NCBI RefSeq assembly: GCF_000149955.1
Contig: NW_017264846.1
Location: 436,265-500,264, forward strand
Direction of reading: 5' to 3'
DNA from: Fusarium oxysporum f. sp. lycopersici 4287
Lineage: Eukaryota; Ascomycota; Sordariomycetes; Hypocreales; Nectriaceae
DNA length: 64,000 nt
A model generated the notes under the pieces. It ran no database searches. It saw nothing but the letters and a program-made list of their open reading frames with translations, and was not told the DNA's origin. Shown one piece after another: positions 1 to 64,000 of the stretch (position 1 is its first letter; every line of letters begins with the position of its first letter). Both the position numbers and the translations under genes were made by a program.

Positions 1-338
1 ACCTAAGCAATGTACGAACGAATTAGTTATATTGGTTACAAGGTAGCGGAATTCGGGCATGATTGTCCAAGTTAGCGATAAGATCAGGTAATTACGATGA
101 TGCCTAATCGAAAGACTCGCCCCGTGGAACTAAGAGGTTATCAGGTTACTCTGTCACTTCTCAAGTATTGCGGGTCTGCACTCAGTTCCAAATCCAAGCC
201 TCTAACGGTCCCCCAGAGGTCTTCATGAAGGTGTGGCCATTAAAGCTCTAAAATTTGATGGCAGGAAGGTTTTAATCCACAGTCAACCAAAAGATTCCTA
301 ATTACATAAAGTGATATCGTAAATAAATAGTCAGTGAT
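1..338. other. Sequence 3' of the nucleoporin gene; no gene seen
   Basis: Lies downstream of the minus-strand nucleoporin stop and probably includes its 3' UTR. No open frame, repeat or RNA gene was recognised. Confidence 0.4.
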
Positions 339-3216
339 TTAATTATTGTATATGACGTGATTGTAGGTCGAGAAATGATTGACTGAAAACGTCCAGGTTC
401 CGTCCTCCTCGTTGTAACTCTCAAACCTCGTTCCCTCAACGCTTTTCAGGCGCTCAATATGGCTCGCAACTTGACGCTTCACCTCTTCCTCCGACAGATT
501 TTTTCCTTTTGTCTTCTTTCGAGGCCACGAATTTTCCAAGGAAATTGAAGCAGGAACATTGAAGCCCTCACCAGGAGGGGGCTTGAGTCCAAAGGAGTCG
601 GGATAGACCGTTGCTGATCGACTTTCAAGAATGACAAGACCACCGAGCAAACTCTCAAGATCAATGCCCGTAAAGTCAACTGGATTTTTGAAGCGAATGA
701 CACCAACGTTCTCCCGGCCAATGGTCAAGTCCGTCACCCTTTTGCGCTGATCTTTGTCCATAGCCAGAATGTCTTCCTTTGAAGGTCGTATCCAGTACTC
801 CCCGGCGGGAATCGGCCGCTGTAATTTCATCGGTTTGTTTTGTTCCACATCCGCTTCGTGATCGGATATTACCAGAGTGTTACCTGGGCTGGGTGGACTA
901 CTAGTATGTTCGCTGGTTTCAGTTGTAGTGCCTGGCGTTTGGCTCTTTGCCCCTCCTTCCCTACCGGGGTCGGCAATGCCAGTTAATGCCGTCGTGATAC
1001 TCTCTTTTTGACCCCTGCGGTTAGAAGAACTCATTAATAGATCTCGACCTCGGTCTTGATCAATTTCGAGTGTCTTTAGCTGCTTAGAGATCTGTGAGAG
1101 GGATTTCTCGACTATGTTCAAGCCCTTTCTATGCCCGCCGGTTGATATTGTGTCTTCGCTGGTGCGACGTTGGTCAGAGCCGCCTCTAGACGGGCTCCTG
1201 ATCAGTTCATGGCCTAGGTGTGGGGGGTGCATCCAGTCGGAGCTCAGAGGTCTTCTTTTGACTCGGTATGACGGGGGATACAACCCGTGACGAGAGCCGG
1301 ACCTAGGAGAGCCTGGGGGGAAATGACGAGGTGCGAATCTAGGGCTTCTAAAAGAAAGTCCAGCTGGTACGGATTGGCTTCTTAGTTTACCCTTGCTTGC
1401 CCGCCGCACAGCCAGCGGGCCTTGGTCCTGCTGTTGCTGTTTCTCCTCTGTCGTCAAGAATAACCAAGGTGGTCCGTAGGCCGTAATTTCGTCAATTTTC
1501 GTGACCAACTGTGGTTGAATGGTTGCGCGAGTAGCATCTTGTAATGGTTGCTGAATGAGCCTTGTGTCACTAGAAGGCCTTCCAGGAACCTGGTAATAAG
1601 GGGTGCCAGTTTGACCATACTGAGTCTGTTGACCAAATGATTGAGGAACTTGAACTCGACTAACTGGCATCTCTGTGCTAGGGAGTTGTGTTGCCAGCTG
1701 CCCAGCCTGAGTAGTTACGTACCTCTCAGTAACCCAAGGTCTTTGACCTGTGCTTGAGGGCCCTGAAAGAGCGGATACTTGGGTAGCCGCCGAAGCAAAT
1801 GGATTAGGAGCAGTGCTCAAATCTATCCTAAAGATAGACTCGGTAGCCGGCTGGCTACTGCTTGGCTTTTGTGTTTCAGCAAAGGACGTCGATCCTTGTG
1901 CTTGTTGTTGACCCTGGGCCTGGAAAATGGAAGGACTCGACCACGAAGTGCGACTCTCTTGTGGAGCACTGCCATACCAGGGTGGTTGAGCAAAACCGAA
2001 TCCCGGGCTCCCGGAAACTCCGAAATCTCTTTGGCTGCTTGTTGGCCTTTGAAAACCGTCCGGCGGAGTCCCAAACACATCTGGACCCTGAGACTTTTGA
2101 CCCCAGACGAAGGTTTCGCCGGCCTTAGTCTGTCCAAAGGGCGAAGTGGTGGTGGTAGCGGATCCAAAACCAGTTGCACCACTTGGTTTGGCTCCAAAAC
2201 CAGTGCCAAACGCACTCTGTTGGGAGCCGATTCCAAATGTCTGAGGTGGATCAGAAGCACTTCTCTGCATTGATGTACCAAAATCGGTTCCAAAATTTGG
2301 GCCGCCGAACTCAAATGATAGACCGTACTGGTGACCGAGGGCGTAATCTGCAAGCCTCAGCTCTTCCTGGGAGAAGTTCTTGTATGGACCTTGGAAGCAA
2401 AGATTTTGATAGGAACTCTTCTGCCTGTTGCCTAGCTCACTTTCAACAAATGGGGAGAATGGCTGCTTTGAAGTATCCGTGGCAGGGATTCCCCAGGCCC
2501 AACCACCAAAAGACTGACTCGGAGCGCTGAAAACGGAAGTGGTTGGGGTCCTGAATCTTGTCCAAGCATTTGAGCCAAACTCGGGGCCGTATTGGTCCAG
2601 GAAAAGAGGAATAGTGTAGGGGCGTATGTGTTCAACAATAAAACCCGCCCCCAAACCCGGTCGGGTCGGAATGATTTGTGACATTACTTCTGCCAGGATC
2701 GCTGAGTGCAGTTAACCCTTGTGTGTTACTGTGATGCTCAAGCCAGCCAGTGCCGGTTGTTGTGGGCGGGAATGTGGGCGCCGAGCTGGACAACCGGGGT
2801 CCAAGCGAACTGACGGGATCTGGAAAAGCTTGACTTAGTATGATAAACTCTGAGCGAGAAGGGTTATGTATTATAGTTTGCTGTTGTATTATCTTTTTAT
2901 TACTCAGGTAGACATCAGATAACTACAAATAACTAACAGTTGGCGCCAAAGGTATCTTACCTCCCGAAGCTCTATAGAATGATCCGCGTGTGGTAGCAAA
3001 AGGTCCAGTGGAAGATGGCGTGCCGGAACCAAAACCCCAACTAGTGGGATCTACGATAAGTCAATTGCTGAAAAAGGCAGTATTTCCGCTTTATGAGGGA
3101 AGCGCAAGCTCGCAGGATATCTTACGATTGGAGTTGTGAATGTTTGATCCGAATGCGTCAAAGCCGGTCGGTAGCTGTTGCCATTGCCCGAAAGGCTTCT
3201 TACCAAATTCAGACAT
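339..3216 (-). CDS. Nup98/Nup116-type FG nucleoporin with autoproteolytic C-terminal domain
   Basis: FG-repeat component of the nuclear pore. The main exon encodes 781 residues from an internal ATG at 2684, but frame-consistent GT-AG introns (2690-2729, 2820-2960, 3051-3125) connect it to upstream exons starting MSEFGKKPFGQW at 3216, giving about 873 aa; the upstream exons also contain FG dipeptides. The 40-nt intron 2690-2729 is the weakest junction. In order: FG-rich N-terminus; a GLEBS (Gle2/Rae1-binding) motif, NFSQEELRLADYALG, near residue 110 of the main exon; dense FG repeats; a basic, Ser-rich linker; and the Nup98 autopeptidase fold beginning at PIPAGEYWIRPS. The cleavage motif HFS lies at residues 770-772, and only ten residues follow the scissile Phe. 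There is no fused Nup96/Nup145C part. It resembles a stand-alone Nup98 that keeps a cleavage site. Domain assignment is confident; exon structure is inferred. Confidence 0.85.
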
Positions 3217-4030
3217 TGTGAAAAGTGAATTGCGTCATCGCCGCAGGGGGGCGGCTTCCAGAACTTATGTTTGAATCAGTTACGGATGGTTAGGAGCATG
3301 CTCCTATATCATCTGATCGCAATATGATCTGACGGTTGCAGATAAATGCAGAAGAAGCTGTTCGGAAATGCGGCCATGATCTGATGTTCGAATTAGGGTT
3401 GTGTCATCACCTCACATTTATAGTTTCGTGACCCGAGATTGGGCGTTGGTAAAAAGAAAAGTACCACTAAACAGACAACTAAAGGTGGTGCGGGGTAGGC
3501 GAGAAGACGACAGATTGTAAGCCCAACAGCACATGCCACGTCACTAGCAGATACACCTTGTGGCATGATTTATCTCTGTAAAGAATGTATGCCTGGGGCC
3601 ATATTAGACTATGATTGGGATAGGTTCACAACTACAAAACGGACTTTTATTAGCCTGGTCATTAGCCTACAAGGCATATCAGGCTAGTCTGGGGTCAAAA
3701 ACAAGTATGATATGGGGTCGTAATCATACACAGAGACAGCTCCTTAGGTCCCTCCTACAAGAACAGGGTTAGTATCAAACCTATAGGTGTCGATCGATGT
3801 ACATGTACGTTGTCACCCGAGGATTGACAAAAAGTCTCCTGCACCACTCTATAGGCATGTGCGTACTACCTAGAGAATCTTCGAGACTAGAATCTATGTA
3901 TAAAACAGGGCTAATCCAATATTCTATTAACAGCAGCTATATAATCTTATTGACGCACCTACCCAGGCCAATGTACTGCCTTTAGCCCGAATGTCAAGTG
4001 ACTTGATCTTCGACAGTTGGAGTATAATAC
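3217..4030. other. Upstream region of the nucleoporin gene; no gene seen
   Basis: Should contain the nucleoporin promoter, as it abuts the proposed start codon at 3216. No convincing coding frame. The short frame at 3797-3985 lacks any recognisable feature. Confidence 0.4.
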
Positions 4031-4226
4031 TATCTCTTTGACTGCGCGAAGGCTCCCATTGGGTATCTTACAGGGATCTTAGCCAATTACGATCAGTATC
4101 TCTCTACCCTCACCCAAATCAAGATACAGGACTAACACATTACCACCAAGCTAGCGACCGACTTAGATAGTGACCTAGTAGTGGAGACTGGTACCGTGTG
4201 GGAGCCTTCGCGCAGTCAAAGAGATA
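4031..4226. mobile_element. MITE with 28-bp perfect terminal inverted repeats
   Basis: The first 28 bases (4031-4058, starting TATCTCTTTGACTGCGCG) are the exact reverse complement of the last 28 (4199-4226). The whole unit is 196 bp and has no coding capacity. Both ends begin or end with TA, as expected for Tc1/mariner-type TA target duplication. The outer motif TATCTCTTTGA is shared with the MITE at 23992-24280, so both probably depend on the same transposase family. No autonomous partner with these ends was seen in the window. Confidence 0.85.
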
Positions 4227-5764
4227 CAAACCGTTACGCCACGGGGCACAATCGACACGGAATCGCTAATCCTGGGGACCAAGGTTCGTGAGGTCATGAT
4301 GACTCGACATTGGTGAACCCCTACGCATTGTGCTTTTCATCTGTCTATTCAGACATGTGCAAGTTCGGATGACATGAAGTCTGATATGCACAAGGGACAG
4401 GTATAATGTTGCCCCAGGTACCATGGAGTAATGCAGACCGAATGGAATGTATGCCCACACGGTAACCGACGGACGATATCACAATCCACCATCGTTTCCA
4501 AGCATATAACGCTATATAATAAGAACAGTTAATTTGAGAATGAAACTGTCTATTGATTGGAATAGCTTACCAGATAATAAGCGCGTCTGGCCAGGCCGAA
4601 TGTTCTCCTGGGCCTTCGATTTCCATTTCTGTCGTTACTTGCTTATATGTCTGCGGTGGAGCTATTGAGTCAAGCCGTTGCAAATCACCCTCTGAATTCT
4701 CTGAGCTCGCGAGCGGGTTATTACTAAGGACTCTGAATGCAATCCTTCCTTATCATTAGCTCTGGTACCATATGCTCTTATCTGTGGACTGGGGCACGGT
4801 GGAGTCGTACATGAAAAGAATATCCAAGATAAGAAAAACCATGATAATAATGATTATGGGAAGCCATTCGAGCGATTCTTCCATTGGATGCTTTGGGATT
4901 TGGTCATGTTGGCTCGGTGGTGAATTATTCAACGTCGTCATAATTGGTTGGCTATTTCATAATTAGATCTGATTTATGATTCCAAAATGTACGAAGTGTG
5001 TAATAGCCGGATTTATATCATACTATTCAGCTTCGAGTCTATATTAGGCTAAAATGTTTTGAATTTTTAGTTGGCATTCCTACGCAATGACTTTGGTCCG
5101 CCACTGGATTTGGCCTTTCTATGGTCTGATCTAGAAAGTTTATCTCGAAAGCCCCCGGAAGACTCCTCTTATTCCTGCATTTTTTTATTCTCCTTTCGAG
5201 GTAAATCGGGTCTCCAACCGCAACAGCATTACCCCATACACAACCATCCGCCAGTCGCTGTCGGAGGAGTTGTCACTGCAGAGCTAAAAAGTCGCTTAGG
5301 AATCGCCCTCCACTACTCACTCAAGCCATACGGCCAACACTTGCGATATTCACAGTGCTGATAGTGGTAGTCAGCGCTGCGACTCCACTAATACAGCCAC
5401 ACACGAAACCATTAGCAAAACGATGATGCCAAAGCCCAGGCCACAAGTGTTACGACTCTCACGGTTACATCACGTGTACCCCACGAATCCATCCAATCAC
5501 ACGCAACCAAGGAAACACCAAGACATGGACCGAAACCAAAACCTCTCGGTCCATCCTTGTCAGATCATTCGGTCCAATCCTATCCAACACTTCGGTCCAT
5601 CACCGGGACCTCATGTATATAGAACCATGTTACTCCACAACCATAGACCTTAGCTCACCAGGTATCAATAAAACTTCTTAACAACAATAAGCCTAACACG
5701 CATTACTTGTCTATCAAGAGACGTGACAGTTCGCTATGGCTCAGTTTACGCCCTATAAACCGAC
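4227..5764. other. Intergenic stretch without a recognised gene
   Basis: Short frames only. Between about 5524 and 5606 the octamer TCGGTCCA or its complement recurs several times (for example near 5550, 5569 and 5593), a small tandem-like cluster of unknown meaning. The stretch ends at the inverted repeat of the transposon at 5765. Confidence 0.35.
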
Positions 5765-7628
5765 TAACGTGGTTGATAAGCATGCCGACCGGACAAGTAT
5801 GCCGACCAAAAATCCCTCATCCTACATCATTTCCATCTGATCAGATACTTCTCAACCACCCATTATGTCACAACCTTCAAATGAAGCTAGAATTCTTCTT
5901 GCCCTTCAGGCCCTTCAAAATAACCCAAAATTACGTCTCCGACGCGCTGCTACTATATATAAGGTTGGATATAGTACCCTCCGTGACCGAAGGAATGGCA
6001 TTCAATCGCGAAGCGATTGGGTCCCAAAGTCACGGAAACTATCTGATCTAGAAGAACAGATAATAGATCAATTCCTCCTTGACCTAGATTCCCGAGGATT
6101 TCCTGCGCGACTGCGTTTTGTGGAAGAAATAGCCAATTCTCTGCTCGCTGACCGCGATGCATCACCTGTTGGCAAGCGCTGGGCTCATAACTTCGTCAAG
6201 CGGCAACCAGAGCTAAAGACGCGTTTATTTCGGAGATATGACTACCAGAGAGCCAAATGCGAAGATCCGACTATTATTCGTGGCTGGTTTAGGCTTGTAC
6301 AGAATACAATTGCAAAGTACGGTATCTGATCAGATGATATCTGGAACTTTGATGAGACTGGCTTTATGATGGGCCTTATAATGGCCGGAATGGCAGTTAC
6401 AGGCTCGGAAAGGCAAGGAAGACCAAAATCAGTGCAGCCTGGAAATCGTGAATGGATTACAGTAATCCAGGCGATTAACGCAGAAGGTCAATCGATCCCG
6501 CCGTTTATCATTGGCGCAGGCCAATATCACCTTGCGAATTGGTACCGAGAAAGCAACCTCCCGGCCGACTGGGTTATCGCAACGAGCCAAAATGGTTGGA
6601 CAAATAATGAGCTGGGTCTTGAGTGGCTAAAGCACTTTGATCGATCTACAACTAAACGATCAAATGCTCGGTATCGTCTTCTGATCCTTGATGGTCACGA
6701 AAGCCACCACTCTACCGACTTTGAGAAATATTGCAAGGAGAACAAGATTATCACGCTCTGTATGCCTGCTCATGCATCCCATCTACTCCAGCCTCTCGAT
6801 ATTGGGTGCTTTGCAGTACTGAAAAAGGCTTATGGTCAAGAAATAGAGCATCTGATCAGATGCTCTATAACCCATATTTCCAAGACTGAGTTCTTCCCGG
6901 CCTTTTATGCCGCCTTTAAAGCTACTTTTACAGAAAGCAATATCCGGGGGGGCTTTAGAGGAGCTGGACTTGCTCCTCTTGACCCAGAAACCGTGATCTC
7001 AAAGCTTGATGTGCAGCTACGAACCCCAACGCCTCCCGGGGAGGTCAGCCAACCATCAACCCCATGGGTTTCAAAGACTCCTAAGACAGCAACAGAGGCT
7101 CAATCTCAGTCTGAATACCTGGAAAGACGAATCAGAAGACATAAAAGCAGCTCCCCAGAGTCAATTATAGAGGCTTTAAAGTCAAATACTAAAGCAACAA
7201 GGGCAATTATGCATGAGGTTGTCTTATTGAGAAATGAGGTGCGAAATCTTCGAGATGCAAATGAGATACTAAGCCGGCGCCGGAGGGCAAAAAGGACTAG
7301 ACTACAGAAAGGAGGGGCAATGACTGTACAGGAAGCATCGCAAGTAATTGATCAGATGGATGTTGATGCGCAGGTAGTGGCCGAATCATCTAGAGATGGT
7401 GCTCGAGGAAGGTCGGATCGACCGGGTGGTCGGCGTTGTGGTGTATGCGGCAAGGCCGGGCATAATGCAAGGACCTGTCAGGTAGTAATTGAGACATCTA
7501 GGGAAGAGTATAGTAAGTAGTTTTACTTGATTAGATGGTTTGTGGTGTTTTTAAATGGATTTAAAAGTTTAAGGCTGAAATTTTTGGTCGGCATACTTGT
7601 CCGGTCGGCATGCTTATCAACCACGTTA
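5765..7628 (+). mobile_element. Pogo/Fot-like (Tc1-mariner, DDE_1) transposon, structurally complete
   Basis: The left end 5765-5812 is the exact reverse complement of the right end 7581-7628: a 48-bp perfect inverted repeat, including a terminal TA at each side that fits a TA target duplication. Within each inverted repeat the motif ATGCCGACC occurs twice (AGCATGCCGACC and AGTATGCCGACC), which could be paired transposase-binding sites. The 1.86-kb length is usual for fungal Fot/Pot-type elements. Perfect inverted repeats point to recent activity, although the transposase frame has one stop. Confidence 0.92.
5865..7520 (+). pseudogene. Pogo-like DDE_1 transposase with a single in-frame TGA
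   Basis: One reading frame runs from ATG 5865 to 7520, broken only by TGA at 6327-6329, seven codons before the first catalytic Asp. N-terminal part (154 aa): psq-type helix-turn-helix (residues about 10-60) and a CENP-B/Tc5-like HTH (about 65-135). After the stop come the DDE_1 core motifs WNFDETGF, LILDGHESHH and LLQPLDIGCF, which supply the three acidic residues. The C-terminus ends with a zinc knuckle, CGVCGKAGHNARTC (C-x2-C-x4-H-x4-C), common in this fungal clade. No intron removes the stop: a GT-AG pair around it would be only 12 nt. Either this copy is inactive or it depends on readthrough. The change may be a CGA to TGA RIP mutation, but that cannot be shown from one copy. Confidence 0.88.
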
Positions 7629-8068
7629 TATTAATTTTCTTAGATTTTTAAAAAAATCCTATGTAGCTATAAACTTAAGTCTATTTACACTGTAAAATAC
7701 ACTGTATTTTAAGGTTTTCTATATAATCTAAAATACTTAAAAATCTTTAAAAAATACTTTCTAATAAAGTTAACTATACTATTTTAGGAACACTTTTTAT
7801 TTAATTTTTAGCTAATTTATTTAAGCTTTGGAATGCTATAGGGTAAGCTATTATTAGCTGCACAGTATGCTGGCCAACTCGCTTGTGAACTACGTTATAA
7901 TAAATATTTAGAACTATTAATAAAAAGAGATCAAATCCTCATAACCTCCTAACACCTTCGCCAAGCTCACCAGGATCTGTCTCAGCTGTAGCCAAGGAAC
8001 ATACGGCCTGAAAAGAATCATTTTGCATCAGTTTTCCGGCTACAACATGGATATGCAACCGTTACAAG
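7629..8068. other. AT-rich relic with a degraded pogo-like terminus, then promoter of the next gene
   Basis: From 7629 to about 7900 the sequence is very AT-rich. At about 7867-7898 it ends in GCTTGTGAACTACGTTATA, which resembles the right terminus of the adjacent element (GCTTATCAACCACGTTATA) with several changes. This suggests an older, decayed copy of the same family next to the younger one. The rest (about 7900-8068) probably holds the promoter of the gene at 8069. Confidence 0.4.
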
Positions 8069-9236
8069 ATGCCTTTTCTAGGCTGTCTTGACAAGGATAA
8101 GCATCAAGCTGCGAGCTATTATGATATCTCTGAAGTTGAAGAGGAAACAGGCAACACGGTGGGCATCTCATATCATAATCTTTTCTGTTCGGCCCAATGC
8201 TCACATATCACAGTCATTATTTGAGCTGTACAGGCAATATCCAGCGAACTCCTTTGAAATACCCATCTATTATAGAGCCATCCACTGCGAGTCACCATCA
8301 GAGGTTCAGGGAGGCCATCGAGCCAGGTTGTTTCCTCCTCCGGCGTTCGACTCTGTGGTATTGCGCACGCTCCAAAACCACGTTAGGAGACACGCGCAAT
8401 TTGGAAATCGTACACCCACGCCGTTCATCTCCGTAACAGACGATCTCCTTCGCGCTCTCAGTATTGCATTCCGTTCATATACTGATAAGGAGGATGTTGC
8501 GATACTTCTTGTGGACCCGTGGAAGTTGGCAGCAGGGAATTATCTGAGATGCAATGGCTTATGTTCGAAGATCGGCTTGGGATGCAAAGATGTTTACAAT
8601 ACTGAGATTCTCATATGGGGCGAAATTCCCTTAGATAGCATCATTTGTCGATGGGGACGATTGCCTATCATGAATAGCGGGTTACTTGATGTTCTTCCTT
8701 CGCTTCGGCATCTGTCGCCCGACGCAGACCTCAGTTCGTTGCGTGATGGTTTGCGTGGCGACACCGATTCATTCTCCCCTGCAAAGGTTGCTACCACCCT
8801 CGTCAACCTCGGCATGGACCCTTCCTCCTTTCAAATAAAGCAGGTCTTTCTCTTCTTGCTGGGGGCGGTTGAGGGCTATCGAGTGGAGAAGTTTCTCGAA
8901 GGCATTGAATTAGAAATTGAAAGTCTCTTTCCTCTAAAGATACAAGAGTTTGATCAGGCCGCTCACCAGTTAAGTCTTACCCTCGGTCGGAAGGAATTAA
9001 TATCATATTATAGGAACGATTATGCGTCTATCTCGGAGGAATTCTGTCCGTTTGAGGACAACGAGTCGAAGCGAAGATGGAGGAAAGAATGGTCTCTCCT
9101 AATTCATCATGACTTCTGCCCCGACTATGAATCTTGGTGGGTTCGAAGGGAGGAGAGGGACCTTTCCGATTTGGAGGCCGAACTCATAGCGAATCACAAT
9201 GGCACTGGATTGAAAAAGTGGCTGATGAAAAAGTAA
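8069..9236 (+). CDS. Fungal protein of unknown function, DUF7587-like
   Basis: Two exons, 8069-8158 and 8214-9236, joined by a 55-nt GT-AG intron (8159-8213) that keeps frame; predicted protein about 370 aa, starting MPFLGCLDKDKH. The central region around YRAIHCESPSEVQ, FISVTDDLLRALSIAF and VAILLVDPW resembles the DUF7587 family of filamentous fungi. Its spaced Arg, Ser and Glu/Asp positions recall ADP-ribosyltransferase-like folds, but I see no proof of catalysis. No signal peptide or membrane segment. A long acidic, Trp-rich C-terminal third follows. The start was chosen because it gives an in-frame exon 1 with a good intron; the longer unspliced frame from 8088 does not begin with a plausible N-terminus. 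Family assignment is from memory and tentative. Confidence 0.6.
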
Positions 9237-9934
9237 TCTCGAAGTTATTATGTTAGGTTTACGGATTAATCATGAAAGAATGTCCGTACTGCTTGGAGAT
9301 ATGTGAGGCCTCGGCCGACTTGTCTAAATCAGCCACCGCACTGAGATTGCGTAAGCGTCGTATTGAAAAATTTAGTACCCTTCTCTGTGCCTACCCTATA
9401 TCAAATCTTGTTCCTCAAGGCTCATTTGGCAAGCGGCCGTTTGCGGCTTCTATAAAGCTACTCAACTTACCTATTATGAACTTCAAAGGTCGCCATGGGC
9501 TCTCGTGTAAGAAACGCGCTGCCTTTTGCGTTTCTGTTGAACGCACCTGAATTGGTAGTGCGACGCATTTCCACTCTACTTGCTCGGGTACGTGCACATG
9601 CCTCCCTCAGGCCGTACGATATCGGACATGTACCACACTGAGCCTTCGGATGACCTACTGTCGATAAGCGCGATGTGTCAAGAACGAGAGCCATTCAATA
9701 AACCTAGAAGAAGGGTATCGATTCTTGCGTTATTGGCGCTCTACCGCGATGAAGGCTAATAGGGGAGATCCTGCTAACGTGGACGTTCAGAATGAATAAT
9801 AAGTGGGGGGTCAAGATGATCTTGCCCATATTTGGAATCTTAGTCAAGCGAAATGGGTGGTGTGCGTTTTAGCGCCCAAATTCACTAAAACTTCGAGTAC
9901 TGTCTTTCGTCCTTCAATCTTAGCGATCACGCGG
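9237..9934. other. Intergenic region / promoter of the Zn2Cys6 gene
   Basis: Contains a 92-codon frame (9272-9550) and opposite-strand frames of similar length, none with a recognisable motif or domain; treated as non-coding. An upstream in-frame ATG for the regulator exists at 9803, but the residues it adds do not look like the usual N-terminus of the family. Confidence 0.35.
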
Positions 9935-11703
9935 ATGTCATCAATCAATACCGCAATGAAGCCAAAGGCCAGACCATTCCGACCTGTCGCTCCATGCTGG
10001 GAATGCTCCAAGCGACGACTGGTGTGCGATCTGGGGACGCCCAAGTGCCGAAAATGCCGTGTTCGAGGCGTGGACTGCCCTGGCTATCAACACAAACCTC
10101 TCCAGTGGATGCGGCCCGGCCAGACCAGATCCAAGGGAGCTCAATCGGCAAAGACACTAGACGTCTCCTGCCCTCCCGCGAGAAGTGATGAGATTATTAC
10201 CAATTGTACCTTTTTGGGACAGAAAACTTCGACTCGGGCAAAAGCATCTGAGGACTCAAAAGTTGAGCATGTCAGCAGCACTCCTGCCTGTGAGGCCCAG
10301 ACTGCAATGACTGTGCTCAGAAACATGAGTGGCCGAAGCACGTTTGAGATATTGATACAAGCGGTGGTATATTGTTGGTCGCACTCATGTCGCGAAACGC
10401 GAAGCGCGCTGGGTTAATGATTTGACTAGACAACATCAACATCGCGCCCGATTTGTCGGGGATCAGCCTGGAAGGCGCTGCCAGCCCTTTCATCGTTCCG
10501 TCGTCCTATGTGTCGTGGATACCTCCCGCAATATCACAGACACTCATATGCAGCGCCCTTGGCCATCGTATCTTGCAGACCGCTGAGGGCTTTGAGCGTG
10601 AGCGCAACGCAATGGCCCTAAACTTGCGGCAATGTCGAGGCGAAGCTCTCCAGCTAGTCCGCAGGGAGCTGACTGGTGGCCGCGACTCCATTATGCCAAT
10701 ACTATGCCTACTGCTCTCCGAGGTACGGATATACCGCCTTGCCATTCGCGGCTCGCATCGTGCTGACTGAGCAGATCCAACACTCAATCTCACCGTCATG
10801 GTGGCACCACGTCGACGCAGCTTACACTCTGATTGACATGCACGGCGGGTTCCGGTGCTGCTCCCTGCTACACCCGAATATCCGACCTATGTATCAATTT
10901 CTCGTCTAGTATGTTTTATCCAAGTGTTTTGCCACGTTAAACTGATCTTTCTGAGCGTCGACGTTCTTGGCGCAACTACGTCCCCGTGCGTGAACTCGGC
11001 TCGCGCCCAACGGCAGCTGGAACTTCTGCCATACTTACAGGACCTTTTCGGCGACAGGACCTTGACCTGTATACCGTGTGCTCCCGGTCTCCTAGCTGAA
11101 GTTATCCGCATTAATTATTACCGCTTTCTTAAGGACGGCGCAACGTCACTCCTGTCGGATAGCGCGGATCAATTACCATCCGGTTCGGACATTCTCAGAC
11201 GCGTCTTAAACTTCTCCCCTGAGCTATGGGCGTCTGAGGTCGTGACGAATTCTGATTTTAGCACTGGAGGCAGCTTGGACGAGACTGGACAGGGCTTTGC
11301 GGTGCGAAGAATGGGCTGGGAACGTATTGGTCGTATTTATCAATCCGCCGTGGTACTCTACTGCCTAGCTTCTCAGCCACAGGGATTCGACCACGTTCGC
11401 GAGTCTGACCAGTGGACGTCCCTCCGTGCCGGCCTTTTGCAGGATCTAAGAGACTCGTCGCTCGATGCCTGCAGCCATCACCGCAAGCTGGTCATCTGGC
11501 CGCTGACGATACTCGGCCTTGCGCTCAACTACGACGACGGCGGCGCCCAGCAATTTGTTCTGCAAGAGCTGAAGTGGGCGAGCGCGGCGTTGGGGACCGC
11601 GACACCATTGGTGGCGATACAGCTACTCGAGCGTACTTGGCAGGGGTACAGTGGATGGGAATGGGATAAACTCTTTGATCGGCCTTATGTTTTCGCCCTG
11701 TGA
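9935..11703 (+). CDS. Zn(II)2Cys6 transcription factor with fungal-specific C-terminal domain
   Basis: DNA-binding zinc cluster CWECSKRRLVCDLGTPKC then RKCRVRGVDC (C-x2-C-x6-C-x6-C-x2-C-x6-C) about 25 residues after ATG 9935 (MSSINTAMKPKARPF), followed by a basic linker. Coding then changes frame through introns. Two are clear and frame-consistent: 10723-10774 (GTACGG...GCTGACTGAGCAG) and 10909-10955 (GTATGT donor). They join LLSE to IQHSISPSWWHHVDAAYT, and QFLVY to VDVLGATTS, the second resembling a motif of the Fungal_trans_2 (DUF3468) class. An additional intron between about 10290 and 10466 is needed, but I could not fix its ends. The protein would end at TGA 11703. Probably a pathway-specific regulator; target unknown. 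The PAD gene starts 475 bp downstream on the same strand, but co-regulation is only a possibility. Confidence 0.8.
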
Positions 11704-12178
11704 TGGCTATGCGAGTGCAGGCCGGATCATTTCAGGCAAAGGTGCTATTCGCCGCACGTCGAACGCGGTAGATTGCTGCGAGTAACTGGGACGTCAGCAA
11801 GAGTGTTGATAATAAGACAAGGCTGCTGACTGTGGGTACCGAGCAGTGCCGGGTCTTGGCCATGTATTTTGCCTATTTAGGTAACGATCTACATCCTGAT
11901 CTGCTTCGGCGTCAACGCTAACGCTAACGCTAACGCCAGCCGCTTCTACTCCTTCTACAAGGCGTCCACGCAACTGTCAAGATTTTTCCCAATTCGGCTA
12001 AGGGGAGTCACTTCCATCAATATCTTTTAACTGTCATTGCATTTTATCAATGTAGGACTTGGTGAGCGTTGCCTATAAAGCATAGTTGAGCCCCATGCAT
12101 CAGCTACTCGATCACCAAACAGCTTGAGCTGTACCTCTTATTGCCCATTACCATTGCGCACACATTTCTCCCATCACC
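11704..12178. promoter_or_regulatory. Upstream region of the PAD gene
   Basis: The 475-bp gap between the regulator and the deiminase. It contains a short tandem array of the hexamer GCTAAC (about four units near 11915-11938) and a pyrimidine-rich stretch before the start codon. A weak TATA-like TATAAAG lies at about 12074, 105 bp upstream of the ATG. No coding frame. Confidence 0.4.
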
Positions 12179-14011
12179 ATGCGGACCGGCTGGCTATATC
12201 CTATCTTCATTGGCACGCATGTCAGCGCCGGACTCATTAAGTCCACCACACGTCCGCTCATTCTCGCAGACACGAACCGAGATGGCATCGTCAACGGCAA
12301 AGACATTGCAGACAAATATACCTGGACAAATGAATGTGGCGCCATTTTCCTCCCCAATATTGGCGATAAACGCCACCGATGCACTGCCTTTGATCTCAAT
12401 GGTCTCTCCCTGAGCAACCAGGAGCTGTCGAGCTGCAACGACGCTTCAGGCCATTTGCTGCTAACCCCTGAGCTGGCAGCCCCAGCCCGAACCGCACCCC
12501 TTCAAGGTATCTCTAAAGAGGCTATCGGGAGCATCTATACGCTTCCGGAGAGCACCTTGGGCTCAGTGCGTGTATTCTGGAAACAGCCCGGATTCCTGTC
12601 AGATGCAGGTTCCCCGTGGAGACTCATTGATCCTCAGTTCGTATTCAACGCGAGCAGTCTACGTGCTGGCATTGAGCTCGCCATAGACGCTAGAGAGTTG
12701 GTTTCTCACCTCTCTGCCTGGAACGGAACGCTTTCTTTGGAGTTTCGAGTCACCGACGGCAATATGACGACCTACGATGCCGTGGCGATGAAGCAGGCGC
12801 CGGTCCTATTCCACCATCATCTGCAGCGCGTACAAGAGGTGCTATCCGTAAAAGGAAACGAGACTTCCAGTCCGGTGCAGAACAAGTTCGTACGCGGTCT
12901 GGAAGACGCTCTAATGAACGTGGTTGAAACCCCGGCCCTTCACTTACTCAACGGCACCGACGAAATCTGGGCACAAGACTTCATGGAACCCGGCTTCGCC
13001 AGTATGCCTGGGCCAGAAGGTCCGATATCACTACGCGTCCTGGTTCGTAGTGCGCAATCTACCAGAGTTGCTGGACGTCAGGTCTTCGAAAGCTTCAGAG
13101 GTAATAGAGTCGGAGGCCATCAACTGTCGCTAGGGTCTGGCTTTGGGCACGAGGAGATTGACTCAGGTGGCAACATCGAGATTATCCCACCGTACGTATC
13201 CAAGAACGGGACATCATATAAGCACGGCAGGGTCATCATGGGAAAGCACTTTGACAAGCATCCAGCCAAGTCCATGACGAGCCTTATTGAAGCTCAAATC
13301 TACCAGTCTCCCCTCATCCTAGAGGCTGGCTGGTTGGTCATTGGACATGTTGACGAATTTGTCCAGTTCTTGCCATACCAGAACGACCTAGGATGGACCA
13401 TCGCTATTGCGGATACACAAGCTCCGCTGGCTTTATTAAAAAAGGCAAAAGACAGTGGCCATGGCTCCACCCTTGTCACTAGCTATCCCGATCTCCGCCA
13501 GCCGGAAGGTTTTTCTTTTTACGATTCTAGCCTTGAGAACCTTACCATCAACGCGCTGCTGTCTGACGACGATTTCTTGCAGACGCAGAAATATGCACAG
13601 AAGTACATCGACCACAACTTGAAGCTTCTACTCGAAGAGGTACCACTGCCTCACAACCAAGTTCTGCGAGTACCCGCTCTCTTCAAGAATGTCACATATC
13701 CCTGGCCATCTAATCTTGATGGAATCCCCCCACGCCTGCACAGAGTCGCTCCTGGACAGCGTCAACTAATTGCTTTCCTTCCGGCTGTCATTAACGGTGT
13801 TGTCATCGGGTCTGATTATTTGGCTGCGAAGCCTTGGGGTCCAATCGTTGATGGTCAGGATATCTTTGAGGAGGCGGTGCGAGATGTGTACGGCCAAGCG
13901 GGGATGAAGGTACACTTCGTTGACGATTTCATGTCGCATCACGTAAATGGAGGCGAAGTCCACTGCGGCACGAATACCCTCAGAGATGCAACAGTCGAAT
14001 GGTGGAGCTAA
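12179..14011 (+). CDS. Secreted-type protein-arginine deiminase (PAD)
   Basis: Uninterrupted 610-aa frame. The C-terminal two thirds match the PAD catalytic domain, which converts peptidyl-arginine to citrulline with calcium. All four catalytic positions are present by motif: Asp267 in WAQDFMEPGF, His390 and Asp392 in GHVDEFVQFLP, and Cys596 in NGGEVHCGTNT; the substrate-site motif GGNIEIIPP is at 330-338. An EF-hand/dockerin-like calcium loop, DTNRDGIVNGKD, sits at 32-43. The first about 20 residues are weakly hydrophobic and could be a signal peptide; many N-x-S/T sequons (for example 157, 182, 195, 227, 258) fit a secreted glycoprotein. PADs are patchily distributed in fungi. Length agrees with a one-piece PAD that has an N-terminal accessory region. 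The ATG at 12179 follows a pyrimidine-rich leader ending CATCACC. Function confident; location inferred. Confidence 0.92.
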   Translation: MRTGWLYPIFIGTHVSAGLIKSTTRPLILADTNRDGIVNGKDIADKYTWTNECGAIFLPNIGDKRHRCTAFDLNGLSLSNQELSSCNDASGHLLLTPELAAPARTAPLQGISKEAIGSIYTLPESTLGSVRVFWKQPGFLSDAGSPWRLIDPQFVFNASSLRAGIELAIDARELVSHLSAWNGTLSLEFRVTDGNMTTYDAVAMKQAPVLFHHHLQRVQEVLSVKGNETSSPVQNKFVRGLEDALMNVVETPALHLLNGTDEIWAQDFMEPGFASMPGPEGPISLRVLVRSAQSTRVAGRQVFESFRGNRVGGHQLSLGSGFGHEEIDSGGNIEIIPPYVSKNGTSYKHGRVIMGKHFDKHPAKSMTSLIEAQIYQSPLILEAGWLVIGHVDEFVQFLPYQNDLGWTIAIADTQAPLALLKKAKDSGHGSTLVTSYPDLRQPEGFSFYDSSLENLTINALLSDDDFLQTQKYAQKYIDHNLKLLLEEVPLPHNQVLRVPALFKNVTYPWPSNLDGIPPRLHRVAPGQRQLIAFLPAVINGVVIGSDYLAAKPWGPIVDGQDIFEEAVRDVYGQAGMKVHFVDDFMSHHVNGGEVHCGTNTLRDATVEWWS

Positions 14012-14561
14012 AAGCTTATACCAGAGTCGCGGCACACGATTGAAATTTGAAGTGCAGGTGATGACTACTCGACCAACAGCACGGCGTGTCGGCTAACCCT
14101 GACCCTAAATAAATAGAAATGGAATTTTAGGTCAAATGGTCATTTTTTACGCTCATTGCTCCAGTTTGGCTGAAGAAGTGATTAAGTGAAACTGGGCATT
14201 TGTATGAGGAAGATCTGTTTTTGGTGTACAAGAGGTGGTACTTACGGGAAGTGGGTATTGCATGGTAATAACGTTAGATATTATGTAGTTTAGTCTGCCA
14301 TGATGTATTCCATAACCATGACACAGGAGACCGGCCCCCTGCGGGTTCCGCCAATGCCGTTGAGGAACGAGCTGAGTCCTAGACGCGGCGCAAAGGCGCT
14401 TACGGCTCCGACCCCGCTTTCGACAGCATTGCTATTTCATGCTTGCGTTTCTACCATTTCTATCTCATCTGCCCATCTATCCATCTACGTGTTCTTCAAG
14501 AGTATCATCGAATATCATCGAATTGCATTACGAATTGCATTGAAGTATAAAGTTGTTTACC
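14012..14561. other. Intergenic; PAD 3' side and promoter of the next gene
   Basis: No supported gene. A TATA-like run, AGTATAAAG, at about 14545 lies close to the next start codon. The 90-codon frame 14300-14572 overlaps this promoter and has no recognisable feature. Confidence 0.35.
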
Positions 14562-15200
14562 ATGACCATTGATTACTCAAAATGGGACAACCTGGACACA
14601 GATTCAGAAAGAGAAACTCCCCCTCCAGCAGCACTACAATCAAGTGCGCCGGCTACAGCAGATCCAATCACAGGCAGCACTCCGGGATCCATCCAAGCCA
14701 TCACTGTCCGTTGCGATGGTGAGAGAGTCAGATTCGCACCTTGGTCAGTGACATCGGTCAAGGCGGATCACCCCATCTTCTCGAACTTCGTGCCTCCTAT
14801 CCCGCGACTCATCGAGGTTCCATTAGTCTTTCATCGGGTCGGCAGTCAATCTGCAGACCGGGCCGATCTGGATAATCAGGTCATCACATATCTCCATATT
14901 GACTCCGAATCCGGGTTCGCGCCTCCGAGCTGGCAGTCCCACATCGGCACGGTGCTGGTGGCGCGAAAGGATCAGAAGACGTTGCGACCACAGCATCTGG
15001 AGGGTGTATGGATGTATTGTGATCACATCTTGGATCTCTTCGGAGATGGAGAAGGTGCACCGACGCATATGTATCGTAGACAAGCATTTGAGGAGTGGTG
15101 GAAAGACTACTGCAAAGAGCAGAAGAAATTACGGCGGGGAACTGGAGGCAAGAATGACCCGGATGACTGGCGAGCGGTACAGTCGCCGTATGTGACATAG
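14562..15200 (+). CDS. Conserved-looking fungal protein of unknown function (212 aa)
   Basis: ATG 14562 opens MTIDYSKWDNLDTDSE, an acidic start; the frame extends upstream but only to non-ATG codons. It has a proline/alanine-rich stretch (residues about 20-50), then a compact globular-looking part with VRFAPWSV, HPIFSNFVPPIPRLIEVPL, a segment containing HIDSESGFAPPSWQSHIG, and EGVWMYCDHILDLFGDGEG; the C-terminus is charged. No signal peptide, membrane segment or known catalytic motif. I believe similar proteins occur across Pezizomycotina as hypotheticals but cannot name a domain. It ends only 42 bp from the end of the Helitron 1 helicase frame, tail to tail, so it is either the host gene next to the insertion site or Helitron cargo. 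Confidence 0.6.
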   Translation: MTIDYSKWDNLDTDSERETPPPAALQSSAPATADPITGSTPGSIQAITVRCDGERVRFAPWSVTSVKADHPIFSNFVPPIPRLIEVPLVFHRVGSQSADRADLDNQVITYLHIDSESGFAPPSWQSHIGTVLVARKDQKTLRPQHLEGVWMYCDHILDLFGDGEGAPTHMYRRQAFEEWWKDYCKEQKKLRRGTGGKNDPDDWRAVQSPYVT

Positions 15201-15242
15201 GTTCCTCGTATGTGCTGGTATAAGTATATCTCGCGCGCTGTT

Positions 15243-17640
15243 CTACGTGAAGCATTGCTGGCTTTCAAACGATCGTCTTGTTTCTACCGCTAGATCCGCA
15301 AGTCTCTTCATGGCGTCAACGATGACCTGGTCTGGCTTGTTGCCGAGGAAGTCCTGCGGCCGCACTATATTTAGCAGTTTGATGCCCTGTAGTGTCTTGC
15401 ACCTAGAAAGTTGTACATAGAGACTAGTGAAGTCGCACTTCGAGGGCTGACCATTTGTCACGCGATTTCCTCGGAGCTCTAAAAGAACATCGGCAAACGT
15501 TTTCCCTTGGGCCTTATAGTCGGTCAGTACGAAGGCAGGGACCACAGGCAGTCCGCGTCGGGTGCATTTCCCGGATAGGAACTTGTAACAGGAGTTGGCT
15601 GGATCGAGTACATGCGTGATGGGCCGGATGAGTAAGGTACCCGCTGGGAGTGTCGGGATGGTTATATCTTTTGTCTCTTGTGACTCCAACAATATGCCTA
15701 GTGGCGGACCGAAGTGTATGGTAACATCGTCAGCGAGATAATGGCCTGGGAAGTTTGGGTCGGGGATGAGGTCCACGGCCGTAAACTCGGCCCCGTTCAC
15801 AACTCTCAGGCCGGTATAGGTATTTTTGTTGACAACAACAGGCATGCCCTGGGCGTAGAAGAATACTCCTGGGATCTTACAGCTGGAGCTGTCGCCTTGC
15901 TCGATGGTCTGGGCTAGCTCCTGCTGTAAAAAGGTCCGGCTGCGCCAGGTGTGTGTCGAGATGAAGATGGAGATATGCTTTGCGTGAAAGCGGGCCCAAT
16001 CTACCAGGGCTTCCATATTGAGAGCCCATCTGTTACGGTTGAGCGGTGTTATGGCACGCAAGCCAGCCTTGAAGGTGATCTGGGACCGGTCCACGAGCCT
16101 GGTGTTGAGCAGGTCAAAGTCCTCCCTAGTCTGGGTTCCGGCCCGTACTCTTTCCAAGAGAGCGCCCAGCTGTGGATCGTCCCGGGCGCGGACTTGCTCC
16201 TCGAGAAGGATGACGGTCTTGAACATCAGCCACAGGTTATGACCACGATGGTGAGCAATGGTTGCCTGTCCCGAAGAGGTCGTGTAAGTCGGACTCATCA
16301 TCTGGTCCACCAGGAGACTTTTCTCAAGCACAGGGGCGAACTGATAGAAATCACCCATCAGGAGGACGACGGGAATACCGCCAAACGGCTTATCGGGGCA
16401 GTCGCGGAGGGCCTGGAGGCGACAGTTGGCCTGGAATAAAGTGGACCCCCCGAGCATGCTGACTTCGTCAATCACAAGTACCAACTTCTGCTTCCACCTC
16501 CATTTCTTCGCTTCCGAGAAGACTGGAGGCTCTCTTCTGTCGTTAGAATGGTGAATATCCAGTCCACAAGCCGAATGAAATGTCGTCCCGCCGATCTGAG
16601 CAGCCGCACTGCCGGACGTGCCGGTCACCTGGAGTTGATGCAGCTGGCCTCTAGCCACAAATACGTTCCGCAAAGCATCGACGATCCTGGACTTCCCAGT
16701 ACCGCCTGGGCCACCAACGTATTGAAGGTTCTGACCGGCAGAGTCTGGATGGTCGACGTACTTGTCCAAGAACCGACAAATAAGCTGTAGCGCCATACTC
16801 TGCAAACCGTTGAGTGTATACGCGGAGGCGGCCTGAAGTCCCAGCTCCGTGAAACCTCCGACGGGACCCAGTTCAACAAGCATTCGAGGATTCTGTGCCT
16901 GCGAGGTTTCCAAATGTCTCGGAATGGGAATGTCTGCATCGCATTGTCGAACAAGCAGATCGTCAATGTTAGCGTTCCCAATGGAGGTTGTGCCACCTTG
17001 CACAACACCCTCCATCTCGTTGAGCATCTGTAGATGCAGCAGATCCTGGGCCTTCGCCGCAGCCTGAACGTCATCGGCAGAAGGAACGGAGCATTGGCTT
17101 AAGACGCTGTGTTGACGATGGCGAATTTGCTGATAGAAATCGTCGTGACGTTGGATAAAAGGGCGGCGCTCTTCTATCGGGTTCTCCCGGTCAAGGTCTC
17201 GGATCAGACCTTGCAAGACCGGAGAGTCCTTTGTTGCGTCGGAATTGCGTACAGCATTTTGGAGAGTGCGGAAGAGGGCCTTATAGTTTTGGTAATGCTC
17301 TGCCATGGTCGGCTCTTCCATGGTCGGCTCATCATCACAGTTGCTTTCACCCAGGGGGAATTCTACGTCTACCGTGTCATCGCCTTCCGACCGGTTGGCC
17401 CAAAGCCGAGCATCCTTACGAGCATCCTCAGCCGACTTTCTGAGAAGAGAGATATTCGCGACGTGGGATCCCAAGCGAGGACACAGGTTAGCTGCGAAAC
17501 TTTGCCATATGCCTGTGATATCGGGGTGGGTTTCGGAGAGGAATTTCTCCCATGGTACGAACAAGGCTAGATGGAGAACCGAATTCCTACACAGACTATC
17601 AGGGCAGCTTCGGGGGCGAGTGAACCAGGCAGGGAAAGAT
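15243..17640 (-). CDS. Helitron 1 Pif1-like helicase domain (C-terminal half of RepHel)
   Basis: Open frame from 17753 to 15243 (836 aa); roughly its first 50 residues overlap the Rep frame out of phase and are probably not real. The real homology begins near LALFVPWEKFLSETHPDI. Superfamily 1B Pif1 motifs are in order: Walker A GPGGTGKS (residues 348-355), Walker B VLVIDEVSMLGG (about 425-436), GDFYQFAP, and late motifs including FVLTDYKAQGKTF near the C-terminus. The helicase unwinds the transposon strand during rolling-circle transposition and normally is fused behind the Rep nuclease. Here the Rep frame (17567-21358) continues past this start in another frame, so a one-step frameshift or an unseen intron separates them. 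Motifs look intact. Confidence 0.85.
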
Positions 17641-20600
17641 ACCGTTTGAAGTACACTGGGTGGTCGTCCATGTGATCGTCGCTGATGAACCCTTGAAAGA
17701 CTGGCACTGCGTATCCGGGGGGCTGACGAAGCTTTTGAATCCATTCGTGACATTCCGGGGGCCCCTGTAGCGCAATATGGACTTCATCCTCATCTCGACC
17801 ACGACGGCGCTCCACGATGATCGTGGACATATAGTCGTAGAGGCACGTATCTCTCAGAACTGGGCCGCGATAAGCATAGGCGTCCAGGTACAGCAAGGTC
17901 CGGCCGTTTCGCCGAAACTGCACTGTTTCCGATGGCTCTTCGGCGTCGATTTGCGTACAAGCCTGGCGACGGAGGTGTGGCCAGCGTCGGAAGATGGTCC
18001 AGTAAAGTGCTGTCAGGTTGATGTAGGACCAGTTTGGTACGTTAGTAAAGTCTGTTTGATAGCCGAGCAGAAAGTAGCAGACCTCTACGGCCGAAAGCTG
18101 CCTCTCAGAGAAAATTCGGTTCGCTGCCCTCATCAAAAACTGGCGGCTCTCATTCACCACGTCCTGACGCTGGGCATCTTGCTCGGGAAGACTTGGCCCC
18201 CCCAGCGACGCGGATTCACGGAGCTGCCGAAGAACATCAGATGCAAAGACGAGGCGTTTCCACATGGGCGTGTCTAATTTGGTGGCATAATTTGTGATGT
18301 AGAATACCATGGCCAATCCCTTCGTCTTAGTCAAGATCATAGAGAGGTCATGATTGTGGCGGAGGCCGACCGCCATTGCTTTGTTGTACCGGTTGACGAG
18401 CGCATGGTTCCGCCTCATGCTGAGCAGACCGTCCTCCGTGAACCCGGTGTTCTCGACGAGCTTCCAAGGGGCTTTGAACCGACAAGCCGTCGTTCTGTGT
18501 TGACCTGCGCCCTCTATAGCGAGTGCTTTCAGAGAATACTTGATACAGGTGTACGTATGCGAGTGCACCTGGCAACAGTAGGCAATGAAGTTGGACTCGT
18601 TGTCGAAAGCCCCTGAGAGAGTCACAGTGTTGTTCATGATCTCGTCAATCGGGTCGATTGGCTTTCTCTCCTTGCGGACGGCCCTTCCAGCTTCCTCATC
18701 CAGACATTCGTTAAATACAGAGTCCAGATAGCGAACCACTTGAGCACGGTATTCTCCCTCCTCATTTTTCGTCATATCGTCGATCAAGGAAGGCAACTCC
18801 ATATTACCCTCCAACCAGAGTAGACCATGCAGGTGGAGACTACCTCGGTCGTTCGTCTCAACTGTTGCGTAGTAATGGCTGATCTTCCCGTAAACTGATT
18901 CCTGGCCTGTCTTGACATATTTCTCAAAGAACAAGGAGACCTCTCGATGGAAGAAGATGGCAGCGCTGACCGGATCCATAATGCTAAGAGAAATTCTATC
19001 ATATCTCCCACGGAGATCAATCAGAAGCTCCTTGGCTGCATCGCGATCATGAAGTCTGTGAATGGAGAGTTTCAACTTGACCGGATTGTTGATATCATTG
19101 GGATTGACAGTAATCCAGATGGCAGGTATACCTGTCCAGATGTTCAATGACTGTATCTTCCTCCGCATCAAGAGCCGGGTTTCGTTGGAGAGCGGCTGCG
19201 CGTGGCCAAATATGGACAGTTCGTGGAGCAAGAACAAGATATCCGGATCGGTCGTGGTCTTGGTGTCCTGCATTTCCTCCTGTGCTATTTTCAAGCGGTC
19301 CATCGTCAGGCGTCTACAGACCCGGTCCAGTCTGTCGAAGGAGCCCTTTACCAGACGGACCATGCTGATTCTTCGGTTCGTGGATCGCAGGAGGATATTG
19401 AAGACCAAGAAACAAAAGATTGGGTGGACGGCAAACCGGCCCCTGTGCCGCTGCAACACGTACTTGGTCCAGTAGTTGAGCGAATGGTTGGTGCCACTCT
19501 GTGCGGAGCCCAAGGCGCCACGTGGATCGCCGTCTGGCAGACTGGGGCCCTTCGGGCCGCCCCTGCCCCAAGGGAAAAGTTTCGGAAAGGTTCGCGGGAA
19601 GAAATCCTCGTGTAGGCTGTCAGCGAAATCCGCGCCACGCTCGACCCGGATGAATGGCTGGTCACCCGCCGTATGGACCATCATACCGACGGGTTCGGCG
19701 TCATCATCGTGTCCGCCCGGACTCGTCCGCAAAGCCTCAGCTAAGAAGGACAGCTTGTCAGCTTCAGCGAATGTAGCAGGTCCGTCTAGAGGAAACATGC
19801 CGGACGCCGAGGTCTCGCACAGGGTATCATCGCCGTGGTGAACACTCCCTGGGTCAGGGGCAGATGTAAGTAGATCCTCAGGCGATTGGTGGGACTGTTC
19901 CACCAACTCGCTGTCGCCCGGTGGTGAGGCATCGTCGCTGGCATCTGGTTGCATGGACGCGAGAAGCTCTTTAATGCTAGCGAAACCGGTCCCCTCTAAT
20001 CCGCGATCAACATTTGGGACGATGGGGTCTGTGTGTGTCTTTTCCACGGCTGAGGGTTCCTCTCTTCGCATGCGCTCCATGAGAACGGCGGGAACGGCCG
20101 AGCCCTCGGCATACTGCCAGCCATGTATCTCATCCAGGTTAATCTCGATACCCCTATAGAGGGGATTGTTCTTCTGCAGCCACAAGAGAGCAGCAGTCGC
20201 CCGAGACTTTCGCACCTGAAGAAGGGACCCCACTTCCGCCTGATTGGGTCTCTTGGCACCACTCCAAGAGACATGGATGTTCTCGATCGTCCGAAGAAGC
20301 GGGTGAGGCAGCACTGTGGTGACCAAGTCGTCTACGTTATTCGGAAACACGACAATATGGCCCTTGATGTGCTTCCTGTAACTCGCACTCGACGGCGTCT
20401 TGTTATCAACAGTGAACTTCGTGATATAGCCAAAGGGGGCCTGGAGAGCGATCAGCCTCTCCTCGAGAGGAGAGAGGCCGTCGAGTTCTTTGGGATAACG
20501 ATGCTCACATCCTATATTCATGTTGTTGACGGAGCATGCCTTTGGCAGCTTCCCACGGTCGAAGCTACCGCGGCATTCGAGGCAAACATCGACCTGAGCG

Positions 20601-21358
20601 TCACCTGTCAGTGGCAGACACTTTTGGCACTCTTGAAGAGCCACTGTGGCTCGTAGGAGCGAGGAGGGCAAGTCCCTCCTCCACTGGATGGTAGTCATGT
20701 TGGCTGGCGCGCATTTTCTGTAACAGAAGGTGCAATGGGAAATAGGCAGTGTCCTCTCGTCTGCAAAAGCTGCATGGAACGATCTCGAAGTCTCGACTTG
20801 AAGGGCGAGCGGGACTTCCTTACACCAGGATCTCCTTAGCGATACGTCTTCCTTCACGCGAAAGCAGGAGTCCCGGTGTTGAAGAATTCTGTCAAGAGAC
20901 AGTTGCTGATGTTGAGTAACCTCGTGCAGTAGTTTCGGCCTCTTCCGGCGGCTTCGGTCTCGGTCCGAGGGTGTCGGGGCCGGAAGTACGTCTTGCTGTA
21001 TGCTATGCCGCTTGAGGGAAGGCGGAGTCCGGAGAGGAGAGGCTGGCTCAGGAGTCGTCGGTCCGGTAGCAACCCGCGTATGGACCCATCCACTGCGCCT
21101 GCGAGCCTGGTGGGGCCGATAGGGTCCGGGTCCACCGGTCCGACGTTCGGCGCGTCTACGGTCCAGGTCGTCCGATACACGGATGATTTCCTCGAAGGGC
21201 ATTCTGAGCTTCGTGTTTCGGAGCTCCGACTCCATGACCCGCTGCGGCCGGGTGGTCCGCCGGGTGCGAGCCGTTGTATCAGTGTGCTGCCGATCTAGCC
21301 TCTCCAGAGTTTGGCGGACATCTTCTATCGGAAGGGGAGTCCGTCCTGGTGGAGGCAT
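17567..21358 (-). CDS. Helitron 1 Rep protein (DUF6570 + Helitron_like_N, HUH nuclease)
   Basis: 1263-aa frame, ATG at 21358. In order: basic, disordered N-terminus (1-180); Cys-rich region with CTFCYRKC and CLECRGSFDRGK, followed by GCEHRYPKELDGLSPLEERL, typical of DUF6570 (about 205-420); acidic linker; Helitron_like_N starting near FPRTFPKLFPWGRGGP (about 587-602). The HUH motif is HLHGLLW (842-848), and the two catalytic tyrosines are Tyr1020 and Tyr1024 in FYITNYATKL. These residues nick and re-join DNA in rolling-circle transposition. The C-terminus runs past the conserved region in a frame different from the helicase. Its start faces that of the companion gene across about 680 bp. Confidence 0.88.
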   Translation of the reverse strand: MPPPGRTPLPIEDVRQTLERLDRQHTDTTARTRRTTRPQRVMESELRNTKLRMPFEEIIRVSDDLDRRRAERRTGGPGPYRPHQARRRSGWVHTRVATGPTTPEPASPLRTPPSLKRHSIQQDVLPAPTPSDRDRSRRKRPKLLHEVTQHQQLSLDRILQHRDSCFRVKEDVSLRRSWCKEVPLALQVETSRSFHAAFADERTLPISHCTFCYRKCAPANMTTIQWRRDLPSSLLRATVALQECQKCLPLTGDAQVDVCLECRGSFDRGKLPKACSVNNMNIGCEHRYPKELDGLSPLEERLIALQAPFGYITKFTVDNKTPSSASYRKHIKGHIVVFPNNVDDLVTTVLPHPLLRTIENIHVSWSGAKRPNQAEVGSLLQVRKSRATAALLWLQKNNPLYRGIEINLDEIHGWQYAEGSAVPAVLMERMRREEPSAVEKTHTDPIVPNVDRGLEGTGFASIKELLASMQPDASDDASPPGDSELVEQSHQSPEDLLTSAPDPGSVHHGDDTLCETSASGMFPLDGPATFAEADKLSFLAEALRTSPGGHDDDAEPVGMMVHTAGDQPFIRVERGADFADSLHEDFFPRTFPKLFPWGRGGPKGPSLPDGDPRGALGSAQSGTNHSLNYWTKYVLQRHRGRFAVHPIFCFLVFNILLRSTNRRISMVRLVKGSFDRLDRVCRRLTMDRLKIAQEEMQDTKTTTDPDILFLLHELSIFGHAQPLSNETRLLMRRKIQSLNIWTGIPAIWITVNPNDINNPVKLKLSIHRLHDRDAAKELLIDLRGRYDRISLSIMDPVSAAIFFHREVSLFFEKYVKTGQESVYGKISHYYATVETNDRGSLHLHGLLWLEGNMELPSLIDDMTKNEEGEYRAQVVRYLDSVFNECLDEEAGRAVRKERKPIDPIDEIMNNTVTLSGAFDNESNFIAYCCQVHSHTYTCIKYSLKALAIEGAGQHRTTACRFKAPWKLVENTGFTEDGLLSMRRNHALVNRYNKAMAVGLRHNHDLSMILTKTKGLAMVFYITNYATKLDTPMWKRLVFASDVLRQLRESASLGGPSLPEQDAQRQDVVNESRQFLMRAANRIFSERQLSAVEVCYFLLGYQTDFTNVPNWSYINLTALYWTIFRRWPHLRRQACTQIDAEEPSETVQFRRNGRTLLYLDAYAYRGPVLRDTCLYDYMSTIIVERRRGRDEDEVHIALQGPPECHEWIQKLRQPPGYAVPVFQGFISDDHMDDHPVYFKRYLSLPGSLAPEAALIVCVGIRFSI

Positions 21359-22036
21359 GATCCGAGTAAAAGTAACACGGACTATTATGTAGAAAGGATG
21401 AGACCTTGGATGTAAAAAGAGGAAACACCACCCTCAATCGACGCAGATGTCGAGAGGGCGAAATAAGGCATTTGCCATCCCATCAATAGACTTTGAGAGA
21501 GAGGAGCAGAGACCTGAAGGAAGGGACTAACCCGCTGCGCAGCGGTAGTTTAGGTCCACGGAGTAGAAGCTTTGAAGCTTTCCGTAGGTGGCAACTTCGG
21601 AGAGGGTGCCAGAGGGGCGCTTCAAGATTACAACCACTCGAACCATGCGACAGAAATATCGCATGACGTTCAGACCGTCGATAACCGGCATGGAGGTTGC
21701 GCTCAAAGATGTTACGCTTGGCAGGTGACCGCATCTCGTAGTCAGCGGCGTCCAGCTGGCGCCAACAGTGTTGGTGTGAGTGGGATAATAAAAAGCAATA
21801 TACAGAAGGGCTGACGGGCGATGGCATCATGAATCGCTCGAGACCAGAGAAAATTGTGCGGGGTGAAGGTTTTTGGAGCAGACCCTGGACAAAGTTCGGA
21901 ACTGTTTTCCCGTCGGAATGTGGGGACCATTTGCGTATAAGAAGTCGAGCTCATCTCACGAAAGATCCAGAGATGATTCTGACAGACTACTTTCTCATCA
22001 AAACACTGTTGCGTGCCATGCAAGATTCAATCCCTG
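21359..22036. promoter_or_regulatory. Divergent region between Helitron 1 RepHel and its companion gene
   Basis: Head-to-head spacer of about 680 bp. It holds only overlapping short frames without motifs. Probably carries promoters for both directions; no TATA box was confidently picked. Helitron 2 has an equivalent spacer (52963-53562). Confidence 0.4.
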
Positions 22037-23279
22037 ATGCCTCAAGGTCTAGGTTCCAGTAACGGGCAATCAAGGGCTCGTTTGTCGGGAGCGGCGCCAG
22101 GGCAGCCAGCTCTAAGCCCCCTGGGAGTGCAATTCTTCTCCAGCCTCGAAGGCTTAGAGATAGCTTCATCCACCGACCGGCAGCTTATCCGCGGGCACAA
22201 TCTGATCGGTGCGGTCCGGCTGCAATTCGTCAAGGCGAGCTTCTTTGACGGAGGAGCAGGGGAGCACGGAGAGGTGCTCGATGAGATCGATGGAATCGAC
22301 GTGCCACTCTCCATGCACGTGTACCCCTTCCCCCAAGCAGATGAGTGGGAAAACCAGTGGTTCTTCTTCGACATCCAGCTCCATCCGTATCAGCTATATT
22401 TCCGCCGTAGAGTCGAGGACGGTGAGGAGTCCATTATTGGAGGATGGGAAGACTCATATGCCAAGTTGGCCCAGGTTCGTGGACAGATGTGTGTTCAAGC
22501 GTATGTCGATGCCCTGTTTGAAAGCACCAATGTAGCAGAGACACAGGCCCATAAGTCAGAGGTCAGAATACTAACCGACACATCTTTTTAGCATCTCGAT
22601 AAGGCCTCTCAGGCTTGCCAATGACTGCCTCCCGACCATAGCACCGCGCGCTACCTTCCACGGACCTGTCGACACCACGGCGTTCCGTTTCAAGGCTGGA
22701 TCGTTGAGTAACAATCAGCTAAAATGCTGCGGCTTCATCCAATGCAGCACCTATCTCGTACCACCCCGTGACAAGGACCCGACATTCAGAGGCGGCCAGA
22801 TGTTTCACATTCTAGCATACATGCCACACGATCAACAGCCCTGGAAAAGCCGGGTCGATTGGATGAAGGGCTTGCCTGAGGGCGGATTCGCATCTGGGAA
22901 GTGGATGTACGGAAGAGGCAGCATCGTTGGTGTCCTGAACCCGGCACTGTTACAGGAGGAGCTTCAACCTGGGCAAGATATCCTAGTTGTGCTCGTAGAC
23001 GAGTTCAGCTTCACATCGAAGGCGACGCTCGAGGGCGCTACTGTGATGAGGAAGGCGTCCTCTCCACAGAAAGCAAAAGTCGACCTGGCAAAAAGACGAA
23101 ACCCTTTCAGCAGCAGTCCGGACAACTCGCCACCCAAGCGCGCAAAAGATCCTTCTTCGACCAGGGGCATGAATGGTACAGGGAAAGAAATCAGGGACGG
23201 TGCATATATGCCTGTCGACCCGCGGCTCCAACAGGAACTAGCGGGCCACGAGAGGGATTCAATCTTGGTAGCAGGTTAG
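22037..23279 (+). CDS. Helitron companion protein 1 (possible OB-like fold)
   Basis: Two exons, 22037-22500 and 22592-23279, with a 91-nt intron: donor GTATGT at 22501, branch-like ACTAAC, acceptor TTTTTAG. Phase 2 joining keeps the frame. An in-frame ATG at 22013 is possible. Predicted about 383 aa. It is homologous to the companion of Helitron 2 (51769-52962): EWENQWFFFDIQLHPYQLYF versus DWEGKWFTIVARIFPNKLTF; FHGPVDTTAFRFK versus LAGPVDLDTFHIK; STYLVPPRDK versus GSYLVPENDR; QQPWKSRVDWM versus QQPWHSLLGWM; GSIVGVLNPALLQ versus GRVLGVLNRDLIQ. The last block, alternating beta-like strands around G-x-V-x-G-V-L, could be an OB fold, but this is inferred. The C-terminus is basic with an NLS-like PPKRAK. 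It is divergent from the Rep gene. A ssDNA-binding partner role, like plant Helitron RPA genes, is a hypothesis. Confidence 0.7.
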
Positions 23280-23367
23280 CATTCGACATGTCACCGCAAA
23301 GCGTTGTGCGGAGTAGAGCTAAGCACCAGACTAATACAGAAACGGAGACTTCACAGAGTCCGAGCCA

Positions 23368-23754
23368 ATGAGACAAGATACATTCGCACCACCAGCCGAA
23401 CGGGAAGGGCAACTCATGAAGCTACCACCGGAGGGCACCACGTACTCTTCTTTTCACGAAATGAGACAAGAGCTCGTTGAGTTCGCCAGATCACAAAGCT
23501 ACGGTATTCGTATCTGTCGATCATTCCAAAAATTCTCAAGAATCACAGGAGACCCGGTCGCGAAGAAGAGAATGGTTTGGCAGTGTAACCGTGGAGGGAA
23601 GGGAGACTGTCCATTTTCATTCAACGCCGTGGAGGTCAAAATAGGAAGCGACCGGTGGGAAATAAGATATAAGAAGAACGAAAGCCAGCATGTTCATAAC
23701 CATGGACCAAGCGGTGGATTTGTCATATGCCCTGAGCAAAAAGTGCGGAAATGA
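23368..23754 (+). CDS. FAR1/WRKY-GCM1-type zinc-finger protein, small
   Basis: 128 aa, ATG 23368, 88 bp after the companion stop. The pattern is that of the FAR1/WRKY-GCM1 DNA-binding fold: MRQELVEFARSQSYGIRICRS (phenylalanine/aromatic core), then R-x-V-W-Q-C-N-R-G-G-K, DCPFSFNAVEV, and HVHNHGPSGG, giving Cys, Cys and His-x-His ligands. Such domains sit at the N-terminus of Mutator-like transposases and some regulators; here nothing follows it, so it is either a free-standing DNA-binding protein or a remnant of a Mutator-like gene. Helitron 2 has no equivalent, so it may be cargo or simply flanking sequence. A homopolymer T tract follows at about 23832-23846. Confidence 0.6.
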   Translation: MRQDTFAPPAEREGQLMKLPPEGTTYSSFHEMRQELVEFARSQSYGIRICRSFQKFSRITGDPVAKKRMVWQCNRGGKGDCPFSFNAVEVKIGSDRWEIRYKKNESQHVHNHGPSGGFVICPEQKVRK

Positions 23755-23991
23755 TCCACGAAGAATTGACTCCTGTAGGACCATGATTTGGTGTCGGCAT
23801 GAAAATCACAGCTCTTGTCCTCAATCGCTGGTTTTTTTTTTTTTTCTTTCTTTATGTGTCACATGACCAGGTTCAAGTAGACGTATTAAGTAACGGGTCC
23901 TTGGTTAGCAAAAAAGGAAGAAAAGAAAATCGGCAAACGTCACTAAGAATGTCGTAGGACAAACCAATGTCTTGCTGACTGGATTACCCTG
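23755..23991. other. Short spacer between the zinc-finger ORF and MITE
   Basis: Contains a T15 homopolymer (about 23832-23846). The 5' end of Helitron 1 may lie here, but no terminal signal was recognised. Confidence 0.3.
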
Positions 23992-24280
23992 TATCTCTTT
24001 GAGTGGCAGAAGGCAACAAAACGGTCAAGACAGGGATAATTCAGCCAATACAGGATCAGCTTGTATACAAAAGACCAATAACCAATAAGAACAAGTATAA
24101 AAAGCTAATAGCCAGTTAAAGTCAGGAAAAAAGAGGCTATACTCTTATAGAAGTAGCTAAGCTACAAAGAAGTACAGGCTCTAATAGCTGCTTTTACATA
24201 TAAAGCCTTTGTAGCCTTCTGGTACGTGGGGTCAAGTGGGTCAAGTGACCTTTTGTTGCCTTGTGCCACTCAAAGAGATA
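23992..24280. mobile_element. MITE with 30-bp terminal inverted repeats, related to the one at 4031
   Basis: Left end 23992-24021 and right end 24251-24280 are reverse complements with one mismatch in 30. The element is 289 bp, non-coding and AT-rich inside, with terminal TA at each side. The outer sequence TATCTCTTTGAGTGGCA shares its first 11 bases and several later ones with the MITE at 4031-4226. Confidence 0.85.
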
Positions 24281-24542
24281 CACATCCAGCTGGGGCCCCA
24301 GTTTTTTCCCCCCCAGGTTTTTTTTTTTTTTTTCGGTGGTTCTTGCTGTTTGATTCCTGTGGCGCGAAGGTGATTGTGGCGCAGAAATTGTGGTGAAGCT
24401 GGCTAGCACGGACCACTCCGCGATCCGTGCTCGGGTAAGCAGGGCGAGGAAGAAAGAACCTTTTCGTTCCTCAAAGGCAAAAAAAAAAAAAAATAATAAG
24501 AGTGAAATAATATTCATATTTCGTTTTAGAATTAAGTGGATT
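24281..24542. other. Spacer with homopolymer runs
   Basis: Contains a T15-type tract near 24319 and an A15-type tract near 24480. These face each other about 160 bp apart. No gene. Confidence 0.3.
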
Positions 24543-26011
24543 TTAGTATTCTCGCGGTTTTCTAACTTCACGCCCTACCCGCGTGCGTACCACAGTTAAT
24601 TCTTCCTCCTCCGAATTTGACTCCTCATCTTCTTCCATCCCTCCTACCTCGATCACATCCTCAACAGCATCTGCCCTTTCAATTGCTTCGTTTGGCTCTG
24701 AAATAGCGTCATCAGCCACCACTAGAGCTTCAGCCAATGTCATGAACCTTTTGTTAAGATTCGGTATCGCCTTCCTCTTCTTGCCTCTGCTCAACCGGCC
24801 AACTTCCTCCTCCAGGCTGGCTATTCTGGTGCTGAGAGAGGCGATCTTTGGCTCTTGAGCTTCAAACCCTCTCGATATCACAGAATAGCGCCTTCTTGTT
24901 GATGGGCTCTTGTTCTTCCCCAGATCTCTGATGTGGCGGCTGGTCGTTGGCGTACGATCAGAGTCGACTCGCCCGTCTCTGTGGCCGTCTGACCCGGGCG
25001 TCGTTTCCTTCTTGTCTGGCTGAATCTCAGGATGCATGAGCGCTTTACGTCCTGAAATCGGCCAGTTCTCAGTTACTCTCCAGCCTGAAAGGATGTCTTT
25101 CTTCGTCATACCCACTTCCCTGGCTTTGGCATAGGCCTTAATGAAGTTGACCTTTTCCATGGGCGCAGAATCCGTCATGCTTGCCAGTTTTTGGAGCTCT
25201 TTTTGATATGCAGCCTTGGTTGCGTTGAAAACACCATTATCCAGTGGCTATAGGCCATGAGAGCAATATGCAGGCAGGTAACAGCAATGCACGTTATTCA
25301 AAAAGCACGTAGCCATCCACTCATCCTGGATTTTCAATCAGCGGTATTTCTGATCGAGAATAGGAAGATACCCACAGATACATGGCTCCCATGGCCATCT
25401 AATATGATAAGCCTTGCATCAGACTTATCTGCTGGCTAGGTTTAGAGCAGATAAACCTGTTTAAGCTACTTAAGCGTGATATAATGGTCTATCCAGTCGT
25501 TATCAGACGTGATATAATACCAGTCGGCAATTTTATTAAACTTATTAATGAACTACTGCTTCTAAATTCCTTTGCCCTTGAAGATAATTCCCGGCTTTAA
25601 AGGACGGCTATCTGCAGTAGCGGCTTCGATAAAACTAATCTAAGTACAGGACTCCAAGCCTTTGAGGAAGGCCTTCCTCCTGGGATCGCTGGTGCCAATT
25701 ACCAAGAAATCCAAACCTAGATTTGCAATTTATTGGTAAGTCTTGTTTCAGAAGTGGTCAGTACTCACCGAATCCAGCCATGATACCGCCCTCGTCAACA
25801 TTAACCGTGTTCTCAGGCTTGATCCAGTCATATTCCCTCTCCCTGTCTCAACAGGGCAGCTACGGTGGCGCGAACTTGACGGTGGGAAGGAGCATAGCCC
25901 AATGCCTCTTGTCGAAGTATCCATGTAACTAACCTAGCCTCTTGGGATTTGTATAACAACTGGGAAGGTTAGGTGACCTCGGACTTTGACGGTAGGCCTC
26001 TTAACGTATCT
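24543..26011 (-). pseudogene. RIP-damaged pogo-like transposase (copy A), main part
   Basis: Minus-strand relic of the same family as the element at 33.5-35.7 kb. The distal part is still open (24543-25178, MTDSAPMEKVNFIKAYAKAR to the acidic, coiled-coil tail). Upstream the homology continues with many stops at family-conserved Gln and Trp codons: for example SCT*ISFIEA where the relative has SRTWTSFIEA, GI*KQ*FIN where it has ELQKQWFLN, and HGL*PLDNG where it has HGLQPLDNG. All are C to T or G to A changes, typical of RIP. Conserved pieces include QEALGYAPSH, NVDEGGIMAGFG and LIILDGHGSH, and the intron after MAGFG is still visible (GTGAGT donor, TCTAG acceptor). The first coding segment is found across the inserted element, at 27851-27936. 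Not functional. Confidence 0.82.
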
Positions 26012-27850
26012 GACCACCATTCCGCCCACCCCCCCACTCCGCCCATTTGGTGATAGTCTCAACACCACAACAGCTATCGATGATGCGTGCACTTTATTTT
26101 GCCAATTATACATCAAAAAAATTCAAATTTTCAGAATAGCTTCATTTATCATGGATCGTGAATTGAGAATTTCCAGAGCAATTTCTGAGGCCTCTACGAG
26201 GGGCGTTCGCGGTGCAGCTAAGTGGGAGACCGTGCCGAGGTCGACTTTCAGGGATCGGATCGGTGGCGCACAACCGACGCGTTTACAACACCAAAAATAC
26301 CTCTCGCTGACGCCGCAACAGGAACAGGAACTCATCGACCTTATATTAATACGGGAAAAGTATTCCCAGCCGTTATTGAAGAAGGAGATCCATGAATATG
26401 CCTAGCATCTTGCCGAATTAAACGGCTGTGGAAGTCATCTAGGGAAAAATTGGGTAAACCGATTCTTCAAACGACATAACAGCGTTATGTTGAAGCCATC
26501 ACGACTTATTTCGGTCGCAAGGAAGAAGTCTGTCACGGAAGAGGGACTGAGGGAGTATTATAAGGGACTTAGGCGTCTTGTTATTGACTTATCAATTGGT
26601 ACGGACCGTATGCACAACCTCGACGAGACTGGAGTCCAAGAAGGGGAAACTATAGCCGGCATAATAGCTAGAACGGTCCTGACGAGCTCGTCAGAGAAGA
26701 TACAGTCAGACGCTTCTGCTTGGATCTCGATATTGGAGACGATATCTGCTGACGGTCGCCGACTGACCCCAACGGTAATATTTATAGGATTATCGCTACA
26801 GGGACAGTATTTTCCAAGGGATATACCGGATTGGAAGTTTACTTGCAGCGAGAAAGGCTGGTCTAATACAGAAATATTGCTACGGTGGTTCTACGACGTT
26901 TATCTGCCCGAGACTCATCCAAAAGACCCGTCTTCCTGGCGACTATTGGTCCTCGATCAACATAAGACTCATATAAGTCCTGCCTTTATGAAGAAGGCAA
27001 TGATGAATAAGGTCTGGCTTAGTTGGCTGCCGTCGCACTCGTCACATATCACTCAACCGCTGGACCTTGGTCTTTTTTCCCCGTTGAAAAGGTACTATCG
27101 AGAAGAGACAGCTGGAATGGAGACCTACGAAGCGACATCAAATAGACAGAAACACATCTTCGTACAGGCATATAAAATAGCTTCTGAGAAAGCCTTCAGT
27201 CCAGAGAACATCCGACAGGCGTTTCGAGCATCAGGGATATACCCAGTTGATGTTGATCAAGCTATAAAGAGGTTGAAGCCCAAAGAGCGTCGCGGACCGA
27301 CTTTTCAGCCTCCCAAAACACCACCAATCACGGTTGAAGTCGATCGCGATATCTTCAATACTCCCTCGTCAAGCCGCGATATAGAAAGACTACTCCAACG
27401 GGTCGATTGGTCGTCAGGGAATGCTGAAAGGGACGTCAGAATGATCCTACGGAAGGCAGGAAAGTCACTGGACCAAAGAGGTGCGTCTACAGTCTTCCAG
27501 GAGCAAAAAATCGCCGTACAGAAAGCTCAAATAGCTGGTCTTAAGCCGTCAGGCCGTTGCAAGGTCAATTGGGACCCGAACAAGGCTTTTCCTCACGTTG
27601 ATAATCTTATTATAGCGAGGGACCGGTCCGAGATGAACACTTGGAAGTTAAATGACGAAGCCGCGGCGGAAAATCGTCCGCCGAAGCGGAGGAAAAAGCA
27701 GTCGGTTGAGCAAGAGTTTTTTAGTCAATTCCCAAAATCTTAATTAAATTGAAGCTATTTTCATAACTTGAGAATTAATCTACATAATGCGTTGGAACGG
27801 AAATGAAGCTATCGCAGGTGGGGCGGTGTGGAGGGGTGGGCGGAGTGGTG
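26012..27850 (+). mobile_element. Pogo-like transposon (element C) inserted into copy A
   Basis: Flanked by imperfect inverted repeats: left about 26013-26046 starts ACCACCATTCCGCCCACC, right about 27818-27850 is, on the reverse strand, CACCACTCCGCCCACCCC. The ends are estimated from where the inverted repeats stop and copy A coding sequence resumes on both sides; no clean TA duplication is visible. Length about 1.84 kb, typical for pogo-like elements. Confidence 0.75.
26151..27743 (+). pseudogene. DDE_1 transposase of element C with a single in-frame TAG
   Basis: Single frame from ATG 26151 (MDRELRISRAISEAS) to 27743, interrupted by TAG at 26403-26405 in HEYA*HLAELNG, a likely CAG to TAG change. 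N-terminal HTH region with STFRDRIGGAQP; after the stop GKNWVNRFFKRH (CENP-B-like HTH end). The DDE_1 motifs are MHNLDETGV, LLVLDQHKTH and ITQPLDLGLFSPL, so all three acidic positions are present although the usual DGH is DQH. The C-terminus is basic with PPKRRKKQ, NLS-like. About 530 residues if the stop is ignored. Apart from the one stop the frame is clean, so the insertion is younger than the heavy damage of its host copy A. Confidence 0.85.
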
Positions 27851-27936
27851 GCGGCCTGGTGCTGCGAGAGGTGATTATCTGTAACATCCAGTATAGCTTC
27901 AATGATATCGTTCTTTGTATAAGACTGTTGAGGCAT
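27851..27936 (-). pseudogene. N-terminal fragment of copy A transposase, separated by element C
   Basis: Reverse strand, ATG at 27936: MPQQSYTKNDIIEAILDVT, then DNHLSQHQAA and the junction with element C. This is the psq-type HTH start of a pogo-like transposase, similar to the starts at 33812 (NYTEDDVAEAIFDTTDRGLS) and 61625 (YTKKNIIDAIFDMTEGSLS). Strand and order match copy A at 24543-26011, where coding resumes just past the insertion with RPTVKVRGH. Confidence 0.75.
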
Positions 27937-28234
27937 TTTCAAGGCGATTAAAGGAAGCTGCTATAGATAAAAGTTTGATGAAATTTTGGGGACGCTGGGT
28001 GATGAAGGAGACAATTTGAGAAATTTTACATTAGTACCATGCGACCAAACTGCTTGTGCAAAATACAAATGAACATTCCAATATAAAACAACATGAAACT
28101 CTCAGTAAGACACAATCTGTTCTATGTAAATAACTTCAATTTTGGCCAAGCACTGTGCAAGTGAAGTTTGACATTTTGTATGGGGAATTCTTTTTTTCGC
28201 TGACCAGTAGGTGGGTATGACCGGCAGGTGGGTA
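27937..28234. other. Upstream remnant of copy A and spacer
   Basis: Probably the 5' untranslated part and terminal repeat of copy A, too degraded to delimit. No gene. Confidence 0.3.
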
Positions 28235-28600
28235 CTGCATGGTATTGTGGAAAGAAGCCAGCGTGTTAGCACAGCTCAGAACCGGAATGGCGCGACTAAA
28301 CGGTTATCTCTATCAGATCAGAGCAGCACCAACAGATGAATGTCCATGCGGGCAGGCAAAAGAAACGGTAGAGCACTTTCTCTTTCGATGCGTAAAATGG
28401 ACAGCACAACGCAAGGAGATGATGTCCCAATGTGTAGAAGAAAAGCGTGGCAGCCTATGCTTTCACCTGGGAGGTAAGGCAGCGTCGGATGGACAGAAAT
28501 GGGCACCGAATATAGAAGCGGTGTGAGCCACGATCAGATTTGCGATCGCTACAGGTCGCCTGGAACAGAGATGATAACAACACCAATAAGCCACCGGTTA
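28235..28600 (+). pseudogene. 3' fragment of a LINE (Tad/I-like non-LTR retrotransposon) polyprotein
   Basis: LWKEASVLAQLRTGMARLNG, DECPCGQAKETVEHFLFRC, and CFHLGGKAASDGQ match the region after the RNase H domain of fungal Tad-type non-LTR elements, whose end carries a C-x-C...H...C cluster. The frame meets TGA at 28524-28526 and continues as ATIRFAIATGRLEQ to the next stop. The expected Arg codon (CGA) reading TGA fits RIP. The 5' part, with endonuclease and reverse transcriptase, is absent, a usual outcome of 5' truncation. Confidence 0.7.
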
Positions 28601-29067
28601 CGAAAACTCACTTACTAACAACAGCCACCCCGTACAACCAATAGCAGGCACTGCTTCAGCCGCCGAAGATAGGAAACTGAACACTTGGAGGAATTGGACT
28701 TCAACTTGATCTGCTACCACTAACCGATACGGGGATCTAGAAAGAGAACAATGAAGAGACAGAGAAGAACAAGGCGGGAAACATAGGGGCTCTGCAAGAC
28801 CAAGACATCAATTGGCGAAATATATGTATTTTTAGTTTTTAGAGCCCTATGGGCGGTGGCCTACCGGGCGTAATAGATCTGTCTGTCTGACTACTAGGGT
28901 GACGTTCGTTATGTTGGGTCGCCCTCATCCAGGTCAATGTATCTCAAACTTCACTCGGGCTAAGGGTGGCACTGATCCGAAACGTGTTAATCCCCCTCCT
29001 TCAGGACAGATATCAAGTCGTTTGCTCTAGGCCATGGGCTATTACCCCTTCCTAAATTCCGCATCAC
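28601..29067. other. Intergenic; no gene seen
   Basis: No recognisable coding or repeat signal. A mild AT-rich run occurs near 28820-28845. Confidence 0.3.
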
Positions 29068-30179
29068 AATGACACTCACCACCAAAGAAACAGCCACTAT
29101 GGCCAACGAAAACAGGGCTGCCATCGTGATCCGAGTGGCAATGGTGTTGATGTCTCTGGCCGTCTTGGTGGTTGGGTTACGACTGTAGTGTCGTCGTCTG
29201 ATCAGGTCAATGGGTCTGGACGATATAGCTGCTGTCATCACCTGGGTAAGGCCGATTTAACATAAGTTTATACTTAAGCTTTGTCTAATATGATCCTGTC
29301 ATAGGCCTGCATCATATGATGTCGCTCAACAATGATTGCGAGTACGATTTTCCCATTCTGTATATATGGCAGCAACTCATTGTCGATAATAGTGACTCAA
29401 TACGGACTGGGCCGACACGACTGGACAGTTTCTGATGAGACAATGAAACTTTACCTTCGAGTAAGACACTTGGTTTTCATTCATGCTGCTTTGGAGACTA
29501 ACCTTTACCTATTGTTTTTGGATTTCTATCCTGTTCTACGTAGTTACTCTTTTCTGGGCAAAGATGACATTCTTGCTGCATTATTACCGAACTATGGCAG
29601 TCTCTTACATGCGATTGGTCTACCTGGGTGTCATCATCATCGTGGCATTATGGGGTGTGTCCCAAGCCATTATGGTCTCTCTACAATGCATCCCCCTCCA
29701 GGCTGTCTGGGATACGAGAATCAAGGGGAGATGCATTTCTCACCGAACCACTTGATGGTATATAAATGGCGTCATAAATATAGTTTCTGACTTTAACATC
29801 ATGATTTTACCCCTCCCTATCGTCTGGAAACTCAATCTCCCTCCTTCTCAGAAATTCCTTCTTTCTGGTATTTTCGGGCTAGGCTTCTTGTGGGTCCTGC
29901 ATCTCATGTTCTATCTGCGGTTCGTTGACACTTTGTTTCCAGTACAATTGGCGTTTCGATATTACGACTGCAATATCTCACCCCTCAACCAGACTAACAT
30001 GGTGGAACGTTACAGCAGCCTCATGGTCCCTCGCAGAACTCGTGTCTGCCATCACTTGCGCTTGTCTTCCAACTCTCAAGCCTCTGCTTGTGAGGATAAA
30101 GGCCTGGGTCCCTCACCTCGGAAAGGGCGATAATACTTTCAGCTTCAAGAGCAGAGTGGGGAAGAAGACACAGAGTTAA
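29068..30179 (+). pseudogene. Rhodopsin-type (PTH11-related) seven-helix membrane protein, broken
   Basis: Pieces of a fungal integral membrane protein with the extracellular-sensor rhodopsin fold appear in order but in changing frames. First exon from ATG 29068: AAIVIRVAMVLMSLAVLVVG, then a TAG, then SMGLDDIAAVITW before a GTAAGG donor at about 29247; a TGA follows within a few codons of the next exon. Later pieces: SIIVTQYGLGRHDWTV, LVYLGVIIIVALWGVSQAIM, FNIMILPLPIVWKLNLPPSQ, and, after a further frame change, TAASWSLAELVSAITCACLP and the end at 30179. The family would normally sense small molecules or surfaces at the plasma membrane. Two in-frame stops make a functional product unlikely. 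Confidence 0.65.
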
Positions 30180-30495
30180 GTGTGACTATAGCGGAGAACC
30201 ACAAAGGCTTTGGCAACAGGCCTAAAATACCTACAGCAGTTTCGATGTATGGATCTCAGACGAGTATAACAGCTGTCTAGGGTTCTCCGTCTAAAACAGA
30301 CTCCAAGAGGAAGTTGACATATAGCTCGCAGGCTATGTCGGTATAACTGCATTGTGCATTGGGTTATTCTGCATCAGGAGTAGGGGGAAAAGATACTCTC
30401 TGTCATTGTATATATGTCAATATGCTTCTGTGCAGTGTTCATCTCATTGCTCCCTGTACATACTCTGTGCAGACAAGCCCTCTGCAAATTTTATC
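30180..30495. other. Intergenic; no gene seen
   Basis: Short non-coding gap between the receptor relic and the SDR fragment; no repeat or promoter motif stands out. Confidence 0.3.
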
Positions 30496-30752
30496 ATGAA
30501 CGACAAACAGCACGTGCACCAAGTCAAACTTGTCATTATTACCGGCTCTGCCCATGGTACGTTCACAGAATGGTAGCCTACATGGTAAAACGTAGCTCAA
30601 GCTAACCAGGGGATATTGTTAAAGGTATCGAGCCATACGTTGCGCGCAGCCTTTCTGAAGGTGAACCAAGCATCCTCATCAATTACGCGGCTGAGTCTTC
30701 GGATGCCAACGCTGCAGCATTGAGGAATGAATTGCTTCCAAGTCATGCTTGA
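30496..30752 (+). pseudogene. Truncated short-chain dehydrogenase/reductase (first about 67 residues)
   Basis: Two exons, 30496-30556 and 30610-30752, joined by a 53-nt intron (GTACGT donor, GCTAACCAG end), encode MNDKQHVHQVKLVIITGSAH then GDIVKGIEPYVARSLSEG and PSILINYAAESSDANAAAL. This is the N-terminal Rossmann unit of an SDR: beta-1, the TGxxxG loop (TGSAHGD), helix, and beta-2 with N-Y. It stops with TGA at 30752 just after the third helix, so the catalytic Tyr-x-x-x-Lys part is missing. Clean splicing signals suggest a once-functional gene cut by rearrangement rather than by point mutation. Confidence 0.65.
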
Positions 30753-31240
30753 CACAGAGCAGTCAAATTGACATTCATGACTTTGCCCCAATATGCCTCA
30801 TCAAATCATTGCAATTCTCTTTCCCTCAGTAGCTGTGTGCGAAAAAGGTGGTCAGTTGAGTATTTGATCCTCTCGACAAAGCCAGCCGCAGACGTGGAAA
30901 CAGCTTCGATGTGAAATCTCACCTCTATTTTAGCTATTCCTTTTTTGTACGGATAATCCAATCCCTTTGGACATTTTACCGCTGGCGACTACACATCCGA
31001 GAGGCCGCGGTAAATAAAGCACCTCAGATGGGCCGAGATGCGTCTCGTATATGCATGCGGCCCGCTCGACCCTTGTAGAGCAAGGATTTCACTATGTCCG
31101 CTCCTATCCTAAGCCTTTTCCCCTTGCATGCAGGTGGATTAGGAATGTTTGTCACTAATTACCTCAGCATCTGTCATCATGATAGACCCGACTTTTATCA
31201 ACGACTTTACGTGGTCTGACGAGTAAATGCATTGAGTCTC
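30753..31240. other. Intergenic / distal promoter
   Basis: No coding signal. Leads into the promoter of the small secreted protein gene. Confidence 0.3.
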
Positions 31241-31244
31241 AAAG

Positions 31245-31250
31245 GTATAA
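31245..31250 (+). promoter_or_regulatory. TATA box of the small secreted protein gene
   Basis: TATAAA within GGTATAAAACTG, about 160 bp before the ATG. A probable 5'-UTR intron, 31334-31397 (GTAAGC donor, GCTAATAAC branch, TAG end), lies between and would shorten the mRNA leader and remove an upstream ATG at 31344. Confidence 0.5.
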
Positions 31251-31408
31251 AACTGCTCATCTGTCGGTGGATGGTTAAACTTGCATCAGAAAGTCAACAA
31301 CCTTTAAGAATCATACTCAGCACAGAAACATCTGTAAGCCGCCATGCTATTCATTCGATCTGCATATACCTTGTGCTAATAACTCACTGAGATATAGCAC
31401 ACTTCAAG

Positions 31409-31753
31409 ATGCATTTCTCAACTGCCTCCGTGCTCGCTACGCTGATCTCTGCGGCTACCGCTGCCAAGCAAATGCAGATCAACTACTATAGCGACACCCA
31501 GTGCAGAAATTATGCTGGCCAGGTCGATGTCACTTGGGCTAACGCCCTATACTCTGGCAAGACCAACTGCTATAACTATAGTTACGGCAGGGCTATGAAC
31601 ATCGCAGAGTGCCAAGTTGGGGGATGCTTCTGTAACCTTTACAAGGGGAAGAACTGTAATGAGTACATGGATCAGATGGTGTATGGGGACCAGTTTGGCT
31701 GTCGTCCTTGGGCTAATCAGGTTCAATCTTTTGCATGCTACTATAGAGGTTGA
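31409..31753 (+). CDS. Small secreted cysteine-rich protein (114 aa), effector-like
   Basis: MHFSTASVLATLISAATAAK gives a clear signal peptide with likely cleavage after Ala19. The mature part is about 95 residues and has eight cysteines (in TQCRN, TNCYN, AECQ, GGCFCN, KNCNE, FGCRP, FACYY), a count allowing four disulfides. It is rich in Tyr and Asn, with no recognised domain. No intron in the coding part. TATA box, UTR intron and intact frame suggest an expressed gene amid broken neighbours. Small Cys-rich secreted proteins of this kind are often fungal effectors or antimicrobial or surface proteins, but no specific function can be claimed. Confidence 0.75.
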   Translation: MHFSTASVLATLISAATAAKQMQINYYSDTQCRNYAGQVDVTWANALYSGKTNCYNYSYGRAMNIAECQVGGCFCNLYKGKNCNEYMDQMVYGDQFGCRPWANQVQSFACYYRG

Positions 31754-32639
31754 AGAGCTTTGCACTGGGCTGGATTGGTTCCTTGCGCCATGTCAGAGTG
31801 AGAGCCGGAGGAAGATACTAGAGGGGTGAAACAGCGGATTGATGCTGGCTAAGAAGCGGCCAATACCGAAAAGGATAGTGTAAAGATTAAGTAACCAAAG
31901 ACAATACTATTTACAAATATAGGAGTAGACAATACGGTAACTCACAAGCCAGGTGAACAATAGTTGCAATATCCATCCCACGGCTGATCGACAAGCCGTA
32001 GATTGCCTAGAGAACGCAACAGTTCAAGCGGATAGTTAGCCATCATAAGTAAACCCCATAAGGCTGTGCTTCTGTACTTACAGTAGACTAAAATTATGAC
32101 TATTATGATTAGTGGTCTTGCGGTTGTCATTATTCTGAGAACTGCTGGTGGTGGTCTCGTGATTATTATCGACATATACCTGTCATATATAGTCCTACGG
32201 GTACCTGTCATGTCATTACCGTACGTGTTGTTGATACATGTTGTAGTGGGTTAATCGAAAATCACTGAAGATCCTGTTGCCAAATCTTCGTAATCATGGC
32301 ACCGGTGGTAGAAGCTGAGTTGAAAAGTAGCTGGCTATCCCACGCACCAAGGAGATACAATCAGAGAAAAGGCCTGGTAGAATAGTCAGGTTTTCAGAAT
32401 AAAACAGCACTTTTGGAAAAGAGAAATAAAACGAAGGTGGAGTTTGCGAGATGATGGAGACTTGGATGGTCGTTTGTTATTCAGTGCTAGTGATCAAAGA
32501 GTAAGGTTCTTGGTTTTATTTAATCATCATTAACAAGGCTATAGGAATAGATCATGAAAGTGGCTTTTGGCGGACTTTAGGGGTAAGAGTGTATAATATG
32601 GCAATAGGCAAAGGGTCTGAAAGGAAAGGGCTAAGTTGA
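31754..32639. other. Intergenic; no gene seen
   Basis: AT-rich, with scattered short frames only. Confidence 0.3.
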
Positions 32640-32945
32640 TTGCTTACCTGTCAGCCCCTCGTTTCTGATTTAGACCTTACTGGTTCTATTCTTTCAACGC
32701 ACCCCTGCAACACCATCTACGACGTGCTTATCGAGCAAACAAAGCAATATCTCTTGACCGTCTCGCTTGCATCGATTGCAGGCAGCGCTTGCTTCGTCAT
32801 ATTTGCCAACCGCATCCCTCGACGTCAGTGGCTCACGGCATCCTTCCTCGTTCTAGCTGGGTTCTTCGTCATCACTGGATGCGTCTACTATGGCTTCAAT
32901 CAACAAAAAGGTGCCCGTTTTAAATATACCAGATACTCCATCTAA
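32640..32945 (+). pseudogene. Fragment of a major-facilitator (MFS) transporter
   Basis: About 100 codons. The middle reads as two membrane helices separated by a basic loop: LLTVSLASIAGSACFVIFA, then NRIPRRQWLTASFLVLAGFF and VITGCVYYGF. The R-x-P-R-R-x-x loop between helices is typical of MFS families such as phosphate or sugar transporters. Neither the N-terminal nor the later helices are found nearby. An old-yellow-enzyme fragment begins 29 bp away on the other strand, so two unrelated gene pieces abut here. Confidence 0.45.
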
Positions 32946-32974
32946 TTATGAATTACTAAACTAGTTTCGCCGAA

Positions 32975-33241
32975 TCACCTACCGAAGAAAACCGCAGCAG
33001 CACCTTTGAGTGCGAATTGGCCTAAATGAACGAGATGGAAGTCTGTTGCGCAGCCATCTTGGCTCGTTGAGTACATGCCCATAGGAGAGACTCCAATGCG
33101 GTTATGAAGCTCGATACCGCGGATGCGTAGGGGTTTGAAGAGAGTTGGGGCCGAGTCCCTCTTGGTCGCAGAGCCAGCGGGTGGCTGTTGAGCTGGGGTA
33201 AAGAAGGAGACGCCAGCGGCGGGTTTGTTGCAGATGGCCAT
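32975..33241 (-). pseudogene. N-terminal fragment of an Old Yellow Enzyme-like NADH:flavin oxidoreductase
   Basis: 88 codons from ATG 33241. TLFKPLRIRGIELHNRIGVS, PMGMYSTSQDG and FHLVHLGQFALKGAA match the first beta-alpha unit and the FMN-binding start of YqjM-type OYEs, which reduce activated alkenes. The reading frame ends right after GAAAVFFG, where the family would continue toward its catalytic His/Asn region. The start and the first 80 residues look unmutated, so truncation by rearrangement is more likely than gradual decay. Confidence 0.7.
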
Positions 33242-33503
33242 GATTGTTGAACGATACGAAATGTGTGGCCGACTCGACTATTTTTATACGTGGTTATCGG
33301 CAAGGATCTACGATTGAATTTGTAATCGGCCTGCCTTCCACTGTAGGCCGTTGAGTCATTCCTGAAGCATAGACACAGTCTCGGGTTCCTCTTCCGCTAC
33401 CCTAGGCTTTCCTAGGTTTCTAACAGTCAATACAATGAATAAATACTGCCGAGACAGTTGATTTATAATATAAGGTTATTAGTAAGGTTTTAGTAGAATC
33501 TTT
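33242..33503. other. Short spacer
   Basis: Would hold the promoter of the OYE fragment; nothing else recognised. Confidence 0.3.
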
Positions 33504-35718
33504 TACCATCCAGGACCACCTAACGCATAACCCCACCTAATGCATAACTAAAATTTCGCTCCTCCCATACAAAATCCAAATTTTCAATTGCATTGTATTC
33601 GGCCAGGCATGAAGATACTCGCGAACGAAGACCTGCACTATATTACTTTTTCCATTAAATTCTTATATCGGCTTGAATTTTTCCCGTTCCGTCCTGTAGC
33701 CTGGTTCTCTAGCCCTTTGAATTTTGTCGCATTTCACCTCATGTACCCTAGGCGACTCCATCCACTCAAGCCGAACTTTTACCTAATTTACTCGCCGCAA
33801 CTCCTTCCGTAATGGTTCGCCGTAACTATACCGAAGATGACGTAGCTGAGGCTATATTCGACACCACCGATAGAGGCCTCTCACAGAATGAGGCGGCCCA
33901 GAAACGTGGAGTACCTCAGTGGACCATTTCGAGACGACTTTCCGGTCAAGCAAGCAGGAATGAACGTATCCAGGCCCACCAGCGTATTCCAAAGAGCCAG
34001 GACGAGACGCTTGTTCGTTGGGTGCTGCGACAAGAGTCTCTGGGCTATGCTCCCTCGCACAGCCAGCTCCGCGCCTGTGTCGAGGCCATCCTCAAACAAC
34101 AAGGCGATAACAAACCTTTAGGCAAGCACTGGACCACCAGGTTCGTCAAACGTCACCCAAAACTATCTACCAAGATTGGAAAACGTCAAGAAGCCGCCAG
34201 GTTTGACGGCTTTACTCCGAAAGCGGTCAATTGGTACTTCGATATCCGGGAGAACGAGTACGGCTGGATCAAGCCTGAGAACACAGTTAACGTGGACGAG
34301 GGCGGTATAATGGCGGGTTTCGGTAAGTCTTCTGCAAGTACTCTGTAGGCTTTTATAGGGCATAACTAATTGGTTGTCCATGAGGCCTGGACAGCCTCGT
34401 GATCGGGAGCTCTGACCCGAAGAAGAAGGCGATGTTGAAACGCGTCCAGTCGCGCACTTGGACCTCATTTATTGAGGCTGTCACCGCAACCGGTCGCGCT
34501 TTAAAACTAGGAATTATCTTTAAAGGAAAAGAGCTGCAGAAGCAGTGGTTCCTTAACGAATTCGAATTAATAGCGGACTGGCACTACATCACATCACCGA
34601 ACGGCTGGACAGACAATCATAATGCTCTCGAGTGGTTGAAGGGCGTTTATCTACCACAAACGGAGCCTCGTGATGCATCGGATGCGATACTTATTATCCT
34701 TGACGGTCACGGGAGCCATACGCAGGTGAGAATTTCGGTGTTTTCGCCGCTGAGTCACCCGCTATAGGGTCGCTGACGAGCAGTCAGGACGAGTGGATGG
34801 CTTACGTGCTTTCTGAACAACGTCTACTGCTGTTACTTACCAGCACATTGTTCCCATGGTCTGCAGCCATTAGATAATGGGATTTTTAATGTCATCAGAG
34901 GTGCGTACCGGAAAGAACTCCAAAAGCTGCCTAGTTTGACCGATTCTGCGCCGGTTGACAAAGTCAACTTTATCCGGGCATACGCGAAAGCCAGGGAGGC
35001 GGGCATGAGGAAAGATATTATCTTATCCGGCTGGAGGTTTACTGAAAATTGGCCAATAAATCAGTACAAAGCTCTAGCACATCCAGAAATTCAGCCAGAC
35101 AAAGAAAAACTGCTGGAAGAGTTAAAGACGCCAAGCCCTCCTCAACTGCACTCAGATGATACGCCGAAAACGAGTCGGCAAGTGAGGGAAATGGCCAAAC
35201 ACCGAAGCCGTCCGACCAAGCGGAAGTACAGTAAGATCGCAAAGGGGTTGGAAGCTTTAGAGATGAAGGTGGCCGTTCAGAATGCGCGGATTACTGGTTT
35301 CGAGGAGCAGATGGCTCAGCTGCGGCGAGGGAAGAAAAGAAAGGCGGTACCAAACCCGAACCGACGATCCATGGCTCTGGCGGAGGCTCTAGTGGCTGGA
35401 GAATCTCTTCATGACTCAAAGGAGGCAGAAATAGAGGTGGATGTGGATGAGGAGGTCGAGTCGGTGATTGAGGTGGGTGTCAGGTCAGAGGACGAAAGTG
35501 ATGACTTTATGGTCGTAACAAAGCACTGCCAGCGCACACGCAGCGGTCAGGAGGTCAAAAAGCCACGCACAGAGTAAAAATTGATCAATTTTATAGAGTT
35601 TCTCTTCAAAGCTTCGCTTTTTAATTGACGACCTGGTGTTTTGTGCACGCATCAAAATTTGGATTTTATGTGGGCGGAGCAAAATTTTGGTTATCCATTA
35701 AGGTGGACCTGGATGGTA
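33504..35718 (+). mobile_element. Pogo-like transposon (copy B) with TA-flanked inverted repeats
   Basis: The left end after TA at 33504-33505 reads CCATCCAGGACCACCTAACG; the right end before TA at 35717-35718, reverse complemented, reads CCATCCAGGTCCACCTTAAT. Similarity continues inside as a second block around AAAATTTCGCTCCTCCCA (left) and AAAATTTTGCTCCGCCCA (right). Full length is about 2.2 kb including the transposase gene. Same family as RIP-damaged copy A at 24.5-27.9 kb. Confidence 0.85.
33812..35577 (+). pseudogene. Pogo-like DDE_1 transposase, two introns and one frameshift (copy B)
   Basis: Exon 1 33812-34322: psq HTH (YTEDDVAEAIFDTTDRGLS), CENP-B-like HTH (GKHWTTRFVKRHPKLS), first catalytic Asp in VNVDEGGIMAGFG. 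Intron 34323-34384 (GTAAGT donor) rejoins exactly as FGLDSLVIGSSD. Exon 2 ends with the second Asp in IILDGHGSHTQ. A GTGAGA donor at 34726 and acceptor at 34787 resume DEWMA, but one extra base near 34795-34807 then shifts the frame to CFLNNVYCCYLPAH and the third Asp in GLQPLDNGIFN. The tail (to 35577) is coiled-coil and acidic, with RRGKKRKAVPN as possible NLS. Relatively little RIP damage compared with copy A. The frameshift probably inactivates it. Confidence 0.82.
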
Positions 35719-36151
35719 CGGAGCATACGCAGAGGGTGTTAGAAAGCGATGAGGAGTGCGACGACAAGGAAACGATTTCGGGGCCTGACTGTATTTGGCT
35801 TAAACATGGCGCTAAGGCCTTGCAGGATAATGTTGTTGTCAAGAACCGTAGAATGCTGAGCCCAAGATAAGACGAGGAAAAGACGTTTGGCAACGAAGTC
35901 TAATATCTATTATGTGTGCACTTATGAAGCGCATGATCAAGCTACGGAACCGCAGAGCCTCTTATAATCCTGTAATCCTGTACTCTGTGACGACTTATTG
36001 TTGTCTCCTTTTCCCAAGAGTTGTCTTTCTCTGAGCGGCCTTTCCATTTTACCAGGTACTCGACCTGCCTTCGTCTCGTCCTTTTACTCAGTAGCTCTAC
36101 CCCCTTATGATTTCCTCCATCGTCAGAAACCCTTTTGTCAAACTGGTTGAC
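35719..36151. other. Intergenic; no gene seen
   Basis: Between the transposon and the stop of the C2H2/chromo gene. No motif recognised. Confidence 0.3.
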
Positions 36152-37721
36152 CTAATCAATGCTAATATCCTTTCTCTTCTCCCACGCATTTGCGTCGTCT
36201 AGAAAGCCTTGCCATTTCATAAGATGCAGAATCAGCCTTCCTTGCTTCCACTTAACCAATAATTGATCCACTTCCCACATAACTCCACCGGGGTCTAATG
36301 CTGTAGGTTGGCCAATCTCACTAGCTGAGACCCTGTTCTGGCGCGATGAAGACGCATATCCATCTTTAGTCCTCAGATCTTCCTCGCAGTTCTGGTCAAT
36401 GTAAAGCTGTGGATCGACGATATCTGAGTTCTCTGAGGTCGACAGAATGAATTGAAGCCTTTTACTTGCTTCGTATGCATTGCCGAAGTTATCGTCGTTG
36501 CTTTCGTCAAGTTGAGCTCTTGATGTGTCCGCTTTGACAATCGAGGCAGGCTGCAGGAGGCCTGATGCCTCGTTGGAACTAAGATGCTTAGAGTCGGCCA
36601 TGTCGTCAATGCTATAAGGAGATAGCAGAGAAGGGTATGAAGTACCGCCCCTTTGAGGAACTGATTCAATCCCAGTGGAAGATGATGTAGCCAAATCATG
36701 TGTTCCTGACAAGGCTGTGACGTCTTGAGGTGGTTGTTGGCCTGCCTCTTTGTCTTGACCAGAACTGATCGCCGGGTTACTCCGCAAGTGAGGATGTAGA
36801 CTTTTATCATTCACTTGAGTTGATGAGAGCATATAGGGAAAGCTGGTTGAAGACGGCGAGGATTGGACATCTGAGCGAGACCTCCCGTCATTTTCATGCC
36901 CGATCTTCTCATTCTCGGTAAGTTCCGATAAAGACGAAAAATCGTCCTCCACGAGACCGTCACTTCTTGGTAGACTCTCAGATGACACCCAATTAACAAA
37001 CGTAAGGTGACTGCAACTTCCGTAGAGTACCGGCTTCACCTGTCTGTCAATTGAGGATTGGGCACAGTGTCGCTCGAAGGGCGAGGACATCGTGTCACCG
37101 CTTAGGCCGTCTTCATCGAGTGTTTTGTGCTTCTTTATGGGCTTCCCAGAAGTGCTATGAATGTCCGCTAAGTGTAGCCACAGATCCTCAGGGGACGTTG
37201 ATACTACCGGACATTCTGGGTGCGGACACTGTAACTGAGAGTGGTTAAACTGAGATTTGATGAAGGCCGAAACACAAACGGAAGCATGTCGCTGCCGACC
37301 GCTTTGGTCCCAGAATTGTTGTAAGCGATGGTTTGCGGAATACTCATGGCTTCCCAGATGAACATGGCAATAGCCAGGACAAGCAATTGCGTTACGTGAA
37401 ATAATCGGATCACATGGAAATGGCGACTGTTGGTTTGCGATGTGATCTTGGCAGTGCATAGTCCATTCCGATTCGCCCTTCACCCAGCGATTGCAAACAG
37501 AACAGAATTGGACAAAGGGACTTTGCTTGCTGTGATGTTCTTCCCAGCAATGGAAGGCATGCTTCCATCTTGCCAGATTTCGAAGCGGAATACTAGAATG
37601 ATAGGAAAACTGTGTAAGTTTTCAAGATTTTCAGTCACGCGCTAGTGGTAGGGATTTGTTACCTTTCCATGTCCTGCGCACAGCCGAGGACTGCACAAAT
37701 ACCGTCTACTGGACGTAGCAT
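36152..37721 (-). CDS. C2H2 zinc-finger and chromo-like protein, probable chromatin factor
   Basis: Two exons: 37663-37721 and 36152-37592, with a 70-nt GT-AG intron (37593-37662) that keeps frame; about 499 aa starting MLRPVDGICAVLGCAQDMES. After it come a Cys/His-rich zone (FCSVCNRWV, then HCQDH) and a C2H2-like finger CPHPECPVVSTSPEDLWLHL. A long Ser-rich acidic linker follows. The last 45 residues (MWEVDQLLVKWKQGRLILHL then KWQGFLDDANAWEK) look like a chromodomain, with aromatic positions W/W/W. Such fusions occur in many filamentous fungi, sometimes as expanded families. Same-frame coding-like sequence (ALQDLIFLGKSPCHIAYQI) continues upstream but reaches a TGA near 37797-37799, so the true start may have been lost and this ATG may be secondary. 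Confidence 0.65.
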
Positions 37722-38715
37722 GATCTGATATGCGATATGACAGGGACTCTTCCCTAGAAAGATGAGATCTTGTAGCGCGGAGCGCCCCTCAGGGTTTCAT
37801 AAAGGCGCTGTTGAGACAGGGTTTGAGAAAGACGGGTGCGTTCCGGTAAGAAGTGCATGGTACGAGCAGTATTCCAAGACTTGCTTTTTCTGTATCTCCC
37901 GTAGCTTGGCGGCCACCAATTGCCTTCTGTTGGTAACACATCTGTATCTAGGGACATTCATTATTTCTTCCAATCATTGTTCTCACCATTGACCCACCCA
38001 AATCATTGTGACCATCATGATATCAGTATGTGATTACAAATGCGGACGAAACCATCTATACGAGTAGTAAATGCAGTTACACTGTGTTCCTTCTGATTGC
38101 CAAGCGTCACAATGCAGGATTGGCTTGTCGGTTGCGTGTTCTTGCAGCTACTGTAGTGTTACCAGGCCAACATAAGCTGCCGGGCGTAATAAATTGTATT
38201 ATATTGTAGTGTTACTTGGTACCCCAATTTATACTCCTCGTACCTGAATCGGCGGGAATAGAGCAAACAACCCTCAATTACGGCTGTTAGCCGCCAATGA
38301 CTCAATATTATAACTCTGGCGCTTTAAGGCCTCCGTGAAGGGCCTTCAACGTTTTGTCGGAACAGGCTGGCTTTCTTCTAAATCTTAATTCCACACCTCT
38401 CGATTATCTCTCGACAACAACTCTCTGGCGGCCAATACCGTTTGCCACATGACATGGCAACTCGTCAGACACATGGACTGGATGTAACGAAAACACCGAT
38501 AAATAACACTATTGCGTAATGATGACGTTGGATGCAGAAATCCACCAGTCGCCACAAAAGTATGTACAGTACACCACGGTTCGCTTTGCATTTTCGTTTT
38601 TATCTAAGCGGCAAAATCATTTAGTTATGCCTACTACATAACGGTTACAAATTGAAGTAACCTAATGTACAACATCCATCGTATTTTCAATCTATCACTC
38701 CTATTCTACTGCAAA
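37722..38715. other. Upstream remnant of the C2H2/chromo gene, then spacer
   Basis: Minus-strand frame from about 37930 to 37800 (RQLVAAKLREIQKKQVLEYC then SYHALLTGTHPS) appears to belong to the same gene beyond a TGA. From 38000 to 38715 no gene or repeat was recognised. Confidence 0.35.
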
Positions 38716-39031
38716 ATGGGGCAGCAGAATCTGGTGTTGCACCTAAAGTTATTTTCTGTTCTTCTCCGTCTCGGCGAGCTTGCCTCCGCTATGATCGTCC
38801 TAGGGATTCTCTCACGTTTTGTTTACCTTATCGACATCGCAAAGGCGAATATCGATGGACGTATCATCTATGGCATCGTCGTCACGTGTCTCGGTATTAT
38901 CTACTCCGTCTTTTTCTGTACGCCATTTAGGGAACATGTTCTTGGGCTTTCCCTTTGACTTCGTATTGTTTGTGATGTGGCTCGTGGTATACTGCTTGTT
39001 TCAAACGGCATGGTGCTCCCCCCCTAGCTAA
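38716..39031 (+). pseudogene. MARVEL-like membrane protein fragment with a frameshift
   Basis: ATG 38716, MGQQNLVLHLKLFSVLLRLG, then ELASAMIVLGILSRFVYLI (helix 1), GRIIYGIVVTCLGIIYSVFF (helix 2), CTPFREHVLGL. Here the frame shifts by one: FPFDFVLFVMWLVVYCLFQT (helix 3) is in another frame and ends at 39031. Fungal MARVEL/Nce102-type proteins have four helices, so the end is missing. Probably a broken paralog. Confidence 0.55.
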
Positions 39032-39044
39032 GATCACCTACTAA

Positions 39045-39622
39045 TCATCCACAACATTCAATTTTCATAGGGAACGGGTAGTCACACTTGCTTTGCGCGT
39101 TGGTATAACAACTATTAGGGCTACCGGTACTATTGGGGTCGTTTCGTCGGGCCCGTTGTAAGCAGAGGTTCAACTCAAACAAACCAAGAATTGAGTCATC
39201 GAATTGCCAAAGGGTTCGTAGAAAGCCACTGGACGTAGAGAAGATGAACTTTACCATTGTGAAGTTCTGCATATAGAGACTTCCCACAAGCCAGTTACCC
39301 CCAGAAAGGGCCACTAAGGTACGTTGTAGCCTGGAGAATACCGCCCAGATGGCCGTCCGTGGAACCCATGGGTTCGATTATCGAAAGCGGCAATGGCACC
39401 AGCCCCATTCATAATGGCTCTATAACCTCCGCCCGAGATGGCAATACCGATTCGTGGCAACGCGCTGCCATTCCTCACGATGCCATTCGCATACGCGTTA
39501 GTGTCTATATCGCCAATCTTGGCTCGGGTAAGGACGTCCTTTAACGCTGAGATGGTGTTATTGCCACGAAGCTCTAGCCATGCTGTTTCATCAGTTAGCA
39601 ATGTCGTTGCCTGCGATTCCAT
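39045..39622 (-). pseudogene. Lysophospholipase/phospholipase B fragment with frameshifts
   Basis: Minus strand. ETAWLELRGNNTISALKDVL, then LPRIGIAISGGGYRAIMNGA and GAIAAFDNRTHG belong to the PLA2_B (lysophospholipase) catalytic domain. Next comes GHLGGILQATTYLSG in a second frame and ALSGGNWLVGSLYMQNFT in a third, so at least two indels lie between about 39390 and 39310. The nucleophile motif region G-L-S-G-G is retained as ALSGG. The N-terminal secretion signal and the C-terminal half are absent. A secreted phospholipid-degrading enzyme in origin; not functional now. Confidence 0.75.
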
Positions 39623-40745
39623 CCTGTACTACGAAGTCACGTGTTCAGTTGAGGTTCACTCTTGATTGTGGAGTATTAACTTACTGGCAGGCGAGGCCAT
39701 TAGCACTGCCAGTTGGATCAATTGACCGCAAGACAACATTACGCACTGCTGAAGAGGAGCCTAGCACACTTCGATTTCCGCTAACTTCTTGTATTCAGTG
39801 GGCAATGTTAAGGGCAACATTAGATTTGACAAGACAAACAAAACGATGATAGCGTTGGACGGTGAGTAGCCCTCAGTCCTCCTCATGGCTGAAATGATAT
39901 TTGGGTCCTATGCATGCTACCAAAGCCAAGGTTCGTCGTCCCCCAACGACGTTTTGTCATAGTTACGCATTTGTCTCTAGGCTTGCCATGCACACTGTTT
40001 TAGGCTTGATACTACATACACCATTTCAATACCCGAGAAGGCTCATTTTCCAATCAAGTTGGGGCCGTCAGACCAAGCCATCTGAACTAACCAAATGTGG
40101 GTAATATGCTAGAGTTCCAGTGGATTCATTCAGCCAACAACAAACACCTCGTATCATACCGTATCACATGTAAATTTTCAGCTGCCGCACAAGGACAAAG
40201 GGAATGCTAACGGTGGTAAAGCCACCTACTGGAGCTTCAGCACACTCCAAGAACACCATCTGGCCTTGAATCTGCCTTTTGACCTGGTTCTTTTAGAGTT
40301 ATTAAAGACTCGCAGGTGCCACCCTATTGCCGAAAGCGGTCAAGTCACCGCATACAAAGACATTGACAGCATGACTGACCCGACCGCCCAAAATATTGAC
40401 TGGGATCTCAGGGTTGCACGAGAGGAGTCAAATTTGTTTACCGCAACATATGGAGCCGGGGCACAGGGCGTGCTGAGCTAAGGCAGTCTATCTCCACATT
40501 AATTACAAAATGTTATTGTCTGCGAAAAGATTCGGCATTCGCGACACGAAATTAGACTTCCCCCTCGACACGCAATTCCTGCAAACGCGTCAATAGACCA
40601 CCACACACTATCCAGCATATCATCGGCACAGTCTCAGGACCAGAAGTCAGAAAAGAATGTAACCAAGATTTAACGTTGTAGGCCCTATGAGGCGTATCCT
40701 CCCAAGCGGGGACAAAATCATTCATTCATTCATTCTACCTCGCAG
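39623..40745. other. Intergenic; no supported gene
   Basis: A 71-codon plus-strand frame (40266-40481) preceded by in-frame sequence has a coding-like look (FDLVLLELLKTRRCHPI) but no family was recognised and no second exon was found. The repeated tetramer ATTC occurs at about 40722-40736. Confidence 0.3.
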
Positions 40746-43370
40746 CTAGGATAGGATAGGACCTTCCCCCGAGAACTGAAACAGTAAAACCCATCCAGAG
40801 CTACAGCCGAGGGCGATACTTGTTGCGATCGCTGATTTTACTGGACGATATTCAAACGGGAGCCAGAGCAGGTTTCGACCTCGATACGTGATCCATTTGC
40901 GGTCGGCGCTGATCCCGTAGCCTTGGCATTGGCATGGGTGAGGTTGTAGACTGGATGCAGGCGCAGTGGCAAACGAAGATGGGTGCGAGATCAGGTTGAG
41001 GTTAAACATGAGATTATCGGTAAGAAGATGTGTACCAGTTTTGTCGAAGCGGATAGTGTCGGCGACACTGCCTATAACGAGCGTCGCAAGGCATTGTACA
41101 GTCGTGGCATCCCATATCTTGGCGATCCTGTCGATTGACGCCGATGCAAGGCGCTGGCCATCCGGTGAGAAGACCACCGAGTTAACACAGCCGTGATGGC
41201 CTTCGAGCGTTGCCGTACACTCGCCAGTCGTGGCATCCCATATCTTGACAGTCCTGTCGCGTGATGCTGATGCGAGACGCTGGCCGTCGAGTGAGAACGC
41301 CACTGAGCAAACCTCATCATCATGGCCCCTGAGCGTCGCCATACAGTGGCCAGTCGTGGCATCCCATATCTTGACGGTCGTGTCGTGTGATGCCGATGCA
41401 AGACGCTGGCCATCCAGTGAGAAGACCACCGAGTGAACCCCACCTCCATGGCCTTCGAGCGTCGCCGTACAGTGTCCGGTCCCGATATCCCACATCTTAA
41501 CGGTCCCCTCGCGTGACGCTGATGCAAGGCGCTGGCCATCCGGTGAGAAGACCACCCAGTTAACCCCACCGTCATGGCCTTCAAGCGTCTCTAGACATGC
41601 ATCCCAATTCTCAGCTATGGTCGGTTTAGCTAGAATCCAGCTTGGCTCTTCCTCTTTGAACAATCTTCTCGTTACGCTACGCCGAGGGCTGAATGTAAGC
41701 GCGGACACATATGCCTGAAGGGGCGCATTCCTTATCGCCCGTCCATGTGCTAGGATAAATCGCCGTGCATCCCGTACGAAATCAAACAAGCGGGTTCCCT
41801 CTGACCCATTCTAGTAGAAATATAATCAGCATATTGGCTCTATATAACCACAAACATCAAACTACCTACCAGCAACGTCTCGAGCTTCGTCATCGCAACC
41901 ACACCTTTTGGTATTCTTCCGAGAAGGCTGAGCGCTTCCAGCCAGTAGAGATACTTCTTACTAAGAAACTGATGGACTGTGCCATCGTCTTGTAGGTCGT
42001 CGATAGGCATCAAAGTTCTATCCGAGACGGCAGCGCTTAGGTGGTCAACCCAGTAGAAGCACGAGTATCGCGCCGAGGCCAACGGGTTGGGATCAGGCTG
42101 GCGGACATCATCTATAGAGATGCCGGGATGGTGTAGATCGTACATGTCGCGCCGCAGGGACCTGGACATCACCAGCAGCGACCTCGAGAAGATGGTATGG
42201 TGCTGGTCCGTGGTGCCAGAAGGTACGATCTGGTTGGATGCCTTGTCAAGCAGGTATTCCTTCGCCGATTGATGCACAAAGTAAATGACACCTTTTCGAA
42301 GAGTCAAGAAAGAGCCACAGGATCCGATGGTCTCTTTCAACTCATCCTGGTCGAATTCCTCGAGCGACTCAACAAGAGATATCAGCTCCTTCAAGGTGAC
42401 GGGGCTGTATACGACCGACACAATAGCTAAGATCTGCTTGCACAGGCCCGCATCATCTGAGTTGATAATATGTTCCATCATTCGCTCATAAAGTTGATCA
42501 AGTCCTGCTGGGAATGACGTTAACTTCGTAAGCATATGCTGTCTTGGGACCCTAGGATCCGCAAGTTCTTTGCAGACTAAAGCTACCCAGAGAAAAGTGC
42601 CATTGGCATGAGACATCAAGTAGTGTTGGACAGCGTAGCGTATCTTGTCGTCGTAATTCTCTTCACATATCAATTGATCCACTTTGTGTCGGATGTACAC
42701 GTCAACTGCTTCGCAAATGGTGCTCCCAATGTCCTCAAGACACAGCTTGGCTGTGTGTGTTGCATTTCTGAGCCTCGGCCCAATGTCTGGGCAGTGGTTG
42801 CGGCTGGATACAATCCACTTGATATGGGAAGGCGACTTGAAAATAAAGTCAAGAAGCTCTGAGTGCTTCGTTTTGCACTCGTCAAGGGCATCGATGATCA
42901 AGACCACATCCTCCAGAGCTGGATCGTTCAGCATGTCCATGAATATATCGGTCAGAGGCGCCCAGGCATTGATGCTCTCAAAACGTTTCTCCTCTTGGGT
43001 ATCGTACTTCGTCCGTACGTAGGAAATGAGTGATGGTTGCTGGATGATGAGAAGGTAGATGAGGCCGCGCAGCACGCCCCGTGGCACTGCTCAATTGAGC
43101 CTCTGTAGCCTGACAGAAGAAATAAGACAGTCGTTTCGCAGACTCTTTCTCTAGCTCATCTATGATGCCGCAGAGGAGCATTGTCTTGCCTTTGCCGGGG
43201 TCGCCTTTGATCCAGAGCAGCCGGCTTTGCGGGTCGTCACGAAATCGCTGAAAGCGGTCGTTCTTGAGAATCCAGCAGTAGGAGCCCTTGAGCAGGCCGC
43301 CCTTTGTCTCCAGGATTCGCTGCTTGTCGTCGCGGGGGTCAGTCACGTATAGATGCTTCAGACATCGCAT
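40746..43370 (-). pseudogene. NACHT-WD40 NOD-like receptor (NLR), one frameshift
   Basis: Fungal NLR of the HET-E/NWD type, an intracellular receptor in allorecognition and defence. Minus strand: 43370-43081 carries CLKHLYVTDPRDDKQRIL and P-loop IKGDPGKGKTML; the same domain resumes in another frame from about 43080 (VLRGLIYLLIIQQPSLISYV, VVLIIDALDEC as Walker B, IVSSRN sensor). The shift lies at the C4 run 43077-43080, a one-base change in a homopolymer, so assembly error is possible. A 59-nt GT-AG intron (41811-41869) joins TKLETLL to NGSEGTRLFDFV in frame. Four WD40 repeats follow and a degenerate WD-like C-terminus ends at 40746. With only four repeats this propeller is incomplete unless degenerate blades take part. 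A possible upstream exon starts at ATG 43565. Confidence 0.85.
41094..41597 (-). repeat. Four tandem 42-codon WD40 repeats of high similarity
   Basis: Units of 126 bp, each beginning CxATLxGH and ending DATTG (or close). Framework residues are nearly constant (VVFSPDGQRLASAS, KIWDATTG), while differences concentrate just after the first GH (DGG, GGG, DDE, HGC with N/H/C/N) and at the REG/HDT/RDR/IDR positions. This is the pattern known for fungal NLRs whose repeats are homogenised by concerted evolution while ligand-facing positions diversify. Confidence 0.85.
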
Positions 43371-44192
43371 GTTCTTGACGCCTGGGAACTTTGTCTTTGC
43401 AAACCATTCTAACAGCTGACTTTATCTTATAGAAGGGCCAACAAGTTAATTCCACTTGCCTTGGTCGGGCGGTCCGCCGAAGTCGATAATCTGATGGTCA
43501 ACAGTCAAGGTGCTAGCGACAACCCCTGCGTTTCCGGACAAGGTTATATCCTTTTCATTCGCCATTATAAAGACGCGAAATAAAAGTATTATGGACGAGC
43601 CAAAGGCAACGGACTGGTACACAGGGTGGAAAGAGGCAATCGGCCGGGAAGACTCCTAGAGACTCGGATCAGAGGATGGGCGACTTTCAGACTGGCTCCA
43701 AGACCAACCAAAGGTGCAGTAAAAGCGCGTCAACCCTGAACAAAAATGAGAAACCTGGGCTCTTCAATCGAGGGGGGTGCCAAAACATCACGGACTGGTC
43801 TCGCTTTGACACAACCATACGGGACCAAGCGCTGGGAAGCTGTATATAAATAAACGTCAAAGCATGACCAACAGGCTACATGGCCGTAACAATTCCTGCA
43901 CTATTAAGAGAAAGATATTCCGTTAGCCGGCTAGACACGCGAAGATGGAGCTAAAGGAAGATTGGAGGGGCAGCTGGTTATATTTCGTCATAATAAAGTG
44001 GCCTGTCAGCCACCATGACAACCCACCCACCGGGACATAGCTGCTGAGCAAGAACGCAGCATCCGAATACGAATTGAGCTGCATCGGGATGAGGGCGAGT
44101 ATCCCTTTGAGCGGCACAGCCCTCCAACGAGGCCACGACAAGGGTATGGGCCAATCAAAATGACTGAAACTAGTAGTACTTCTCCGCACATA
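43371..44192. other. Upstream region of the NLR and spacer
   Basis: Minus strand from ATG 43565 encodes MANEKDITLSGNAGVVAST and then TLTVDHQIIDFGGPPDQ before a possible GC or GT donor at about 43460. In-frame sequence LLEWFAKTKFPGVKN precedes the ATG at 43370. This may be the true first exon, but I could not find a splice that joins the frames cleanly. Beyond 43570 nothing was recognised. Confidence 0.35.
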
Positions 44193-45115
44193 CTAACTTA
44201 TATGGTGATAGAAGTCCCAGCAGTTCTGATTGTTACAAATCACTACCTCGCACACTTTGTAGGCGTATCGGGTGTGCTTCCGTTACTTGCTTTGTGCATT
44301 TCCCGTTATCGGCTGCAGATAGCTTCCTTTGGCATTCCTCTTCTTACAAGGTTGACGCTGCCCCTGCTTGAGGCCTTTGCAAGTTAGGCAAGCCGATTTG
44401 ATGCCCCTGTGGAAATGATTGACATCTCTTTGTATGTGTTTTTGCCGTGTTTTCAGATCGTCAATGTCCTCTTCCTTCCCTGTACGATTTCTCTTCCTTG
44501 CCTGACCTTCCTGTTCATATGTGATACAAATCGCATCGTAGATGCATTTCTTGTAGTCTTTGAGAGTTATATAGGGCTTCCAGTTAGGGCACGGCGTTGT
44601 AAGCTGTAAAATGAAGCTATTCACAAGGGCTACTTCAAGAAGGAAACCCCAAAGAAGCGCCTGCCAAGGGCCACGCCGAAAATACTGCTTATAGCTGATA
44701 TATGCCCTTAACTAGTCGCCTCGGTCAACGTGATTCATCTGACAGTTATAAATAGCGGCAACCATTGGTATTGGGATGATTTTGAAGGCATCACCACCAA
44801 AGATTTGCTATATAGCTTGTAATTACATGCACTTATTAGCTGGCTTTCTTTCCTTTTCTGTACATTCCTTATTAGCACCGGTATGGATAGTTAAAAGGAA
44901 GAGCATAAGCCTATTATCTCTCTATAAATTACGAGACCTAGGAAACCGGGAACAAGATAAGTTATAAGACAAACATAAATAAATACATCTAAGGCACGTA
45001 CAAGGCCGTCCACTGTAGGAATATCTCTTATCTCGTTATACTGAAGGGTAGAAATAGGCATAAAAATCTGGAAGAATTCAAGTCGTTCCTGGGGCAGAGG
45101 GTTGATGTGAAAATC
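44193..45115 (-). pseudogene. piggyBac-like transposase relic (DDE_Tnp_1_7)
   Basis: Minus strand. Near 45100: FHINPLPQERLEFFQIFMPI, matching the N-terminal L-x-x-F-x-x-F region. Then, after a gap, IPMVAAIYNCQMNHVDRGD, a TAG where the family has Gln, and LRAYISYKQYFRRGPWQALL followed by WGFLLEVALVNSFILQ, the diagnostic piggyBac core. The frame continues (44283-44624) through CLTCKGLKQGQRQPCKKRNA to a TAA, then RYAYKVCEVVICNNQNCWDF, the C-terminal Cys-rich domain, ending at 44193. Stops at expected Gln codons suggest RIP. The middle catalytic part is missing or unrecognisable. Confidence 0.72.
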
Positions 45116-46187
45116 ACGATATTCTATGTTAAGGCACGAAGTTGTGGCCGGCTTCTTCCGCCGGGGAAACTGGCACTCCGATGGGATCTTCAGCCCCTCG
45201 CTGAGAGTGTGTGGAAGCTATAGTTATCGAAGTAATAGCTATCTTGTGTTTGATGGAATTACTTGGGAAGTCATAGTTTTAATAAATAATGATTTGTATG
45301 TGATTTGCTAGTAAATGCTTCCTTGAACGAACCTCTCGTACCCCGCTTGTACTAGCTGTATTATCTATGGGATGTGGGGCGAGTGACTTGTTGGCGCCTT
45401 GTATCATTTACAAATATATCGAAAGATTTCTTTCGAGTTCAACAGCTCCGCAATTGTGCCTTTATGGATTTTTATGTCGGTCTCTTAGCCTGTCTCTGTC
45501 ATAAGACCAAACGCCTGACGAGATTAATCTGTATCAGAATGTCTGAGATTTTGGTTGTGGTTTTCAATTGCGATGGTGCTCATAAACCCAAGCCAAAACT
45601 CAGTGATTTGTGGCTACACTTCGGATTTACCGAGGTAAATGATGCTATTGAACACCGTGCGATGAGCTGATACGAGGCGAGTGATTGCTATTGGGAGGAG
45701 CGAAGCACAATCTGATGTTATAATTATTCCGTCTTACCGCATTAAGAAAGTTCATAATCATTCACAAAAACACGAATCATATTCTCTCCCAGCATACTAT
45801 CGATGATTTGCATGCGATGATGAGGAATAATAATGGATAATTAGGCTTTTATATTCATTATGACGTGGTTGTGATTCACCTGATCATATGATCGTGGCTG
45901 ATGCATGATGCACTTGGAGCGGATATAAGCTTTCAAAACAACAGTATCACCTTTCTCGTGGTAGTTAGAGTCATATTAAGCTTCCTGTGATGATGAGCAT
46001 CACACCCCCAATTTTATATCTCTCTATTAACGCGATCGGTTCATTTTTGATCGAGCTTTATTTCCATGTCATCATCGATCCAGGGGAAAGGAATGCTGTG
46101 GCCTGCATCTCTATTCCGTTCAGATCTCTCAGCCTTCTCCGGTCTCTCGGTATATCCATATCTTTAACCTCCCACGTTCCAGAGAAA
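45116..46187. other. Intergenic; promoter of the HIG1 gene
   Basis: AT-rich with scattered short frames, none convincing. An in-frame extension upstream of 46188 (from 45987) exists but has no family-like sequence. Confidence 0.35.
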
Positions 46188-46769
46188 ATGCATACCAAAG
46201 TGATTGCACAGGACGAAGAGGACCAGTATTACCGCTCCATTTTGCGGGAAGGGATCAAAACCGGCGTTTCTGGCCTCGCATTCGGCATTGCATTGGCAAC
46301 AGGTCTACATCGTTTCTATTCCCCGTTCAGACAATTACCCCTCTACGTCAAGAGCACCACTTGCATCTACCCCGGAATGCTCACTATCAGCATTGGCGCA
46401 AACCGAGCATCTCATGCCTTTCAATCATACCTGCACCCTGAACTGAGGAGATACGAAGACGAGGCCGAACAGCAGGTCAAAAGAATTTATGCTGAAGAGT
46501 CTCCGGGACAGCGAGCAAAAGATTGGCTGTATGATCATCGATTTCAAGTTCTTGGAGGAACATGGGCTATCACGATGGCGGTCGCTCTCACGAATATGAG
46601 ACGGGACCATTCAACCAGGGGCGCCAGGAAACTTGTCCAGGCTCGAGTTGTTGCACAGGCGTCGACGCTGGCTGCTCTTTTACTAACAGCGGTCCTCGAA
46701 GCTAAAGATAGGAAAGAAGGCAGAGGGAAATACCAGAAGGTGATCGTAGTCAACCGTCGCAAAGAGTAA
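46188..46769 (+). CDS. HIG1-domain protein, Rcf2-like respiratory supercomplex factor
   Basis: 193 aa from ATG 46188 (MHTKVIAQDEEDQYYRSILR). Two hydrophobic segments in the N-terminal half (TGVSGLAFGIALATGL and a weaker one around CIYPGMLTISIGANRASHAF) and a C-terminal HIG1-type hairpin, DHRFQVLGGTWAITMAVALT then VVAQASTLAALLLTAVLEAK. The Q-x-x-G...Q-A/R-x-x-A-Q pattern is typical of HIG1 proteins, which act in the mitochondrial inner membrane and assist cytochrome c oxidase and supercomplex assembly. No intron. The longer frame from 45987 was rejected because its extra residues do not resemble the family. It is smaller than yeast Rcf2 but has the same layout; a paralog rather than the core gene is possible. 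Confidence 0.75.
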   Translation: MHTKVIAQDEEDQYYRSILREGIKTGVSGLAFGIALATGLHRFYSPFRQLPLYVKSTTCIYPGMLTISIGANRASHAFQSYLHPELRRYEDEAEQQVKRIYAEESPGQRAKDWLYDHRFQVLGGTWAITMAVALTNMRRDHSTRGARKLVQARVVAQASTLAALLLTAVLEAKDRKEGRGKYQKVIVVNRRKE

Positions 46770-47149
46770 CACAGTCAGGTCTCGAAGACATATCGAGTCG
46801 CCCCTCGCGCGCTGGAACAAACCCATGGAACTGGGAGGCTAGTCTTGACTGCCAGGCATCTGGTTTTATCGCGGTGGCTGGAAAATGCCAGATACTAAAG
46901 AGCCCTTTATATTCACGGCAGACGTGGGCCAGCAACTTGTAGTTATGCATCAACAGTATCAGTCTCAATTCATTGTGTACAAATGAGGGAAACCATCAGG
47001 GCTTGGGTAAGCGAATATTCAACAAGTATATTACATGGTCCTGAAAAAAAAAATGAAAAAAAAAAAAAAAAAAACTTCTCTTTTCCCAACTTTCGCATAG
47101 TCAACTCCGTCTCGTCAATGATGGCTACCGCAATGATGGCATACGCGGC
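46770..47149. other. Spacer with a long A-tract
   Basis: At about 47046-47074 two A runs (10 and about 20) are separated by TG, the kind of tail left by retroposition or slippage. No gene. Confidence 0.3.
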
Positions 47150-47731
47150 GTGGCCAATTCGCCCCACAACCCCATCCACATCCCGGTGCAGGATACGGGG
47201 CCCTACAAGCTGGCCAACCATGGTATCCCTGCCCGCAGCCAGGGCAGTGACTCACAAGCCAGGGGCACCCAAGGGGCGGTAGCCCTATGCCGATGGGAGC
47301 AGCCGATGAGGGAGCGCCGACCCTTGCAGTCGGAACGTTGTCTCCCGGAGCCGAAAGAGGGTTCTGCCACCACCAGCACGGGGCAGGCGACCACCGTTGC
47401 CACGGATCGAGACGGACTTCATTCTGTGCCGTGTCACCCGGGAGTTCTTTCTGCTGGGAAGTCGTGTCTTCGCTTTTCTGAATATTCGGCTCGGTGTTCG
47501 GCATTCTTCAGGGTGCAGTTCTCTAGCTGGATATGTGCTTCCGTCTTGCGGCGATTTGAAGTTATGGGCGGGCAAGGTACGCGAGAGCTTGACGTTTGTC
47601 TTTTATATCTGGGCTCGGCATTCTCCACCTGGGGCGGGACGTTGGGCTGGTTTATGTGGATGGCTGTGTGGAAAAAGACGCCTGACCCCATGTATCGTTC
47701 CGTCGCAACAGAGACGAAGCCGCTAAATTAG
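47150..47731. other. GC-rich island with overlapping open frames on both strands
   Basis: Long frames exist on the plus strand (47150-47731, 47397-47726) and the minus strand (47115-47504, 47285-47575, 47434-47691). None has a recognisable domain; the minus frame has Cys/Pro/Trp-rich composition (CPGCGQGYHGWPACRAPYP). High GC alone could keep all frames open. A decayed or unknown gene is possible, but I do not call a product. Confidence 0.3.
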
Positions 47732-48898
47732 CTAAAGTCAATAATGATCTGATGCTGCAGTGGAAAGATGGAAGACCGCCCTGCGAAACACCTAACTAAT
47801 CACATTCTAATTGCGTATATCTCGGGTCTTTCCGGATTGTGCAGTGTTATTGGCTGCCTCTACCCCGCACTGAAGTCTAGCCTCGACCAATCACATAAGT
47901 GATTTAATAGCTACACTCGCACTAACATCTTAGACGCCTGTCTCAATCGTGATTGACCAAGTCAGTTGCGAAAAATGACTCGCATACGACATTGTAACTA
48001 GATTCACAAAGCCTCAAACTAAGAAGTACAGTCACAAAGCTTGGAGACGAACACTGCTTACGTCTTTGCTTAGCTGCTTGTCACAACATAGCATTCCGGT
48101 CAGTACGAACACGAGATACGGTCGAATCAGGTCCATCAACCCATTGCATTGATGAAGGGGAAAAAAGCTTTATGCACGGCATGTGCTCCACTTCGATGCT
48201 AGGTAAGCTGTGGAAACTACAACATCTTCCCACTCATGACTTAAGAAAAATGTAATCGAGTTGTGTAGAGATGGTGTTAATAGATATGTACTGGCAGCTT
48301 GTGCCACATCGTATACGGATAATTTTTCCATTAATTGGTGTGTGTGTTGTTCATGTGTGTATCCGCCCACTCCCCTCCGTCTACCTCCATCTCTGCATCC
48401 AAGTGGGTTCATACAGTGGTGTGAGATAAGTTTGATGATCTTTGAAGGTACCGAAAGAGTCCGGTCTAGCCGTGTGTATAACGTTCATGACTTGTTAGTT
48501 AAGCCACTAGTCACACGAGATCCAACCTTGGTTTCGACGGGCTATTATTATTAAGCTCCTCAAACCCTTCTTTTCCCCCCCTCTTTTTTTATGTTACGAA
48601 CCCTGATTCTCTGATGTGTCTCATTGAATGTGTATATATTCGAGGTTGAGTTGCTTCCCCGCTCCAAGTCCCATATACATCTTTATGCTGGGTCCCACTG
48701 GTGTATCACTGCTATAGCGATCGCACGCCCCATTATGTAAAATACACAACGTGACATTCTTCCATTTCAGTTCTCAATATTCTCTTACATATCCACCCAT
48801 CCGTCCATCCATCCACTCCTGTCCCAGATGATGGGTTCTCTCCCTAGCTTACATACAACCCATCACCCAATCCATTCACAGCCCTTCGCCTGGATGAT
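47732..48898. promoter_or_regulatory. Upstream region of the Zn2Cys6 gene
   Basis: No gene. The last 150 bp before the start are pyrimidine-rich and contain an imperfect CATC microsatellite (about 48794-48817), usual for fungal promoters or leaders. Confidence 0.35.
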
Positions 48899-50034
48899 AT
48901 GTCGCCTCAGCCTGTTTCGCATATAATAGGCACAAAAGCTACAATGGGGACAGGTAGCCCGACTTCCCCTCTTGTCGAGGACCATAAATCAACCCTCTCG
49001 CGAAAGAGTATATCATCAAGTACCAAGTCGGTCAAGCCTATGCAGCGCCCCTCCAAGCGAGCCAGCTCAAGCGCTGCCACAATTCACCGCCACGACCATA
49101 TCCCACATAAAACTGGCATGGACGGTCGGAATAAGCGTGTGTGGAAGGCTTGTGAACGATGTCGAATGAAGAAGACTAAGGCATGTTTTCTGGTACTTAC
49201 CTTCTCAACCCCCTACCTTTATTAACACGGAGTTAAGTGTGACGGTGAGTTCCCATGCAGGCGATGCAAGGACGACAGCCTAGTTTGCACCGCTGGTGTA
49301 CGAAAGAAGACGAAAAACAAGCAGGTGCCTAGCAGGTACGTATGCAAAAGTTCATAGTGTTCCCCATTTTACTTATATGCTACAGTTACGCCGAGGTTCT
49401 CGAGAACACACAATACGCTCTCATTACTACCGTCCATGAGCTTTACTCCATGGTCCGAAATAACCAATCCTGGGACTTGGGTGAGCCCGAACTCGATGAC
49501 CGCGGCCAACCCGTGATCCACAACATCGTCCAGAAGCTCGGCTGCATCCGCCTGAACAAAGATGTCGACCTTCCCGTGCACTCAGTATTCCCTAAGGATG
49601 AAGCCCGAACAGCTAAGCTAGTGCGAGAGCACAACGATCGACGAAAGAAATACAAACCTCAAACGGAGATTATCAAGGACGCGAATTCTTCCGCGTGCAA
49701 CCGAACCGAGGGAGCGTCATCATCGGAGCTCAATCACTCCGACATTGAGCACGATTACCGAAAGGCCGGCGTTTGTAACACTGATGCCTTGACCCTCTTA
49801 CCACAGGGCTTCACAGGCAGCGTCGATTGCGATTTTGCTCCTCAGCCACCCGTGATTGGCGCTTCGACTCTATTCCCCTCGCGAGCCCCCGCGATGAGCA
49901 ACTTCCCCGCTTGGTCTATCGCCCAGCCCCAGCATAGCGACCTCACCATACAATTCTTACAACGACGAAACGACATGATGACGAACATGGATCTGTTGAA
50001 TCAGGGTCATGGGAATCAGAATTCGGCACCATGA
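48899..50034 (+). CDS. Zn(II)2Cys6 transcription factor, three exons
   Basis: Exons 48899-49180, 49238-49335 and 49386-50034 give 342 aa. The zinc cluster is built across the first intron: CERCRMKKTK then CDGEFPCRRCKDDSLVC, the exact C-x2-C-x6-C-x5-C-x2-C-x6-C pattern. The first intron begins with GC (AAG|GCATGT), an uncommon GC-AG intron; the second (49336-49385, GTACGT...CTACAG) is canonical. A Ser-rich N-terminus precedes the cluster; after it come NTQYALITTVHELYSMVRNN and QKLGCIRLNKDVDLPVHSVF, then a low-complexity tail. The protein is short and lacks the large fungal_trans domain. It belongs to a group I believe is widespread in Pezizomycotina; the target is unknown. Confidence 0.8.
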
Positions 50035-51503
50035 AGCCTCAAGCCCTCTCATGTCCCAATTCAGAAGTGATGCTAGGCGTGGGTGAGCCCATGATATATT
50101 CTGGCTACGGCGACGAATCTATGCGGTCATGAACCCTAACGACTCTCGACTCTGTAGTATTATCCGTTGGCTCATGCGGGGCAAGCCCCGGGGAGCCAAC
50201 TAAGCTAGCTTAGTCGGCCCCTAACGTGTGCGACATCCACGGGGCCCGAATTTTGGTGATTTGTGGTATTTTTGATCTTCAGGCCCTTGTGAGATGTCTA
50301 CGCACGTGGATCCAAGACAGAATTAGTAAGTTGAGGCTTCTCGTAATGACGGTTTGACTATTAACTATCTGTGAGCTAGGGAGGTGACCAGGCTGGTGAA
50401 TCTATCTACCAATGTAGATGAAATGTAGATGTAGATAGTTGTAAATCTATATCTATCCATCTACCGAATGACATGCGGGTCATCTAGCGATCTGCCGGGA
50501 GGTGCGGTACTTAGACGAAGTGTTGATAGATGCCAAGGCCGCTGGTAAGATTAGGGGAGGTAGTTGTACTTTCCGGTATTAATGGCATCCTCCTGTACAG
50601 AAGTATCGGTACTCCCACAATCCCTTCCCCAACCGTCCCCTTACTACCATTCCCCGCCACTTAAAGCATAGCACAAAAAATCACCGCTCCATACAAATCC
50701 TACCATTTTATTTGCACCGTATTTTAGCATAATGAAGCCATTCGCGAAAGAAAAAACTGTAGTGTATTACTGGAGGGACCGGTCCGGCAAGCGGCCCGCC
50801 AAAGGAAGCCTGGAGGAACTGTGCTAGCGTGATGAAGCTGGTGAAGAAGGGCTGCTTGTAGGTATTATCAGTAAGATGGTGGATTTTGTTGAATAGGTGC
50901 TGGGGCCTCACGTGCAAGCAGGGATACTTTAAGATTACAGCCGAAATGGTAAAACCTCTAAGGGGCAGATTTCAACAAAACACAACATGAATACACACCA
51001 ATTCACATCAATGAACCGAATACACGTAATGTCCAACAGATTTAAGGTGTTACGATGACCTGGGTCGAGACCAGGCGGTCACCCGTGGCAGAACCCTGGG
51101 CCCCATTTTTAACGGGAACTGTCAAAGCTGTTGCGCGCGACTTCAGCGGATCGGAGCACCACTCCAACGGATCACCAGTGATTCATGGGAATCATCAGCG
51201 ATTCCTATGGCACCCCCTCCAATCCAGTCGAGAACCATAGATATATATACACTCATTTTCACTCTTCAGTAGTAAGTCCAGTGTAACGCACTTAGTATAT
51301 AAGACATTCATTTAGCACTTTCCTAGATAGATAGTGTGACAGCTATCAATGTACAATTTTACTATTACTACATCATGACTTATAATGCTTAATATAACGT
51401 CATAATCCATTAGATTATACACTCCTAAGTCTGGGACCTACTGTAGATATAGGTTAGACCCGACCATCACAGAAAGGTTATGTTTTTAGTCAATACCGGC
51501 AAT
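50035..51503. other. Intergenic with a structured dyad element
   Basis: No gene. Holds the palindromes described separately (50169-50224) and a TCTA/TAGA-rich low-complexity stretch around 50400-50465. Toward 51503 it approaches the end of the Helitron 2 companion; Helitron termini were not found. Confidence 0.35.
50169..50224. repeat. Hairpin and 16-bp perfect palindrome
   Basis: CGGGGCAAGCCCCG forms a 6-bp stem around AA, framed by GGCTC and GAGCC. Directly after it ACTAAGCTAGCTTAGT (50199-50214) is a perfect palindrome, extended by GCC/GGC on either side across one mismatched pair. The two structures are adjacent in about 55 bp of non-coding DNA. Could be a transposon end, a binding site or a terminator-like structure; undecided. 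Confidence 0.5.
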
Positions 51504-51768
51504 CTAGTCATATAACTGTGCCCTCCTTTTTCTTGCTGTGGTTCTCTTGCTTCGTATTGGCTCAGGAGTGCTTTGTTGCTTCCTCTTACGTGTGGGAGTA
51601 GGGGAAGTAGGATCGAGTTGGTCATCCAACATTTGCTTTGTGTCTGAACCATTTTCCGTACAATCGCTATCTGAATCGCCAGTTAGCTCAAGGAAGAGGT
51701 TTAGAAGGGACAAGCCATACCCGAACTTGGAATTGGAAGCACTGGATTAACGTCAATTGTGGTTGGAG

Positions 51769-52962
51769 TCAGTGGTGTATGCTTTCCTCTAGGGCAGGCT
51801 GGTGGTTTGGTCGCCTCGCAATCTGACTGCTTTGATGGCAGTGTCGGGGAAGCAGCTTTCCTTTGCGGAGACTGCTTTTGACCGCGGATTGGAGACGAGA
51901 ATGGGTTTCTGCTTGCAACGCCCCAGGGCCAGCTGGTCGTGGTGGCGTAGGCGACTCATTGACAGGATTCGACGATGTGGGCATGTATGTATTATGTGTA
52001 GACAGGGTACTCTGTCGAACGAATTCCCAATCGTCGGGGAGAATTACTAAGATCCGGACGGTGGAATCGACGACTTGAGGGCCTTGGATAAGGTCGCGGT
52101 TAAGGACCCCCAAGACGCGACCGCTGCATACAATCCACGACCCTTTAGGAAAGGGGTTCACAGCTTGTCGCATCCACCCGAGTAGAGAATGCCATGGTTG
52201 TTGCTCTACGGGGAAGAGGAGGAGGACGTGGCATACGTGTACGCCTTTGTGAGGAGGGCGGTCGTTTTCTGGCACTAAGTAAGAACCTAGCTTTATGAAC
52301 ACCGAAGTCTTGCTCAGTGGCTCTGGCCAGACATCCTCCTTGATATGGAAGGTATCTAGATCGACAGGGCCGGCAAGGGATATATGTGCTGAAGAGTTTG
52401 GCCAGGGGGCACTTTCATCGCTACCATCGAGGAGTCGAGGGACAATACTGTGGGGTTGTAAGCATCGATAACTGGTATGAATACGACGTGAGAGGACGTA
52501 CGGAGTCAAGCCGCCATCACGCGGTAGTGCCAGCGCAACCTGCACAGATTCAGTTTCTTCTGTCTCCCATCCATCCAAACTTACGCCATGGAAGGTAAGT
52601 TTGTTTGGAAAAATTCGGGCGACTATAGTGAACCATTTCCCCTCCCAGTCCTCCTCCAAGGTCGCTGTTCTTGCTCCGGCGTTAAACATGGAGAGTAGCA
52701 AAGGAAGTCCTGAGATCTCGCCATCTTCAGGACTGAGGAGGCACGGATAGAGGTCGAGAATGAATGCAGGCTGAATAAAAGGCAGGAAGGTCCCAGCCTT
52801 GAAGTTCCCTGCATTCGTATAGCGTGAGCCAGCTGGGAGGATTTCGCACTGGGCTAGGTCGGAATGGTAGGTGATGATGAGATCCGCACCGATCGCTCCC
52901 TGCCCACGCTTATTTGGCAATGGAGGTATCGGGCAAATGACAGAGGCCGAGGAAGTCGTCAT
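51769..52962 (-). CDS. Helitron companion protein 2 (possible OB-like fold)
   Basis: 397 aa from ATG 52962 (MTTSSASVICPIPPLPNKRG), no intron needed. Colinear with the companion of Helitron 1 over most of its length: DWEGKWFTIVARIFPNKLTF, LAGPVDLDTFHIK, GSYLVPENDR, CHVLLLFPVEQQPWHSLLGW, and GRVLGVLNRDLIQ followed by RILVILPDDWEFV. The last part alternates short hydrophobic strands with turns, compatible with an OB fold, an inference. The C-terminal part is basic and low in complexity. Just downstream, another frame (51713-51504) encodes an acidic-then-basic tail with TPTRKRKQQ, which could be a lost or spliced C-terminal extension. It is head-to-head with the Rep gene (about 600 bp to ATG 53563). 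Role unknown; ssDNA binding during Helitron movement is the hypothesis. Confidence 0.7.
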   Translation of the reverse strand: MTTSSASVICPIPPLPNKRGQGAIGADLIITYHSDLAQCEILPAGSRYTNAGNFKAGTFLPFIQPAFILDLYPCLLSPEDGEISGLPLLLSMFNAGARTATLEEDWEGKWFTIVARIFPNKLTFHGVSLDGWETEETESVQVALALPRDGGLTPYVLSRRIHTSYRCLQPHSIVPRLLDGSDESAPWPNSSAHISLAGPVDLDTFHIKEDVWPEPLSKTSVFIKLGSYLVPENDRPPHKGVHVCHVLLLFPVEQQPWHSLLGWMRQAVNPFPKGSWIVCSGRVLGVLNRDLIQGPQVVDSTVRILVILPDDWEFVRQSTLSTHNTYMPTSSNPVNESPTPPRPAGPGALQAETHSRLQSAVKSSLRKGKLLPRHCHQSSQIARRPNHQPALEESIHH

Positions 52963-53562
52963 ATTAGTGGCAATAGAATTATATGCAGTATCATAAGTGA
53001 AATAAGTTTAGGAGAGATAAGGGCAAAGGAGATGAGGGTGTTAAGTCCCCCTCTTTGAAAAATGGTGGCTTGCTATGTAGATATATACTGATTTTAGTAA
53101 TGCTCTGACCCTGACGTCAATGTAGCATACTGCTACACTAAGCTAGGTTCTGAAGTATAGCCCGTACGGTATATTGCCACAAAGTATCAGTTGACAGACT
53201 TAGTAGTGTGTTGCACCTGAAAGCTAGGATATCCTGGGTTGTAAAGAGGGGTTAATGAGGGGGTAATAATCTGAGGCATCGGCAGAAGTGATAAAGTTTG
53301 AGGGAGATCTCGGCAGAAACAACAGATAGCTGTAAATGTGATAACAGTGATTGGAGCTTGTAACCCTACGTAAGATGGGTTTGGAAAGGGGATCCATGCT
53401 ATGGGTCTGTCGCTCTGCTCTTCTAGGCCTCCTCGCATGCTTCTCCTATCCAGAGAAAGAGTCAGTTTTAAGAAACCTATAGAGTCACCAACAAAGGGCT
53501 TACCAACGTCATATATCGCTATACGGCAATATTTGAATAGGAACCTCGATAAGTACTTCAGC
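52963..53562. promoter_or_regulatory. Divergent region between companion 2 and Rep 2
   Basis: About 600 bp if Rep starts at 53563. The Rep frame is open from 53401, but the added residues look non-conserved. Should carry both promoters; a TATA-like TATATAC lies near 53085. Position corresponds to 21359-22036 of Helitron 1. Confidence 0.4.
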
Positions 53563-56500
53563 ATGGCTGAATCACATGATTATTCTTCTTTCCTACCCAC
53601 TCCACCACAGACACAACTGCCTAGTCAGCAGCAGCAGACGAGAACAGGACCTCAAAGTGACGAGAGTCGGGCCATACGGGAAGCAGCGCGGCAGCGGCTG
53701 CAAGAGCAAAGGCGACGCGAGCGGGAGGCGATAAGATATCAGCAGCAGACAGTGAGGTGGGTGCAGGAGGAAGAGCGCCGCCGCCAACGAGTGGAGAAAC
53801 GAGCGGAGATAATTCGGCAGCGGGAAGAAGAACGCCGCCGCCAACAAGAGGAGAGGATACGACAGCAGGAACTAGAAAGAGAACGCCACCCACAAGCTGA
53901 AGAGAGAAGACAGTGGCTGGAGAGACACCGTCGGCGTCAAGAGGAGGAGGCTCGACGTCGAGAGGAGCTGGCGTCGCGCACGAGAAAGCGCCGTCGACGA
54001 GCTAGGGAGGCGAGACAGGAGCTGGATTTACCAAACCCGGAGTATGAATCCTTCTTGGGGCACCCGAGGTCTCTTAAGCGCGCGAAGACTGATAATAACC
54101 AAAGACGTCGTCAGCCACGGCAAGATGGACCTTCGGGTACCATACCGGCCCAACAGGCAGCTCCTCCTGACCTGATGTCCATGGAGATGATTATGCGGCA
54201 CAAAGAAGCGCTACGCAGGCTGATGCAACCAGTAGAGCAATCCTTCCAAGAGAAGCAAGCGGCCTCGAATCGCCGTGACTGGTGCAACCCTGTGCCTGCA
54301 AATCGTAAGATCGACACAGTCCAGTCCTTTCTGAAAGCCTTCCACGATGAAGGCAGCATGGAGATAGCAGTATGCTCGGTTTGCTATCTACAGAAGAAGC
54401 CACGGGACCTAGATCATGTCGACTGGGAAAGGGCGTTGCCTGACGAGATTCGTTCAGCGATGACCAACTTACTGGCGTGTAAGAGATGCTTCCCGGAGGG
54501 AGATGGCGAGACTGTAGTGCCGATATGCTTTTCCTGTCGAGCGGCTTTCGACCGAGGCAGAGTCCCGGAGGCATGCATGGGGAGCACGATGCTCATCGGC
54601 TGCGAGCATCGGTATCCAAAGGAGCTGAAAGACCTTACCCCTCTCGAGGAGAAGCTGATCTCTTTCAATGTGGCATATGGGTTCATCACTAAGTTTAACA
54701 TCCAACGTGGCCAGCTAACCGGCCCGACATATCGGAAGCACGTCGCGGGTCACATCACGGTGTTCCCCAACGACGTGGAGTCTTTGGCTGCCACAATCCT
54801 GCCGCACCCACTTGTGTCGACACTGGAGCAGGTGCATGTGATTTGGACCGGCTTAGAGCGGCCCACGCCTCGAGATGTGAGTAAACTGCTCAGCGTTCGA
54901 CCTGGTGCCATCCGCACAACGTTACAGTGGCTGCGAGCAAACAACCCTCTTTACGTCGACATTGTGATCAATGAAGAGGAGATGGAAAGTTGGGATTTTG
55001 AAGGCGGCAGCGATGTGCCAACACAGGCCTACCAACGCATGGTGAGGGAAGAAGAGACTGCAGAAGAGCTTATACGGACAGCACAGATCGTGCCTCCAAC
55101 TGATCGAGGGCAGGACACTCCTGGTCAATCGTCATCGGTCGAGGACATTGCGATAGAGCTGGCAGAAAAGTCTAAGTGTAACCCTGGACAATCTGAGCCT
55201 GCGCCGCATGGCGTACAGCAACCCCCTAGCTTGGAGGAGGCGACGGCCGAGGAAACGTCAGAGCGGGCGTTTGAGCTGCGCTCCTCGGCGATGTTCCCGA
55301 TCGACGAGCAGGCTGCCTTCGCAGAGCAGGACAAGCTAGATTTCATCAGTATAGCCCTGCAGGCAGAGCGCCAATTCGACGATAGGTACGAAGGTGTTGC
55401 AGGCGAGGCCCCGTCGATGCAGGTTCATGGCTCCTCAGGTCGTCCGTTCATCCGGGTATCACATGGTCGCGAGTTCGCGGACGGCTTTTCTCCAGACTAT
55501 TTCCCAAAAACCTTCCCTACCTGCTTCCCTTATGGCCACGGCGGACCACGAGCGGCGGACCGGAACGAGGTGGGAGATCCAGCAAATCCCCTGATACGAG
55601 ATATGACCCTGGAGTCTTGGGCCAAAGTCGTTCTGCAGCGGCACGGCGGGCATTGCGCCCAACACCCTGCCTTCTCCTTCCTTGTATTCAATATGATGGT
55701 CAGGTCTCGGAACCGGTGGATTGCCCAGGGCCGCCTGAAGCGGTCGGCGTTTCGGCGTGTCGAGGGAATACACCAGAGGCTGACGCCCGAGCGCTTGCGC
55801 GAAGCACAAAAGGAGATGTTTGAGATGGGAAAGACCACAGACAGGGACGTTATCGCACTTATGAAGGAACTCTCGCTCTACGGTAGCCGGCATCCTTTAT
55901 CAAATGAGAGCCGCCTATCAATGCGGAAGAAGATATGGTCGATGATAGTGGCATTTAGCCTCACAGCCATCTGGTTTACCCTAAATCCCAATGATATCAA
56001 CAACCCGGTGAAGCTGAAGCTCGCGGCGCATAGGGGACGGGATGATGAGGCCGCTAGAGCGTTGCTTCGTGCTCTAAGCACATCGCTGCAGGTGACAACC
56101 CTCTCGGTCCACGACCCTCTCAGCTCAACGCTCTTCTTCTTCCGCGAGATCTCTCTTTTTTTCGAGCATTACGTTCGCGTCGGGCGACCGTCTGTTTATG
56201 GGAACGTGAGCCATTATTATGCAACCGTAGAGACCAACGACCGCGGGGCTCTTCACCTACACGGCCTCCTATGGTTACATGGCAACCTGGCCCTATCGGA
56301 TCTCGTCCGCCACATGGCCGATCCTGATGAGGGAGAATACCGGTCGAAGGTCAAGAGCTTCGTAGACGATATATTTACTGCGACCCTGAACGAGGCCTTG
56401 GCGAAGGAGGTGGTAGAGTGCGGCAAGAAGACTACTGTAGTCGAGCCTGAGCTGATACACGACGCGGAGTGGTTATCGAGGGCGTTTAAGCGTGAGGCCA

Positions 56501-57447
56501 ACTTTATTGCATCTCGCTGCCAGGTCCACCACCATACTGCTACGTGTGTCAAGTACTCTATTAAGGAAGTTTTGAAGGCGGGCCTGGCAAAGTGTAGAAC
56601 GCAGCTATGCCGTTTCCGGGCTCCTTGGAGACTTGTGCTGGAGACCGGCTTTACAGACGACGGCCTGCTCGAAGTGAAGAGAGATCATCATATGGTCAAT
56701 CAGTATAACCAGAGCATGGCCATAGGGCTACGGCACAACCATGATGTATCAATGATTCTTACGCGAAAAAAAGGGCTGGCACTCATACACTACATCTGCA
56801 ACTATACTACGAAGCTTAACGCTCCTATGTGGAAGCGGCTCGCCCTTGCCGCAGAGTTATTGGACCTGGCCCGGCAACAGCAAGGGGGACCAGGCAATCA
56901 AGGCACGACGTTGGCATCGACGTCGACGTCGACGATAGGAGATGAAACTAAATCGTTTTTACTACGCATCGCAAACCGGATTTTCACGAGCAGAGAGCTC
57001 TCACAGCCTGAGGTGCTTGGCTATCTGCTGGGCTTCGGGACCGACTTCACAAATGTTCCTGCTTGGACCTGGGTGCATATCAATTCCTTGTACTGGGCCT
57101 GTGCCAAACAGTGGCCGGGTTTAAAGGAAGCACTGTTGGCACTTGGTCGAGACCCGCAACCAGACAACATCTATTTTCAAACAGACGGCTTTAAGTTGCC
57201 CTATTTGGAAGCTTACAAACACCGGGGCCCAATTCTCCAAGAACTTTGCTTCTACGACTATATGTCCTTTGTGGTCTTGAAGAAGGAACGCTACCACTGG
57301 AGAGGTACGACACCCATTCCTTTTCCACCAACAGCAACAGTCTGTAAAGGCTGGGTCCAATGCCTTCGAACTCCAGGTAAAATGGCGGTGCCTGTGTTTG
57401 ATGGTCGTCTTACGGACGAGTTCGACGAAGGTTCCAGGAACAGCTAA
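53563..57447 (+). CDS. Helitron 2 Rep protein (DUF6570 + Helitron_like_N, HUH nuclease)
   Basis: Start chosen at ATG 53563 (MAESHDYSSFLPTPPQ); the frame is open from 53401. A long Arg/Glu/Gln-rich coiled-coil region is followed by the Cys-rich/DUF6570 part (CSVCYLQKK, CFSCRAAFDRGR, GCEHRYPKELKDLTPLEEKL), a linker, and Helitron_like_N beginning FPKTFPTCFPYGHGGPR. The HUH motif is HLHGLLWLHG (from nt 56254) and the tyrosine pair is in HYICNYTTKL (nt 56788-56817). Catalytic residues therefore look intact. The C-terminus ends MAVPVFDGRLTDEFDEGSR and stops at 57447, lacking the segment that in Helitron 1 leads into the helicase (YFKRYLSL to FVPWEKFL). Confidence 0.87.
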   Translation: MAESHDYSSFLPTPPQTQLPSQQQQTRTGPQSDESRAIREAARQRLQEQRRREREAIRYQQQTVRWVQEEERRRQRVEKRAEIIRQREEERRRQQEERIRQQELERERHPQAEERRQWLERHRRRQEEEARRREELASRTRKRRRRAREARQELDLPNPEYESFLGHPRSLKRAKTDNNQRRRQPRQDGPSGTIPAQQAAPPDLMSMEMIMRHKEALRRLMQPVEQSFQEKQAASNRRDWCNPVPANRKIDTVQSFLKAFHDEGSMEIAVCSVCYLQKKPRDLDHVDWERALPDEIRSAMTNLLACKRCFPEGDGETVVPICFSCRAAFDRGRVPEACMGSTMLIGCEHRYPKELKDLTPLEEKLISFNVAYGFITKFNIQRGQLTGPTYRKHVAGHITVFPNDVESLAATILPHPLVSTLEQVHVIWTGLERPTPRDVSKLLSVRPGAIRTTLQWLRANNPLYVDIVINEEEMESWDFEGGSDVPTQAYQRMVREEETAEELIRTAQIVPPTDRGQDTPGQSSSVEDIAIELAEKSKCNPGQSEPAPHGVQQPPSLEEATAEETSERAFELRSSAMFPIDEQAAFAEQDKLDFISIALQAERQFDDRYEGVAGEAPSMQVHGSSGRPFIRVSHGREFADGFSPDYFPKTFPTCFPYGHGGPRAADRNEVGDPANPLIRDMTLESWAKVVLQRHGGHCAQHPAFSFLVFNMMVRSRNRWIAQGRLKRSAFRRVEGIHQRLTPERLREAQKEMFEMGKTTDRDVIALMKELSLYGSRHPLSNESRLSMRKKIWSMIVAFSLTAIWFTLNPNDINNPVKLKLAAHRGRDDEAARALLRALSTSLQVTTLSVHDPLSSTLFFFREISLFFEHYVRVGRPSVYGNVSHYYATVETNDRGALHLHGLLWLHGNLALSDLVRHMADPDEGEYRSKVKSFVDDIFTATLNEALAKEVVECGKKTTVVEPELIHDAEWLSRAFKREANFIASRCQVHHHTATCVKYSIKEVLKAGLAKCRTQLCRFRAPWRLVLETGFTDDGLLEVKRDHHMVNQYNQSMAIGLRHNHDVSMILTRKKGLALIHYICNYTTKLNAPMWKRLALAAELLDLARQQQGGPGNQGTTLASTSTSTIGDETKSFLLRIANRIFTSRELSQPEVLGYLLGFGTDFTNVPAWTWVHINSLYWACAKQWPGLKEALLALGRDPQPDNIYFQTDGFKLPYLEAYKHRGPILQELCFYDYMSFVVLKKERYHWRGTTPIPFPPTATVCKGWVQCLRTPGKMAVPVFDGRLTDEFDEGSRNS

Positions 57448-57485
57448 GCGACCGAGTTCGCTCCTACGTCCATAACATCACTCTA

Positions 57486-59816
57486 TTGCGCGTTTCTGTA
57501 GAAGACGCTCGGGCCGACCGTAAGATTCAAGGTCTAGACCAGGACTTTGAAGAGATCGTGGATGCGCATGCCTTTGGCGATCAAAGGGAGGAGGAGGATG
57601 GCACCAGGGCAGATGAAGAGAACACTGATTCACAAGAGTATTACAACGCCTTTCTGGGCGTCCTAACCGCAGCCCGGAGGAGCGAGATTAAGGATATGCC
57701 CGTAAGTTCGGTGCTGAGATGCTTATATGAAGAGGCGAGGGCAATCGATATGGGAGAGGACGACAACACTGCCGCCCAGCGGGGCCGACAGTTCTACACG
57801 ATGCTGCAAGACATTCAAGATGCGCCTTTCCGGGGCACGGGCCTCCTCAGCAGGGAGGAAATTGATGCGATATTGAAGTTACAGAAGAAAGAAGACACCA
57901 GCGTCACGGCAAATATCCAGGGTAGGGAGAGTAATGCGTCCTCCGCGCACGCTGATGGGCCCCATAGAAGGCCAGATGTCCCACGGCGGCCCGCTCAGAC
58001 GGAAGAAACACTGGCGAACGGAGTTGGTCCGGCGGGCCAGATGCGTCTCGAAGTCGGCCCTTATATGTCACATGTCGACGTCGCTGTAAGTCTGGCGAGG
58101 GGGTGGACCTTGAACAAGCTCCAGTCGATGGCGGTGTTGCTACCGGCAGTCTTCCTCGACGAGCGCGGCACTCAGCTCCAGGAAGAGGAGGGCAAGCAGC
58201 ACCTCCAATACGTCGGCGGTGAAGGAGGCACGGGAAAGTCTCGCGTTATACACGCTATCAAGGACATGTTTCGGCTGAAAGACGGCCTTCACACGCTGCT
58301 CGTGACAGGCGCCAGCGGAAACGCAGCTGCACTCATTGGCGGAGTGACCCTCCATTCGGCGTGCAACATTGGATTTGAAGACAAGACAGAGATTACGAGG
58401 AATATATCGGAAGAAGAAAAGCTACGTTGGAAGAGTAAGACCATGTTGATCGTCGACGAGATCAGCCAGGTAGGCGGCCTCACGCTAGCATCTGTAGACA
58501 GCCGCTTGAGGCTGTATAGAGATGACGCGCATCGCCCTTTTGGTGGGATCCCAATCGTCATCTTCTTTGGCGACTTCTTCCAGTTTGACCCGGTCAGACA
58601 GACCAGCCTCCTCCTATCAGAGCCCAGAGAGCACAGCAAACAGAGACCGGAGAGCTTGGCAAAGCATGTAGCAGCACATAAACTGTTCCTCCAGTTTACA
58701 ACGGTCGTCATGCTTCGCGAACAGGTCCGCACTGCTGGTTGTGCAAGATTGCGTGGCTTCCTCCGGCGCCTGCGTAATGGACAGCAGACCGAGCTGGACT
58801 TCCAACGGCTATATCGTCGCCTCTATAACCAAGCGTCTCAGCCCTCTTTCGCCGATGGACTGAGGGCGGTTACACCTCTGAACCAAGATAGGTGGGACCT
58901 GAACATGGCAGCCATCGTGCAGTGGGCTCGCGCCCAGAGCAAGCATATCTCGATCTTCGTGGCAAAGCACGACACTAAAGCAGGAAAGCGGTTGCGTGTA
59001 GAAGAGCTATGCGACGTGCTCCGCTATGGAGACGACTCACAGCTCCCAACCCCTGGGTTGTTCTTCTATGCGCAAGGAATGCCGGTAGTAGTGACCCGGA
59101 ACCAGCTTACTGGGCTGAAGCTGGTCAATGGGGCGCCCTTCAAGGCAGTTGACATCTTTCCCGACCTCGCCTGCGGCACCATTGCCCTCGCCAGCGATGT
59201 GACGCTCCACCTGGGCCCCCCCGCAGCTGTTCTCCTCCAGTCGGACGATATCGCGGACCTTGCGGTACCCGGACTCCCGAAAGGTACGCTCCTCATCAAG
59301 AGCAAGACAGTAGTTATCCCCGATTCTATGCGGGGGAAGAATTCCAGGTCAAGGAGCAAGCCAGGCTTTCAGTTGGTCACTCATAGAACAGGACCCCTAT
59401 GTACCCCCGCCTTCGCTATGACAGACCAGAAAAGCCAGGGTAAGCAGTTCTCAGAGGTCCTTCTTAATCTCAAAGGCGTTTATGGTAGCAGCTCAGAGAC
59501 AAGACCTAGTTTTATGAGCCTATACGTGCAGCTCTCGAGGGCGGAGAGGTGGGAGGGGCTGTATCTCTTCCGGAGACCAGCGCGAGGCGATTTTATCGAA
59601 CCGAAGAACGTATTGGGCAGACAAATGAGGGACGGCGTTTACAAGCTGGAGAGGCTGGGGGGCGAGACAAGACTGCGCTTCGAGCATGACTATAGACATG
59701 AGAGCTGGTTTCGGGATTGGGATGCTATAGCAGAGTCTACTTCAGTAACCGAAGTCGACGAGGAAGACGATACTTCTCTCTGGTGTGAATCTGAGGATGA
59801 TGAGTCCGAGTCGTAG
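57486..59816 (+). CDS. Helitron 2 Pif1-like helicase domain
   Basis: 776 codons with no ATG at the beginning of the homology: the frame is already open upstream as FQEQLSDRVRSYVHNITLLR, aligning with QSFAANLCPRLGSHVANISL of Helitron 1. Pif1 motifs: Walker A GGEGGTGKSR (244-253), LLVTGASGNAAALIGG, Walker B MLIVDEISQVGG, GDFFQFDP, and FAMTDQKSQGKQF near the end, then SFMSLYVQLSRAERW. It should act with the Rep part as a single RepHel protein, but is out of frame with it and the linking segment of roughly 50 codons is deleted. Expression as a separate protein would need a later ATG. Confidence 0.82.
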   Translation: MRVSVEDARADRKIQGLDQDFEEIVDAHAFGDQREEEDGTRADEENTDSQEYYNAFLGVLTAARRSEIKDMPVSSVLRCLYEEARAIDMGEDDNTAAQRGRQFYTMLQDIQDAPFRGTGLLSREEIDAILKLQKKEDTSVTANIQGRESNASSAHADGPHRRPDVPRRPAQTEETLANGVGPAGQMRLEVGPYMSHVDVAVSLARGWTLNKLQSMAVLLPAVFLDERGTQLQEEEGKQHLQYVGGEGGTGKSRVIHAIKDMFRLKDGLHTLLVTGASGNAAALIGGVTLHSACNIGFEDKTEITRNISEEEKLRWKSKTMLIVDEISQVGGLTLASVDSRLRLYRDDAHRPFGGIPIVIFFGDFFQFDPVRQTSLLLSEPREHSKQRPESLAKHVAAHKLFLQFTTVVMLREQVRTAGCARLRGFLRRLRNGQQTELDFQRLYRRLYNQASQPSFADGLRAVTPLNQDRWDLNMAAIVQWARAQSKHISIFVAKHDTKAGKRLRVEELCDVLRYGDDSQLPTPGLFFYAQGMPVVVTRNQLTGLKLVNGAPFKAVDIFPDLACGTIALASDVTLHLGPPAAVLLQSDDIADLAVPGLPKGTLLIKSKTVVIPDSMRGKNSRSRSKPGFQLVTHRTGPLCTPAFAMTDQKSQGKQFSEVLLNLKGVYGSSSETRPSFMSLYVQLSRAERWEGLYLFRRPARGDFIEPKNVLGRQMRDGVYKLERLGGETRLRFEHDYRHESWFRDWDAIAESTSVTEVDEEDDTSLWCESEDDESES

Positions 59817-61076
59817 TATATATCAGTATATATCTTGGTATTTGCATTTATAAGCTATAAGGTGGCTATCTACATAATAGGATTTTGTCAAGTTCTAGTA
59901 AATATTGTATAATTTTCTCACTATTAATGTAACCTCATTGATGCCCTAGACTGCTAAAGTATCATGCTAATAATATGAATTTCGCAGCATTGCAAAGAGC
60001 TGTAATTTAAGCTGTTAGACCGCCCGGTCCCCGGTCACATGTTGACACCTTGCTGCGTGACTGGGTATCTACGACGATATCAGTGACTCGACGTTTAAGA
60101 GTAAATGAATTAATTAACTGGCGACTTTAGCCGCGTTCTTTTAAATATTGATAAAATAAAAAGGTTGCAGGTTATATTGAAAGGTCTAAGTTATATATAT
60201 CTGAGAGGAGCGCAGTTCCTTAAATAATATCCTCATCCCAGCCACCAGCAGACTCAACAGATATTCTATCATCCTATTGAAAGGCCAGGATGGCGGAGGT
60301 GACAGGAAACACGTGATACATCACAGTAAAAATTTACAGTAAAAATAAAGAACTGACACGGTAAAAATCAGTCTGTCTGACAGATGGCCTCTGTTGAAGA
60401 GGACGATGCCGATCTTCTTTAGCTAAAAATGGCTCCCCACAGCTAGGCCTCTTTAGGCCCTAGCCATTTAGCTACCCTTCACAGCACCAGTCCAATCCGC
60501 CCCACTTCAGTAGTCCTACATAATAAGGTTCATTAATCTGTCACTCTCTTCTAGTAACTCGCTAGTCTCTCGCTGTAACTTTATAGCGGTCTTTCTAGTT
60601 GGTTATTCAACTGCCGATTTATATTACTGAGTGAGCAAAGATGTAGGGTAGAGGATTGTGGGGGAACGATCATATAAATTTCATACCTTATAAATAGTCT
60701 CACTTTATGAATATTATGTAAATAGCTCAAGTCAGAGCTTTCCTTAGGAATCTCTTTCTCTCCTTATAAACAATCATTTTACTCAAGTCGCACTCGACCT
60801 CGTTCGTGCTCATGTACCGTCACAAGGATATCGATGATGTCAACTTCCTCCTAGCTCAACAGAACTGCTAGCTTGGCTTGAATAACTCGAGGAGTATAGT
60901 ATTCATATATTTCCAAGTTACTTATTTCTGTTCATCCCTCATGCCCTTCTACGGGCCCAAGGGCTTAACCAGTTTCTATTTATTGACTCCTGCTTACCAA
61001 ATATTATATTATATTCAAGATAGATTCATCAATATATAAACAAGTAACCTGTCCCGTTGCAAGCAGCGACTTATCT
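59817..61076. other. 3' flank of Helitron 2; no gene seen
   Basis: AT-rich. A stem-loop CTAGGCCTCTTTAGGCCCTAG is present near 60445-60465, of the size of a Helitron 3' hairpin, but no CTRR follows at the proper distance. No gene. Confidence 0.35.
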
Positions 61077-61160
61077 GCAGTCCGCACGAGCGAGAATCAA
61101 GGACATATCTGAAATACTTGGCGAAGAGGATCGAGCAATCAATATTAGATAGGGCGACAA
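61077..61160 (+). repeat. Short Helitron-derived fragment
   Basis: GCAGTCCGCACGAGCGAGAA and the following bases, including GGCGAAGAGG and GAGCAATCAATAT, resemble nt 57670-57765 of the Helitron 2 helicase gene with a small deletion. Same orientation as Helitron 2. Too short to delimit well. Confidence 0.4.
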
Positions 61161-61624
61161 TGTCGCATGGCTGTTCAGCTTGCGTTCGCTGCTTTGCGTT
61201 ATTTCAAGCCTCTTGTGGCTGTGTGGCTTGGACCCATGAAGTTCAAGCTAGTGCAGTACAGTAAAAGCAAAGGCCACCCACTATGTGATACACCGTGTGA
61301 TGGCCCAATACGGAAGGAAGAGTGGTCTGTGCTTTTGTAGGGTCTGGCCGAGCCCAGCCAGTAAGTCTTTTCTTCCGTCTCTCGACGAATCCTCCAGGCG
61401 CAGCCACCTTGCGGTCCCTTAAGGAACCTTTCGGAACTTACTTCGTAGTTCCTCCAGGCATTTTTTTACGTGGTGTCTTATCTTGGGCCATTTTTCTTCT
61501 GACCTTATGTGTATCATAGCGGTTTTAGGATATTGAAAATTTTGCATTTCTCGCTTTCTCATCCTTCGACTCTCGTAAAGTTAAGGACTCTCTACGTAGG
61601 TTACGCGCGTAAAATATCTCCAAA
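61161..61624. other. Spacer, possible terminal part of a pogo-like element
   Basis: No gene. The frame at 61322-61519 has no recognisable feature. It may include the 5' part of the pogo-like fragment that starts at 61625. Confidence 0.3.
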
Positions 61625-61940
61625 ATGGGTCGCTATGTTTATACCAAAAAAAACATTATTGATGCTATATTCGATATGACTGAAGGTTCTCTATCACAAC
61701 ACCAGGCCTCCCATAAGTACGGTGTGCCTCGACCCAGGCATGTCAATAAATAAATCCAAATCAAATTGACCCTAGTTGGATTTGATTCGGATACGAACGA
61801 CTGGATTTGAATTTAATTTGAATTCATATGGGCACATTTGGATTTATTTGGATCTATTTGATTTCATTTATTTGTTGACAAGCCTGATCTCACCTATTGA
61901 ATTCGCAACCGAAACGGGAGACTGCGCGTGAATAGAGAGT
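61625..61940 (+). pseudogene. N-terminal fragment of a pogo-like transposase, interrupted by a MITE
   Basis: ATG 61625: MGRYVYTKKNIIDAIFDMTE then GSLSQHQASHKYGVPR, the psq HTH start of the family found at 33812 and 27936. After GVPR the sequence is interrupted by the inverted-repeat element 61735-61886; HTH-like coding appears to resume with LNSQPKRETARE before a stop. Nothing of the catalytic domain is present in this stretch. Confidence 0.65.
61735..61886. mobile_element. hAT-type MITE (about 152 bp)
   Basis: Starts CAGGCATGTCAATAAATAAA and ends, reverse complemented, CAGGCTTGTCAACAAATAAA: inverted repeats of about 30 bp with a few mismatches. CAGG-type ends are typical of hAT elements. 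No coding capacity. A clean 8-bp target duplication is not evident. It sits inside a pogo-like coding fragment. Confidence 0.65.
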
Positions 61941-62399
61941 ATTCGATACTAGCAATCAAGATCATAACAGACTAACATAAAATAGCCTTATATTGATTGA
62001 CATACCATGCTTCAGCTGCTGAGGATATGATTGCTAAACCCATACAGAGTCAAGCGAGAGTTGCATAGAAGAGAGTCAGGCGAGAAGCATGTGGAATCAG
62101 ATTCACAGCCCCAAAGTATGGTCCACGTTCCATATCCAGTCGCATGAACCTAGTGGTAATATGTGACGGTTCCCCTACTTGTAGTAAATTTTCAGGTGGC
62201 CTGACTACGCAAGAAAGGCCTCAAAGTAAGGGTGGTTGCAGGCCTCAGGCCTCTACGCAGGTCTCTCAGCTGCTGGGTATCTTGTGAACAATATTGAACG
62301 GGACAAGTACATGCTTTCAGAGATGATCTGCTGCGGAAGACATGGCTTGCACCGAGAAGAACTCCAGACTTGCGTATTGTGATATGCTAAAGTGATATC
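61941..62399. other. Spacer; decayed transposon sequence likely
   Basis: No gene recognised. Confidence 0.25.
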
Positions 62400-64000
62400 C
62401 AAGGGTGTGCTCAACTCAACGTATTTCAATATGTTGAATGGATTGACGATCAACGTCAACTCAACGTCAATCAATATCGAATACGGATTACATAAACATC
62501 AATCCATTTTGAGTTATCATTGATTGAATGGATTGAAGGTGGTGGATTTAGGGTAGCTGGTATTAGGACATGATTCCTGAAGAGATTTTGGCATCTTGAA
62601 TAGGTTTAGTCCGTGCGATCCACCCTTCCCGTTACACTAACTTTAATATGGTTTAGCTCATCACTTGGGGTTTTTTCCCTCGGATCAGTGCCGACGCGCT
62701 CCATGTTCGCGTTCTTCCGCGACCGTGATCCAGCTGGACGCTCTGAACCAGAAGGAATGGAGTCTACATCGCCCTCCACGAACGACGTTGACCTGTTATC
62801 TTCCGCAACACTTGCAGTGGCTTCTTTAGCGACGCCAGCTCCCAGCCTGCAAGAGGAAACACCACATGAAGAAGTAGAACATCAGTACCTCTGGCGTTGC
62901 TTCCCGGATTACGTGTGGTCCCAACGCGTCCGAGATACGCCATCGTGGGTATGGGGTTTCGGGTATGATGTTGAGGATTCTTCTGGTAGTCGGCGGTGGG
63001 TCTGCAGGCGCTGCATCCAGAACAAGAATCCCAAACCCAGAAGCTTCGCGGAGATGGGAATCCAGAATGCGAACGCCCATTTATTCAAGGGCCATGGAAT
63101 ACGCGCTCCCCCTGACAAGACGAAATCAGCCGCTGAGAAAAAAGCCGAGAAATTAAAGGCCAAGGATCAGAGGTCCATCGCCGAAGTGATGAAGCTCGAT
63201 ACGCGACTCCCGCGCGAACAAGACATTGCGAACAGTCTGGTCAAGGGTTTCGACCGCAAGCATTTCCAGCGCCTCCTACTCGAATGGATCATCGAGGAAA
63301 ACCACGCATTTAGCGTCTGTGAGCAAGGAAGACTACGCCAGATATTCGAATACCTTAACCCACTTGTCAAGATCACGGATGCCAATATTACCAGGACAAC
63401 CATCCGCCGCAAAGTTCTCTCGGCCTACGAAATGCACAAGGATAAGGTCGTCGCAGCGCTGAAGCAGTCATGCGGCCTGATTCACGTCTCCTTTGACGGA
63501 TGGAAGTTAGGCAACAGGCACAGCTTGTACGGGATTGCTTGTTTCTTTCGGGATGAGAATAGCCAGCCACGCAAGCTGGCGCTTGGTGTACCGGAATTGA
63601 GAACTCGCCATTTCGGACACAACATTGCGGCCGAAATACTGGACGTCCTTGACGCCTATGGTATCCAGGATAAGATTGGGTACTTCACACTGGACAACGC
63701 GGAAAGCAACGACAAGGCCATGGAGGTAATTGGTGGTGAGCTCGGGTTCGTCGGGTCGAGGAAGCGTGGGCGCTGCTTCGGCCATACGCTAAATCTCTCG
63801 GCCAAAGCACTGCTGTTTGGCCACAACGTCGAGGCTTTCGAAGAGCAGTTGTCAGGGGAAGCTGCTCTGTCTGAGGCAGAGCATACACTTTGGCGGCGCA
63901 AAGGACCTGTAGGAAAGCTGCACAACCTGGTGGTTGACGTCCGAAGGTCGGACCAACTTACTTATTTGCTGCGGAGTATACAACGCTCCGAATTCGATCT
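62400..64000 (+). mobile_element. 5' part of a hAT transposon, runs off the window
   Basis: Probable left end at about 62400 (CAAGGGTGTGCTCAACTCAA), followed by a subterminal zone rich in repeats of GAATGGATTGA (near 62437 and 62525) and in CAAC/GTTGA motifs, as hAT elements use for transposase binding. The transposase gene follows. The right end lies outside. Confidence 0.6.
62703..64000 (+). CDS. hAT-family transposase, 3' truncated by the window edge
   Basis: ATG 62703 (MFAFFRDRDPAGRSEPEGME) opens a frame of 432 codons with no stop up to the window end. A BED-type zinc finger has WVCRRC and NANAHLFKGHGI as Cys2 and His2 ligands (residues about 98-137). The RNase-H-like core begins with HVSFDGWKLGNRHSLYG (first Asp) and contains YFTLDNAESNDKAM (second Asp) and RCFGHTLNLSAKALLF. 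The helical insertion domain and C-terminal dimerisation region lie beyond the window. Unlike most transposases here it has no stop or frameshift in view, so it may be a young copy. The BED finger and hAT core place it confidently; the subfamily is not assigned. Confidence 0.9.
   Translation, partial: MFAFFRDRDPAGRSEPEGMESTSPSTNDVDLLSSATLAVASLATPAPSLQEETPHEEVEHQYLWRCFPDYVWSQRVRDTPSWVWGFGYDVEDSSGSRRWVCRRCIQNKNPKPRSFAEMGIQNANAHLFKGHGIRAPPDKTKSAAEKKAEKLKAKDQRSIAEVMKLDTRLPREQDIANSLVKGFDRKHFQRLLLEWIIEENHAFSVCEQGRLRQIFEYLNPLVKITDANITRTTIRRKVLSAYEMHKDKVVAALKQSCGLIHVSFDGWKLGNRHSLYGIACFFRDENSQPRKLALGVPELRTRHFGHNIAAEILDVLDAYGIQDKIGYFTLDNAESNDKAMEVIGGELGFVGSRKRGRCFGHTLNLSAKALLFGHNVEAFEEQLSGEAALSEAEHTLWRRKGPVGKLHNLVVDVRRSDQLTYLLRSIQRSEFD

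What the first reader, a model, noticed from the sequence alone, without database searches (positions are those of the whole stretch)
22037..23279. Helitron companion protein conserved in two diverged Helitrons
Helitron 1 and Helitron 2 each carry, head-to-head with Rep, a gene for a protein of about 385-397 aa. The two proteins share a chain of colinear motifs (for example HGPVDTTAF/AGPVDLDTF, QQPWKSRVDWM/QQPWHSLLGWM, GSIVGVLN/GRVLGVLN). Conservation of gene, orientation and position in elements whose other proteins have diverged argues for a role in the Helitron life cycle rather than chance capture. The C-terminal half has a strand pattern that could be an OB fold, which would parallel the RPA-like genes of plant Helitrons. 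Homology is seen in the sequence; fold and role are inferred.
Basis: partly seen in the sequence, partly recalled or inferred. Interest (0 to 1): 0.85.

Follow-up and report, generated by a model that had tools for sequence, protein, structure and literature searches.

The report
Helitron companion: predicted single-strand DNA binder
Two diverged jumping genes of a fungus carry, beside their replication gene, the same otherwise uncharacterised gene, whose predicted shape resembles bacterial proteins that coat single-stranded DNA, so these elements may bring their own helper for copying themselves.

Summary
Helitrons H1 (14323-24479) and H2 (50769-61460) each carry a gene head-to-head with RepHel. 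The proteins are homologous along their length (26% identity; 0 of 2000 shuffles as good) and share an inferred intron of the same phase at the matching place, also in a third Helitron lineage. Of 19 matching loci in the genome, 13 lie divergently beside a Rep; the other 6 are fragments. Eight of 33 matches run across H2's joined flanks, five at full length, so the companion sits inside the mobile unit. Homologs occur in many Sordariomycetes. The best model of a comp2-family relative predicts two tandem OB folds; the nearest solved structures are SSBs of Thermus and Deinococcus, not RPA. Confidence is moderate: mean pLDDT 52, one good model of five, weak N-half, failed comp1-family model, no sequence link to SSB or RPA. 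A 2016 paper already noted such an ORF in one F. oxysporum subgroup, without function. Best reading: an element-encoded ssDNA-binding accessory protein, a new variant of a known kind.

The parts
14323..24479 (-). Helitron 1 (H1) unit: 5' TGCCT at 24479, 16-bp asymmetric inverted repeat 24464-24479/14355-14370, 3' CTCCTGT at 14329-14323
   Evidence: the repeat is 1 of 66 pairs found there; the case rests on its match to the FoHeli3-5 signature of PMC5148889; no empty site among the 40 scored of 87 candidates
15243..21358 (-). H1 RepHel in two overlapping open frames (17567-21358 DUF6570+Helitron_like_N; 15243-17753 PIF1)
22037..22500 (+). comp1 exon 1
22501..22591 (+). comp1 intron 1 (inferred), phase 2, at the place shared with comp2 and comp3
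22592..23274 (+). comp1 exon 2 (predicted second OB domain and tail with RNPFS motif); the unspliced frame stops at 23279
23348..23754 (+). comp1 probable exon 3 (intron 23275-23347, or to 23356): Cys/His-rich stretch C-x7-C-x26-H-x-H-x-H
   Evidence: present in gene models P0056, P0062 (part), P0064, P0078; no Pfam match
50769..61460 (-). Helitron 2 (H2) unit: 5' TGCCT at 61460, inverted repeat 61447-61460/50807-50820, 3' CTCCAGT at 50775-50769; Rep is inverted relative to the unit
   Evidence: repeat is 1 of 52 pairs; 8 of 33 matches cross the joined flanks, 5 over the full shared length; exact end bases not resolved
51769..52962 (-). comp2: exons 52962-52502 and 52447-51769, inferred intron 52501-52448 (54 bases, phase 2); tail frame differs from three other full copies
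53401..59816 (+). H2 RepHel (53401-57447 DUF6570+Helitron_like_N; 57486-59816 PIF1)

Best explanation
The gene is a resident gene of one group of fungal Helitron2-type elements (FoHeli3-5-like). It most likely encodes an accessory ssDNA-binding protein built of two tandem OB folds and a flexible tail. Shown: homology, fixed divergent place beside RepHel, location inside the mobile unit of H2. Inferred from sequence: a shared intron place, and constraint (a colinear protein kept at 26% identity). Predicted: the double-OB fold. Inferred: when Rep nicks the element and its PIF1-type helicase unwinds it, the companion coats the freed strand, keeping it from re-annealing, hairpins and nucleases until it is circularised or joined to the target. 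The shared upstream region would let companion and RepHel be expressed together. The tail, with its conserved RNPF[ST] motif, would contact RepHel or a host factor, as SSB tails do (recalled); in H1 a Cys/His-rich third exon may add sequence-specific DNA binding.
Against: The model is weak: mean pLDDT 51.9, pTM 0.53, the other four models 27.5-39.0; blocks 91-170 are only 36-61 and 211-220 is 36. Only 1 of 566 PDB matches reaches E 0.001, with TM-score 0.24/0.45 and rmsd 13.4 A; VIA rmsd is 4.6-6.2 A, and its seven top rows come from two bacterial genera plus one editosome protein. The comp1-family model failed (pLDDT 32.3) and its fold search found nothing. No sequence link to SSB: the profile comparison was not significant and a reversed control scored highest; nothing relevant in Pfam up to E 10 or in PDB sequences. 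The core is acidic (net -5 to -13 over 282-300 aa in 6 proteins), whereas 13 SSB OB domains of 89-115 aa range from -4 to +5. Codon-position identity comp1/comp2 (0.46/0.54/0.31; Rep 0.55/0.64/0.33) fits a coding sequence, but the alignment was made on protein, which builds part of that pattern in. At least 21 Rep loci of the other group, and 6 Rep loci of the same group, show no companion, so it is not needed by all Helitrons. No expression or binding data.
Confidence: 0.56

Rival explanations
1. The companion has OB folds but acts as a protein adaptor, for example tethering RepHel to a host factor or regulating its nicking, rather than coating ssDNA.
Against: The strongest fold matches are ssDNA-binding proteins; Helitrons elsewhere carry ssDNA-binding proteins (PMC4683698, passages).
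Confidence: 0.2
2. It is a sequence-specific DNA-binding protein or regulator of the divergent promoter or element ends; the basic tail and, in H1, the Cys/His exon are the active parts.
For: Cys/His-rich exon 3, 90% identical between the window and P0064 and 60% to Xylaria P0062 over the aligned part; net-positive tails (+1 to +10) in the 6 proteins measured.
Against: Exon 3 was matched in the genome only in the four H1 copies plus one weaker and four short matches, not in H2; in 4 of 157 homologs; no Pfam match.
Confidence: 0.1
3. The fold prediction is wrong and the protein is an accessory factor of an unrelated, so far undescribed fold.
For: Low model confidence, failed second model, no sequence relatives of known structure.
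Against: The C-terminal half (171-300) has block pLDDT 59-88 except one block at 36, and the two-OB SSB matches stand well above the rest.
Confidence: 0.11
4. A captured host gene that rides along without a role.
For: Helitrons capture genes (PMC4289320, passages).
Against: Three diverged lineages share place, orientation and intron place; no full-length copy away from a Rep was matched in this genome.
Confidence: 0.03

Closest known systems
Additional ORF of FoHeli3 (Chellapan et al. 2016, PMC5148889)
   Same: Upstream of the transposase gene, opposite orientation, no known domains, only in Helitrons (section 6); H1 fits that layout and the group's termini.
   Different: The paper gives no function or fold and calls FoHeli3 the only subgroup with such an ORF. 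Here H2, whose Rep is inverted as described for FoHeli4/5, and a third lineage also have it. Whether H1 is FoHeli3 itself was not checked (supplements not available).
RPA-like proteins of plant, fish, sea anemone and Drosophila Helitrons/Helentrons (PMC4683698 and PMC6431247, passages)
   Same: Element-carried, predicted OB-type ssDNA-binding protein.
   Different: No sequence match to RPA; layout nearer bacterial SSB; separate divergent gene; fungi. [quoted passage not shown]
SSB of Thermus/Deinococcus (2ihe, 1se8, 3udg; two OB folds per chain, recalled)
   Same: Predicted two OB folds in one chain followed by a flexible tail.
   Different: 8-12% identity in the structural alignments; no detectable SSB (PF00436) sequence signature; fungal transposon gene.

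Membership tests
FoHeli3-5 group (Helitron2 variant) | Rep (PF14214) and PIF1-type helicase | tested here: met
   both elements
FoHeli3-5 group (Helitron2 variant) | starts TGCCT, ends CTCCTGT, 13-16 bp asymmetric inverted repeat, about 9-11 kb | tested here: met
   H1: all, 10157 bp. H2: TGCCT, 14-bp repeat with one mismatch, 10692 bp, but 3' end CTCCAGT (one mismatch, so not exact); ends supported by junction-crossing matches
Helitron RPA-like proteins | sequence similarity to RPA OB domains | tested here: not met
   no Pfam match up to E 10 in any of 14 members except DUF3331 in one; none in PDB sequences
Helitron RPA-like proteins | RPA-type fold | tested here: inconclusive
   OB folds predicted, nearest rows are SSB-type
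SSB (PF00436) | SSB sequence profile | tested here: not met
   hhalign probability under 1% for N half, C half and both
SSB (PF00436) | OB fold(s) of SSB type | tested here: inconclusive
   matched in the P0002 model, a model of modest confidence; P0058 model failed
SSB (PF00436) | binds single-stranded DNA | not testable with these tools
   needs purified protein
FAR1/WRKY-GCM1 zinc finger (comp1 exon 3) | Pfam profile match | tested here: not met
   the resemblance is by eye and recalled

The most novel reading that the evidence does not exclude
A whole clade of fungal Helitron2-type elements encodes its own SSB: a two-OB protein of bacterial/organellar SSB layout, not RPA, made from a divergent gene next to RepHel and, in some lineages, fused to a Cys/His DNA-binding module. 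It would be a further independent gain of a single-strand binder by Helitrons (PMC4683698 counts at least three) and, as far as I know, the first by a non-RPA protein.
Probability: 0.4. Interest if true: 0.75.

Novelty: new variant of a known kind. Interest (0 to 1): 0.6.

Why it matters
Helitrons expose long single strands while they move, and it is unclear what protects them in lineages without RPA-like genes. A conserved companion with a predicted SSB-like fold gives a direct, testable candidate in fungi, and it would mean that unrelated Helitron lineages solved the same problem with different OB proteins. It also gives a second marker gene for finding autonomous elements of this group.

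Tried and rejected
Sequence link to known domains: Pfam for companions and relatives and PDB sequences: nothing relevant. SSB profile from E. coli and 12 phage SSBs against companion halves: not significant, a reversed control scored highest. Internal duplication of N and C halves by profile: none. The P0058 structure failed and its fold search was empty of OB proteins of note. RPA chains do not appear among the rows printed, which excludes nothing. Viral contigs: 20 pattern matches, none a relative. Companion queries P0071 and P0066 gave no new genome loci. Empty site for H1: no junction-crossing match among the 40 scored of 87 candidates. Companion remnants near other held Rep loci: none at E <= 1 among 60 loci, but those loci mostly do not reach the companion's expected place. 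Synonymous/nonsynonymous rates were not computed: copies in the genome are nearly identical or too diverged, and no relatives' DNA was available. Gene capture was considered and rejected because of shared place and intron.

Full report
What is there. The window is C70:436265-500264 of a 61.2-Mb genome in 71 contigs. From its size, its duplications and homolog names I take it to be Fusarium oxysporum; that is inference. Two large RepHel genes carry DUF6570, Helitron_like_N and PIF1 domains. Each has a divergent neighbour: comp1 at 22037 on the plus strand and comp2 at 51769-52962 on the minus strand.

Gene models. Comp1 splices at 22501-22591 into 383 aa. The window continues with a probable third exon at 23348-23754. 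Of the 157 homologs held, 4 contain it (P0056, P0062, P0064, P0078); 7 of the 40 comp1-search homologs end in [LV]AG, where comp1's unspliced frame stops, and others have different tails. The window exon is 99% identical to P0056, 90% to P0064 and 60% to Xylaria P0062 over the aligned part. By eye it holds C-x7-C-x26-H-x-H, resembling FAR1/WRKY-GCM1 fingers (recalled), but Pfam finds nothing, so this name is a lead only. Comp2's 397-aa ORF contains an unspliced 54-base intron; spliced, it equals P0002 for 329 residues and then leaves its frame. Three other full copies in the genome, and a fragment on C14, keep the other frame. The window copy may be damaged or misread there. All introns are inferred, without transcripts.

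Homology. Comp1 and comp2 align over 369 columns at 26% identity, E 2e-25, with no shuffle of 2000 near the real score. A third companion, comp3 (locus L018 and two near-identical copies), aligns along the length of the others. All three have a phase-2 intron at the same alignment place. Shared intron place and phase argue for common descent of the gene, not for separate captures. Codon positions fit a coding sequence (0.46/0.54/0.31 identity), but the alignment was made on protein, so that pattern is partly built in. No dN/dS was possible.

Is it a Helitron gene? H1 has the published FoHeli3-5 ends: TGCCT, a 16-bp inverted repeat and CTCCTGT 25 bases beyond it (signature from PMC5148889 section 6). 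The repeat alone would mean little (66 pairs were found in that stretch); the agreement of all three does. H2 has TGCCT and a 14-bp repeat with one mismatch, and one mismatch in the 3' end. Its boundaries are supported by related repeat copies: of 33 matches to the joined flanks, 8 cross the junction, 5 of them over query 97/99-408 at 83-89% identity; the exact end bases are not resolved. So comp2 lies inside the mobile unit. H1 gave no junction-crossing match among 40 scored of 87 candidates. H2's Rep is inverted relative to its ends, as the paper describes for FoHeli4/5, yet Rep and companion keep their head-to-head order: the pair behaves as a module.

Genome survey. Searches give 19 companion-matching loci (two further protein queries added none; only the best candidates are scored, so this is a lower bound). 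Of these, 13 lie divergently next to a Rep, with 1.6-4.3 kb between the matched parts; for one of the 13 the Rep evidence is a DUF6570 row, because no Helitron_like_N row lies there. The remaining 6 are a 3' fragment on C14 and five copies of one 68-aa fragment, all over 66 kb from a Rep. Many of the 13 are segmental duplicates; I count five lineages (comp1, comp2, comp3, C3:4991973, C3:5102150). By my arithmetic, 5 kb on one side of 64 Rep rows covers about 0.5% of the genome. Of the 63 Helitron_like_N rows, 30 were held as loci and compared with the H1 and H2 Reps: 21 are 22-28% identical (group I), 6 are 40-50% identical (same group as H1/H2), 3 gave no match. None of these 30 has a companion next to it; the 6 of the same group have short or interrupted open frames (364-648 aa). 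The remaining rows without companion were not classified.

Spread. Homology searches found 55, 40 and 118 proteins (157 distinct ids). A few are chimeric models, such as P0053 and P0054. Their genomic neighbours could not be seen.

Tail. After the core comes a variable, probably disordered tail with a conserved motif matching [RS][NS]P[FY][ST]. Of 40 proteins from the comp1 search, 30 had a recognised core end and at least 60 aa after it, and 26 of these hold the motif; of 114 others (grouped as comp2-type by the search that found them), 50 passed and 40 hold it. P0053-P0055 were left out, and close relatives are not independent. Comp3 lacks it. It may be a docking site.

How it most likely works. 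Rep nicks, the helicase unwinds, and the companion holds the freed strand. This is inference from the predicted fold and from the RPA-like genes of other Helitrons. [quoted passage not shown]

Known or new. PMC5148889 (sections 6, 13, 16 read; passages of others) already reports an upstream, oppositely oriented ORF without known domains in FoHeli3 and says FoHelis lack RPA-like genes. New here, as far as I could find: the same gene in an inverted-Rep element and a third lineage, the shared intron place, the wider family, the third exon, and the SSB-like fold prediction. Eight searches of the open library bear on this: (Helitron with OB-fold terms) found no paper; others (FoHeli, 3 papers; Helitron, SSB, fung; 8 papers) were seen as listings; some searches were wider and only their listed 20, 20, 14 and 15 papers were seen. 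None of the listed titles or abstract starts assigns such a function; the library lacks most subscription journals.

Verdict. It is a real, conserved accessory gene of one Helitron group, probably an ssDNA-binding protein of SSB-like rather than RPA type; biochemistry or a better structure is needed. On recheck I lowered the main confidence slightly (0.58 to 0.56) because of the weak N-terminal domain and the single significant Foldseek match.

Noticed in passing
window 1-64000: The H1 and H2 companion and Rep genes recur together on C3 (twice), C6 and C70 at about 29 kb spacing, nearly identical, so much of the window appears to be segmentally duplicated four times.
   Followed up: partly
window 12179-14011: A 610-aa ORF with a nearly full protein-arginine deiminase (PAD) domain, E 2e-129, just outside the H1 3' end; to my recollection unusual in a fungus.
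   Followed up: no
G000:C2:2187158-2187511: A 574-aa open frame with a 34% identical relative of comp1 exon 3; the Rep rows on that contig lie far away.
   Followed up: no
window 40746-43087: WD40-repeat ORF with about 3.9 copies of a 126-bp tandem unit (41099-41589) next to an NPHP3_N-type ORF: perhaps pieces of an NLR-like STAND protein.
   Followed up: no
window 6366-7520 and 26487-27743: Two DDE_1 transposase ORFs.
   Followed up: no
window 50561-50768 and 61461-61660: H2 sits in a dispersed repeat with five long uninterrupted copies on C6 (two), C14 and C15 (two) and three shorter ones.
   Followed up: partly
G000:C14:1382880-1383642: Companion 3' fragment without a Rep within 66 kb.
   Followed up: partly
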